A stretch of 41,513 nt of DNA, taken from assembly GCF_000219125.1 (NCBI RefSeq), contig NZ_AFGF01000098.1:1-41513 (forward strand), read 5' to 3'. Shown piece after piece: positions 1 through 41,513 of the stretch. The notes below the pieces were generated by a model that made no database searches, had not been told where the DNA came from, and saw nothing but the letters and a program-made list of their open reading frames with translations. The translations under genes and the position numbers were made by a program. The stretch's first letter is position 1. Every line of letters begins with the position of its first letter. This DNA comes from Acetonema longum DSM 6540. GTDB taxonomy: Bacteria > Bacillota > Negativicutes > Sporomusales > Acetonemataceae.

Positions 1-84
1 GAGGCTGTAAGTTGATTGGGATTCCTAGCATAAAATTTTATGAAGGCTTTTAAATTACATTAATTATTTTTTTACAGAAATACC

Positions 85-2601
85 CTACATGTTTTTGCCA
101 TGGCCATTATCTCCCCTGCCGCTTTTCAACCGCTGGTAGAGATAGGATATTCCCAGAAGAACGAAGCCAAAGCAAAAGTAAGCCAGTATCTGATTGAATG
201 AAGTCAGGAAGGCCAAATCAAAAATAAACAATTTAGTGGTGGATAGCAGCGCCAATCCCAGCCCCACCCTCCGCACATAGGCGTATTTACGGTGAAAACC
301 GTAGTGAATAGCCGCTAAAGCGGCGAACAAATAGATTAGACTAAAAGCCAGGTTGGTACTGCCTAAGTTAAATTGTGTAGTCAGGAAAGCCGTAATATTA
401 CCGAGGAGAACAAGCAGCATCGCCAAAGGATAGATTTCCAGGTTCAGGTAGTGCTGTTTAAGCACCAGGGGCACAACTTCCCGCACGATGAGAAGGACCA
501 GCAAATTATAGAAGACAAGCGCCGCCAGGGCGCAATATTCAGAGGCGTCGCCGTCCGACAGCCTCTTCATTACAGGGATGGTCAGGTTGATGTAGCCACA
601 CAGCAGGACAGCCAGCCCATACTGCCCCAAACTGAAATAGTACACAACCTTATCCATTACCAGCGGCAGCCGGGGCAGAATATAAGCCATTGCCAACGTG
701 ACCGCCGCCACGAGAATATGCCTGTAGAAATAGGCTTGATAACCGGCAGGCGCCACAAAATCGAAGAGTCGTGAGCTGAGGTAAATCAGGTAAAACCATA
801 CATTAACGATGGTGAAGTATTTGAACCAGTGAATTTTCTCCCAATAGCGGCCATAGAGACTTATCCCGCGCTTCAGGTCAACGAGGTATACGCCTGTCAC
901 CGCCACCATGCCGGTGATTACCGCAAAATACTTTAGATCAAAGTAGTGACCGTTTCGGCCGAAGCACCAGTCGAACAGATAAAAGGCTACCAAACATAAT
1001 CCGAATAGAAGCCATCCTGATCTTTCCAGACGATCCTGATTATTTTTCCGGCCATAAATTATGAGCACTATGCCTTCCACCAGCCAGCCAAGCGACAGCC
1101 AGCGTACGCCAAACTGGAACGGGACCATTAATACCGCAAAGGTTACGGCGGTAGCATAAAAGAGCACCCGCGTATATTGCTCGGCTGGCATCTTTCGGTC
1201 TACCAGTCTGGCCAGGCCGGCATAGATCAGGCAAAATCCAAGGGCCAACAGACCATTATACCCCGACCAGCCGGCGGTTTTGAATAAACCATACAGAACC
1301 GTGCAGCTTGTCATCGTGTTTATGCCCAGAAGGATTACGTCAGCCCGCCTCAGGCCCTGCCGGTATGTAAGCGGATAAGCAAGCGTAATCCCCAGATAGG
1401 TTGCAAACGAAGCCGTCGCATACAAAATACCGACGTGCGCGCTGACGGCGCCATGCACGAGATAGAGCAGCGACGGTAAGTGAAACAGCATGCTCACGTA
1501 ATTGACAGTGATCCATTTCTGCCGGAAGGAAACAAGCATTACAGACAAATTAAGCAAGAAGAGATATCCCATTGCTGCATAGTAGGTGTCCCCCTGGAAG
1601 CCGAACGCAAGCAGGTAGGAGAAAAAGGGCAGGTAACCGCCGATCAGACCCAAAGCGCAGATCGTTTGCGACCTGTATCTAACCGCCAGTGCCACTGCCG
1701 TTGCGGTAACGAGGACAGACAACCCTATCCCGGTATACAGGCCGATTATTTTCAATAAGAAATAACTATAAAAAATACCGCAATACAAGACCGCGACGCC
1801 GCCCCCCAGAAGTCCGGCGGCAAAGATATCCTTGCCCTTTCGCCAAGTCCATTCACCGGCGGCCGACAGTCCCCCGCCAAGAAGAAAGATCATGGCGCCC
1901 TTCATATATGCGTTGAGCCAGGCGGTAAAACTATATTTTGCCGCTGCGCCAACGCCGAACAATATCAGGAGAATCCCAAGCTTGTTGACCCAGTTGAGGC
2001 CGATTTTCATCTCAATTTCGTTCTGCTTGATCCGCTTTTCGATTATTTCCGGGCTGACCGCCTCAGCGCCAAGCTCGTCCAGCCGCTGATAATAATTCTC
2101 CGCTCTCTTGGCCATCGCGGCGCCGAATCCTTCACGCCGCCTGTGAACCGCCTCCTGCACCCGCTCGGCGCAACCGGCTAAATCTGTGGCAACGGCCGCC
2201 AAATCATCATTGAGGTTATTCAGCGCCTTCACCTTGAGTGCGTCAATCTCCGCCATAGCCTGCTTTTCGGCGGCGGTCAAACGATTATCAAAGCTTTTTT
2301 CTGCGCCGGCGAAGTAAGTCTGCAGTTTTTCCCGGGAAACCTTGAGGATGTTCAGCTTTTCGTCAAGAATCTGTTCCTGAAGGCTTAACCGCAATTGGCG
2401 GTTCTCCTGAGCCACCTTGCCATAGCGTTTTTCCAGCGCTTCAAAACGTTCCTTAGCCTCTGTCAGCTCACTGCGGAGCGACTCGTTTTCCTGCATAGCA
2501 TCCATATCTTTTACTTGCTGTAATAAACGTTCATATTCCCGGAGTAATTCTTGCTGGCGCTGCCGCAGAATTTCCAGCGAGATTCCAATTTCCGTTTTCA
2601 T
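85..2601 (-). CDS. DUF2339 family polytopic membrane protein
   Basis: 838 residues. The first ~195 residues are hydrophilic and strongly heptad-like (Leu/Glu/Lys/Arg-rich coiled coil). From about residue 205 to the end there are some two dozen hydrophobic, Gly-rich segments, starting with a GLNWVNKLGILLILFGVGAA-type stretch. That layout, a coiled coil followed by a very long multi-span domain, is the DUF2339 predicted membrane protein family; no biochemical function is established and I assign none. The ATG at 2601 is preceded by AGGAGGGATCAGG, a strong Shine-Dalgarno. It is transcribed alone from a TTGACA-N17-TACACT promoter with a palindrome at the start site (2681-2730), so it is probably repressor-controlled. 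Family assignment is by recognised pattern only. Confidence 0.82.
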   Translation of the reverse strand: MKTEIGISLEILRQRQQELLREYERLLQQVKDMDAMQENESLRSELTEAKERFEALEKRYGKVAQENRQLRLSLQEQILDEKLNILKVSREKLQTYFAGAEKSFDNRLTAAEKQAMAEIDALKVKALNNLNDDLAAVATDLAGCAERVQEAVHRRREGFGAAMAKRAENYYQRLDELGAEAVSPEIIEKRIKQNEIEMKIGLNWVNKLGILLILFGVGAAAKYSFTAWLNAYMKGAMIFLLGGGLSAAGEWTWRKGKDIFAAGLLGGGVAVLYCGIFYSYFLLKIIGLYTGIGLSVLVTATAVALAVRYRSQTICALGLIGGYLPFFSYLLAFGFQGDTYYAAMGYLFLLNLSVMLVSFRQKWITVNYVSMLFHLPSLLYLVHGAVSAHVGILYATASFATYLGITLAYPLTYRQGLRRADVILLGINTMTSCTVLYGLFKTAGWSGYNGLLALGFCLIYAGLARLVDRKMPAEQYTRVLFYATAVTFAVLMVPFQFGVRWLSLGWLVEGIVLIIYGRKNNQDRLERSGWLLFGLCLVAFYLFDWCFGRNGHYFDLKYFAVITGMVAVTGVYLVDLKRGISLYGRYWEKIHWFKYFTIVNVWFYLIYLSSRLFDFVAPAGYQAYFYRHILVAAVTLAMAYILPRLPLVMDKVVYYFSLGQYGLAVLLCGYINLTIPVMKRLSDGDASEYCALAALVFYNLLVLLIVREVVPLVLKQHYLNLEIYPLAMLLVLLGNITAFLTTQFNLGSTNLAFSLIYLFAALAAIHYGFHRKYAYVRRVGLGLALLSTTKLFIFDLAFLTSFNQILAYFCFGFVLLGISYLYQRLKSGRGDNGHGKNM

Positions 2602-2680
2602 CCTGATCCCTCCTCAACCAAATAGTTTTCAGACTAACGCTTTGATTTGAACCCTTAATTCTTCAAGCCCCGGAAGCAGT

Positions 2681-2700
2681 TGGTTAACATTTGTTAACCA
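2681..2700 (-). promoter_or_regulatory. Perfect palindromic operator at the DUF2339 gene start site
   Basis: TGGTTAAC-ATTT-GTTAACCA is a perfect inverted repeat with 8-bp arms and a 4-bp centre. It begins two bases downstream of the -10 hexamer of the adjacent promoter, so a dimeric repressor bound here would cover the transcription start. The cognate regulator is not identifiable. Confidence 0.55.
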
Positions 2701-2701
2701 T

Positions 2702-2730
2702 AGTGTAGTATCTTTTCATATAATTGTCAA
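2702..2730 (-). promoter_or_regulatory. Sigma-A type promoter of the DUF2339 gene
   Basis: Read on the minus strand: TTGACA (2730-2725), a 17-base spacer, TACACT (2707-2702). The -35 is perfect, the -10 matches four of six positions and the spacing is ideal. The next gene downstream in this orientation is the DUF2339 gene starting at 2601, leaving a leader of about 95 bases. Confidence 0.7.
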
Positions 2731-2796
2731 GCGGCGCTATAAAAAATGACATTGCAACCCAGCGATTTAGCAACAACTTTTTTATGAAAAGAATAA

Positions 2797-2830
2797 GCCC
2801 CTCTTCCGGCTGAAAGGACGGAAAATGGGC
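2797..2830 (-). terminator. Terminator of the DUF2975-XRE-DUF4173 operon
   Basis: An imperfect stem pairs GCCC...TTCCG with CGGAA...GGGC around a ten-base loop. On the minus strand it is followed by a T-rich stretch (TTATTCTTTTC). It lies just past the DUF4173 stop codon. Confidence 0.5.
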
Positions 2831-2849
2831 CGTTACACAGCATTATGCC

Positions 2850-4343
2850 TTAGAACTGCTGAGCGCTTAATCCTTGCAAAGTATCGCGTGCACGCTGTTC
2901 AGACAAGTTATAACCCTGCCAATTGCTGCTGTCGAAAGTCTTTAAGCTTTTTAGGATGATTTGCTCTCTGGCCGTTTGCTGTATGAGCGGGTCCGATGCT
3001 TTGGTCAACTCCGCCAAATAAGGTAAAGCGTCATAGGATAATCCGGCCATATAGCAGACGTCTATCACACCTGTCCGGTAAAAGCGTTCCATATTTTTTC
3101 TGGCTATGAGTGTGTCCACATTGACATAGTTTATCAGCACATAGGCAGCCAGACCAATCACAATATACCATTTGGCAAGATTGATTCCAGCCCGCCAGAC
3201 CTTATAGCCGGTTACGCATAACATTACAAATATCATTGCCATGAAACTGTGAGTAAAAAACCTCAGGTAAGTATAGCCATAGCTCTCTTCATACAGCGTC
3301 ATCCTGAAATGAGCTGAAAACAGCATGACAAAAGTGCTGAATATAAGAAGGCTGTTTAGCCACTGCAAAGTTAAAGCCGCTCTGTGACCCGGCGTCACCG
3401 TAAAGCGAATGACTCCCAGGACAATGCCCGCATTGATCAGAGCTACGGCGACGAGTTCAAAAAAACCTCTTCTGGCATAATCCGCATAACTTAGTCCGGA
3501 TGGCAAAACATTGGAAAAGCTGCCAAATAAGTAGGAAAACTGGATGCTGCAGAATATAAGGTACACCGAGGAAAGAACGCAGAGGCCGCTTATAACGACA
3601 ATCGCATCCAACTTTCTTGTCCCGGCTGTATCAGGCGCCGGCTCGGTCCCAAGGCTAAGCTGCCAGATAAAGCTGAAGGCCATAGGTGTAATCAACCCGA
3701 TCAGCAAAGCATGTTTAACAACTTCTTCAATGCTTATTTCTTGCAGAAAATAACTGATGTAAAAACTGAACACAGGGTCCGCCGAAGCAAGCAGAACCAG
3801 CACGACAATAAGAAAAGGGAAGGAAAAAATAATCCCCAGGATCACTTTGCGCCAAACTGAGCGGCTGCCAATATCGTTTTCCCGGCGCGCCAGAGCCCCT
3901 ATCAGGACGAATGGCTTCCTGACATGCCGAAGGGGACTGACAATCAAATGGCCGCAGATCTCTTTCAGGAAACCGAAACAAAACCATTCGCGGCTGTTAT
4001 TCCCGGTGACCAGCAGTATGTGCGCCACAAGCAGGATTGGCACGGCGATAGAATTGATGCAGCGAAAAACTTCATTGGTGAAAAATAACCGGGTCAAGGC
4101 AAGGGCGATAAGCGGAAAAAGCAAAAACCAGCCGAAGCTCCATTCCTTAACCAGCATCTTCCTTGCATTGCCATAGACAACAGACAGCATAATGAAGATA
4201 AAGACAGGATAAGATACGCCGACATAGGGCTGAGCTATTAAAATATCGTAGCCTATTGCCAGAATCGCCGAGCCAGCCAGTATAGCAAGATTTTCGCCAG
4301 TTACCAGGCGGCCAGTGTCTTGTTCTTGTTTACCCGTAAACAT
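2850..4343 (-). CDS. DUF4173/DUF4153-type membrane protein
   Basis: 497 residues from the chosen start, with about a dozen hydrophobic segments and a soluble C-terminal tail of ~90 residues. The signature YADYARRGFFELVAVALIN in the middle is characteristic of the DUF4173 family of integral membrane proteins, whose function is unknown. The reading frame is open further upstream to 4406, but the ATG at 4343 has AGGAGGGG eight bases before it, and the longer form would overlap the regulator gene. The preceding XRE gene's TAG stop lies inside this gene's Shine-Dalgarno, so the two are translationally coupled. The C-terminal region (ARKNMERFYRTGVIDVCYMAGLS and onward) looks like an extracytoplasmic helical tail. 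Probably expressed and regulated together with the two upstream genes. Confidence 0.75.
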   Translation of the reverse strand: MFTGKQEQDTGRLVTGENLAILAGSAILAIGYDILIAQPYVGVSYPVFIFIMLSVVYGNARKMLVKEWSFGWFLLFPLIALALTRLFFTNEVFRCINSIAVPILLVAHILLVTGNNSREWFCFGFLKEICGHLIVSPLRHVRKPFVLIGALARRENDIGSRSVWRKVILGIIFSFPFLIVVLVLLASADPVFSFYISYFLQEISIEEVVKHALLIGLITPMAFSFIWQLSLGTEPAPDTAGTRKLDAIVVISGLCVLSSVYLIFCSIQFSYLFGSFSNVLPSGLSYADYARRGFFELVAVALINAGIVLGVIRFTVTPGHRAALTLQWLNSLLIFSTFVMLFSAHFRMTLYEESYGYTYLRFFTHSFMAMIFVMLCVTGYKVWRAGINLAKWYIVIGLAAYVLINYVNVDTLIARKNMERFYRTGVIDVCYMAGLSYDALPYLAELTKASDPLIQQTAREQIILKSLKTFDSSNWQGYNLSEQRARDTLQGLSAQQF

Positions 4344-4353
4344 ACGACCCCTC

Positions 4354-4590
4354 CTAACCTTGATCTGTCCCTTGTTGCTCATCCTCAACATATTCCAGTA
4401 TGTCACCGGGCTGACAATGCAGCGCGCGGCAGATGGCTTCCAGGGTGGAAAACCGGATCGCTTTAGCCTTGTTGTTTTTGAGAATGGAAAGGTTCGCCAA
4501 AGTCAGGTCCACCTTGCCGGCAAGATCCGAGAGCCCTATTTTTCGTTTAGCCATCATAACATCCAGATTCACTACTATTGCCATCTTCAT
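4354..4590 (-). CDS. Small XRE/Cro-family transcriptional regulator
   Basis: 78 residues, essentially one helix-turn-helix domain: MMAKRKIGLSDLAGKVDLT...LSILKNNKAKAIRFSTLEAICRALHCQPGDILEY. This is the YozG-like class of very small Cro/CI regulators that typically sit beside a DUF2975 membrane protein. A longer open frame runs to 4692, but the ATG at 4590 has GAGG four to five bases upstream and matches family length; the N-terminal extension in the longer form is antisense-like junk over the neighbouring gene. It follows the DUF2975 stop by seven bases and precedes the DUF4173 gene with stop/SD overlap. Likely an autoregulator of this three-gene module; DNA target unknown. Confidence 0.8.
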   Translation of the reverse strand: MKMAIVVNLDVMMAKRKIGLSDLAGKVDLTLANLSILKNNKAKAIRFSTLEAICRALHCQPGDILEYVEDEQQGTDQG

Positions 4591-4597
4591 TGCCTCG

Positions 4598-5059
4598 CTA
4601 TATCGTAAGGTCGTATTCTTCTTTGACGTCGACCGCCTGCCTGAAAAGCTCGGAAAAAACCAGACCGGCGAGGCCGAATACCAAAAAAGCAACTGCGACG
4701 ATAATGGTCAGAAAGCTGATATAAAAGAAGATCTTGATGATATAAGCCGCCGATATTAAAAGCGCCAATACGGCTATCCGCTTAAGGCTGATCACGTTTG
4801 GCCGCTGAAAGGGATTGTGTTCGTTGATTCTGAGAAAGATTTGCCGCAGTTCGAAAACCATGCCCAGCCCCAGCAGGCCAGTCCCGAACAAAAAAACGAG
4901 CAAAAACCAATAGTTTTCACCCGACGTCCATATTGTGTTTTCGAAACCCCGCTTAAGGGCGAACGGCAAGCCGGCAACAGAAGCCGCCCCAACGGCAAGA
5001 ACGATATCCAGCAGATATTTTACGGCGCCGGAAACGCCTTTTTCGCTAACAATTTGCAC
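4598..5059 (-). CDS. DUF2975 family membrane protein
   Basis: 153 residues with four hydrophobic segments (about 15-32, 48-68, 92-112, 118-138) and the RQIFLRINEHNPFQRPNVISLKRIA linker between segments two and three. That conserved NPF motif followed by a four-helix bundle is the DUF2975 pattern. DUF2975 proteins are commonly encoded directly upstream of a small XRE regulator, as here; they may sense something at the membrane, but this is not established. Start is GTG at 5059 with GGGGAGG eight bases upstream. First gene of the three-gene unit. Confidence 0.78.
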   Translation of the reverse strand: MQIVSEKGVSGAVKYLLDIVLAVGAASVAGLPFALKRGFENTIWTSGENYWFLLVFLFGTGLLGLGMVFELRQIFLRINEHNPFQRPNVISLKRIAVLALLISAAYIIKIFFYISFLTIIVAVAFLVFGLAGLVFSELFRQAVDVKEEYDLTI

Positions 5060-5110
5060 GATAGTAACCTCCCCGCTTTGTTCATGTCTTTATTTTACAC
5101 CAGGAGAATT

Positions 5111-5163
5111 ATGAATTTCAATATATTTTTATTGTTAATCGATAAAAATATATTGAAATTCAT
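5111..5163. repeat. Perfect 22-bp-arm inverted repeat, AT-rich
   Basis: The left arm 5111-5132 (starting ATGAATTTCAATAT) is exactly complementary to the right arm 5142-5163 (ending ATATTGAAATTCAT), with a 9-base loop, TGTTAATCG. No U-tract beyond the stem and very low GC, so it is not a typical terminator. It lies about 50 bases upstream of the DUF2975 start codon, where it could be an extended operator; a small non-autonomous element is also possible. Confidence 0.75.
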
Positions 5164-5363
5164 TATATCGAAAAAGACAGCGGCGAGGCGGATCATCCGC
5201 GTTGAAGCCGCCGGGACGCAGATCCCGGCAGTGCAGGGAACCAAACCTTTTTTTGAATTCGTACGCATATCGATAGCACAGCGCCACGATTTCGATTGCA
5301 AGACAGTCACAGTACATCTTGAAGGCGTAGACCTGCGGCAATAGGCGGGCGCTTAAAATGAAA

Positions 5364-5405
5364 AGGCGGCGATACACCAGTACTTTAGCTGATGTATCGC
5401 CGCCT
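5364..5405 (-). terminator. smpB operon terminator
   Basis: Perfect 13-bp arms (AGGCGGCGATACA at 5364-5376, its complement at 5393-5405) around a 16-base loop that can itself add a CAG/CTG pair. On the minus strand the stem is followed by TTTTCATTTTAA. It sits directly after the smpB stop codon. Confidence 0.85.
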
Positions 5406-5421
5406 CGGCTTTGAGGGTTTT

Positions 5422-5895
5422 CTACTCTTTTTGCCTTTCCCGGAACGCCCGGTCCATCTCCCGCTTAGCATCCCGTTCGGCGATATCGTCCCGCTTGTCG
5501 TAAAGTTTTTTGCCGGTAGCCAGGGCCAGGTCCACCTTGACCTTGCCCCGGCTGAAATATAGCTTAAGGGGAACCAGGGCATAGCCTTTTTCCCGTACCT
5601 TGCCGATGAGCTTGTTGATTTCAAACCGGTGCAGGAGCAGTTTGCGGGTGCGCAGCGGCTCATGGTTGAAGCGGTTGCCCTGTTCATAAGGACTGATATG
5701 CAGATTGTGGAGAAACACTTCGCTATTCTCCACCCTGGCATAACTGTCTTTTAAGTTGGCCTTGCCGGCCCTCAGTGATTTTACTTCCGTGCCGGTCAGT
5801 ACGATACCGGCCTCATAGGTTTCATGGATATGGTAGTCGTGTCTGGCTTTGCGGTTTTCCGCCGCGATTTTGATTGCTTTAGGGGCTTTATCCAC
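5422..5895 (-). CDS. smpB: SsrA-binding protein SmpB
   Basis: Binds tmRNA and delivers it to stalled ribosomes in trans-translation. 157 residues. Visible family hallmarks: the N-terminal [32 protein letters not shown] stretch, the central [11 protein letters not shown] and [22 protein letters not shown] motifs of the OB fold, [12 protein letters not shown], and the basic C-terminal tail ([21 protein letters not shown]) that enters the A site. An in-frame GTG at 5904 abuts the GGAGG and cannot be used well; the GTG at 5895 sits eight bases after it and is the better start. Last gene of the secG-est-rnr region, the classic Firmicute position. Confidence 0.96.
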
Positions 5896-6022
5896 CGCTC
5901 TCACCTCCTCGGGGACTCCTCTGCGTCACTTCTCTAATTGTGCGCAATCAGCTCTGAAAGCATCTTTCCCGCAACAACATTGTACTGTATATGATAGCGA
6001 AACTTTGGCAATCCGTCAATTT

Positions 6023-7738
6023 TTAATAATTTTGCAGGATGGCTTTGACTTCGTCATGAGTGGCGCAGTCTAAAATGCGAGATACCAGGGAGTCAGCCTC
6101 GCCGGGGGCAAAGGGCAACCCGGCCAGTTTGCGGCGGACTTTGGGCAGTTGTCCGGGAGCCATGCTGAGTTCGTCAATGCCTAAGGCCGCGAAAAATGGG
6201 GGCAGCAGCGGATCACCGCCGGCCTCGCCGCAGATGCCGGTCCAGACTCCCCTGGCTTTAGCGGCTTGACTGACGCGGGCGATCAGTCCCAGCACCGCCG
6301 GATGATAGGGTTGATTCAGAGAGGCCAAGGCACTATTCTCCCGGTCTACCGCCAGGGTATACTGAGTCAGGTCATTGGTGCCAATGCTGAAAAAGTCCAC
6401 TTCCTCCGCCAGTTTGTCCGCTATCCAGGCGGCCGAAGGGATTTCGATCATTATTCCCACCTGCAGGCTGCCCACCGGATAACCGTTAGTCAGTACCGCC
6501 TGCCGGGCTTGCTCCAGATAATCTTTGGCCTGACGCAGTTCTTCCCGGGCGGCAATCATCGGAAACATAACCGCTGCAGGACCAGCCGCCGAAGCCCTCC
6601 AGATAGCCCGGAGCTGGGTCATAAGCAACTCCGGCCGTTCAAAACAAAGCCTGAGAGCCCGTACCCCCAGAAAAGGATTGGATTCCCTGGGCAGGTTCAA
6701 AGCCGGCGCCTGTTTGTCGCCGCCGATGTCCAGGGTGCGGATGATCGTAAGATGGGGGGAACAGGCGGCGATGACTTGTCGATAGGCCTCAGTTTGTTCT
6801 TCTTCACTGGGCAGTGTATTACCCATAAATAAAAATTCCGTGCGGTAGAGTCCGATTCCCTGACCCTGAAATTTCTCGACAAAAGGCAGGTCTGTCGGAC
6901 TGCCGATATTGGCCGCCAAAACAAACTGCTTCAGCCAGGGGGAATCCTCACCCGCTTTGTCTTCCACAGCCTGCAGGCCTTCATTTTTTCCAGCCTGCAG
7001 GGCGTATTCCGCCGCTTCGACAGGTTCTACCCAGCCTTCTTCGCCGTCCAGGCGGGCGGCAAAAAGACCGGCTAGTTCCTGCCATGATTGGGACAGGCCA
7101 ATTACAGCCGGAATGCCGTAGGTGCGGGCCAGAATGGCGGCATGGGAAGTCTTCCCCCCTTTTTGCACAATGAAACCCGCCACCCGGTCTTTGGGCAAGG
7201 CGATGGTCTGGGCCGGAGTCAATTCCGGAGCAACAACAATATAGTCACCTATTGCCGGGAAATGGGCCTGACCCTTGCTGCCTGTCAAATGTTCCAGGAT
7301 CTGCCGGGCCACGTCTTTGACATCGGTAGCCCGTTCCCGGAAATACTCGTCATCCAGGCTTTCCAGCATGGCCACCGATTCTGCCGTTACATCCGTTACA
7401 GCCTTCCGGGCCGTAATGCTGAAGGAAGCGATCCGGGACCGGGCTTCCCCGATGAAAGCCGGATCATCCAGCAGGGCGGCATGAGCGGCAAAAATCTGGG
7501 CAACCTTTTCTCCCTGTTCGTTTTTTACCTGGGCCTCTAAGGCCAGCAACGCCTGCCGGGTTTTTTCTACCGCCTCGGCCAGGCGGTGTTGTTCAGCGGT
7601 AAAGTCAACCGGGCCTTCTGCTTCAATGCTGAATTCGTTCTGGGATGCCGGTGGCTCCATGACCCATACTTTGGCCAAGGCCAGGCCGGCTGATGCGCCG
7701 ATTCCCTGCCAACGGTTTTTGATAGCGGCTACTGCCAT
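6023..7738 (-). CDS. ptsI: Phosphoenolpyruvate-protein phosphotransferase (PTS enzyme I)
   Basis: 571 residues, normal EI length. Transfers phosphate from PEP to HPr. Residues 1-145 form the N-terminal HPr-binding region; the phosphohistidine motif GGKTSHAAILAR places the active-site His at 199; the PEP-binding barrel shows RTEFLFM, TLDIGGDKQAP, LGVRALR, the GIMIEIPSAA strand and SIGTNDLTQYTLAVDR; the catalytic Cys lies in TGICGEAGGD near residue 500. ATG start with GGAGGG about eleven bases upstream. No HPr gene is adjacent: it sits between a DUF4349 lipoprotein and smpB. The usual ptsHI pairing is therefore absent, but no residue argues for a PtsP-type (GAF-containing) enzyme. Confidence 0.93.
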   Translation of the reverse strand: MAVAAIKNRWQGIGASAGLALAKVWVMEPPASQNEFSIEAEGPVDFTAEQHRLAEAVEKTRQALLALEAQVKNEQGEKVAQIFAAHAALLDDPAFIGEARSRIASFSITARKAVTDVTAESVAMLESLDDEYFRERATDVKDVARQILEHLTGSKGQAHFPAIGDYIVVAPELTPAQTIALPKDRVAGFIVQKGGKTSHAAILARTYGIPAVIGLSQSWQELAGLFAARLDGEEGWVEPVEAAEYALQAGKNEGLQAVEDKAGEDSPWLKQFVLAANIGSPTDLPFVEKFQGQGIGLYRTEFLFMGNTLPSEEEQTEAYRQVIAACSPHLTIIRTLDIGGDKQAPALNLPRESNPFLGVRALRLCFERPELLMTQLRAIWRASAAGPAAVMFPMIAAREELRQAKDYLEQARQAVLTNGYPVGSLQVGIMIEIPSAAWIADKLAEEVDFFSIGTNDLTQYTLAVDRENSALASLNQPYHPAVLGLIARVSQAAKARGVWTGICGEAGGDPLLPPFFAALGIDELSMAPGQLPKVRRKLAGLPFAPGEADSLVSRILDCATHDEVKAILQNY

Positions 7739-7793
7739 ATTTTCTCTTCTCCCTCCGGTTCTATTTCAGGTCTTTCCGGTCATCATCCGGAAT

Positions 7794-8696
7794 TTACAAA
7801 GACGGCGGCTTGATCTGATCCTGCTTTGCCGCCTTTTTGCCCTGAATCAGGGCTTTTATTTTATGCCGTCCCAGCCATACCAGAGCCCCAAGCACGATCA
7901 GAGGCAACAGCCCGATAGCGAAAACGATCGTGCCCAGCACAGTCTCTCCGGCCATTTCCATTCCCTCATTCAATGCGCCGATGAGCTTGCCGCCAAAACC
8001 GGGGGCAGCCGTCAGGCTTACTTCACGAATGGTAAGATGGATGGTCGACATTTCAATCCGATTATTCATAGCCTTCAGCTTAGCCTGGGCCGACTCCAGC
8101 TGAGTGCGGACCCGGGTCAGTTCATTCTCCACCTTGAGGATCTCATCCACAGTGGCGGCCCGGTTTAAAATCTCCCGCAGGCGGACTTCCTGACGTCGCA
8201 TATTCTCCAGGCGGGCATTAACATCAATATATTCTTCTGTAACATCCTGGGCCGAAATATTTTTATGCCGCACAACGCAATTAGGCAGGCTGCTGACAGC
8301 ATCCACTGTTTCCTTCAGTTTTCCCTGGGGGATCCGCAGGGTGTACGCGCCGTGGCGCAAGCCGCTGCCGGTCAGGCTGATGTTGATATTGTTAACATCC
8401 CCCTGGCGTTCGGCGATCAGAGCCAGAACCATCTTTTCCAGATCTTCCGGCTTACTGGTCTCAAGACCAAGGGTGGCTGATTCGATGATTTTTTTCTCCA
8501 CTTCAGCCTGCGGGGAGACCCCTCCCCGGTTATCCGCCGCGGTTGCCGCAATTTTCTTCTGGTCTATCTTCTGATCCACCGGACGAGCAGGAGCACTTTC
8601 ATCTTTTATGCCGGGATTCGCACTGCAGCCCAACAAGATTGCCATCAGGAGCATGATTGCCGCACCGGCGATTCCCGTGCGCAAACGAATATTCAT
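7794..8696 (-). CDS. DUF4349 domain lipoprotein
   Basis: 300 residues. A signal peptide ending in a lipobox (LLGC near residues 21-24) predicts a lipoprotein. The periplasmic DUF4349 domain includes a ferredoxin-like strand region (GAYTLRIPQGKLKETVDAVSSL), then the VTEEYIDVNARLENMRRQEVRLREIL coiled coil with the ELTRVRTQLES hairpin. A single C-terminal transmembrane helix (about residues 255-275) and a basic cytoplasmic tail follow. Family function is unknown. ATG at 8696 preceded by GGGGGT. It lies 14 bases after rnr, so probably in the same transcript. Having both a lipid anchor and a C-terminal membrane span is common for this family. Confidence 0.85.
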   Translation of the reverse strand: MNIRLRTGIAGAAIMLLMAILLGCSANPGIKDESAPARPVDQKIDQKKIAATAADNRGGVSPQAEVEKKIIESATLGLETSKPEDLEKMVLALIAERQGDVNNINISLTGSGLRHGAYTLRIPQGKLKETVDAVSSLPNCVVRHKNISAQDVTEEYIDVNARLENMRRQEVRLREILNRAATVDEILKVENELTRVRTQLESAQAKLKAMNNRIEMSTIHLTIREVSLTAAPGFGGKLIGALNEGMEMAGETVLGTIVFAIGLLPLIVLGALVWLGRHKIKALIQGKKAAKQDQIKPPSL

Positions 8697-8710
8697 GCTG
8701 CAACCCCCTG

Positions 8711-11038
8711 TTATTTTTTCGGTTTACGCCCCGCTTTGCTTTTGGCTTTTTTTGCTTTATCGGCTTTAACCGGCGCAGACTCGGTCTTATGGCTCTGATT
8801 GGCCTGTTTATCTGATTTGCCGGTTTGACCTGTTTTTCCTATTTTACCTTTTTTACTTTTTTCGCCTCTGCCTCTGGTTTTTTTCTCCGCCGGCAGACTG
8901 CGCTGGTTGCGCGCCGTTTCAGATGTCAGGGCAAAATCAATGGTGCGGGTTTCCTGGTTGACTTTGATTACCTTAATCTGAACCGGATCGCCCAAACGGT
9001 ATATTTTTCGGCTGCGTTCACCGATCAGGGCATATTGATCCTCTATATATTGATAATAGTCATCATCCATGGAAGATACGTGGACCAGTCCCTCCACGCC
9101 ATTTTCCAGTTCGATAAACAGGCCGAAGGCTGTAACCCCGCTGATAATGCCGGGATATTCCTCGCCCACAAACTGTTCCATGTATTCGACTTTCTTTAAA
9201 TCCACCGATTCCCGTTCGGCTTCAGCCGCCGCCCTCTCCCGCTCCGAGGAATGAAAGGCGATTTCCGGCAGGATTTCCTCCAGCTTTTTGCGGCGCTTAG
9301 GAGTCAGGCCTCCGGTTTTCAGGGTTTCATGCACCAGTCGATGCACGATTAAATCCGGATAACGGCGGATCGGCGAAGTAAAATGAGTGTAATACTCGGC
9401 AGCCAGCCCAAAATGGCCTAAGTTGTCGGCTTCATAGCGAGCCTGTTTCATAGACCGCAGCACAATGGTAGAAATAATCTTTTCCTCAGGGGTGCCGGCA
9501 ATTTTTTGCAAGACTTTTTGCAGGGCCATAGGCTCCACTTCTTCGGTATTGACCAGCTTCAGGTCAAAGTTGTGAAGCAGCACGTTCAGCCTGGTTATTT
9601 TCTCACTTTCCGGTTCCTCGTGAATACGGTAAAGAGAAGGAATTTTCAGATTCGACAAGTGCTCGGCTACCGCTTCATTGGCGGCCAGCATAAATTCCTC
9701 AATAATTGACTCGGCAATAGTACGAACCCGCTTCACCAGTTCCAGGGGTTTTCCCTTCTCATCCAGCTTAACCTTGATCTCGGGAAAATCAAAGTCAATG
9801 GCGCCGCGGCGCATCCGTTTATCACGCAAAATGCGGCACAAGCGTTCCATCTCCTCCAGATGAGCCACCTGATGCCGGTATTGGTTCCTCAGTTCGCTTT
9901 CCGGTTCGGTCAGAATACTCCGGACGACGGTGTAGGTCAGGCGGTCCTTGACCCGGATAACGGCGGGAAACAACTCATAGTGCACCACTTGTCCCCGTTC
10001 ATTGATCTCCATATGAATTGACAGGCCCAACCGGTCCTGACCGGCATTCAGGCTGCAGATGCCGTTGGAGAGACGGGGCGGCAGCATGGGCAGGACCCGG
10101 TCCACCATATAAACGCTGGTGCCCCGTTGGCGGGCCTCCTTGTCCAGCGCCAGGCCTTCCCGGACGTAATGGCTGACATCGGCAATGTATACGCCCAGAA
10201 GGTAGTTGCCATTGGACTGCCGTTCCACATATACGGCATCATCCAAATCCTTGGCATCCTCACCGTCAATGGTAACAATGGGTAAATGCCGCAGGTCCCG
10301 CCTTCCGGAAATTTCTTCCGGGCTGATTGTTTCCGGCGCCTCAGAAGCTGCCCGTAATACCGGTTTGGGGAAATCCTCGGACAGATTGTGCCGCTTTAAA
10401 ATGGACAGGACTTCAATACCGGGATCGCCGGACTTGCCAAGGATTTCGACGATTTTCCCCTCGGCGCTTTTGTGTTTTTCCGGCCACTTGACAATCTCGG
10501 CAACCACTTTCATGCCGCTTTTGGCGCTGCCGGCCTCGTCTTTAGGAATAAAAATGTCGTTGGTAATGCGGATGTCATCAGGGATCACGAAACCAAAATT
10601 CCGGCTGGATTCAAAGGTTCCGACAATTCGCTGATTGGCCCGTTCTACAATGCGGATGACTTCCCCTTCCCGCTTTTTATCCGGCCCGGTTTTATGGGTG
10701 TGAACCCGGGCGACGACCCGGTCATTGTGCATGGCGGAAGCCAGTGAACCGGATGAAATAAATACATCCGGCTCATCGGGATTTTCCGAAATGACAAAGC
10801 CAAACCCCTTGTGATTAATCGCCAGCCTGCCTACCACCAGGTTCATCTTTTCCGGCAGACCGTATTTGCCGTAGCGGGTCTTGATGACACCGGCATCGGC
10901 TTCCAGCCGGCCAAGCTCGGCAAAGAACGCATTGAGTTCTTTGCCGCTAACCTGCATCTGGGCCGCCAGATCGTCGGCCAGCAGCGGTCGGTAAGCCTCG
11001 TGCCGCATAAAGGTCAATATTTTTTCCTTTAAATCCAT
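8711..11038 (-). CDS. rnr: Ribonuclease R
   Basis: 775 residues. Processive 3'-5' exoribonuclease that degrades structured RNA and acts with SmpB/tmRNA in quality control. Domains in order: N-terminal winged helix (~1-60), two cold-shock domains (NHKGFGFVISENPDEPDVFI and SRNFGFVIPDD), RNB catalytic domain starting near 245 with the metal-binding TIDGEDAKDLDDAV (D258, D264, D266, D267 by alignment with the E. coli enzyme), HFTSPIRRYPDLIVHR, an S1 domain near 640-715 (GVTAFGLFIELENGVEGLVHVSSM), and a Lys-rich tail from ~720. ATG start with GAGGATG upstream. Placed between a thioesterase gene and the DUF4349 gene in an otherwise standard secG-est-rnr-smpB order. Confidence 0.97.
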   Translation of the reverse strand: MDLKEKILTFMRHEAYRPLLADDLAAQMQVSGKELNAFFAELGRLEADAGVIKTRYGKYGLPEKMNLVVGRLAINHKGFGFVISENPDEPDVFISSGSLASAMHNDRVVARVHTHKTGPDKKREGEVIRIVERANQRIVGTFESSRNFGFVIPDDIRITNDIFIPKDEAGSAKSGMKVVAEIVKWPEKHKSAEGKIVEILGKSGDPGIEVLSILKRHNLSEDFPKPVLRAASEAPETISPEEISGRRDLRHLPIVTIDGEDAKDLDDAVYVERQSNGNYLLGVYIADVSHYVREGLALDKEARQRGTSVYMVDRVLPMLPPRLSNGICSLNAGQDRLGLSIHMEINERGQVVHYELFPAVIRVKDRLTYTVVRSILTEPESELRNQYRHQVAHLEEMERLCRILRDKRMRRGAIDFDFPEIKVKLDEKGKPLELVKRVRTIAESIIEEFMLAANEAVAEHLSNLKIPSLYRIHEEPESEKITRLNVLLHNFDLKLVNTEEVEPMALQKVLQKIAGTPEEKIISTIVLRSMKQARYEADNLGHFGLAAEYYTHFTSPIRRYPDLIVHRLVHETLKTGGLTPKRRKKLEEILPEIAFHSSERERAAAEAERESVDLKKVEYMEQFVGEEYPGIISGVTAFGLFIELENGVEGLVHVSSMDDDYYQYIEDQYALIGERSRKIYRLGDPVQIKVIKVNQETRTIDFALTSETARNQRSLPAEKKTRGRGEKSKKGKIGKTGQTGKSDKQANQSHKTESAPVKADKAKKAKSKAGRKPKK

Positions 11039-11054
11039 AAATTAATTCACATCC

Positions 11055-11453
11055 TCAAACAATCGCAAGTATCGCCTTGCCTTCGGCAGTGACGGTTCCA
11101 TCGGGCAGGGAAATTTCGCCGGCCATCTCGTACATCGTTCTTTTCTGGCCCACGATCCGTCCCTGGATCTTTAATTCCCGGCCAATGGGAGTAGGCGCCC
11201 GGAAACGCACTTCCAGCTTGGCGGTAACGGCATAAAGCCCCTTGGAGTAAAGATAACCGCCCATAATTTCATCCAACAGGGTGCTGACCAAACCGCCATG
11301 CATGACGCCGTCATAGCTTTGATGCTCCGGCCCGGGGGTAAATCTGGCTACATATGTATCATTCTCCTCCCGGAAAGTCAGTTTTAACCCGATCGGATTT
11401 TTCGGTCCGCAGGCAAAACAATGTTGGTTGCGATCTTCTGTATTTGTATTCAT
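11055..11453 (-). CDS. PaaI-family hotdog-fold thioesterase
   Basis: 132 residues. Hotdog fold: NQHCFACGPKNPIGLKL at the N-terminus, then HQSYDGVMHGGLVSTLLDEIMGGYLYSKG, the central helix carrying the HGG and Asp/Glu residues typical of PaaI-like acyl-CoA thioesterases, followed by LEVRFRAPTPIGRELKIQGRIVGQKRTMYE strands. The N-terminal CFACG motif is common in the Firmicute subgroup. Substrate cannot be told from sequence. ATG with GAGGAG upstream; 16 bases before rnr and 28 after est, so part of this operon, an insertion relative to the B. subtilis order. Confidence 0.85.
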   Translation of the reverse strand: MNTNTEDRNQHCFACGPKNPIGLKLTFREENDTYVARFTPGPEHQSYDGVMHGGLVSTLLDEIMGGYLYSKGLYAVTAKLEVRFRAPTPIGRELKIQGRIVGQKRTMYEMAGEISLPDGTVTAEGKAILAIV

Positions 11454-11481
11454 TGTTTATTTTCTCCTCTGGCAGATCATC

Positions 11482-12249
11482 TCAGTCATTGAATTGGATT
11501 GAATTCATTCCGGGTTCCGGTTCGGATAAGAAAGAGGCTATTGCCGTAAAAACGGTATGGCGTTCATTGTCCAGCGTCACGATATGGCCGGAACGGGTCA
11601 GCCAGACAATCTTTTTTTCTCTGCTGCCAGCCCGCTCCAGGATATGGACGGCGCTGCGGGGGCATACCGTATGTTCCGCTTTAGACTGCACAATCAGCAA
11701 AGGGGCTGTTAACCGGGGCAGCACAGTATCCACCTGCCCAATAAGATCCAGAAGGCTGGCCAGGCTGGTCAAAGGCGTCCGGTCATAGCCCACGCTATAA
11801 ATAGGATCCACGTTCAGAGGGCGGCGGCGTTTGGGAACATACTGCCGCACCACCCGGTACAGGGGCAGCCATTTCAGGCGTTTGTCGGCAATATAGATCG
11901 GCGCGCTCAGGGCAGTCACGGTTTTCACCGGATATTCCGCCGCCAGTTTAAGAGCCAGGAGCCCTCCCATGGAAAGGCCCGCCACCGAAACCTCCCGGCA
12001 TAGACCCCGTAAGACATGATAGGCGTCTTCTACCGCTCCGTACCAATCCATCCAGCGGGTCTGGGCCATGTGAGACGGGCTGGTTCCATGACCAGGCAAC
12101 CGCGGGGCCAATACCGTATAGCCTTCTTTCTGCAGGCTTTCTCCCAACAAGCGCATTTCCGAGGGAGAACCGGTGAAACCATGCACCAGCAGGATGCCAT
12201 GCTCGCCTCCCGGCAGCAGGAAAGGCTCTGCGCCTTTTAAGATGGCCAA
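11482..12249 (-). CDS. est: Carboxylesterase (Est/YvaK type, alpha/beta hydrolase)
   Basis: 255 residues. Hydrolyses short-chain esters; orthologue by position and sequence of the yvaK/est gene in secG-est-rnr-smpB clusters. HGFTGSPSEMR (oxyanion hole), LPGHGTS, nucleophile elbow GLSMGG (Ser93) and a C-terminal SGH (His222) are visible. At the acid position the family expects Asp in a K-x-D-H-T-V context; here it reads SKAEHTV, so Glu192 probably serves, which is unusual. Start is TTG at 12249, with AGGAGGG six bases upstream. Preceded by two stem-loops (12324-12347 and 12415-12440) that separate it from secG. Confidence 0.9.
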   Translation of the reverse strand: MAILKGAEPFLLPGGEHGILLVHGFTGSPSEMRLLGESLQKEGYTVLAPRLPGHGTSPSHMAQTRWMDWYGAVEDAYHVLRGLCREVSVAGLSMGGLLALKLAAEYPVKTVTALSAPIYIADKRLKWLPLYRVVRQYVPKRRRPLNVDPIYSVGYDRTPLTSLASLLDLIGQVDTVLPRLTAPLLIVQSKAEHTVCPRSAVHILERAGSREKKIVWLTRSGHIVTLDNERHTVFTAIASFLSEPEPGMNSIQFND

Positions 12250-12323
12250 GCTTGTCCCTCCTACCCGCTATGGTTATTTTTAGCTTTTATGGCTTCATTA
12301 TAGCGGTTATCGGCTGTAAAGTC

Positions 12324-12347
12324 AAAAAACGCCGGGCTTCCCCGGCG
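12324..12347 (-). terminator. Intrinsic terminator upstream of est
   Basis: GC-rich stem CGCCGGG/CCCGGCG (12330-12336 with 12341-12347, loop of four) followed on the minus strand by TTTTTT. It is about 75 bases before the est start and downstream of the secG terminator, so it could attenuate read-through from secG or from a promoter between the two hairpins. Confidence 0.75.
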
Positions 12348-12414
12348 CTTTTCAAATGTTATGTTAATGAAGGTAAGATTTTGGGGGAGATGATTTTCGC
12401 AGCCCGTATATATG

Positions 12415-12440
12415 GAAAAATCGGCGAAAAATCGCCGATT
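12415..12440 (-). terminator. secG terminator
   Basis: AAAATCGGCGA and its complement form an 11-bp stem around a loop of four A/T bases, followed on the minus strand by a T-run. About 40 bases past the secG stop. Symmetrical, so it could work in both directions. Confidence 0.7.
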
Positions 12441-12480
12441 TTGCGAATCTGAAACTGGAGAATCTCATCTCCGCATAAAT

Positions 12481-12711
12481 CTATTGGGTCATCCTGACTA
12501 AAACCAGGGTAACCGCAGCAAACAAAATACCAATCACCATTGTCGCCTTGGCTAACAATTCGTCAAGCCCTTTGCGCTTACCGCCAAACAGCGTTTCAGC
12601 GCCGCCGGCGATGGAGCCGGACATGCCGGCGCTTTTGCCGGACTGGAGCACGACTACGCCAATCAGGGCAATCGCCAGAATGGCATCAAGGATCATCAAT
12701 GCTGTAACCAC
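12481..12711 (-). CDS. secG: Preprotein translocase subunit SecG
   Basis: 76 residues from the chosen start, the normal SecG length. Two transmembrane helices flank the conserved cytoplasmic loop: ILDAILAIALIGVVVLQSGKSAGMSGSIAGGAETLFGG, then a second helix near the C-terminus (ATMVIGILFAAVTLVLV). Accessory subunit of SecYEG that eases cycling of SecA. The frame is open to 12816, but the extra N-terminal residues do not belong to the family. GTG at 12711 follows GGGGGTG by nine bases; the ATG at 12696 is an alternative. Usual head gene of the est-rnr-smpB cluster. Confidence 0.9.
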   Translation of the reverse strand: MVTALMILDAILAIALIGVVVLQSGKSAGMSGSIAGGAETLFGGKRKGLDELLAKATMVIGILFAAVTLVLVRMTQ

Positions 12712-12745
12712 TTTACCTAACACCCCCACCCACTTGTACCATAAC

Positions 12746-12775
12746 ATTGTATCACAGCATACCATAAATGAGCAA
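12746..12775 (-). promoter_or_regulatory. Candidate secG promoter
   Basis: Minus-strand TTGCTC (12775-12770), 18-base spacer, TACAAT (12751-12746). It places transcription start near 12739, giving a ~28-base leader to the GTG at 12711. An upstream TATAAT-like box gives an alternative. Confidence 0.45.
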
Positions 12776-12849
12776 TTATTTTCATTATATACTGATAGTA
12801 TTGTTTCAGTCTTCAAAAAAAATTATGCCCACATCCGGTTTTACATAAA

Positions 12850-12881
12850 CAAGCCGGGCAATCCTTGAGTTGCCCGGCTTG
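12850..12881 (-). terminator. Glycolytic operon terminator after eno
   Basis: Perfect 12-bp arms (CAAGCCGGGCAA and complement) with an 8-base loop, followed on the minus strand by TTTATGTAA. About 30 bases past the eno stop codon; closes the cggR-gap-pgk-tpiA-gpmI-eno operon. Confidence 0.75.
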
Positions 12882-12909
12882 TCTGTCCGCTAATAACGGG
12901 ATATGCGGA

Positions 12910-14329
<1,420 letters not shown>

Positions 14330-15892
14330 TCATTTCTGTGGGGTGTTACCCTGCACGATTAGGCTCGTGCCGCTCATGTCCGCCGGCTCTGCGATGCCGG
14401 CCAATTCCAGGATCGTAGGCGCGATGTCGGCCAACATGCCGTCAGGACGCAGCTTGCGGCCCCGGTGCATCTCCGAAACCAGGATCACGGGCACTGCATT
14501 GGTGGTATGAGCCGTATAGGGCTCGCCGGTTTCAGGATCCGTCATCATTTCGGCATTGCCGTGGTCAGCGGTAATCAGGGTGATTCCGCCCCTGTCCCGC
14601 ATGGCGTCCACCACCTTGCCTACGCAAAGGTCCACTGTGGCCACCGCTTTGACAGCAGCCTCCAGCTTGCCGGTATGGCCCACCATATCGCAGTTGGCGA
14701 AGTTTAGGATAATAAGATCATATTTGCCGGCGCGAATATCCTCCAGGACCTTTTCCGTCACCTCGGAGGCGCTCATTTCCGGCTGAAGGTCGTAAGTGGC
14801 CACCTTGGGCGATGGAATCAGCTGCCGGTCTTCCCCTTCAAACGGCTGTTCTTCGCCGCCGTTGAAAAAATAGGTCACATGGGCGTATTTCTCAGTCTCA
14901 GCGATGCGCAGCTGCCGCAGGCCCTGACGGCTGAAGATTTCTCCCAGGGTATTTTTTAAAAGCTGCGGCTTATAGGCTACCGGCACATCCAGGGTCTCGT
15001 CATACTGGGTCATGGTGGCGAAATGGACCGGGAAAAAGCCCTGACGGCGTTTGAACCCGTCAAATCCTTCGTCCACAAACACTCTGGTCAGCTGCCGGGC
15101 CCGGTCAGGCCGGAAGTTGAAAAAGATGACGCCGTCGCCGGCCTTGATTTGGCAGTCGCCGCAGCCGTCAATCACCGTAGGCAGGACAAACTCATCGGTT
15201 TCGCCCCGCTGGTAGGCCTGTTGGATGGCCTCGACAGCGCTGCCGGCATGCAAGCCTTCCCGGCATACCAGGGCATCATAGGCTTTTTCCACTCGCTCCC
15301 AGCGTTTGTCCCGGTCCATAGCATAATAGCGGCCGGAAATGGTAGCGATACGCCCCAGGCCGATCCGGGCCATGGCCGTTTCCAGGCGGCCGGTATATGT
15401 CTGTGCCACAGACGGCGGCACATCCCGGCCGTCGAGGAAAGCATGGACATACACTTGCTTCAGGCCTTTTTGTTTGGCCAGTTCCAGCAAAGCGATCAGG
15501 TGCTCGATATGGCTGTGAACGCCTCCGTCAGACAGCAGACCCATCAGGTGCAAAGCGCCATGACCGGCTTGGGTCTGGTCCATAGTGCCGCACAGCACCG
15601 GATTGGCAAAGAAATCGCCGTCCCGGATGGCTTTTGAGATCCGGGTCAGCTCCTGATATACAATGCGCCCGGCGCCGATATTCAGGTGTCCCACCTCGGA
15701 GTTTCCCATCTGGCCGGCAGGCAGGCCTACCGCCTCGCCGGAGCAGGCCAGGGAGGCCGAAGGATAGAGTTCGGACAACAGAGTCACATGGGGCGTACCG
15801 GCGTGGACGATAGCATTGCTGGGATCATCCTTTCTGCCAATGCCCCATCCGTCCATAATCACCAGCGCAATGGGATGCTGTAGTGTACTCAT
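14330..15892 (-). CDS. gpmI: 2,3-bisphosphoglycerate-independent phosphoglycerate mutase
   Basis: 520 residues. Interconverts 3- and 2-phosphoglycerate using two Mn ions. IMDGWG with metal-binding Asp14, and the phosphoserine site GLPAGQMGNSEVGH (Ser65), are clear; FLDGRDVPP, SGRYYAMDRDKRWERVEKAYDAL, FFNFRPDRARQLT, FANCDMVGHTG and ITADHGNAEMM complete the alkaline-phosphatase-like core. A longer frame reaches 16153 but overlaps tpiA; the ATG at 15892 has AGGAG upstream, partly formed by the tpiA stop codon, indicating coupling. Confidence 0.97.
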   Translation of the reverse strand: MSTLQHPIALVIMDGWGIGRKDDPSNAIVHAGTPHVTLLSELYPSASLACSGEAVGLPAGQMGNSEVGHLNIGAGRIVYQELTRISKAIRDGDFFANPVLCGTMDQTQAGHGALHLMGLLSDGGVHSHIEHLIALLELAKQKGLKQVYVHAFLDGRDVPPSVAQTYTGRLETAMARIGLGRIATISGRYYAMDRDKRWERVEKAYDALVCREGLHAGSAVEAIQQAYQRGETDEFVLPTVIDGCGDCQIKAGDGVIFFNFRPDRARQLTRVFVDEGFDGFKRRQGFFPVHFATMTQYDETLDVPVAYKPQLLKNTLGEIFSRQGLRQLRIAETEKYAHVTYFFNGGEEQPFEGEDRQLIPSPKVATYDLQPEMSASEVTEKVLEDIRAGKYDLIILNFANCDMVGHTGKLEAAVKAVATVDLCVGKVVDAMRDRGGITLITADHGNAEMMTDPETGEPYTAHTTNAVPVILVSEMHRGRKLRPDGMLADIAPTILELAGIAEPADMSGTSLIVQGNTPQK

Positions 15893-15906
15893 TTTGCAAC
15901 AGACTC

Positions 15907-16659
15907 CTAACGATAATTTATAATTTTGGCGAAAGCTGCTGCGTCCAAACTGGCGCCGCCTACCAGTGCGCCGTCGATATCGGGCTGGTCCATGAGCTCG
16001 GCAATATTGTCGGCTTTCACGCTGCCCCCGTATTGAATGCGTACTTTCGCGGCGCTGTCCTGCCCGAATATTCCGGCCACCGTGCGGCGGATAAAAGCGC
16101 AGACGCCGTTGGCGTCCTGGGCCGAGGCCGTCCGTCCGGTACCGATGGCCCAAACCGGCTCATAGGCGATGACCAGTTGGGTGACCTGCCCGGACTCCAG
16201 GCCCTCTAAGCCGCCTTTCACCTGCCGGCCCACTACCGCTTCGGTCTGACCGGCTTCCCGTTCCTCCAGGGTTTCCCCTACGCACAGAATCGGCGTCAGA
16301 CCTTGCTGCAGAGCAGCTTTCGCCTTATGATTCACTCCCTGATCCGTCTCGGCGAAATACTGCCGCCGTTCGGAATGGCCGATAATCACATAACGGCATC
16401 CCGCGTCCTGCAGCATGGCCGGTGACACCTCACCGGTATAAGCCCCCTGCTTTTCCCAGTGCATATTCTGGGCCCCCAGCCCGATCCCGCTGCCGGCAAG
16501 AGCCTGGCCGGCCTCGTGCAGGGCGGTAAAGTTGGGGCAAACGACAACCTCCGCTTTCGAAGTGTCGAATTTTATCTCACGCAATTCCCGGATAAAATCC
16601 AGGGATTCCCGAACTGTTTTGTGCATCTTCCAATTCCCGGCAATGATTGGTTTACGCAT
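15907..16659 (-). CDS. tpiA: Triosephosphate isomerase
   Basis: 250 residues. Interconverts dihydroxyacetone phosphate and glyceraldehyde 3-phosphate. RKPIIAGNWKMHKT carries the active-site Asn/Lys; GHSERR the electrophilic His; VIAYEPVWAIGTG the catalytic Glu and flexible loop 6; VRIQYGGSVKADN and DGALVGGASLD the phosphate-binding strands. ATG at 16659; its Shine-Dalgarno (GGGGTGA) lies in the last codons and stop of pgk. Fourth gene of the operon. Confidence 0.98.
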   Translation of the reverse strand: MRKPIIAGNWKMHKTVRESLDFIRELREIKFDTSKAEVVVCPNFTALHEAGQALAGSGIGLGAQNMHWEKQGAYTGEVSPAMLQDAGCRYVIIGHSERRQYFAETDQGVNHKAKAALQQGLTPILCVGETLEEREAGQTEAVVGRQVKGGLEGLESGQVTQLVIAYEPVWAIGTGRTASAQDANGVCAFIRRTVAGIFGQDSAAKVRIQYGGSVKADNIAELMDQPDIDGALVGGASLDAAAFAKIINYR

Positions 16660-16663
16660 GAAA

Positions 16664-17857
16664 TCACCCCTGTTCTTGGTCGGCTAAAGCCGCCACCCCG
16701 GGAAGCACCCGTCCTTCAAGAAATTCTAAGGAAGCGCCGCCGCCGGTGGAAATATGGCTGATCTTGCCGGCCAGCTTAGTTTTTTCCAAAGCAGCGATGG
16801 AGTCTCCGCCGCCTACCACGCTGGTAGCGCCGGAAGCCGCCACTGCCTTGGCCACTGCCTCGGTGCCCTTGGCGAAGGCATCGAATTCAAATACACCCAT
16901 GGGACCGTTCCAAACGACTGTTTTCACCTCGGCCAAAGTTCTGGCGAAAGCCTCCTGGCTGGCAGGCCCGATATCCAGGGCCATCCATTCCGCCGGGATG
17001 CTGTCTACCGCTACAACTTTATGCTGGGCATCGGCCGCAAACTTCTCGGCCGCCGTCACATCACTGGGCAGCAGCAGCTTCACGCCGCAGGCATTGGCTT
17101 TTTCCAGCAGGGATTTAGCCAGATCAAGCTTATCCTCTTCCACCAGGGACTTGCCCATAGCATAGCCCTTGGCGGCTAAAAAGGTATTAGCCATGCCGCC
17201 GCCGATGATCAATGTGTCTACTTTGGTCAGCAGATTTTCGATGACGCCGATCTTGTCGGATACCTTTGCCCCTCCGATAATGGCGGCAAAGGGATGCTTC
17301 GGCGCGTTCAGCACATCGTTCAGGTACATCAGTTCTTTTTCCATCAGGAAGCCGGCCACGGCCGGGATATATTGGGTAATGCCTTCCACCGAAGCATGGG
17401 CCCGGTGGGATACGCCAAAGGCATCGTTCACCAGAATATCGGCCAAGCCGGCCAGTTTTTTGGCAAACTCGGCGTCGTTCTCTTCCTCTTCTTTATGAAA
17501 CCGCAGATTCTCTAATAAGAGGACCTGACCAGGCCGGAGCGCTTTAGCGGCATCTTCCACCAGCGGTCCCACACACTCGGAGACAAATAAAACCTGACGG
17601 CCTAACAGCTGAGACAGCCTGGGCACCAGCGCCTCCAGGGAAAATTCCGCATTGGGCTTGCCTTTGGGTCGCCCCATGTGACTGGCCAGAATGACGGCGG
17701 CATTTTTCTCCAATAAAAACTCCAGGGTATTCAATGTAGCCCGGATTCGGGTATCATCGGTGATTTTGCCTTCTTTGTCCATCGGTACGTTGTAGTCCAC
17801 CCGCACCAGAACCTTTTTACCGCCAACCCATACATCTTTCAATGTTTTCTTATGCAC
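16664..17857 (-). CDS. pgk: Phosphoglycerate kinase
   Basis: 397 residues. Makes ATP from 1,3-bisphosphoglycerate. Visible: [14 protein letters not shown], the substrate-binding [54 protein letters not shown] with the nucleotide lysine, [24 protein letters not shown] and the Gly-rich [11 protein letters not shown] followed by [15 protein letters not shown]. Start is GTG at 17857 with AGGAGG seven bases upstream. The 54-base gap from gap contains a perfect GC-rich hairpin (17875-17892). Confidence 0.98.
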
Positions 17858-17874
17858 GGATAATCCTCCTAAAG

Positions 17875-17892
17875 GGGGCCCAACCGGGCCCC
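17875..17892 (-). other. GC-rich stem-loop between gap and pgk
   Basis: GGGGCCC-AACC-GGGCCCC, a perfect 7-bp stem with a four-base loop, directly after the gap stop codon and without a U-tract. More likely an mRNA-stabilising or processing hairpin that favours gap transcripts than a full terminator. Confidence 0.55.
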
Positions 17893-17911
17893 ATCTTCTC
17901 GATATGGTCTT

Positions 17912-18961
<1,050 letters not shown>

Positions 18962-19996
18962 TTACGCTGATGTCGGATGTATAATCATCTGAATGGCTCT
19001 GGCAGCCGCTTCATCGACCACCAGAACATCCTGGCTGCCGGCATGGGCTACGGCCACGATGGCGGCGGCTTTGGCAGCCCCTCCGGCCACGGCGATCACC
19101 ATGCCGATTTCAGCCAGATCATTCAGTTTCAACCCTAAACTGCTGGTCACATGGACGATTTTTCCGTCCAGGGTGCAATAATGCCCCAGAGCTTCCCCGG
19201 CGGCACCCTGCTCCAGAATCTGCCGCCTGAGTTCCTTCCTGATTCCCCGTCTTTCGGCCATGCGACCGGCCTGGCCGATACTATAGATCAGGATATCGGC
19301 GCGTTTGATCCGGTCCACCACGGCACGCATGGGAGAATCGCCGGTAAGGACGGTTTCCAGGGCTTCTTCGCTCAATCCGTCGTGAATGTGCAGCAGGCGG
19401 TATTTACCGCCCAGATTATTGGCCATCACCGCCGCAACGGTATTGGCCTGATACTCTACCTGTTCGCCTAAGCCCCCCCGGGCCGGCACCACCAGGGTTT
19501 GAGGCGCCGATACCGTCAGGGCCTCGGCCACATTAGCCATGGTAGAGCCGCCGCTGACGGCGATGGTCAAAGGTCTGCCCAGTTGTTGGCTCAGCACCGA
19601 GGCCGCCGCCCGGCCCAGCTCTTTGGCCACCATGTTGTTGGTCTCACTGTCGCCGGGGATAATGACCACCGTTCCGACTGACAGCGCCTGCGCGATCTCC
19701 TGCTCCAACACGGTCAGTCCATGAAGCTGGCGGATGTATTCCGCCAGCTCGGCAAGAATAGCCTGCCCCGATTCGGTTATTGTCATGCCCAGCGGCGAGA
19801 AATCCACCAGTCCGGCATTTTTCAGGAAATCCACCTGGGCCCTGACCACTCTTTCACCGGTATCCAGAGTAGCGGAGAGAGACCGGCGTCCTACGGGCTG
19901 GGCATGGTAAATATGCCGCAGAATATTGTATCTTTCTTCAAATATCGCAATGAGTTCAGGCGCAATCTTCCGATGCAGCCGGATGATCATTTCCAT
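18962..19996 (-). CDS. cggR: Central glycolytic genes regulator CggR (SorC family)
   Basis: 344 residues. Represses the glycolytic operon; in B. subtilis fructose-1,6-bisphosphate relieves it. N-terminal helix-turn-helix: ERYNILRHIYHAQPVGRRSLSATLDTGERVVRAQVDFLKNAGLV; C-terminal SorC sugar-binding domain: VSGGSTMANVAEAL (phosphate loop), VVPARGGLGEQVEYQANTVAAVMA, IGQAGRM, VAVAGGAAKAAAIVAVA. The frame is open to 20035, but the ATG at 19996 has GGGAG six bases upstream and agrees with the start of B. subtilis CggR. A tandem CggR operator lies just upstream (20011-20046), showing autoregulation. Confidence 0.95.
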   Translation of the reverse strand: MEMIIRLHRKIAPELIAIFEERYNILRHIYHAQPVGRRSLSATLDTGERVVRAQVDFLKNAGLVDFSPLGMTITESGQAILAELAEYIRQLHGLTVLEQEIAQALSVGTVVIIPGDSETNNMVAKELGRAAASVLSQQLGRPLTIAVSGGSTMANVAEALTVSAPQTLVVPARGGLGEQVEYQANTVAAVMANNLGGKYRLLHIHDGLSEEALETVLTGDSPMRAVVDRIKRADILIYSIGQAGRMAERRGIRKELRRQILEQGAAGEALGHYCTLDGKIVHVTSSLGLKLNDLAEIGMVIAVAGGAAKAAAIVAVAHAGSQDVLVVDEAAARAIQMIIHPTSA

Positions 19997-20010
19997 GCTT
20001 TTCTCCCAGG

Positions 20011-20046
20011 GATGTTTTTTGTCCCGCCGGTACATATTTTGTCCCG
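20011..20046 (-). promoter_or_regulatory. CggR operator with candidate -10
   Basis: On the minus strand: CGGGAC-N6-TGTA-N4-CGGGAC-N6-CATC. This matches the known B. subtilis CggR operator pattern CGGGAC-N6-TGTC-N4-CGGGAC-N6-TGTC, with the two CGGGAC blocks and spacings kept exactly. A TAATAT box (20055-20050) lies four bases upstream, so the operator covers the start of transcription; no good -35 was seen. Confidence 0.85.
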
Positions 20047-20086
20047 TAAATATTAGAAAAAACGAATTATTTGTTTTATAACTTCG

Positions 20087-20111
20087 CCGGCAGGAATAGA
20101 ACTCCTGCCGG
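20087..20111. terminator. Stem-loop after the glucosaminidase gene
   Basis: CCGGCAGGA / TCCTGCCGG with a 7-base loop, located ~30 bases past the glucosaminidase stop (minus strand). The U-tract is better on the plus side (GTTTTC) than on the minus side, so terminator strength for the minus transcript is uncertain. Confidence 0.5.
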
Positions 20112-20140
20112 TTTTCAGGAAAATTTTACTGCACATGGCT

Positions 20141-20929
20141 CTAGCCGTTAAAATTCTTTATGTCCTCGTAAATACGTAAAATCAGTTGGCCATAGGTCTC
20201 CCCGGCGGCAAAGGCTTCCTCGAACGAGGCGTATTTCCAGGCCGCATAGCCGGGATACGCCCACCTGCCGCCCAGCTCTTCCCAGGTAGGGCAGCTTCCC
20301 CGGGTGACATAGTTAAACCGGGGGTCAATCGGCTTGCGGGGCGCCGGCCGAGTCGTGGCATAAGCCCACAGGTGTTCCAGCTGAGCCCGCACACCATCCT
20401 GGGGTGTCGCGAAGTAATAGCCTCTGACGCCCCGGCCGGTTGTGCCCAGACCGGAAAAATTGTTCTGCTCCGGCACCACATCGCCGCCGTAGCGGAAAAA
20501 TCCGGTTTCCAGCAATGTCTGAGCAAAGGCGATATCGCCGCGAATCCCCATATCCCGGCCAATATCGATATAAAGTCTGGCCACATTCGGCGCATGAGGA
20601 TTTTTGCGGCGGAGATAGTTCTCCATCTGCTCCGCCGATAATTCCGGCTCTCCCAGAATGGGCGTGCCCCAAGTTTTTACCTTGCCGACTGTCAGAGGAT
20701 AATACCATCCTGCTTGTTCCTCCGGCCGCAGGAAACCCTGTTCCAGCGAAAAATAGAATTCGGTACTCCCTTCATCCATATGATCAATATGTACATCTCT
20801 ATCCGTCATGTCTTTTTCCGTATCCGTCAGGGAAGCCGCCAGGCCCGTCGCCGCAACGGCAAGCAGCAAACAGACTGCCGCCGAGCATCGCCTGGCAATA
20901 CCCCGCCATAAATCCCGGGTTTTAACCAT
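20141..20929 (-). CDS. Secreted glucosaminidase (GH73-type)
   Basis: 262 residues. N-terminal Sec signal peptide (Arg/Lys-rich start, then SAAVCLLLAVAATGLAA). The rest is a mannosyl-glycoprotein endo-beta-N-acetylglucosaminidase (GH73) domain: AQTLLETGFFRYGGDVVPEQNNFSGLGTTGRG, with the catalytic Glu in LLETG, then YFATPQDGVRAQLEHLWAYA and the YGQLILRIYEDI end. Cuts between GlcNAc and MurNAc in peptidoglycan. The frame is open to 21106, but the ATG at 20929 follows AAGGAG and begins at the signal peptide. Stand-alone gene with a candidate promoter at 20990-21017. Confidence 0.85.
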   Translation of the reverse strand: MVKTRDLWRGIARRCSAAVCLLLAVAATGLAASLTDTEKDMTDRDVHIDHMDEGSTEFYFSLEQGFLRPEEQAGWYYPLTVGKVKTWGTPILGEPELSAEQMENYLRRKNPHAPNVARLYIDIGRDMGIRGDIAFAQTLLETGFFRYGGDVVPEQNNFSGLGTTGRGVRGYYFATPQDGVRAQLEHLWAYATTRPAPRKPIDPRFNYVTRGSCPTWEELGGRWAYPGYAAWKYASFEEAFAAGETYGQLILRIYEDIKNFNG

Positions 20930-20989
20930 TATTTTCTCCTTCAGTTTAAACAATTGTATGGGACAATCCCGTCCATTATTTGGAAACTC

Positions 20990-21017
20990 TTTATACAGTA
21001 TATTTATATTGTACCAA
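20990..21017 (-). promoter_or_regulatory. Candidate promoter of the glucosaminidase gene
   Basis: Minus strand TTGGTA (21017-21012), 16-base spacer, TATAAA (20995-20990); predicted start near 20983, 54 bases before the ATG at 20929. Confidence 0.4.
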
Positions 21018-21110
21018 AGAGATGTTTTTCCGTACAGCGTCAGGCAAGAAAAAATTCGGCAGGAATAGCCAAAATCGTCGCGAATAATGGTATCGAGGAG
21101 GTGCAACGAA

Positions 21111-22130
21111 ATGAACTACACTCCAACCGGTATTGATACCACGAAAAACATCCGCCCGGCCGGTCATGAACCGGAACTGGCTAAACAAATCATAGCCTTG
21201 CTGCTCGCCTGCTCCGATGCGCAGGGGGCCGCCTCTCTGCTGTCCTCTCTGCCAGGCCAGGCGCAGCCTGAAATCATTCTGTGGCTGCTGCAGGCGCAAA
21301 AAAATCCTCCGGCGCTCATATCCCTTCTGGGAAGCGCCTTTGGGGCGGAAACAGCCGCCGCCACACAATCCCTGGTCCACTGCCAGCCGGAAACTGTCGC
21401 CCGGATCCTGCAGGGCATACAGCCGGAAGCTGTGAAAGACATCCTGCAGTCCTTGCATAAGCTGGACCCGGATCTGGCGTCCCAGCTGGAAGACCGCCTG
21501 TTTTTCTTTGAAGACCTGAACCGTATACAAGACCTGGAGCTGCAAGCGATCCTGAGAAAACTGGACCTGAGCAAATTCCCGCTGGCCTTGACCGGCGCCG
21601 GGGAGGAATTGAAAAATAAAATACTGAAAAACATTTCCACCCGCTCCGGACAGCATCTGCTGGAAGAGTGCGAATATCTCAGCGACAAGGAAATCGACCC
21701 TAAAGAGGTCTGGGAGACCCGCCGCCGGATTATGAACGCCATCCAGGATTTGAGCGATGCCGGCGAAATCAGACTGCCCCGCCGCCGGCACGTGTCCTTG
21801 ATCAAGCCGGAGGATTACGCCTCTGTGCCGGAAGAGACCCGCAAAATCGTGACTCGCCCGGTGAATGTGCTGCAGATGCTGGACGATGCCCTGCTGCAGG
21901 AGGTATTTGACTCCCTGCCGGCCCAGGATATTTTCCGGGCCCTGCTCTGGGTCAGCCAGGATCTCAAGACCCGCTGCTTCTCCCTGCTGGGGAATCGCTG
22001 GTATGATCTGACTGAGGAAGAAAATTCCTACCTGGCTAACCCCAACCTGTCCGCCAAAGAAGTGGAAGCCTCTGTACACAAGCTGAGCGAAACCGTCAAA
22101 CAGGTCCACGGGCGAAAACTCAGCTCATGA
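21111..22130 (+). CDS. Orphan FliG-like protein
   Basis: 339 residues. The middle part matches the FliG rotor protein: FFFEDLNRIQDLELQAILRKLDLSKFPLALTGAGEELKNKILKNISTRSGQHLLEECEYL...KEVWETRRRIMNAIQDLSDAGEI corresponds to the FliG middle/C-terminal signature (FEDI..LDD..IQ..LREVD...LALKGA.EE...KI..NMS.RA...L.E). Residues ~30-110 (LLACSDAQGAASLLSSLPGQ...QPETVARILQGIQPEAVKDILQSL) resemble the FliG N-domain armadillo-like repeats, and a further helical repeat follows near 250-300. ATG at 21111 with GAGGAGGTG. No other flagellar gene is nearby, so a role in the motor is doubtful; it may be a paralogue working in another assembly. Confidence 0.7.
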   Translation: MNYTPTGIDTTKNIRPAGHEPELAKQIIALLLACSDAQGAASLLSSLPGQAQPEIILWLLQAQKNPPALISLLGSAFGAETAAATQSLVHCQPETVARILQGIQPEAVKDILQSLHKLDPDLASQLEDRLFFFEDLNRIQDLELQAILRKLDLSKFPLALTGAGEELKNKILKNISTRSGQHLLEECEYLSDKEIDPKEVWETRRRIMNAIQDLSDAGEIRLPRRRHVSLIKPEDYASVPEETRKIVTRPVNVLQMLDDALLQEVFDSLPAQDIFRALLWVSQDLKTRCFSLLGNRWYDLTEEENSYLANPNLSAKEVEASVHKLSETVKQVHGRKLSS

Positions 22131-22167
22131 TTGCTTCCATCATGTTTTAACTATAGTTTCCCGGCTT

Positions 22168-22226
22168 AAAAAAGGCCGCGTTTCCCCGCGCATCAGCGCG
22201 GAATAACGTGGTCTTTTATTTTTGTT
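22168..22226 (+). terminator. Terminator after the FliG-like gene
   Basis: AAAGGCCGCGTT pairs (with G-U) with AACGTGGTCTTT around an inner CCGCGC/GCGCGG hairpin, followed by a T-rich run (TTTTATTTTTG) on the plus strand. Confidence 0.7.
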
Positions 22227-22277
22227 TTTTCCAGAGAATGCTTCGCTGATTAAAACTCATTTCAGAAACTTTGGGAT

Positions 22278-22985
22278 TCAGGAGGACTCTGAGTCCCGAA
22301 ATTCCGACTCCTGAATGGTTTGCAGCATTGCCGCAAGCTCCCCAGCCTCATGCTGCACCCATTCCCGGGTAATGATGGAAAGACCGCGCAGCATATCAGT
22401 ATTCGCTGCACCCAAAACCACTCGGCAAAACGCAGGCACCCATTGCCAAAGATGTTCCTGCAAGAAACGCTTTTGGCAGTCCAGTCCTTCTATCATCTCA
22501 TCTAAGTTTTCAAACTTTATGGCCTCCTCGCACAGCCGGGCCATAAAATTAAGCTCAATGCCGATATGATCCTCGGGTTCATTATTTTGCTTCGCAATAG
22601 CTGCCCCGGACGATTGATAAAACCGTCTCACGGCCATTGTCGGCTCGCCAAAAAGGATTTTTTCTTCCGTGCGATAGACGGACTCCCAAAGAGGCGCCTC
22701 TAAATGTCCCGGCCCCACAAACAGCCGCTTAAAATCTTCCCGCAGCGCTCTTTTATATTCCGGTTCCTGAGACCGGGTCAAGTCTTGTGCGATCAGCCTG
22801 CAGCCTCGCAGGAATTCCTCTTTGCTGAGATCTTCGGCTAACACGCTCATCAGATTCGCTTCTCTTGTATTGTCTAAAAAAGCATCTGTGGGGCCTTCTA
22901 AATAGAATTGCGCAATAAAACGATAAATGGCCCCTCTCCACCGCAGCCAGTCTTTTATCCAATCAGCGTTTTTCTTCATATTCAT
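22278..22985 (-). CDS. TorD/DmsD-family molybdoenzyme chaperone
   Basis: 235 residues, all-helical cytoplasmic protein. The signature EPEDHIGIELNFMARLCEEA (around residue 140) is the TorD-family motif P-x-DHI-x-x-EL-x-FM; DFKRLFVGPGHLEAPLWESVY upstream is also typical. Such proteins bind the apo catalytic subunit of DMSO-reductase-family enzymes and assist cofactor loading and, for Tat substrates, proofreading. Last gene of the operon that starts with the molybdopterin oxidoreductase at 26847; the neighbouring dmsABC lacks its own chaperone gene, so this protein might serve both. Confidence 0.85.
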   Translation of the reverse strand: MNMKKNADWIKDWLRWRGAIYRFIAQFYLEGPTDAFLDNTREANLMSVLAEDLSKEEFLRGCRLIAQDLTRSQEPEYKRALREDFKRLFVGPGHLEAPLWESVYRTEEKILFGEPTMAVRRFYQSSGAAIAKQNNEPEDHIGIELNFMARLCEEAIKFENLDEMIEGLDCQKRFLQEHLWQWVPAFCRVVLGAANTDMLRGLSIITREWVQHEAGELAAMLQTIQESEFRDSESS

Positions 22986-22994
22986 CCCACTCCC

Positions 22995-24239
22995 CTAGTC
23001 TCCGCGGTCCATATTGCTTAGCATCGTTTTTATCTGCAGCGCTACATGGAAATTAGCCAGCACGCTCAGATTCTTTAAATCTTTGCCCGTTATTTCTTCG
23101 ATCTTTTTCAAACGATATCGCAAGGTATTTACATGGACAAACAGCGCCTCCGCGGTCTTGCCGAAATCGGCGGAGGTATAAATAAAGGCGATTAGAGTTT
23201 GCAATAAATCGGCGCCATAAATCCGGTCATATTCTTCCAGCAAGCCTAAAGTCTCCTGGCAATATTCCTTTAGCTCCTGTTCGCCCTGATTATAAACAAG
23301 CCGCAATACTCCCAGTTCATCGAAAAAGCTTATGCTGGCCTTTCGTTTTAACAAACGATGGATATCCAGTGCAATCTTAGCCTCCTGATAAGCCCGGTAC
23401 AAGTCTGTTACGCCAGGGTACAGACGCCCTATTCCCGCCGAAAAAGAATAATCATCAGTATGCTTGCTTATGTACTGACATAATCCTGTGACCCATGGCT
23501 GAAGCCTGTGCTTATAGGAACCTTTATCGGGAATTTCCTGCGGGACGAGCAAAATGATTTGGCTGTTCCGATCGGCGATTATCGTTTGGGAGTTATTCTC
23601 CCGCACATATTCCCTGCTCCAATGATACATCCGCTCTACCGGCAAATTAGCCCTTTCCGGCAATTCACCCGGATCGGCGCCGACAATAACGACACTATGG
23701 GGTTTGGCCAGATCCCACCCCCAAATGCCCGCTTTATCGTATATGGCTTCCCGGTTTGGCAAATTATTGTATAAAATGTCCTGGATAAAATCATTATGAT
23801 ATTTTCTCTCAATATCCCGCTCACGTTTCATGCGTGACAACTCAGCCAACGCCCCCAGCGCCGCCGCTCTCAGAGGCTCTTTAAACCTTTCCCGCTCCTG
23901 CCCGCTGTCAAGAATGAAGCAATACCCGTAGAGCAAGGAATCTCCTATGGGTTTCATGAGACATGATCTGGGAGCCTTGCCGCACTCGATATCTCCGTAA
24001 AAAAACTCTCCGTCGCTGAGCAGCCTCCCGACGGCATCTCCGGCTATAAAACCTTCCGGCTGCTCCACGCTGGCGTCCCCGGCAATAAAGCCGGTCAGGC
24101 TATTGAGATGCACATCGCAAATGACCGCTTCCCGGCCCACGATCTCTGCAAGTAAATGCGCAATGGCGGAAATTCCTTTCCCTTGCGCGGCTAAGTCCAA
24201 AAAAAGCTGCCAAACATTGCTTTCTGTCATTTCCGTCAT
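22995..24239 (-). CDS. PucR-family transcriptional regulator
   Basis: 414 residues. C-terminal helix-turn-helix of the PucR type: LLQTLIAFIYTSADFGKTAEALFVHVNTLRYRLKKIEEITGKDLKNLSVLANFHVAL, the HVN-x-x-x-YRLK-x-I motif being diagnostic. A degenerate GGDEF-like central domain (FSAGIGRLYPGVTDLYRAYQEAKIALDI) and an N-terminal sensory region (~1-140, GAF-like: ICDVHLNSLTGFIAGD) precede it. Family members control purine catabolism, sugar diacid and similar pathways as activators. ATG at 24239 with GGAG five bases upstream. Encoded within the molybdoenzyme operon, so it likely controls that operon in response to its substrate; inducer unknown. Confidence 0.85.
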   Translation of the reverse strand: MTEMTESNVWQLFLDLAAQGKGISAIAHLLAEIVGREAVICDVHLNSLTGFIAGDASVEQPEGFIAGDAVGRLLSDGEFFYGDIECGKAPRSCLMKPIGDSLLYGYCFILDSGQERERFKEPLRAAALGALAELSRMKRERDIERKYHNDFIQDILYNNLPNREAIYDKAGIWGWDLAKPHSVVIVGADPGELPERANLPVERMYHWSREYVRENNSQTIIADRNSQIILLVPQEIPDKGSYKHRLQPWVTGLCQYISKHTDDYSFSAGIGRLYPGVTDLYRAYQEAKIALDIHRLLKRKASISFFDELGVLRLVYNQGEQELKEYCQETLGLLEEYDRIYGADLLQTLIAFIYTSADFGKTAEALFVHVNTLRYRLKKIEEITGKDLKNLSVLANFHVALQIKTMLSNMDRGD

Positions 24240-24261
24240 AGTAGCTCCAACCTTTGTTTTA

Positions 24262-24801
24262 TCAAAGAAAATACGCTTCTCCTCTTTTTATCTCCCGTAT
24301 ACGCAGACTGGGATGCGTTAAGTTTATGCCTTCTGCCCCGGGAAACTGTATTTTCCCAGGCAATCCATGGTCTGTAATATCAGACACTACCTGCAGGGCC
24401 TTTGTCGGACAGCTGAGAACACAAAGCGGCTGGCGCCCCATACTAATATGTTCTATACATAAATCGCATTTATCTACCTTTCCCGTCTGCGGGTTAAAAC
24501 GGGGTGCGCCAAAGGGACAGGCCTTAACACACCGGCTGCATCCCGTACAGCGCCCCGTCTGATGCACGACGACTCCGTCCCTTCTTTTAGTATAGCTTTT
24601 CTCGGGACAGACCCTGAAACATTCGGGATTTTCACAATGATTGCAGGACATGGATATAAAATAATGATGCTTTTTGCCCTTATCCACAACCAATTGTACC
24701 GTACGCAACGGAAACGGTTCGTCTTTTTCCTTCCGGCACGCTTTTTCACAGGCCCGGCAGCCGATGCAGCGGCTGGGATCGATAATAAAGCCAAATTGCA
24801 T
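24262..24801 (-). CDS. 4Fe-4S ferredoxin-type electron transfer subunit (DmsB/HycB-like)
   Basis: 179 residues with sixteen cysteines in four [4Fe-4S] motifs: C12-C15-C18-C22, C53-C56-C61-C65, C85-C88-C91-C95, and C112-C115-C127-C131, the standard pattern of the beta subunit of DMSO-reductase-family enzymes. No signal or membrane segment. It starts 21 bases after the catalytic subunit gene, so it is the electron-transfer partner of that enzyme. No membrane anchor subunit is encoded in this operon, so electrons must come from a soluble donor or a distant anchor. Confidence 0.88.
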   Translation of the reverse strand: MQFGFIIDPSRCIGCRACEKACRKEKDEPFPLRTVQLVVDKGKKHHYFISMSCNHCENPECFRVCPEKSYTKRRDGVVVHQTGRCTGCSRCVKACPFGAPRFNPQTGKVDKCDLCIEHISMGRQPLCVLSCPTKALQVVSDITDHGLPGKIQFPGAEGINLTHPSLRIREIKRGEAYFL

Positions 24802-24822
24802 GATATCCTTTATCCCTCCTTG

Positions 24823-26847
24823 TTACACAGGCATAATATTGACAAATGTATCATAGTAGGCTATGGCGGGACCACCGGCGGCCGCTCCCCCCATATCGGT
24901 TCTCAAGGGAGGAACCAGGCAATTTAAAGCAATTTCAACTGCCGGCGGCTGATAGATAACAACCGTTCCCTCCGGTACAAATGAAGTGATCCTGCAGGTC
25001 ACGGCTATTTCGCCCCGGTCGTTCATCAGGCGGCCGGTTTTTCCCTCAACGATTTTGCTTTTCCTGGCGGTTTCAGGATGAAGATAGGCGAAAATTCGCT
25101 CCCGGGGTTCACGCTCATGCGGCTGGGAATTGATCCCATCCCGGCTGTGCGGTGTTAAAAGCCGATAGGGATATTTATGCGTTCCACAGGCAGCCTGCGT
25201 GTATACCGGCAATGGCGGCAGCCCCGCTTTTTGCGCCTGCAGTGAAAACAGCTCATATTTTCCCGAGGGAGTAGAAAAAGCGCCCTGTTCCCATGGATTT
25301 CCCGGAAACTTGAAAGGGCGGGGTCCGTCCAGCAATTCCCATACGTCGGAAATCCCCAGCAGTTTGCACATTTCAGGCGCCATAATATCCGCAAGCCACT
25401 CTTTCTCCGTTTTGCCGGCAGGAAATGAATTCGATCCGGGCTTACGCTCATTCAGTTTTTGAACCAGAAGATTAACGATGTCAATATCGGACTTGCACTC
25501 CCCAACCGGTGAAATCGCAGGCTGATTAATGCCCAGCCAGTTATGCCAGTAGCTGGGGGTGAGGTCCCAGTGCTCCAGAAAAGTGGTCACCGGCAGAAAC
25601 AGGTCCGCTTCCCGGGCCGTAGCCGTGAGAAATAAATCCGCTGCGACAACCATATCCAACTGTTTTATATGTTTGCGGATCATATCGACTTCCGCGTTTT
25701 GGGTCAGCGGATTGGCATTCGCCAATATCAGCATTTTGATCGGAGGATTCTCTATTTTTGCCAAACCGGCGGCCAAGTCATGGGCAAAAATGACCCGTCC
25801 GGGATCTGTCAGTCCCTCGCACTCCTTCACATGCTTCATGAGAAGCCGGCTGATGGACGGATTGGCAAAGTAGACACCCCCTCCCTTTTCCCCAATATGC
25901 CCCGTAATGGCAGACAAGGCGTTAATGCATCTCACGTTTTGCCCGCCATTGATATGGCGTTGCACTCCCAGTCCAATCCAAAGCGCTGCCGGTTGGGCGG
26001 CATATTCTTCGGCCAGCCTTCGCATCAGCATTGAGGGTACCCCGGTGATATCCGACATCTTTTGCAGGTCTATAGTATCTAAATATTGAAAAAAATCAGC
26101 TCCGCCCACCGTATAGCTTTCAACAAAGCCATGGTTGACCAGGTTGTTTTCATAAAGATGCTTTGCCATTCCCAATGCCAAAGCCCCGTCGGACCCCGGC
26201 CGTATCTGCACATACAAATCCGCCTGCGCCGCAGTAGCCGTGTAGACCGGATCAATAACAACAAGCTTTGCCCCCAGTTCCCGCGCCTGATTGATATAAT
26301 CCATCTGGTGAATGGCGGTCCAGGCAGGATTGCTTCCCCAGCAAATGATATGTTTCGTTTGCCCCATAGCCGACGGGTCCAGCTGCATATAATCCCCGAC
26401 ATCGAAGTGCAAAGCGTCCAGCCCCGCACCCCAGCATATGGATCCCGCGGTGTTTGTCGCCCCCAGGCTATTGGCCAGCCAGCTCCATGCCCGATGCAGC
26501 AGGCTGATGTTTCCCGAGTTGCTATAACAGCAAATGGGCTCAAAAGAGCCGAATTGCGCAGAAAGACTCAGTATTTTTTCCGCCATGATGTCAACTGCCA
26601 CAGGCCAGTCAATGCGGATCCATCTTCCCGAACGCCGCGGCTGCTGCAGCATGGGATATAAAATACGTTCCTTATGATACAAAGACCGTATATAACTCTG
26701 CCCCCGGGCACATATATACCCTTTGGTATACCCGTGCTGCCGGTCTCCCTGAATCTGCCGGACTTTACCGTTTTCCACCCGGGAGATAAGCCCGCACGTG
26801 CTATAGCAATTACTCGGGCATACATGCCGAAACACTTCCGTCCGCAT
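24823..26847 (-). CDS. Molybdopterin oxidoreductase, catalytic subunit, no Tat signal
   Basis: 674 residues, bis-MGD (DMSO reductase) family. N-terminal [4Fe-4S] site C10-x3-C14-x3-C18-x27-C46 (ending ICARG). Further features: SNSGNISLLHRAWSWLANSLGATN, GSICWGAGLDAL (Cys is a candidate Mo ligand), HIICWGSNPAWT, VVIDPVYTATAAQADLYVQIRPGSDGALALGMAKHL, WIGLGVQRHINGGQNVRCINALSAITGHIGEKGGGVYF and AREADLFLPVTTFLEHWDLTPSYWHNWLGINQPAI; C-terminal MGD-binding domain near 570-674. There is no twin-arginine signal, so the enzyme is cytoplasmic. Substrate cannot be inferred. First gene of an operon with an Fe-S subunit, PucR regulator and TorD chaperone; ATG follows CGGAGGAACT. Confidence 0.88.
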   Translation of the reverse strand: MRTEVFRHVCPSNCYSTCGLISRVENGKVRQIQGDRQHGYTKGYICARGQSYIRSLYHKERILYPMLQQPRRSGRWIRIDWPVAVDIMAEKILSLSAQFGSFEPICCYSNSGNISLLHRAWSWLANSLGATNTAGSICWGAGLDALHFDVGDYMQLDPSAMGQTKHIICWGSNPAWTAIHQMDYINQARELGAKLVVIDPVYTATAAQADLYVQIRPGSDGALALGMAKHLYENNLVNHGFVESYTVGGADFFQYLDTIDLQKMSDITGVPSMLMRRLAEEYAAQPAALWIGLGVQRHINGGQNVRCINALSAITGHIGEKGGGVYFANPSISRLLMKHVKECEGLTDPGRVIFAHDLAAGLAKIENPPIKMLILANANPLTQNAEVDMIRKHIKQLDMVVAADLFLTATAREADLFLPVTTFLEHWDLTPSYWHNWLGINQPAISPVGECKSDIDIVNLLVQKLNERKPGSNSFPAGKTEKEWLADIMAPEMCKLLGISDVWELLDGPRPFKFPGNPWEQGAFSTPSGKYELFSLQAQKAGLPPLPVYTQAACGTHKYPYRLLTPHSRDGINSQPHEREPRERIFAYLHPETARKSKIVEGKTGRLMNDRGEIAVTCRITSFVPEGTVVIYQPPAVEIALNCLVPPLRTDMGGAAAGGPAIAYYDTFVNIMPV

Positions 26848-26958
26848 AGTTCCTCCGCGTTAATTCCTGTATTACAGCATCTCCTGTATAAATTATACAC
26901 TATTTACACAGTACCTTCTTACATAAATCTCCCCGCACAACAATCATCCATCATCAAT

Positions 26959-26993
26959 ATAAAAGTGTTTGCCTGTTACGCAAACACTTTTAT
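26959..26993 (-). terminator. dmsABC operon terminator
   Basis: Perfect 14-bp arms (ATAAAAGTGTTTGC and complement) with a 7-base loop, stem ending in T-rich TTTTAT on the minus strand. About 35 bases past the dmsC stop; separates dmsABC from the second molybdoenzyme operon. Confidence 0.75.
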
Positions 26994-27027
26994 AAGCATA
27001 TATAAGGATTTCACTGTCATAAAAGAG

Positions 27028-27867
27028 TTAAAATTTCCCGATAAAGGGTACGCCGATCCCATAAAACAGATATCGTCCGATAATGGCCGACAGCAGTATC
27101 ATCGCAAAGGTTCCCTGCAGCCAGGTCTTTGCATCCGCAGACCCCATCCTGTATTTTTTGTGAAACCGGAACATCGAGGCAATGCTGCCCACTGCCAATA
27201 GTTGTCCTGCTATAAACAGAGACATTTGATCATAAAGCAGTTTTATGCTTTGCTGCGCCAGACCTGCCCCGTTCACAAAAACCAGATATGCCGCCATGCC
27301 GGTTAACTGCAGCACGACAGACGCGGAAATGCCGGCCAGGGCCGCAGGCACAGTCGGCTGCTCCTGCTCTTGCGGCAATTGCCACAGCAGAACCGCATAG
27401 CCTATTAAGCCGAGGATGGCAGCCGTGGTATAAAAGGCAATGTGGGTATAGAACGTACTCCAGGCGGCCACTGCCGTGTAGATATAAGTACACGCCGTAC
27501 TGATCAGGCAGAGGGCCCCGGCAAGCGCTGCCGCCCATCCTGCCAGCCGGTTCATTCCTGCACTTGCCAGCCCCTGTTTTTCCAAAAAGTAACATACAAT
27601 AACCAGCCCGAAGAATCCGCCGCTGAAGAAAATTTCCCGGCTCAGCCATGACGTCCCTATATTGGCAACCGCTCCATAAGCAGCCAGCGGACTGCCCAGG
27701 TGCATCAGCGATGTCCCCATCGCAATTCCCATTAAAACGATGACCCAGCGTAAAATACTTGTTATTGCCAAGCGCCTTTCCCCGTTTAAAATCTGATGGG
27801 CGAGAAACAGTCCGATACTCGCCTGGGAAAGCAGTGTAAAGACTACTAAAGGCCATTCGTGTTTCAT
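27028..27867 (-). CDS. dmsC: DMSO reductase membrane anchor subunit DmsC
   Basis: 279 residues with eight predicted membrane helices. Family marks: an N-terminal HEWPLVVFTLLSQASIGLFL helix, SLMHLGSPLAAYGAVANIGTSWLSREIFF (the H-LG-P and S-W-L-S-R-E motifs of DmsC), and the C-terminal LL-AIIGRYLFYG. Anchors DmsAB to the membrane and oxidises menaquinol. ATG follows GGAGGCGGGAGC; 12 bases after dmsB. No anomalies in this gene. Confidence 0.9.
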   Translation of the reverse strand: MKHEWPLVVFTLLSQASIGLFLAHQILNGERRLAITSILRWVIVLMGIAMGTSLMHLGSPLAAYGAVANIGTSWLSREIFFSGGFFGLVIVCYFLEKQGLASAGMNRLAGWAAALAGALCLISTACTYIYTAVAAWSTFYTHIAFYTTAAILGLIGYAVLLWQLPQEQEQPTVPAALAGISASVVLQLTGMAAYLVFVNGAGLAQQSIKLLYDQMSLFIAGQLLAVGSIASMFRFHKKYRMGSADAKTWLQGTFAMILLSAIIGRYLFYGIGVPFIGKF

Positions 27868-27879
27868 GCTCCCGCCTCC

Positions 27880-28462
27880 TTAGCTCTTATCCGCTATCGC
27901 GTTTTTATGCGGCTTCATAATTAACGACGGCTTTGTGGAAGGTTTGGGCATGCCTTTGATATAATTTGTGCCGCCGTATTTTTGACGCAATTCCTCCACG
28001 GGTCCCACATCCAGCACCCGCATGGGACAAGCCGTCACGCAGGCAGGCTTCTTGCCTTCCGCCAGAAGGTCCCGGCACAAATCGCATTTTCCCGTTTTTC
28101 CCGTATCAGGATTGTATTGCGGTGCGCCGTAAGGGCAGCTCATAATGCAATAGCGGCAGCCGATGCACTTCTTGGGATCGACAAACACAATCCCGTCTTC
28201 CTTACGTTTTTGCATAGCGCCCGTGGGACAATTTTTGACGCATGCCGGTTCAGCGCAGTGATTACAGCTCATTGAAATCCAATAAGCGTAGATATCACCG
28301 GTCACTACCGCATTGCTTTCTATGTATCCCCCTCCGGCGTACTCGGTCACTTTCCGGAACAGTTGTCCAACCTTCAGGTTATTTTTATTCTTTACAAGCG
28401 ATTTGGCAAGTTGAACATCCCACACAATTCTCTTGTTGAAAATAGAAGCCAAGCTGGGCCAT
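27880..28462 (-). CDS. dmsB: DMSO reductase iron-sulfur subunit DmsB, frameshifted near the 5' end
   Basis: Electron-transfer subunit with four [4Fe-4S] clusters. The natural start is the ATG at 28462 (GGGGAGGAG nine bases upstream). That frame encodes the first cluster motif CVGCSTCQIAC but stops at 28385. From there the +1 frame continues with KVTEYAGGGYIESN and the remaining clusters: CNHCAEPACVKNC, CIGCRYCIMSC and CDLC...CVTAC, to 27880. The +1 frame can also be read from a TTG at 28452, but that product lacks the first four cysteines. Removing one A near 28388-28389 restores a 193-residue protein of normal family length. Either a sequencing indel or a real mutation. Confidence 0.88.
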
Positions 28463-28483
28463 TTTACTCACTCCTCCCCATCC

Positions 28484-30859
28484 TTACGCCTTGGTAATCT
28501 GAACAAGATTCGTGTGCTGCGGATTGCCGAATGCCAGCGGAGTAGGATGATATTTTGTGATGGCATTGGTGCATCCCCGCTGGTCAACGCCCTGGGCATC
28601 CGGATTCCACCACGCTCCCTGCGGTACCGATATCACACCCGGCATCATGCGAGGAGTAATTTTTACCGGCAGCATCATACTGCCGCGATCATTGTAAACC
28701 TTTACTTTCTCACCGTTTTGCAGCCCTCTGTCCGCCGCGTCCCGGGTATTGACCCAGACTTCCTGCGGAGCCGCCTCTTCCATCCAGCGAACATTATCAA
28801 AGGTCGAATGAACGCGGCGTTTGAAGTGATGGCCTATGCACTGCAGCGGATACTTGCCGCGCAGCGGGTCCGCCGGTCCTTCCCAGGCAGCGATATATTT
28901 CGGAATGGCAGGAATCTCTTTGGGTTTGTTCATGGCCCACAAGCGAGGTGAAAAAATCTCAATTTTGCCCGACGGCGTAGGAAAGGGATTATGTTCCGGG
29001 TCTTCAATTTGTTTTTGAAAGGCAATGCTGGGCTCTTGATATTGCCAGCGGTATACGCCTTTCGCCTTGAACTCCTCATAAGACGGGAAACCCGGGTTTG
29101 CCTTGCGCGTGTCGTCCACTATTTTACGCAGCCATTGCTCTAATGTTTTGCCTTCCGTAAATTTTTCTCTCAGACCTAATTTTTCGGCGAGATCGGAGAT
29201 CCAGTCATACCCATTGCGGCATTCAAATACCGTATCCACCGCTTTATTCATATACAGGATATAGTCGCCGTAGCCCCAGGGCGTAACAATGTCTTCCCGC
29301 TCCATCATATTGTCAGACGGCAGTAAAATATCGGCGAATTTAGCGCTGGCTGTCATGAAATGCTCGCTGGCCACAATACATTCCACCAGGCTTTCATCTT
29401 CCAATATCTTGGCGGTTCCGCCGCAATCCGAATGCTGGTTAATGAGACAATTTCCGGCGAGGTTATAAATCATCTTAATGTTGGTTGATAATTTTTTAAC
29501 GCCTTTTACCCCTTGTTCCGTTCCCATGTCTTTGCCATGCTGAATCGCATCCGGCCAAATATAGCAGGAGATCGAAGCCTTGCAAGGATTATTGACAGGG
29601 ATGGCGCCAATCTTTTGGCTGCGGGCCTGGGAAGCGTTTCCTGACGCCCAGCCGCCTTTTATGCCGACATTCCCGGTCATGGCCGCTAAAACAGTGCCGC
29701 TCCGGACAACCTGCTCGCCGTAAGCATGCCTTTGGGGACCATATCCCTGAATCAGGGCCCCCGGTTTCATCGTGGCATACTCCCGCGTCAGCTGTATAAT
29801 TTTATGGCGCGGGATTCCGGTGATCGTTTCTGCCCATTCAGGCGTTTTGGCAGTCTTATCGTCGCCTGATCCCATTACATAGCTCCGGTAAGAATTCCCC
29901 GGCGGAATATGATCAGGCATATGTTCTTCATCAAAGCCCAGGCAGTATCTGTCGAGAAAAGGCTGATCCTGCAGATTTTCACTGATCATGACATACGCCA
30001 TGGCATCCAGCAGCGCACTGTCGGTTGTAGGCCGGATGGGAATCCATTCATCGGCCAGCCCTATGGCGGTATTGGAATACATCGGATCGATGACCACGAT
30101 CTTTGCCCCGGCTTCCTTCGCCTGTTTTAAGTAATAGGCGGTGTTTGTCCCATGGATCGTTTCCGCCGGGTTCCATCCCAGAAGAATAATCAGCTTGGAA
30201 TCGGCCCAGGTCTCGCGGCTGCTGCCGGTAGCCGTCGTTCCATAGGTATAGGGAGTGGCCATGGACGTGCAGGCAGTGCTGTAAGTCCCATAGTAGTTTA
30301 AATACCCGCCGTACATGCCCAGCAGACGGGACATCCATACTCTCTCAGCCACTTTGCCGGCAATGCCGCTGCCGTATTGCATATAGATCGCTTCCGGTCC
30401 ATATTGCTGCATAATACGCTGAGTGTGGCCGGCAATGATCGTTAATGCTTCATCCCAGGTGATGCGTTCAAATTTGCCTTCGCCGCGCTTGCCTACCCGT
30501 TTCATCGGATATTTCAACCGATCCGGATGATAAAGCCGGTCACGGTAAGAGCGGCATCGCAAACATCCTCTGAGCTGCGGCATCTGAGGCGTATCCGGGA
30601 TATCGTCGTCCGTGGATATACGGGTAATGATCCCATCGCTGACATGCGCCTTGATGCGGCACCTTCCCCCGCAATTATGGGAGCCGGCAGTCAGTACAAC
30701 CATTTCCGGCACTCTTGCTTCCGACATTTTCGCCATCCCGGTAAAAATATCTTCGGAAAGCATTCCTAAAGCACTGAGCCCCCCGACTGTTGCTGCACTG
30801 CATGTAAAAAATTTGCGCCGTGAAATCCGTTGGACCCAAAAATCTGTTTTATCTCCCAC
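28484..30859 (-). CDS. dmsA: DMSO reductase-type catalytic subunit DmsA
   Basis: 791 residues from GTG at 30859. Twin-arginine signal SRRKFF at 13-18 followed by a hydrophobic stretch: exported by Tat. Close to E. coli DmsA over its length: RLKYPMKRVGKRGEGKFERITWDEA, NYYGTYSTA (Ser of YSTA aligns with the Mo ligand), DEWIPIRPTTDSALLDAMAYVM, QGYGPQRHAYGE, AGNCLINQHSD, GHHFKRRVHSTFDNV, TPRMMPGVISVPQGAW. The N-terminal cluster site reads SHNCGGRC with C63, C67 and C99 kept, but Gly59 where E. coli has the first Cys. The frame is open to 31060; the GTG is chosen because AAAGGA lies ten bases upstream and the signal peptide starts there. Reduces DMSO or a related S/N-oxide. Confidence 0.9.
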   Translation of the reverse strand: MGDKTDFWVQRISRRKFFTCSAATVGGLSALGMLSEDIFTGMAKMSEARVPEMVVLTAGSHNCGGRCRIKAHVSDGIITRISTDDDIPDTPQMPQLRGCLRCRSYRDRLYHPDRLKYPMKRVGKRGEGKFERITWDEALTIIAGHTQRIMQQYGPEAIYMQYGSGIAGKVAERVWMSRLLGMYGGYLNYYGTYSTACTSMATPYTYGTTATGSSRETWADSKLIILLGWNPAETIHGTNTAYYLKQAKEAGAKIVVIDPMYSNTAIGLADEWIPIRPTTDSALLDAMAYVMISENLQDQPFLDRYCLGFDEEHMPDHIPPGNSYRSYVMGSGDDKTAKTPEWAETITGIPRHKIIQLTREYATMKPGALIQGYGPQRHAYGEQVVRSGTVLAAMTGNVGIKGGWASGNASQARSQKIGAIPVNNPCKASISCYIWPDAIQHGKDMGTEQGVKGVKKLSTNIKMIYNLAGNCLINQHSDCGGTAKILEDESLVECIVASEHFMTASAKFADILLPSDNMMEREDIVTPWGYGDYILYMNKAVDTVFECRNGYDWISDLAEKLGLREKFTEGKTLEQWLRKIVDDTRKANPGFPSYEEFKAKGVYRWQYQEPSIAFQKQIEDPEHNPFPTPSGKIEIFSPRLWAMNKPKEIPAIPKYIAAWEGPADPLRGKYPLQCIGHHFKRRVHSTFDNVRWMEEAAPQEVWVNTRDAADRGLQNGEKVKVYNDRGSMMLPVKITPRMMPGVISVPQGAWWNPDAQGVDQRGCTNAITKYHPTPLAFGNPQHTNLVQITKA

Positions 30860-31383
30860 ATGAGCCACATCCTTTCCGCTTCGTATTTTTCTAAGATTCA
30901 AGCAACTATTCATATATAAAGAATATTTTATTTGCCGGACGCAAGTCCTCTTGGATAAAATGCAGAAATATCCCCGCCTTGATTGTAGAAATGAACAATC
31001 GCGCGCTGAAAGCGCTGCGCAGGAACGGAAGCATGCAGTGATGATTTCTTTTTCTGTCACGGCTACATGATCTTCTTATACGAAAAAGGGACCGGGCGCT
31101 GCTTTTCAACCAAACCCGCTTCTGGATTAATGGCCTGGAATCACACACGTTCATCTGATAGATTGTTAATATTTAACAGGAATTTTATTGCAGGCATTGC
31201 CAAAAACGGCGAAAACGGCAGGATCATGCAGCTAATTGATCATGGCCTTCCGCCGGCGATAGACGGAAAGCATCTAAATAGTCAAAAAAATTAATGCATT
31301 TGATAAAAAAATATGTCATAATAGTCACCATAATACCATCTACATAATAAAGTGCATGATCTCTTATGAGAGAACTTAATAAA
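30860..31383. other. Divergent intergenic region between dmsA and the c-di-GMP riboswitch
   Basis: Short open frames here are not convincing as genes. A 15-bp palindrome TGTTAA-TAT-TTAACA at 31164-31178 resembles CRP/FNR or Rex-type half sites but with non-standard spacing. No clear promoter could be assigned for either the dms operon or the riboswitch transcript; A/T-rich -10-like boxes lie at 31319-31348. Confidence 0.4.
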
Positions 31384-31451
31384 CACGGCAAACTTATTGA
31401 AAAATAAGGACGCAAAGCTATGGGTCTACGTACTTTAAGTATATGGCTGCC
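31384..31451 (+). promoter_or_regulatory. Cyclic-di-GMP-I (GEMM-I) riboswitch
   Basis: The class I c-di-GMP aptamer is recognised from its conserved blocks: CACGGCAAAC, a stem CTTATT/AATAAG closed by the GAAA tetraloop (31399-31402), GGACGCAAAGC, GGGTCTAC, and a 3' GGCTGCC. GGCA (31387-31390) pairs with TGCC (31448-31451) to close the aptamer. The 3' GCC is also the start of an intrinsic terminator stem, so aptamer and terminator compete. The simplest reading is an ON switch: c-di-GMP stabilises the aptamer and lets polymerase through into the exopolysaccharide operon. The direction is inference. Confidence 0.93.
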
Positions 31452-31480
31452 AGGTTGCAAAACTGCAACCTGGCTTTTTT
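31449..31480 (+). terminator. Riboswitch-controlled intrinsic terminator
   Basis: Perfect 11-bp arms GCCAGGTTGCA (31449-31459) and TGCAACCTGGC (31464-31474), loop AAAC, then TTTTTT. It shares its first bases with the c-di-GMP aptamer and lies 80 bases before the first gene. Confidence 0.92.
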
Positions 31481-31559
31481 GTTAGCTTAAATCATACGGT
31501 CAGTCTGATGCGACGGTAAATTTACCACAGGCGAACTTTGTCAGGCAGGGAGGGTTCTG

Positions 31560-32045
31560 GTGAAAAAGTTTTTACTATTACCGTTTGCCATGGCAACGGT
31601 AATCAGCAGTCTGCCCGCAGGGAATCCATGCCGTGACGAACTGGCCGGGGCTGAGCCGTGGACGGGGAACATAGCATATGCAAGCGGTTTTTCGGACGCC
31701 GGCGACCCTGCGGTTGCATCCCGGGAGAATATGGAAGAAAACAAAGCCAGGATTTCTTACGAGCTGGCGAAAATTACGGCCGATATCGTATCCGTCCCGA
31801 CCGCCGATACGGAAAATTTCAAAAGGACAGTTGCTTACGCCAATGCCCGGATTACAGCAACAGTGATGCCGCTGCTGCCCGACAGTCAGAAAAAGGATTT
31901 TGCCAATGAAATGGCCCAGCTTACCACGGCGATCATGAATGACCCGAATCCGGATGTCGAAATAGCCAAAACGGAATTAACCTATAAAATTGCCCTGCTG
32001 ACAACAAAAATCATCACCAATGCCGGTAAAGGCAAATGCCGGTAA
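31560..32045 (+). CDS. Secreted helical N-terminal part of the outer-membrane barrel gene (frame broken)
   Basis: 161 residues in this frame. A Sec signal peptide (KKFLLLPFAMATVISSLPAG) is followed by an alpha-helical region with repeated ELAKITADIV / ELTYKIALLTTKI-type helices and no recognised family. Start is GTG with GGGAGGG six bases upstream. The frame ends at 32045 only because a perfect 16-bp tandem duplication (32019-32034, 32035-32050) shifts it by one. With one copy it runs straight into the barrel frame that follows, giving a 493-residue protein: signal, helical domain, Pro/Ala-rich linker, beta-barrel. First gene of the exopolysaccharide operon; probably part of the export channel. 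As it stands, a truncated soluble periplasmic product is expected. Confidence 0.75.
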   Translation: MKKFLLLPFAMATVISSLPAGNPCRDELAGAEPWTGNIAYASGFSDAGDPAVASRENMEENKARISYELAKITADIVSVPTADTENFKRTVAYANARITATVMPLLPDSQKKDFANEMAQLTTAIMNDPNPDVEIAKTELTYKIALLTTKIITNAGKGKCR

Positions 32046-32050
32046 AGGCA
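32019..32050 (+). repeat. Perfect 16-bp tandem duplication causing a frameshift
   Basis: AATGCCGGTAAAGGCA is repeated head to tail without a gap. Since 16 is not a multiple of three, it moves translation out of the barrel frame into a stop at 32045; one copy restores the full-length frame. Either a reversible switch, a fresh mutation or an assembly artefact. Confidence 0.97.
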
Positions 32051-33057
32051 ACAGCGGTGCTGCTCCGGCGGCACCGCAGCCTCGACGTAATGGCAAAACG
32101 CCGCGCCAGGCAGCCGATGCCGGCGCTCCCCCCGCAACAAGCTCAGGGGACATCGACCCGGAAACCCACGCGGCTCTGATCCATGAATTAATGCAGACTG
32201 GCCAGGACAGCCGCCGGGCCGGCGATAAAATCAATACCGCCGGCGAAGTCCGCTATCATTATGCCCTGAACAGCGGCGCCGGCCTTTGGGGTCAGGATAT
32301 ATCCGGCTTCCGCGCCCGCCTGGCCTTTGATGCTGAGACCCGCCCGGATTGGCGCATCCACGGCATGCTGGAGGGCAAAAGAAATATCCTCAATTATGAT
32401 AACCATGCCGGCCTGCCTTATCTTTTCCTGGAAGGGAAATTAGGCCGGTCGCTGCTGCGGGCAGGGTCTTTCAGCCACCTTATGGCTGAAGGAAATATTT
32501 ACGACAGCGGTTTTGACGGCATTCAGCTTAATTTCGGCGAACCGGTGAAATACAGGCTGAGTTACGGGGAAACCGGGCATTCAAAGGAAACGGCGATAGC
32601 CACGGCACGCTACGAGGATTTTGATTACAACCTGGAAGCCGGCGTCTATCACTATCGGACAGACACAGATCAGAAAAATACGATCCGGTCTCTGGGCGGA
32701 AATTACAATTTCAGCAATTTTGGCGTAGGAGCCACGATTTTGAGCGCAACGCTGCAAGACAGCCAGGGAGATCATGACGGCTATGTGTTGAGTTTTAACT
32801 ACGGCGGTTTAAAAACCTGGCGTCCGGGCACCTACAGCCTGTTTGCCAAATATTACAATCAGCCGCAGGGAACCTATATTATGCATGGAATGAACGGCCC
32901 CGGCAGCCGGATGCAAGGATTTAAGGGCTACGGCTTAGGAATGGGCTATACGGTGGCGGCGAATTTTGTGGCAGGCCTCGAATATTACGACCTGTCAGAA
33001 AAAGCCTCCGGCGATAGCGCCAGAACCTGGTGGAGTTACCTCATGCAATATTTTTAA
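32020..33057 (+). CDS. Outer-membrane beta-barrel (porin-like) C-terminal part, exopolysaccharide export
   Basis: 345 residues if read from the ATG at 32020, which has no Shine-Dalgarno. So it is best seen as the C-terminal part of the 31560 gene. A Pro/Ala-rich linker (~1-45) is followed by alternating amphipathic strands rich in Tyr, Gly and Asn (FRARLAFDAETRPDWRIHGMLEGKR, LFLEGKLGRSLLRAGSFSHLM, YRLSYGETGHSKETAIATARYEDF) ending in LEYYDLSEKA...SYLMQYF with a terminal Phe, the Bam-recognised beta-signal. Predicted outer-membrane barrel. By position with a synthase and deacetylases it is likely the polymer exit pore, filling the role PgaA or AlgE has elsewhere, though no sequence relation is claimed. 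Confidence 0.72.
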   Translation: MPVKANAGKGNSGAAPAAPQPRRNGKTPRQAADAGAPPATSSGDIDPETHAALIHELMQTGQDSRRAGDKINTAGEVRYHYALNSGAGLWGQDISGFRARLAFDAETRPDWRIHGMLEGKRNILNYDNHAGLPYLFLEGKLGRSLLRAGSFSHLMAEGNIYDSGFDGIQLNFGEPVKYRLSYGETGHSKETAIATARYEDFDYNLEAGVYHYRTDTDQKNTIRSLGGNYNFSNFGVGATILSATLQDSQGDHDGYVLSFNYGGLKTWRPGTYSLFAKYYNQPQGTYIMHGMNGPGSRMQGFKGYGLGMGYTVAANFVAGLEYYDLSEKASGDSARTWWSYLMQYF

Positions 33058-33084
33058 ATACATTAGCAGGTGAAATCGGAATAT

Positions 33085-34407
33085 ATGGAAATTTTATTAA
33101 AATTACAGGCAAAAGAAGCTTTGCTGGCAGTTGTAGGCCTTGGCTATGTAGGGTTGCCGCTGGCGGTTGCGTTTGCCGGAAAAGTCCGGACCCTTGGCTT
33201 TGATATTAATCCGGAAAAAGTGGCTGTTTATCAGCAGGGAATTGATCCTACCCATGAAGTCGAAACGGCGAAGCTCCAAAGCACGACACTGGAATTTACT
33301 ACTGATCCAGCCCGGCTGAAAGAAGCCCGCGTGATCATTGTTGCAGTGCCGACGCCGGTCAATGGAGATAAAACCCCGGATTTAACGTCCGTTGTCAGCG
33401 CCAGTGCACTGATCGGGGAAAATCTGACGCCGGGCAGTATTGTCGTTTTTGAATCGACGGTGTATCCCGGGGTTACCGAGGATATTTGCATTCCGGTGTT
33501 AGAGTCGAAATCAGGCCTGGCATGCGGCAAAGATTTCAGGGTAGCCTATTCACCGGAAAGAATCAATCCCGGCGATAAAGTGCAAAGACTGGAAAATATC
33601 CGGAAGATTGTTGCCGCGACAGATGAGGAAACATTGGAAACGGTTGCGGCGATTTATGAACTGATTATTCAGGCGGGAGTATATAAAGCAGCCGGCATTA
33701 AGGTGGCGGAAGCGGCAAAGCTGGCTGAAAATGCCCAGAGAGACATTAACATTGCTTTTATGAATGAACTGGCCCTGGCATTCGACCGCATGAAAATCAA
33801 CACCAAAGATGTAATCGACGCCATGAACACCAAATGGAATGCCCTGCGGTTTCAACCCGGCCTGGTAGGCGGGCATTGCATCGGCGTGGACCCGTATTAC
33901 TTCATTTATCAGTTCCAGATGCTGGGGTATCACTCGCAGCTTATTGCCGCCGGCAGAAAAATTAACGATGCCATGGCCGGCTTTGTCGCTGACAACATTA
34001 TAAAAAAAGTGATTCAAGCCAATAAAAATCTAAAAAGAGCCAACATTTATATTATGGGAATTACCTTTAAAGAAAATTGCCCGGATATGCGCAATTCAAA
34101 GGCCGTCGACGTCTGCAGGCACCTTGCCGGATATGGAATTCAGGTAAAAGTGGCTGACCCGGTTGTTGATCCCGCAGAATTTAAAAAAGAATACTGCCTG
34201 CCGCTTGTCAGGCTGGAAGAGGTCAAAAATGCCGATTGCCTGGTATTTTTAGTTGCCCATCAACACTTCCGGGAACTACAGCCGGCGAATCTGGCCGGCA
34301 TGTTCAAGCAGCCAGGGCGGCAAACCCGTCATGTCATTATTGATATCAAGCATATATTTGAGCGTAAAGTAATGGAAGAAAGCGGTTATTCCTACTGGAG
34401 CCTTTAA
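33085..34407 (+). CDS. Nucleotide-sugar dehydrogenase (UDP-N-acetylhexosamine 6-dehydrogenase type)
   Basis: 440 residues from ATG 33085 (AGGTGA eleven bases upstream); a GTG at 33070 has no SD. Oxidises C6 of a UDP-sugar with NAD. Rossmann motif VVGLGYVGLPLAVAF, VPTPVNGDKTPDLTSV, FESTVYPGVTED, YSPERINPGDK, the catalytic region VGGHCIGVDPYY (Cys 265 from this ATG), and GITFKENCPDMRNSKAVDV. The VYPGVTE and SPERINPGDK wording and the KWN-x-x-x-F-x-PGLVGGHC stretch resemble the TviB/WbpO/CapL branch, which act on UDP-GlcNAc/GalNAc, more than the UDP-glucose enzymes. It would supply an N-acetylhexosaminuronate (or uronate) donor for the polymer; substrate not proven. Confidence 0.85.
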   Translation: MEILLKLQAKEALLAVVGLGYVGLPLAVAFAGKVRTLGFDINPEKVAVYQQGIDPTHEVETAKLQSTTLEFTTDPARLKEARVIIVAVPTPVNGDKTPDLTSVVSASALIGENLTPGSIVVFESTVYPGVTEDICIPVLESKSGLACGKDFRVAYSPERINPGDKVQRLENIRKIVAATDEETLETVAAIYELIIQAGVYKAAGIKVAEAAKLAENAQRDINIAFMNELALAFDRMKINTKDVIDAMNTKWNALRFQPGLVGGHCIGVDPYYFIYQFQMLGYHSQLIAAGRKINDAMAGFVADNIIKKVIQANKNLKRANIYIMGITFKENCPDMRNSKAVDVCRHLAGYGIQVKVADPVVDPAEFKKEYCLPLVRLEEVKNADCLVFLVAHQHFRELQPANLAGMFKQPGRQTRHVIIDIKHIFERKVMEESGYSYWSL

Positions 34408-34426
34408 GTACAAGGCGGTGATATGC

Positions 34427-35785
34427 GTGAAATATAAAACAATACTGCTGGTGCCGGTTCTGCTGCTGTTGGGCGTTTATCTGACCGGAATCCCGTTTAT
34501 CGGACTATTTTCACTTCTGCCAGAACAGGCTGCCGCTTTATTTTCCATCCGTACAGTTCAGGCGACAGCTGCCGATAACCAGGCACAGGAAATCAGGGTG
34601 ATTCCTACTACCGAGCCGGCGCTCTCCTTTACCTTCGGCGGCTTAAGCAGGGAGGCGGCAGTGAGCGATGTGCTCCGGCGGCTCCGCGGTCTGGGCATCA
34701 GGGCGACGTTTTTCGTCATGGAACCGGAAATCCGGCGGCATCCGGCAACGCTGCGGAAAATTATCGCCGACGGGCACGAAATCGGCATTGCCATACGGCC
34801 GAAAGACGGGGAAGCGCCGGACGAAACCCGCCGGATGATTTTAGCTACCGGCAGGCTGCTGCAGGAGCAGTTCGGGGTGACCACCGGCCTGGTAAAACAG
34901 CCCTGGGGAGCCGTGTCGGACACGACAAAAGAAGCGGTTGCCGGTCTGGGATATAGGCTGATTGGCCAATCCGTCAATGTGGTGCAAAGCAGGCATAAGG
35001 ACTATACGGCCGCCGACCAGGTGATGGCCGAGATTTTCGGCAAATTTGCCCTGTCTTTATCCCGGGGGCAGATCGTCCATTTCAGAATGGACTATTATAG
35101 CAATGAGCGTCTGGCTGGCGATCTGGTCGAAACCATTAAATGGCGCAAAGTGGATAACATTGCCTATGCACCCTCCTACGACAATCCCGCCAATAACCCG
35201 GCCAATGATTCGCAGTATGCGATAAAGCCGGTCGGCGAGCTGCTCAGGCACAGCCGGTTTATCTATCAATATCCGGCCGATCCGGCGACCATTCCGGGCG
35301 GCTTACGCTACGACGGTCCCAGTGTAAGAATCACAGGGCGCAATGTAATGGCCGAAGCCGCCAAGCGGTATATCGGCCATAAAGATGTCAATTACGAAGA
35401 CCGTATGCTAGGCTTCTCGAAAATGGAGACCCGCCGCCTCGATACCAGCGGCTTGATCCATACGGAGGACAGGGTTATTTTTCTCACTTTTGACGACTGG
35501 GAACAGACGCCGCGATCAATAAGCTGCTGTATGTTCTGCGCAAGCACCGGGTTACGGCGACGTTTTTCATTACGACCAATAACGTATTATATAATCCGAA
35601 CCTGCTCCGGGCGATTGCCATGGAAGGCCATGAAATCGCCAGCCATTCCGATCAGCATCTGCCGCTGGTCATTCGCGATCCGCGAACCGGCCGGCTGGTA
35701 CAAACCCAGGATAAAGACGAATATCGCGCCGACCTTGCCGCAGCCTACCGAAAATTGCGGGCTGTCACCGGAGATGTTCTTGTGA
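34427..35785 (+). CDS. Tandem NodB-type polysaccharide deacetylase, N-terminal part (frameshifted)
   Basis: Starts at GTG 34427 with AAGGCGG eight bases upstream; a signal-anchor helix occupies residues ~5-22. The first NodB-like domain has LSFTFGG in place of TFDD and no His-x-x-x-His, so it is degenerate and probably inactive. A linker then leads to a second NodB domain beginning VIFLTFDDW. At 35499-35501 the sequence has three G where four are needed; the frame then runs off to a chance stop at 35785. Adding one base joins it with the next frame into a 588-residue protein that carries a full catalytic set. Removes N-acetyl groups from a surface polysaccharide, in the periplasm or at the inner membrane. 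Confidence 0.8.
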   Translation: MKYKTILLVPVLLLLGVYLTGIPFIGLFSLLPEQAAALFSIRTVQATAADNQAQEIRVIPTTEPALSFTFGGLSREAAVSDVLRRLRGLGIRATFFVMEPEIRRHPATLRKIIADGHEIGIAIRPKDGEAPDETRRMILATGRLLQEQFGVTTGLVKQPWGAVSDTTKEAVAGLGYRLIGQSVNVVQSRHKDYTAADQVMAEIFGKFALSLSRGQIVHFRMDYYSNERLAGDLVETIKWRKVDNIAYAPSYDNPANNPANDSQYAIKPVGELLRHSRFIYQYPADPATIPGGLRYDGPSVRITGRNVMAEAAKRYIGHKDVNYEDRMLGFSKMETRRLDTSGLIHTEDRVIFLTFDDWEQTPRSISCCMFCASTGLRRRFSLRPITYYIIRTCSGRLPWKAMKSPAIPISICRWSFAIREPAGWYKPRIKTNIAPTLPQPTENCGLSPEMFL

Positions 35786-36183
35786 ACGGCCGGCCGGCCC
35801 TGACCCGTTTTTTCCGCCCACCGACGCTGGCGATCAGCAAAACGGGGCTGGAAGCAGCCTTTGACGCCGGCTGCGAATACATTGTCGCCGGCTCGGGCAA
35901 CACCTACGACTATACGGCGGAAAATGCGCCGCAGCTTGTGAGAACAATGAAAGACGTGGTTTATACGGAAAAAGGGGAACTAAAAAGAGGCGCGGTTTTA
36001 ATCATGCATATGAGCGACAGTTCGGCATACACGGCAATGGCTTTGGACATTCTGCTGACCGCCAATGCCGCCAGGACGGATTCCGATCCTGCCAAATTCA
36101 AAGCCGGCCGGTTATCTGATTATTTATCCGCCGGGTATTCGCAGATCAGCCGGAAGCAATCGCTGCAATTAAACAGGCTGTGA
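35620..36183 (+). CDS. C-terminal part of the tandem NodB deacetylase (other frame)
   Basis: Continuation of the 34427 gene in the -1 frame. The coding signal begins right after the lost base at 35501 (GTDAAINKLLYVLRKHRVTATFF), so the ATG at 35620 is only the first internal Met. It carries the second-domain catalytic motifs: SHSDQH (two metal His), RFFRPP, and the C-terminal ILMHMS. Together with TFDD upstream, all core NodB motifs are present, so this domain would be active if the frame were whole. Ends at 36183, 90 bases before the synthase gene. Confidence 0.78.
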   Translation: MEGHEIASHSDQHLPLVIRDPRTGRLVQTQDKDEYRADLAAAYRKLRAVTGDVLVNGRPALTRFFRPPTLAISKTGLEAAFDAGCEYIVAGSGNTYDYTAENAPQLVRTMKDVVYTEKGELKRGAVLIMHMSDSSAYTAMALDILLTANAARTDSDPAKFKAGRLSDYLSAGYSQISRKQSLQLNRL

Positions 36184-36273
36184 ACAGGGTTTGGCCTGTT
36201 CTACCGGTCCAGTCGCGGGTGCCTGGTTGAATAAGCTGCAGCAGGCAGCTGGAAAATGGCGGGAATGTGGATC

Positions 36274-38122
36274 ATGCGGATAAGAAACAAAGTATTCCGG
36301 CAAAAAAATAAAAAAAGAAACCGATGTCCTGCTGCTCGACAGGCCGGACCGCAGACGGCTCGCCAAAGTTCCCGACCGGGAAGGACTGCGGACAAACGCC
36401 GACAGGCGCCGTCTGAAAACAGACACCGCCCCGGACGATGCGGCAGGCTTGATCGTCAGCCAAACGATGGGCAGAAGATATCTGATTGATTATGACGTTT
36501 CCCTCCGTTATCTTGCCGCCGGCAAGAGTGTTGCCTGTCCGGTAAAAGGAATCGATATTTCCACGACCGGCATGCTGCTGGAAGTCCCCCCGGAAGTCGG
36601 GCAAGACTTGCGGCAGGCGGAGAAAATCAGCCTGAAGTTTGTCATCGCGCCCGGCACCATGCCGGAAGGATATGAAATGAAAGTCCGTATGGCGGCTAAA
36701 TTTATCCGCCTGAGTGAAAGCCCGGACGGGAAAACGCGGTGCGGCGTGGAATTTGCCCAATCGCTGGCTCAGTATGCGGCCAGGAGGAAAAGCCGCTATC
36801 TGCTGCCGGCGGCCGCTTTCCTGCTGTTTGTGATTACCGCCTGCATCCTGCTGCTGCGGGCGGAAAGCGTACTGTATTTTAAATTTAATCAAACCCTGTA
36901 TCTGTACAGCATCATTGCGGCTACTTTTTTGCTGACCCGTTACCTGTTCGCCTCCTTTTACCGCCCTGTTCCCATCGACAAAGACTTTACGCCCGGAGTT
37001 TCCATCATCGTGCCCTGTTTCAATGAGGAAACCTGGATACAAAAAACGATTGCAGGCTGCCTGAATCAGGATTATCCCAGCGATAAGCTGGAAGTGATCA
37101 TCGTCGACGACCACTCCGACGACCAATCGGTTGCGAGAATCAAAGAAATCGTGGAAAAGCTGAAAACCCAGGAGCCATATTACCGGGTCGGCGACAGGCT
37201 GCACTATCTCTGCCAGGAAAAGAACGCCGGCAAACGGGAGGCCCTGGCGCGGGGAACGTTGATGGCCAGGCATGAACTGGTGGTGTTTGTGGATTCGGAC
37301 AGCTTTTTAGAACCGTTTGCCATCCGCAACGTCGTCCAGCCGTTCAAAGACGCCAAAACGGGCGGGGTCACCGGCCGGACCGACGTGGCCAACACCTATA
37401 CCAACGCCCTGACGAAAATGCAGGCTGTGCGCTATTTTATCGCCTTTCGCATCATGAAAGCGGCGGAAAGCTATTTTGACGCCGTCACCTGTTTATCCGG
37501 CCCTCTCTCCTGTTACAGAAAAGCTCTGGTGGTCAGGCATCTGGACAGCTGGCTGCAGCAGACATTTCTCGGCGAGAAAGCCACCTTCGGCGATGACCGC
37601 AGCATGACCAATTTTATCTTGCGCGGCAACCGGACCGTTTATCAGGATACGGCCGTCTGCCATACCATCGTCCCCAACACCTATCGTGTTTTTTTGAAAC
37701 AGCAGATGCGCTGGAAGCGCTCCTGGCTCAGGGAATCGCTGATTGCCGCCGGCTTCATGTGGCGCAAAGAACCGTTTATGGCCCTATCCTTTTATGCAGG
37801 GCTGCTCATCCCGGTCCTGGCGCCGGTGACCGTTGTGTATAACCTGGTGTACATTCCCCTGGTCCACCGGGTGTTTCCGCTGACCTTTGCGGCCGGCCTT
37901 CTTTTGATGGCCATGCTCATGAGCATGGCGCAACTGCTGCTGCGGAAAAGCTCCACCTGGATTTTCGGCCTGTGGTTCTGCCTGTATTACGAGGCCGTGC
38001 TGTTGTGGCAGATGCCGGTTGCCTGGGTGACCTTCTGGAAAACTACCTGGGGAACGCGCATGACGCCCGCCGACATCATGGAGCGGTTAAAAAAGAACCG
38101 CCGGCAGCAAAAGAAGGCATAA
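36274..38122 (+). CDS. PilZ domain fused to a hyaluronan-synthase/NodC-like GT2 synthase
   Basis: Processive membrane glycosyltransferase with an N-terminal c-di-GMP receptor domain. Counting from the first start codon in the main frame (TTG 36449, no good SD): PilZ ~8-110 with the DxSxxG motif DISTTG (36-41); two membrane helices ~118-170; GT2 core with DD 220-221, DSD 282-284, GDDR 381-384 and QQMRW 418-422; C-terminal helices from ~440. GDDRSMTNF, GNRTVYQDTAVCHTIVP and QQMRWKRSWLRES are close to HasA/NodC. The partner RxxxR of PilZ is not clear (GRRYLIDYD). The main frame is open upstream to 36284 with a sensible Asp/Arg-rich sequence but no start; an ATG at 36274 joins it through A-tracts at 36302-36316 if one A is removed, giving 615 residues. 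Confidence 0.88.
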
Positions 38123-38126
38123 GACA

Positions 38127-39998
38127 ATGACAACAGCCGATGAGAAATTTACCGCCCGCAAAAACAAAAAGAAACGAATCCGTACAGCCGGGCAGATCCT
38201 CTTCCTCCTGGCAGTGGCTGCCTTTTGCACCAACGCTTTATTTACCTTAACCCCCTATATTTCCTATACCGGACAGCCGGTGAAATTTTCCGGGGACAAG
38301 GGCTTTATCGCGCTGGCCTATTTCGGCGTGGAACGGACCGGCACCCAGGCGTTGATCGGAACAGACCGTTTGCGGGAACATCTGCAGGCGCTGAAAAAGC
38401 TGGGCTATGTCACGATCAGCCAGCAGGATATTGCGGACTACTACCGGTCAGGCAAGGAACTGCCGGAAAAATCACTGTTTCTGATCTTTGAAGACGGCCG
38501 GCGGGATACAGCCATTTTCGCCCAGAAAATCCTCGAAGAATTGAACTTTAAAGCAACCATGCTGACCTATGCGGCAAATTTCGCAAAACAGGATCCTAAA
38601 TTTTTAACGCCGGACGAGTTGAAAAATCTGGAGAAAACAAGTTTTTGGGAACTGGGCACCAATGGATACCGTCTGGCATTTATCAACGTATTCGACCGGT
38701 ACGGCAATTATCTGGGAGAACTGAACCCATTGCAGCATGCCAAAGTTGCGCCATATTTAGGACGCAAATACAATCACTATTTAATGGATTATATCCGCGA
38801 CGAATACGGTATTCCCAAAGAAAGCCACACCCGGATGAAAGACCGGATTGCCTATGATTATGAAGCGCTGGGGAATATTTACGCAAGGTCGGTAGGGTAT
38901 ATACCCGGAACGCATATCTTAATGCATTCCAATACCGGCAGCTTCGGCAATAACGCTGCAGTAAGCGTTGTGAACAAACACTGGATAGAAGCGCTGTTTA
39001 CGATGAACTTCAACTGGGAAGGATTCTGTTTCAATCAGCGCAGCAGCAGCATTTACGACCTGACCAGAATGCAGCCCCAGGCCTATTGGTCTGCCAATCA
39101 TTTGCTGATGCGGATCCAATACGATATCCATCAGCCGGCGGATTTTATCAAAGGCGATCTGGATAAGCAAAACGCCTGGGAAACGCTAAAAGGAGCAGCG
39201 GAATTGAAAGAAGAAACAATTATTTTAACCTCGTTGCCAAACGATAAAGGGCTGCTGCGATTAAAAAACAGCAACGACTTTGCCGACCTGAAGCTGGCCG
39301 TGCGGCTCAGGGGAAACAAACTGGGCCTGCAGAAAATCTATCTCAGAACCGGCGAAAAATTCAGCCGCTTCCTGGCCGTATCGATACAGGATAATATCCT
39401 CTATATTACCGAAAAAACCGGCGGCAGCGAAACGGAATTATGCAAGCTAAACCTGGATCAACACGATGGCAAGACCGTCCAGTCCGTTCCGGAGGATAAA
39501 AAAGCGGCGGAAATGCGGGCTCTGGAAGCCTTCCTGCAGTATGCCGGGTCTGCCGGGCAAGCCGGGCTTTACTCCAAGCGCCTGCAGGCTAAAAGCCTTG
39601 AAGACGTCCCCACCGTAGCCCAGGGCGCGGCGGCCTATATTCCTGACCTCAGCGCGCATGAAAAAGGCGACCGGACGCTGTCGCTGTCTCTCGCGGGAGA
39701 TAAAATCAGCGTGCAAGTGGACGGCCAGGCTGCCGTAACCGATTTACAACTATCCAATACGGCCGCAGGCTCCGTTTATCTGGAATCGGCCTGGAGCGGC
39801 TATGGCTGGAGTCAAAGAAATCCGGCCGACGATGTATACGACGGCGTGTTTGAAAAGCTGGTGATCACCGAAACCACGGGCCGTCTGGCAGAGGAAAAGA
39901 TTTTATTCGACAGCGGGCTGCAAGGCTGGGATGCCGTCAAATTCGCCGTGAAGAAATATTGGCAGGCGCTCATCAACTGGTTTATTGTCAATTTTTAA
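38127..39998 (+). CDS. Membrane-anchored degenerate NodB-fold protein with C-terminal beta domain
   Basis: 623 residues. Basic N-terminus, one signal-anchor helix (~20-42), then a PgaB-like polysaccharide deacetylase fold: GFIALAYFGVERTG, LKKLGYVTISQQDIADYY, and SLFLIFEDGRRDTA where TFDD is expected, with Glu121-Asp122 left. FWELGTNGYRL stands where the family has the His-x-x-x-His motif, so metal binding is probably lost or altered. HILMHSNTG is present at the last motif. Residues ~350-600 form a beta-rich region (LamG/jelly-roll-like: KLAVRLRGNKLGLQKIYLRTGE, YLESAWSGYGW) suggestive of glycan binding. Starts four bases after the synthase stop, so tightly coupled to it. Likely a polymer-binding or modifying partner rather than a classical deacetylase. 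Confidence 0.72.
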   Translation: MTTADEKFTARKNKKKRIRTAGQILFLLAVAAFCTNALFTLTPYISYTGQPVKFSGDKGFIALAYFGVERTGTQALIGTDRLREHLQALKKLGYVTISQQDIADYYRSGKELPEKSLFLIFEDGRRDTAIFAQKILEELNFKATMLTYAANFAKQDPKFLTPDELKNLEKTSFWELGTNGYRLAFINVFDRYGNYLGELNPLQHAKVAPYLGRKYNHYLMDYIRDEYGIPKESHTRMKDRIAYDYEALGNIYARSVGYIPGTHILMHSNTGSFGNNAAVSVVNKHWIEALFTMNFNWEGFCFNQRSSSIYDLTRMQPQAYWSANHLLMRIQYDIHQPADFIKGDLDKQNAWETLKGAAELKEETIILTSLPNDKGLLRLKNSNDFADLKLAVRLRGNKLGLQKIYLRTGEKFSRFLAVSIQDNILYITEKTGGSETELCKLNLDQHDGKTVQSVPEDKKAAEMRALEAFLQYAGSAGQAGLYSKRLQAKSLEDVPTVAQGAAAYIPDLSAHEKGDRTLSLSLAGDKISVQVDGQAAVTDLQLSNTAAGSVYLESAWSGYGWSQRNPADDVYDGVFEKLVITETTGRLAEEKILFDSGLQGWDAVKFAVKKYWQALINWFIVNF

Positions 39999-40024
39999 CC
40001 ATTTACAGCCGCGGGAGGAAGTCC

Positions 40025-41056
40025 ATGCGAAAGATATTGGGTGAAATGCTCAAAGCAATTGTATTTGCCTCTGCCGTTTTCAGCCTGGTCAGCTGCTTTT
40101 ACGGCCTCTCCGCCGGCAAAGCGGACGCCAAAGAGCCAGCCAGGCGGTCGGCCTGGCTGGCTTACTGGGATTTGGCCGCCGGCGAAAAAGATTTGCACAA
40201 GCTGGAAAAAAGACTGACCAGCCTCTCTTATTTCGCTGCCTATTTTGACAAGGACGACCGCCTGTTCATCCCTCCCGCGCTGATCGACAAAAAAAAGGAA
40301 CTGCAAAAAACCGGCAAAAAACATGAAGCGTATCTTACCTTTGTCAATGATAAGCAAAATCCCGACGGCTCGGCGGCCATAAAAGACACGGCAGTCCTCC
40401 GCAGGCTGTTTGCCGATGCTGCTTCGATGGAAAAGCACATTGACGAAATCCTGGCGCTGGCTTTGCAGGGCGGCTTTGACGGCATTGAAATTGATTATGA
40501 GCGAATATGGAAAGACCAGGCTGTGGGGCAGTCTTTCCTGCGATTTACCCGCTCGCTTTACCGCAAGACGCTGCAAAACAACCTGCAGCTCAGGATCGTG
40601 CTGGAACCGGGTGCGCCGTTTGCCGGCACGACTTTTACCGAGGGGCCGGAATATGTCGTCATGCTGTATAACCTGCATGGCCTGCACAGCGGCCCCGGCC
40701 CAAAGGCCGACCGGAGCTTTATCGAAAAAACGCTGCAGCGGATGCAGTCCCTGCCCGGCGCCAGGTCGGTTGCCTTTGCCACCGGCGGCTGCCTCTGGGG
40801 CGATAACGGCGAAAAACGCCTGCTGACAGAGGTGGAGGCGAGAACACTGGCCACGCTTCATGGCGCGGCAGCCACCCGGGATGCGGCGAGCCGGAGCGTT
40901 GCATTCGCTTTCCGGGAGAACGGCGTTTCCTACCAGGTGTGGTATGCCGACGCCAAAACGCTGCAATATTGGACCGGCATCGCCGCCAGGCAGGGAGCGG
41001 CAAATATCAGCCTGTGGCGGCTGGGCGGCAACGCCGACATAGGAAAAATCCGCTAG
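40025..41056 (+). CDS. GH18-type glycosidase lipoprotein
   Basis: 343 residues from ATG 40025 (GGGAGGAAG upstream); an in-frame ATG at 39959 lies in the previous gene and is rejected. Lipobox LVSC (21-24) after a hydrophobic signal predicts a lipoprotein. The GH18 barrel shows AWLAYWDLA at strand one and FDGIEIDYE (151-159), a DxxDxDxE motif in which the second Asp is Glu155 while catalytic Glu159 is kept. YVVMLYNLHG and ISLWRLGGN match later strands (substrate Tyr and Trp). GH18 enzymes cut beta-1,4 GlcNAc polymers, which fits a synthase of the NodC/HasA class; it could trim the polymer or clear it from the periplasm. Last gene of the operon. Confidence 0.8.
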   Translation: MRKILGEMLKAIVFASAVFSLVSCFYGLSAGKADAKEPARRSAWLAYWDLAAGEKDLHKLEKRLTSLSYFAAYFDKDDRLFIPPALIDKKKELQKTGKKHEAYLTFVNDKQNPDGSAAIKDTAVLRRLFADAASMEKHIDEILALALQGGFDGIEIDYERIWKDQAVGQSFLRFTRSLYRKTLQNNLQLRIVLEPGAPFAGTTFTEGPEYVVMLYNLHGLHSGPGPKADRSFIEKTLQRMQSLPGARSVAFATGGCLWGDNGEKRLLTEVEARTLATLHGAAATRDAASRSVAFAFRENGVSYQVWYADAKTLQYWTGIAARQGAANISLWRLGGNADIGKIR

Positions 41057-41513
41057 GACCTTATTTTATTGCCGCATCAAGCGCTGTACCGTTTGTTTGA
41101 ATGATCTTTTTGTAGTATGCAAACGACGCTTTTTTACTTCTCCGCAAGGTGCCGTTCCCTTCATTGTCTTTATCAACATGGATTTTTGCAGGTTTTATTG
41201 GACTTACTGCCTATGGATACCAGAAAAATCCGGACTTCCACCCCATCCCATATTACCGGCTCGGCCAGAATTCCAATACAGGCAAAGGTTTCCCGGCTTA
41301 CTATTTTATAGAGACGGCTTTTTGCCACCCTGTTGCCAAAAGCCGTGCGCGCAACTTCTCCCGCACTAACACCGCTTCATAGAAATTTTCCGGGATATCA
41401 TAATTCCTGCTAAGACCGTCACACATATGGTCAATACTTCTTCTTTTGGTTCCCGGCTGTATAATTCTAGCGGTACCCTCGCTTCCTAATTAGATACACA
41501 GACGGCAAAAAAA
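41057..41513. other. Right end: no intact gene
   Basis: No good plus-strand gene or terminator is seen after the operon. Small plus-strand frames are overlaps of a decayed minus-strand PTS EIIA domain (next entry). Confidence 0.5.
41173..41455 (-). pseudogene. Remnant of a PTS EIIA domain (BglG/PRD-type regulator), multiply frameshifted
   Basis: Minus-strand reading in three frames gives ordered pieces of one EIIA (fructose/mannitol-type) domain: KEEVLTI, then YDIPENFYEAVLVREKL, then RTAFGNRVA...SRETFACIGILAEPVIWDGVEVRIFLVSI, which aligns with the usual E-N-F-x-x-AVL-x-RE, (P)TA-x-GN-x-VA-(I)PH and V-x-F-VGIL-x-x-PI-x-W-x-x-x-x-V-x-x-I-FL motifs. The active-site His after GNRVA (expected PH) reads KSRLY, so it is lost. 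Two frame changes and stops show decay. The C-terminal position of such a domain is typical of LicR/MtlR-like antiterminators, whose PRD part would lie outside the window. Confidence 0.7.

Follow-up and report, generated by a model that had tools for sequence, protein, structure and literature searches.

A c-di-GMP riboswitch and a PilZ-fused synthase in a predicted exopolysaccharide operon of Acetonema longum

The genome of Acetonema longum DSM 6540 contains a locus in which a riboswitch for c-di-GMP precedes a gene for a glycosyltransferase fused to a PilZ domain, which raises the question of whether one messenger acts twice within a single operon. The same locus bears on a possible separate origin of an outer-membrane polysaccharide exporter in diderm Firmicutes. 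The window analysed here is the whole stretch of 41,513 nucleotides (contig NZ_AFGF01000098.1, positions 1 to 41,513). A preliminary description had proposed an exopolysaccharide operon of unfamiliar composition with two levels of c-di-GMP control; its observations largely hold, being partly confirmed, and its interpretation is partly supported. In the reading that we consider probable, this is a synthase-dependent exopolysaccharide operon with riboswitch ON control by c-di-GMP, a PilZ-GT2 synthase and, in diderms, an OmpM-like exporter. If this is right, the widespread and little studied Negativicutes, and many gut Clostridia, would gain a candidate route to a biofilm polymer whose c-di-GMP switch can be tested.

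Gene content of the operon

All genes of the operon are located on the forward strand (Table 1) and are separated by gaps of 4–26 nt, but 265 nt precede the synthase gene. Domain searches agree with the earlier identification of dehydrogenase, CE4, degenerate CE4 and GH18 genes as a co-directional series with short gaps. The dehydrogenase also matches the TviB model with 416 bits, below that model's cut-off. The product of the CE4/NodB gene consists of a degenerate domain (TFGGL) followed by a domain with intact motifs (TFDDWG, HSxxH), whereas the corresponding protein of close relatives has three CE4 domains, the first of which is missing in the window copy. In the degenerate CE4 protein encoded downstream of the synthase, the TFDDG and HxxxH metal motif is absent, FEDG and GTNGYR are conserved, and no further Pfam match was found beyond the CE4 region. 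The GH18 lipoprotein carries the DxxDxDxE motif, whose Asp157 and Glu159 do not vary among 70 relatives; its Pfam score is slightly under the cut-off in the window (28.3 vs 29.6) and over it in the relative locus L043.

Table 1. Features of the Acetonema longum operon (window coordinates)
Feature	Position	Strand	Evidence
c-di-GMP-I (GEMM-I) riboswitch aptamer	31377–31462	+	Rfam RF01051, 78.3 bits, E 7.1e-14
Intrinsic terminator, 11-bp stem then T6	31449–31474	+	Stem −21 kcal/mol, z −5.1
Barrel gene, 5′ part (161 aa): signal peptide followed by a helical N-terminal region, in another frame than the barrel part	31560–32045	+	46–49% identity to relatives' N-termini
Perfect 16-bp tandem duplication, AATGCCGGTAAAGGCA ×2, shifting the barrel gene frame	32019–32050	+	
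16-stranded outer-membrane beta-barrel, OmpM-like fold, 345-aa ORF	32020–33057	+	Model and PDB match
Nucleotide-sugar dehydrogenase, TviB-like (UDP-HexNAc type)	33070–34407	+	TIGR03026, 397.7 bits, over cut-off
CE4/NodB gene, frameshifted at about 35498	34418–36183	+	Domain and motif searches
N-terminal extension with conserved DRR..VPD..R.N.DRR; frame open, no usual start codon here	36284–36448	+	
GT2 polysaccharide synthase, hyaluronan-synthase fold	36449–38122	+	Motifs VDDxS, DSD, GDDR, QxxRW
PilZ domain, synthase N-terminus	36476–36772	+	PF07238; DxSxxG present, second RxxxR Arg replaced by Asp
Degenerate CE4 (PgaB-N-like) protein	38127–39998	+	FEDGRRDT conserved in place of TFDDG
GH18 lipoprotein	40025–41056	+	Lipobox LVSC; catalytic motif DGIEIDYE

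Riboswitch and terminator

The GEMM-I riboswitch that had been placed at the head of the operon is borne out by its RF01051 score, against a curated cut-off of 35 bits for this family, and it is the only RF01051 match in the whole A. longum genome. The terminator shares 14 nt with the 3′ end of the aptamer, and because of this overlap an ON switch is predicted: ligand-bound aptamer would take nucleotides of the terminator 5′-arm, so that at high c-di-GMP transcription would run into the operon. Among orthologous operons, those of 12 Sporomusa/Pelosinus-type loci and of one Acetobacterium locus (L062) are preceded by an aptamer; in at least 10 genomes it lies 4–6 kb upstream of the synthase gene, on the same strand. 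In the relative locus L004 the aptamer is present and the terminator is not clear. The aptamer, the overlapping terminator and the recurrence before orthologous operons make c-di-GMP control of transcription a well-supported prediction from sequence.

The synthase and its PilZ domain

The catalytic motifs of the GT2 domain are invariant across the relatives aligned. Over the GT and transmembrane regions the synthase matches the class I hyaluronan synthase fold (Z 25–28, about 375 residues, rmsd about 3); in the fold searches with the whole synthase, matches to the GT domain dominated, so that the PilZ part was scarcely tested. The assignment of PilZ to the N-terminal side of GT2 was confirmed by PF07238, which scores 22.7–26.4 bits against a cut-off of 22.5, and which matches 27 of the 27 synthase family members scanned (E up to 0.1). 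In the D/NxSxxG motif (DISTTG in the window) Ser and Gly are invariant. The RxxxR motif is missing both in the window and in the family, which has G-x-R-Y-x-V-D/N, the second Arg position being occupied by Asp, Asn or another residue. Because this Arg is absent across the family, allosteric gating by c-di-GMP through PilZ is unproven, and of the proposed two levels of control the transcriptional one stands and the catalytic one is weakened.

That riboswitch and PilZ domain both bind c-di-GMP has, in our estimate, slightly less than an even chance. Membership in the PilZ family and the conserved DxSxxG speak for such dual control, as do the conserved basic motif at the N-terminus and the nine GGDEF matches in the A. 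longum genome; the missing RxxxR speaks against it, and so does the lack of the riboswitch in most of the orthologous operons tested, so any co-wiring would be limited to the Sporomusa/Pelosinus group and Acetobacterium. A somewhat less plausible, still serious alternative is that the riboswitch alone senses c-di-GMP and PilZ is a non-binding module with a structural role or regulated otherwise. The replaced second Arg fits this alternative, as does the fact that no PilZ was matched when PDB sequences were searched with a profile of this region. There is also a precedent in Romboutsia RiGT2, another Firmicute GT2 synthase fused to PilZ, whose PilZ domain is required for activity, yet no interaction with c-di-GMP was detected (PMC10374906). 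Against a non-binding module, however, DxSxxG and one Arg (R65 in open-frame numbering) are nearly or fully invariant in the family, and the invariant Arg-rich DRR..R.N.DRR located just upstream could provide the missing contacts.

The outer-membrane barrel

The predicted structure supports the earlier recognition of an outer-membrane barrel, with 16 strands and a pLDDT of about 90 in the barrel region. Its best PDB match is OmpM1 (Foldseek E 2.1e-18, TM 0.72/0.80). The relatives to which the 5′ part of the gene was compared are proteins of 493–496 aa. No TPR match was found in the window barrel by profile searches (Pfam, family models). The Sporomusa orthologue, in contrast, has TPRs fused to the same barrel, together with a sub-cut-off PgaA match, and the earlier distinction from known systems, in which barrels were said to carry TPR domains, is weakened. 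Pfam found no SLH domain in the operon barrels tested. The barrel is present in diderm loci, and clostridial loci have no barrel match.

State of the operon in Acetonema longum

The genes of the operon had been correctly identified, but the preliminary description did not remark that three of them are disrupted in A. longum: the barrel gene is split, the CE4 gene is frameshifted and the N-terminus of the synthase is interrupted. At the CE4 frameshift the window has GGG, compared to GGGG or GGGGG in relatives. The synthase frame opens after a TAA, beside an A7TA7 tract, and its conserved N-terminus offers no in-frame ATG, GTG or TTG in this copy. The operon may thus not work in this organism, and we give about even chances to a decaying or phase-variable locus. 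Besides the 16-bp tandem duplication, the frameshift, the interrupted synthase N-terminus and the lost first CE4 domain, such a state is suggested by the lack of a full-length synthase or PgaB-like match in the only other genome of the same family, and by the single GEMM-I of A. longum, compared to 3–14 in relatives of the same order that carry the synthase. On the other side, apart from these lesions the long frames are uninterrupted, and a crude frameshift screen, which recovered the known CE4 shift, flagged 14 other suspect junctions in 303 kb of the same assembly. Sequencing or assembly error is therefore possible, and the screen does not separate it from decay.

Predicted function

In the favored exopolysaccharide reading, the PilZ-GT2 membrane synthase would polymerise and extrude a chain containing N-acetylhexosamine, possibly with a HexNAc-uronic acid unit supplied through the TviB-like dehydrogenase. 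Periplasmic or surface CE4 domains would strip some of the N-acetyl groups, the active site being intact in the last domain only, and the degenerate CE4 proteins would probably bind or guide the polymer, which the GH18 lipoprotein may trim or release. In diderm Negativicutes, the OmpM-like barrel, fused to TPRs in Sporomusa, may serve for polymer passage across the outer membrane, as its fold and gene linkage suggest. Regulation of the synthase is the probable role of the PilZ domain, with c-di-GMP as a putative ligand. This explanation draws on the aptamer with its terminator and its recurrence, the shared gene core, the fold and invariant motifs of the synthase, the OmpM-like barrel of diderm loci with its TPR fusion in Sporomusa, and the nine GGDEF matches of the genome. 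The missing RxxxR, the three frame disruptions, the unclear L004 terminator and the scarcity of GEMM-I in the clostridial and selenomonad loci tested count against this explanation.

Comparison with known systems

The earlier view of an unfamiliar composition was upheld: Pga, Bcs and NodC models all stay below cut-off, and no characterised system with the same gene order was found in the open-access papers searched. NodC (TIGR04242) is the best named family model for the synthase (175.5 vs 550 bits), and class I hyaluronan synthase/NodC-type GT2 enzymes, its best solved relatives by profile and fold, share its fold and catalytic motifs at about 26% identity; they differ from the operon in its N-terminal PilZ, Arg-rich extension and linked CE4, GH18 and porin genes. 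Pga (PgaABCD) likewise combines a GT2 synthase, a CE4 deacetylase-type protein and an outer-membrane porin, and the Sporomusa porin has the PgaA-like TPR and barrel architecture. However, the PgaC and PgaB models score 120.6 (cut-off 422.3) and 31.5 (cut-off 321.9) bits, no PgaD was seen, GH18 is separate, the CE4 motif of the PgaB-like protein is degenerate, and the barrel is nearest to OmpM. BcsA is also a GT2 membrane synthase with fused PilZ, but its PilZ is C-terminal, the operon enzyme lacks RxxxR, no BcsB is present among the operon genes, and the BcsA/CelA model gives 44.9 bits against a cut-off of 699.1. Membership in Pga, Bcs or NodC was accordingly rejected. RiGT2 resembles BcsA, carries its PilZ at the C-terminus and makes a mixed-linkage glucan (PMC10374906). 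Veillonella OmpM, an outer-membrane tether and porin, resembles the barrel in fold, but the operon barrel adjoins polysaccharide genes and shows no SLH domain by Pfam in the cases tested.

Distribution among relatives

An orthologous cluster occurs in 66 of 300 Negativicutes genomes and also in Clostridia, with synthase, CE4, degenerate CE4 and GH18 together as the conserved core in both. The system therefore extends beyond diderms, since Clostridia carry this core; the role proposed earlier had been framed for a diderm Firmicute biofilm matrix. GEMM-I is absent nearby for most of the clostridial and selenomonad orthologues tested. The gene set appears to be an undescribed one, conserved in Firmicutes, for synthesis and export of an amino-sugar biofilm polymer. 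A broader scenario, which we regard as rather unlikely, is a Firmicute-wide polysaccharide system whose hyaluronan-synthase-fold enzyme reads c-di-GMP by PilZ via a non-canonical upstream Arg motif, whose diderm exporter evolved from a local OmpM porin, gaining TPRs independently of PgaA and BcsC, and to which a riboswitch for the same messenger was added in Sporomusa/Pelosinus. In a plasmid search, one Paenibacillus plasmid was found to carry a 58% homologue.

Gene content and conservation

The exopolysaccharide operon of A. longum is real and conserved. Its leader is followed by genes for six functions, all on the forward strand and separated by short gaps. A search with the synthase retained 80 loci from Negativicutes, Clostridia and a few other MAG assignments, in most of which the genes for the NodB-type (CE4) deacetylase, the degenerate CE4 protein and the GH18 protein adjoin the synthase gene; the barrel gene is present in diderm loci and had no match in clostridial loci. 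At E values up to 1e-100, the synthase was found in 66 of 300 genomes drawn from the class. The nearest named matches of the window were all Negativicutes (Propionispora, Pelosinus, Lucifera and Sporomusa).

Features of the window
Feature	Position	Strand	Remarks
Glycolytic gene run	12910-20035	-	named from translations
DMSO/selenate-family molybdopterin reductase cluster	22278-31060	-	divergent from operon
TIGR02166 match	28484-31060	-	1028 bits
c-di-GMP-I aptamer	31377-31462	+	Rfam, 78.3 bits (cut-off 35)
Predicted terminator	31449-31474		11-bp G+C-rich stem, then T6
Outer-membrane barrel gene		+	present as two ORFs
Tandem duplication in barrel gene	32019-32050		perfect, 16 bp
Nucleotide-sugar dehydrogenase, TviB-like		+	operon gene after barrel
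CE4 gene		+	operon gene before PilZ-GT2 synthase
Frame change in CE4 gene	about 35498		GGG; GGGG or GGGGG in six relatives
PilZ-GT2 synthase		+	GT2 motifs VDDxS, DSD, GDDR, QxxRW
Degenerate CE4 protein		+	FEDG and GTNGYR conserved
GH18 lipoprotein		+	catalytic residues invariant among relatives

Hyaluronan synthases are the closest solved relatives of the synthase both by profile search and by fold (Foldseek; in a further fold comparison, Z 25-28 across about 375 residues), and the alignment shows its GT2 motifs to be kept among relatives. In the separate CE4-like protein, FEDG replaces TFDDG and GTNGYR replaces the HxxxH of active enzymes; both are conserved, and the protein is thus a relative that probably does not deacetylate. 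In a Selenomonas locus (L018: 8871-9827 and 14664-16334), the first CE4 domain is encoded by a gene of its own and the remaining two follow GH18; CE4 domains thus change position within the system. The PilZ-GT2 family extends to Bacilli, as a Paenibacillus plasmid (NZ_CP045296.1, 264873-266519) encodes a homologue 58% identical over 98% of the query.

The operon belongs with synthase-dependent exopolysaccharide systems, as a variant not seen before; no characterisation was found in the open literature searched, in keeping with the unfamiliar composition noted in the preliminary description.

Among solved structures, the barrel, predicted to have 16 strands, is matched best by Veillonella parvula OmpM1 (E 2.1e-18, TM 0.72/0.80), with general porins far behind (near 1e-10), and this fold similarity, rather than a tree, suggests an exporter derived from OmpM. 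Lack of TPRs had been taken to set this barrel apart from known exporters. However, the 1134-aa Sporomusa ovata orthologue has TPRs preceding the same barrel (they match PgaA, below the cut-off), so their presence or absence is lineage variation.

Predicted control by c-di-GMP

The proposed c-di-GMP riboswitch was recovered by the Rfam covariance model well above its cut-off, and is the sole such aptamer found in this genome, as opposed to 3 to 14 in other synthase-carrying genomes of the order. The terminator overlaps the aptamer 3' end by 14 nt. When the aptamer is folded alone, UGCC (31448-31451) pairs with GGCA close to the 5' end; the terminator 5' arm contains most of the UGCC bases, and therefore the two structures compete. 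The same overlap is seen in three relatives' loci (L005, L012, L014); a terminator also lies 3' of the Acetobacterium aptamer (L062), and no clear one follows the aptamer of L004. Transcriptional control of the operon by c-di-GMP is thus well supported; from the structure, binding is expected to allow read-through, making this an ON switch.

Twelve loci of the Sporomusa/Pelosinus type, and one of Acetobacterium, have the aptamer upstream of the operon. By position comparison, at least 10 genomes have it 4-6 kb upstream of the synthase and on its strand, among them that of A. longum (G000) and G003, G004, G031, G049, G055, G057, G067, G085 and G095 from the class draw. With the exception of Acetobacterium, Rfam-tested selenomonad and clostridial loci yielded no aptamer, so the PilZ-synthase is more widely spread than the riboswitch. 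The aptamer of Acetobacterium, a monoderm, lies directly 5' of the dehydrogenase gene of the orthologous operon (L062: 5582-5678) and was possibly acquired independently.

A second level of control, c-di-GMP gating of the synthase itself, had been proposed from its N-terminal PilZ domain. The domain is indeed there: all 27 N-terminal regions scanned matched PF07238. The aligned domains retain DxSxxG, and invariant arginines occur upstream, in the stretch DRR..VPD..R.N.DRR; the other motif reads G-x-R-Y-x-V-D/N, lacking the second arginine of RxxxR. In Alg44 and BcsA, the RxxxR arginines contact c-di-GMP (PMC8461298; PMC10374906). In RiGT2 of Romboutsia, likewise a PilZ-synthase fusion, PilZ is required for activity, yet no c-di-GMP interaction was observed (PMC10374906). 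Thus, of the two proposed levels, transcription is supported by aptamer and terminator, whereas gating of catalysis, given the incomplete RxxxR and the RiGT2 precedent, is a possible second level.

The genome has nine GGDEF and three PilZ matches. A weak GGDEF match (42 bits; G000 contig C106, 26742-27200) lies inside a 4466-aa open frame, apparently that of a giant or repetitive gene.

State of the A. longum copy

The A. longum copy of the operon is a poor choice for study. Because of the tandem duplication, the barrel and its signal peptide are in different reading frames. The CE4 gene, which has three CE4 domains in close relatives, lacks the first. The conserved N-terminal frame of the synthase opens at 36284 after a TAA, next to an A7TA7 tract, with no ATG, GTG or TTG until 36449. 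The single same-family genome gave no full-length match to the synthase or the PgaB-like protein. The window comes from a 4.32-Mb assembly (295 contigs, 99.93% complete), of which it forms contig 98; since screening 303 kb elsewhere in the genome revealed 14 further suspect junctions, the operon disruptions may be assembly errors.

In contrast to the operon, the glycolytic run, whose members we take to be enolase, gpmI, tpiA, pgk, gap and a CggR-like regulator, appears to have intact frames. The molybdopterin reductase cluster also includes iron-sulfur subunits, a membrane anchor and a further molybdopterin protein.

Follow-up and report, generated by a model that had tools for sequence, protein, structure and literature searches.

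A 16-bp tandem duplication splits a porin-like outer-membrane gene in a frame-broken putative exopolysaccharide operon of Acetonema longum

The stretch analysed here, referred to as the window, comprises 41,513 bases and represents contig 98 of the draft assembly of Acetonema longum DSM 6540 (4.32 Mb in 295 contigs, the shortest of 214 bp). It contains an operon headed by a c-di-GMP-I riboswitch, in which the genes follow one another in the order barrel, dehydrogenase, deacetylase, PilZ-GT2, PgaB-like and GH18-like (Table 1). This order is kept in relatives whose contigs extend far enough, the exceptions being locus L048, with no dehydrogenase match at that place, and locus L047, with two deacetylase copies; the riboswitch lies upstream of the orthologous gene in all seven of the relatives' loci that were scanned for it. 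Read from sequence, these features support the assignment of the operon to a c-di-GMP-controlled exopolysaccharide system, and the gene neighbourhood together with the protein architecture suggests that the polymer would be exported by the barrel. A limited literature search found no published study of this operon. On the other strand (24262-31060) the operon adjoins two molybdopterin oxidoreductase modules, DMSO-reductase-like and with Fe-S and DmsC-like subunits.

Table 1. Features of the operon and of the tandem repeat, in positions of the window
Feature	Position	Strand	Evidence or remark
c-di-GMP-I riboswitch (RF01051), operon head	31377..31462	+	cmscan 78.3 bits, E 7.1e-14
ORF1, 161 aa: 5' part of outer-membrane gene, signal peptide and helical domain	31560..32045	+	
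Repeat copy 1, AATGCCGGTAAAGGCA	32019..32034	+	Perfect 16-mer
ORF2, 345 aa: linker and 16-strand barrel	32020..33057	+	First ATG inside copy 1
Repeat copy 2, AATGCCGGTAAAGGCA	32035..32050	+	Perfect 16-mer; match extends 1 base, to 32051
UDP-sugar 6-dehydrogenase (TviB-like), intact	33070..34407	+	NDP-sugDHase TIGR03026, 397.7 bits; no frame break
Multidomain polysaccharide deacetylase, frame-broken near 35500-35506	34418..36183	+	Homology and coding model
PilZ-GT2 synthase, probable frame break	36256..38122	+	Near A-rich runs at ~36300
Weak PgaB-like / deacetylase-like protein, intact	38127..39998	+	
GH18-like protein, intact	39959..41056	+	PF00704 E 1.8e-6, below its cut-off

The outer-membrane gene is interrupted by a tandem duplication of AATGCCGGTAAAGGCA, the sole exact tandem in the window with a unit of at least 10 bp. 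Resampling the window 200 times under a first-order Markov model gave no exact tandem with a unit of at least 14 bp, and the longest one, of 13 bp, was seen once. Exact tandems with units of at least 14 bp number only two in 803,973 unmasked bases of this genome, and the one described here is the only one seen to split a conserved gene. The other, likewise an exact 16-bp unit (L082:8565-8596), is probably intergenic, since the longest stop-free frame running through it is only 75 codons; its surroundings are REP-like, apparently intergenic sequence with GGGGACGG motifs. No further exact copy of the 16-mer that could serve as a recombination partner was found elsewhere in the genome, where one copy with a mismatch is present. 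A local DNA hairpin was considered as a duplication hotspot and rejected, the folding z-score being only -1.38.

The repeat (two copies of a 16-bp unit, not a multiple of three) lies inside the coding region, and its effect can be followed by frame arithmetic. ORF1 reads copy 1, and ORF2 reads copy 2, in the same phase 0; continued into copy 2, the ORF1 frame gives AAA TGC CGG TAA, the terminal TAA being the ORF1 stop. An allele with one copy is predicted to form one uninterrupted frame that counts 494 codons with its stop, that is, 493 aa. The first-pass annotation had reported two adjacent perfect 16-mers at 32019-32050 that break an otherwise continuous frame of 493 codons, restorable by exact removal of one copy; the positions were reproduced, the match being one base longer, and the arithmetic agrees on both the break and its repair as far as the frame of this gene is concerned. 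Because the stop codon sits within copy 2, all alleles with two or more copies would be OFF, and the one-copy allele is no longer a repeat, therefore only the OFF-to-ON change is templated.

The same annotation had read the interrupted gene as encoding a signal, a helical domain, a linker and a barrel, an architecture which is recovered in AlphaFold2 models of the intact orthologue from locus L033 and, as regards the barrel, of the window's own ORF2. In the former (mean pLDDT 66.8) an N-terminal helix is followed by four helices at residues 44-142, a low-confidence linker at 145-216 (pLDDT below 50) and 16 strands at 220-495; ORF2 was likewise modelled with 16 strands, its residues 1-67 being polar and of low confidence. 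The best fold match of the barrel is OmpM1 of Veillonella (8bys; VIA-align Z 25.9, rmsd 2.6 over 274 residues, 19% identity), which clearly exceeds the next porins (Z 20.5). For the barrel, neither Pfam nor NCBIfam gave a family above its cut-off, in the window's pieces or in the L033 orthologue, and a PDB sequence search with the family profile returned one designed helical repeat only. As for a paralogue that might back up the barrel, the genome offered only a partial match at 25%.

The predicted protein therefore resembles OmpM of the Negativicutes in its 16-strand porin-type barrel fold, but differs from it at the N-terminus, where OmpM carries a wall-tethering SLH domain: Pfam scans of the L033 orthologue and of the window's pieces showed no SLH domain, and the barrel is preceded instead by a helical bundle, or by TPRs in the Sporomusa orthologue L004. 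The location of the gene inside an exopolysaccharide operon is a further difference. With the PgaA/BcsC-type exporters of synthase-dependent exopolysaccharides it shares the operon logic (a PilZ GT2, deacetylases and a weak PgaB match) and, in the L004 orthologue, the TPR-plus-barrel form, whereas the barrel described here has no sequence-family match and the window's pieces gave no TPRs in the Pfam scan. PgaA and BcsC were absent among the fold matches listed, an absence that does not exclude either.

Orthologues were compared in 18 named loci from Pelosinus, Sporomusa, Propionispora, Anaerospora, Lucifera and MAGs. In every one of them the outer-membrane gene is a single open frame, with products of 344-1135 aa (470-534 aa where the helical domain is present, 344-366 aa where it is absent and 1085-1135 aa in Sporomusa), and none of the 18 genes contains an exact tandem unit longer than 9 bp, hence the window holds the broken form and the repeat tract is not kept in relatives. 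Homologues of ORF1 and ORF2 share one frame in 16 of the loci, the remaining two, L036 and L047, having the short form without a helical domain. No relative with two genes was encountered in this comparison, which the first-pass annotation had proposed, and its one-gene reading is thereby borne out. The break itself falls just past the conserved helical domain, inside the linker, which varies among relatives.

The barrel gene is not the only one affected. The deacetylase changes frame near position 35500, as seen by homology and independently by the coding model, its two halves lying in one frame in all 16 relatives that hold the gene. The window's deacetylase also has no in-frame counterpart of the N-terminal deacetylase domain present in the L033 orthologue, a protein of 882 aa with three deacetylase stretches (L033:12282-14930); other relatives seem to show a comparable gap, roughly 1 kb long. 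In the PilZ-GT gene the 55 open codons of the main frame that precede TTG 36449 include no ATG, GTG or TTG, while in 16 of 16 relatives an in-frame start is found 53-73 codons upstream of the corresponding point. A leader resembling the start of the relatives' genes occurs in a different frame at ATG 36256; the coding model, independently of this comparison, places a jump at 36290. The sequence thus points to a probable third frame break in the operon, which is graded only as probable because the leader is variable among relatives and because the homology scan passed the gene. The deacetylase break sits at a run of G and the PilZ-GT region at runs of A. The shortfall in identity with relatives is similar for broken and intact operon genes (3-7 points), and since both are about equally diverged from relatives, the breaks, if real, look recent.

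Whether such breaks are frequent in this genome can be assessed with a homology-based frame-break scan, for which the proteins of two related genomes and of the named loci were used as references and which made 197 genes of the Acetonema genome (G000) checkable. Frame breaks were detected in three of these: two of the six checkable operon genes, and a single one among the 191 genes outside the operon (one-sided Fisher p 0.0023). When the barrel gene, through which the operon was ascertained, is left out, the comparison becomes 1/5 vs 1/191 (p 0.05) and the clustering borderline. The same scan gave 4/221 genes and 3/160 genes with a frame break in the control genomes G024 and G031, and 7/147 in the named loci, all seven of the latter arising from the use of the window's own broken deacetylase as a query. 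The single break outside the operon (L104:8908-8917) lies beside a run of six T and is likely a homopolymer error or a mutation. In the part of the window outside the operon one gene was checkable by homology, and the coding model gave no jump there. With loose settings the coding-model scan reported 78 jumps in 804 kb, compared with 11 and 9 per 200 kb in controls, mostly start/stop noise; with a strict filter seven jumps were retained, compared with none and one in controls. The genome is not generally error-ridden. Systematic duplication by the assembler was also considered and rejected, as exact units of at least 12 bp number three in 804 kb, compared with 11 in 992 kb and six in 595 kb in two related genomes.

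On balance, we lean towards the explanation that a recent 16-bp duplication mutation is one of several lesions in an exopolysaccharide operon that has been inactivated in the sequenced strain. The duplication would have arisen in the unconserved linker of the porin-like outer-membrane gene and shifted the frame by +1, running it into a stop within the second copy. Only a short helical fragment would then be produced and secreted; translation from ATG 32020, should it take place, would yield a barrel that lacks a signal peptide and is unable to arrive at the outer membrane. At least two, and probably three, frame lesions would have accumulated in the c-di-GMP-controlled operon, perhaps through relaxed selection or laboratory propagation; in Bacillus subtilis, according to the available part of PMC7642357, biofilm traits are lost within a week of laboratory propagation. 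The breaks are taken here to be real mutations and not consensus errors, and a true loss of function is favoured, because they cluster in one dispensable operon of a genome that is otherwise nearly free of breaks. Inactivated need not mean irreversible, since the duplication can revert exactly. Real breaks would mean that the sequenced strain is unable to operate a conserved exopolysaccharide operon, which matters to anyone who takes it as a model for the envelope of diderm Firmicutes or for biofilm formation.

The main rival to this loss of function, in our judgement rather unlikely, is an error of assembly or consensus, by which the cell would have a single copy, the second having been made in assembly, and the other two breaks would be homopolymer miscalls. 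Such an origin is suggested by the fragmentation of the draft and by the type of data: a 454 FLX/Newbler assembly of Acetonema longum with more than 20-fold coverage is in print (available part of PMC2667538), and the genome sequence is probably this assembly. As 454 data favour homopolymer errors, the deacetylase and PilZ-GT breaks, at their G and A runs, may be miscalls, and the location of two of the three lesions in homopolymer-like runs, where 454 errors could occur, is one of the points that speak against the preferred explanation. An exact 16-bp duplication, however, is not an error of the homopolymer type, and 33 bp would be spanned by 454 reads of ~241 bases; such duplications are not rife, with no second exact unit of at least 14 bp seen to interrupt a conserved gene over 804 kb, and frame breaks elsewhere in the genome are rare. 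If the breaks nevertheless turn out to be errors of the consensus, the reference has to be corrected at two or three named sites.

It is less probable again that the repeat serves reversible phase variation of the type known for pneumococcal capsules, in which precise loss of one copy would turn the exporter ON and a rare new duplication would turn it OFF. Reversible sequence duplications occur in the pneumococcal capsule genes cap3A, cap8E and tts (Waite 2001 and 2003, as cited in the available part of PMC4243769) and reversible homopolymer frameshifts have been reported in kpsC of E. coli (available part of PMC13410964), and given these precedents reversion here is mechanically possible. As in cap3A, cap8E and tts, so far as that source describes them, the duplication is exact, lies within an open reading frame for a surface polysaccharide and would restore the frame on loss of one copy, but here further operon genes are broken and only one allele is known. 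In carrying a tandem repeat that breaks the frame of a surface-associated gene, the locus also recalls the contingency loci based on simple sequence repeats; these differ from the present case, in which there are only two copies of a 16-bp unit that is not conserved in relatives and the repeat is not present in both the ON and the OFF state, only one copy being in frame. The first-pass annotation had gone further and proposed a reversible on/off switch of polymer export, which the results do not support: switching would be asymmetric, the ON state being repeat-free, a comparable repeat occurs in none of the 18 orthologues, and export would probably remain blocked after one copy is lost, because the deacetylase is broken and PilZ-GT very probably so. 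With at least one neighbouring operon gene broken too, ordinary loss of function is preferred to a working switch. A bolder version, that the culture was caught in the OFF state of a duplication-driven, reversible switch acting on the outer-membrane channel of an exopolysaccharide system under c-di-GMP-riboswitch control in a diderm Firmicute, the deacetylase and PilZ lesions being further reversible or compensating hits under selection in culture against the polymer, appears more doubtful still.

That ORF1 and ORF2 are two real genes, one for a small helical protein that is secreted and the other for a barrel protein with its own start at ATG 32020, is rejected as highly improbable: the start lies within a 26-base overlap with the 3' end of ORF1 and the short forms in L036 and L047 do exist without a helical domain, but the relatives' short forms, where read, still begin with MKK-type leaders, whereas ORF2 begins with its polar segment and has neither a signal peptide nor a Shine-Dalgarno-like sequence upstream, and all 18 orthologous loci are single frames. 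What is conserved among the named relatives is the combination of a c-di-GMP-I riboswitch, an OmpM-like barrel with a helical or TPR front, a PilZ-GT2 synthase and deacetylases. The front of the barrel is itself variable, consisting of a helical bundle, of nothing extra or, in Sporomusa, of a long N-terminal extension, shown to contain TPRs in L004; loci noted for this variation are L004, L034, L035, L037, L039 and L048.
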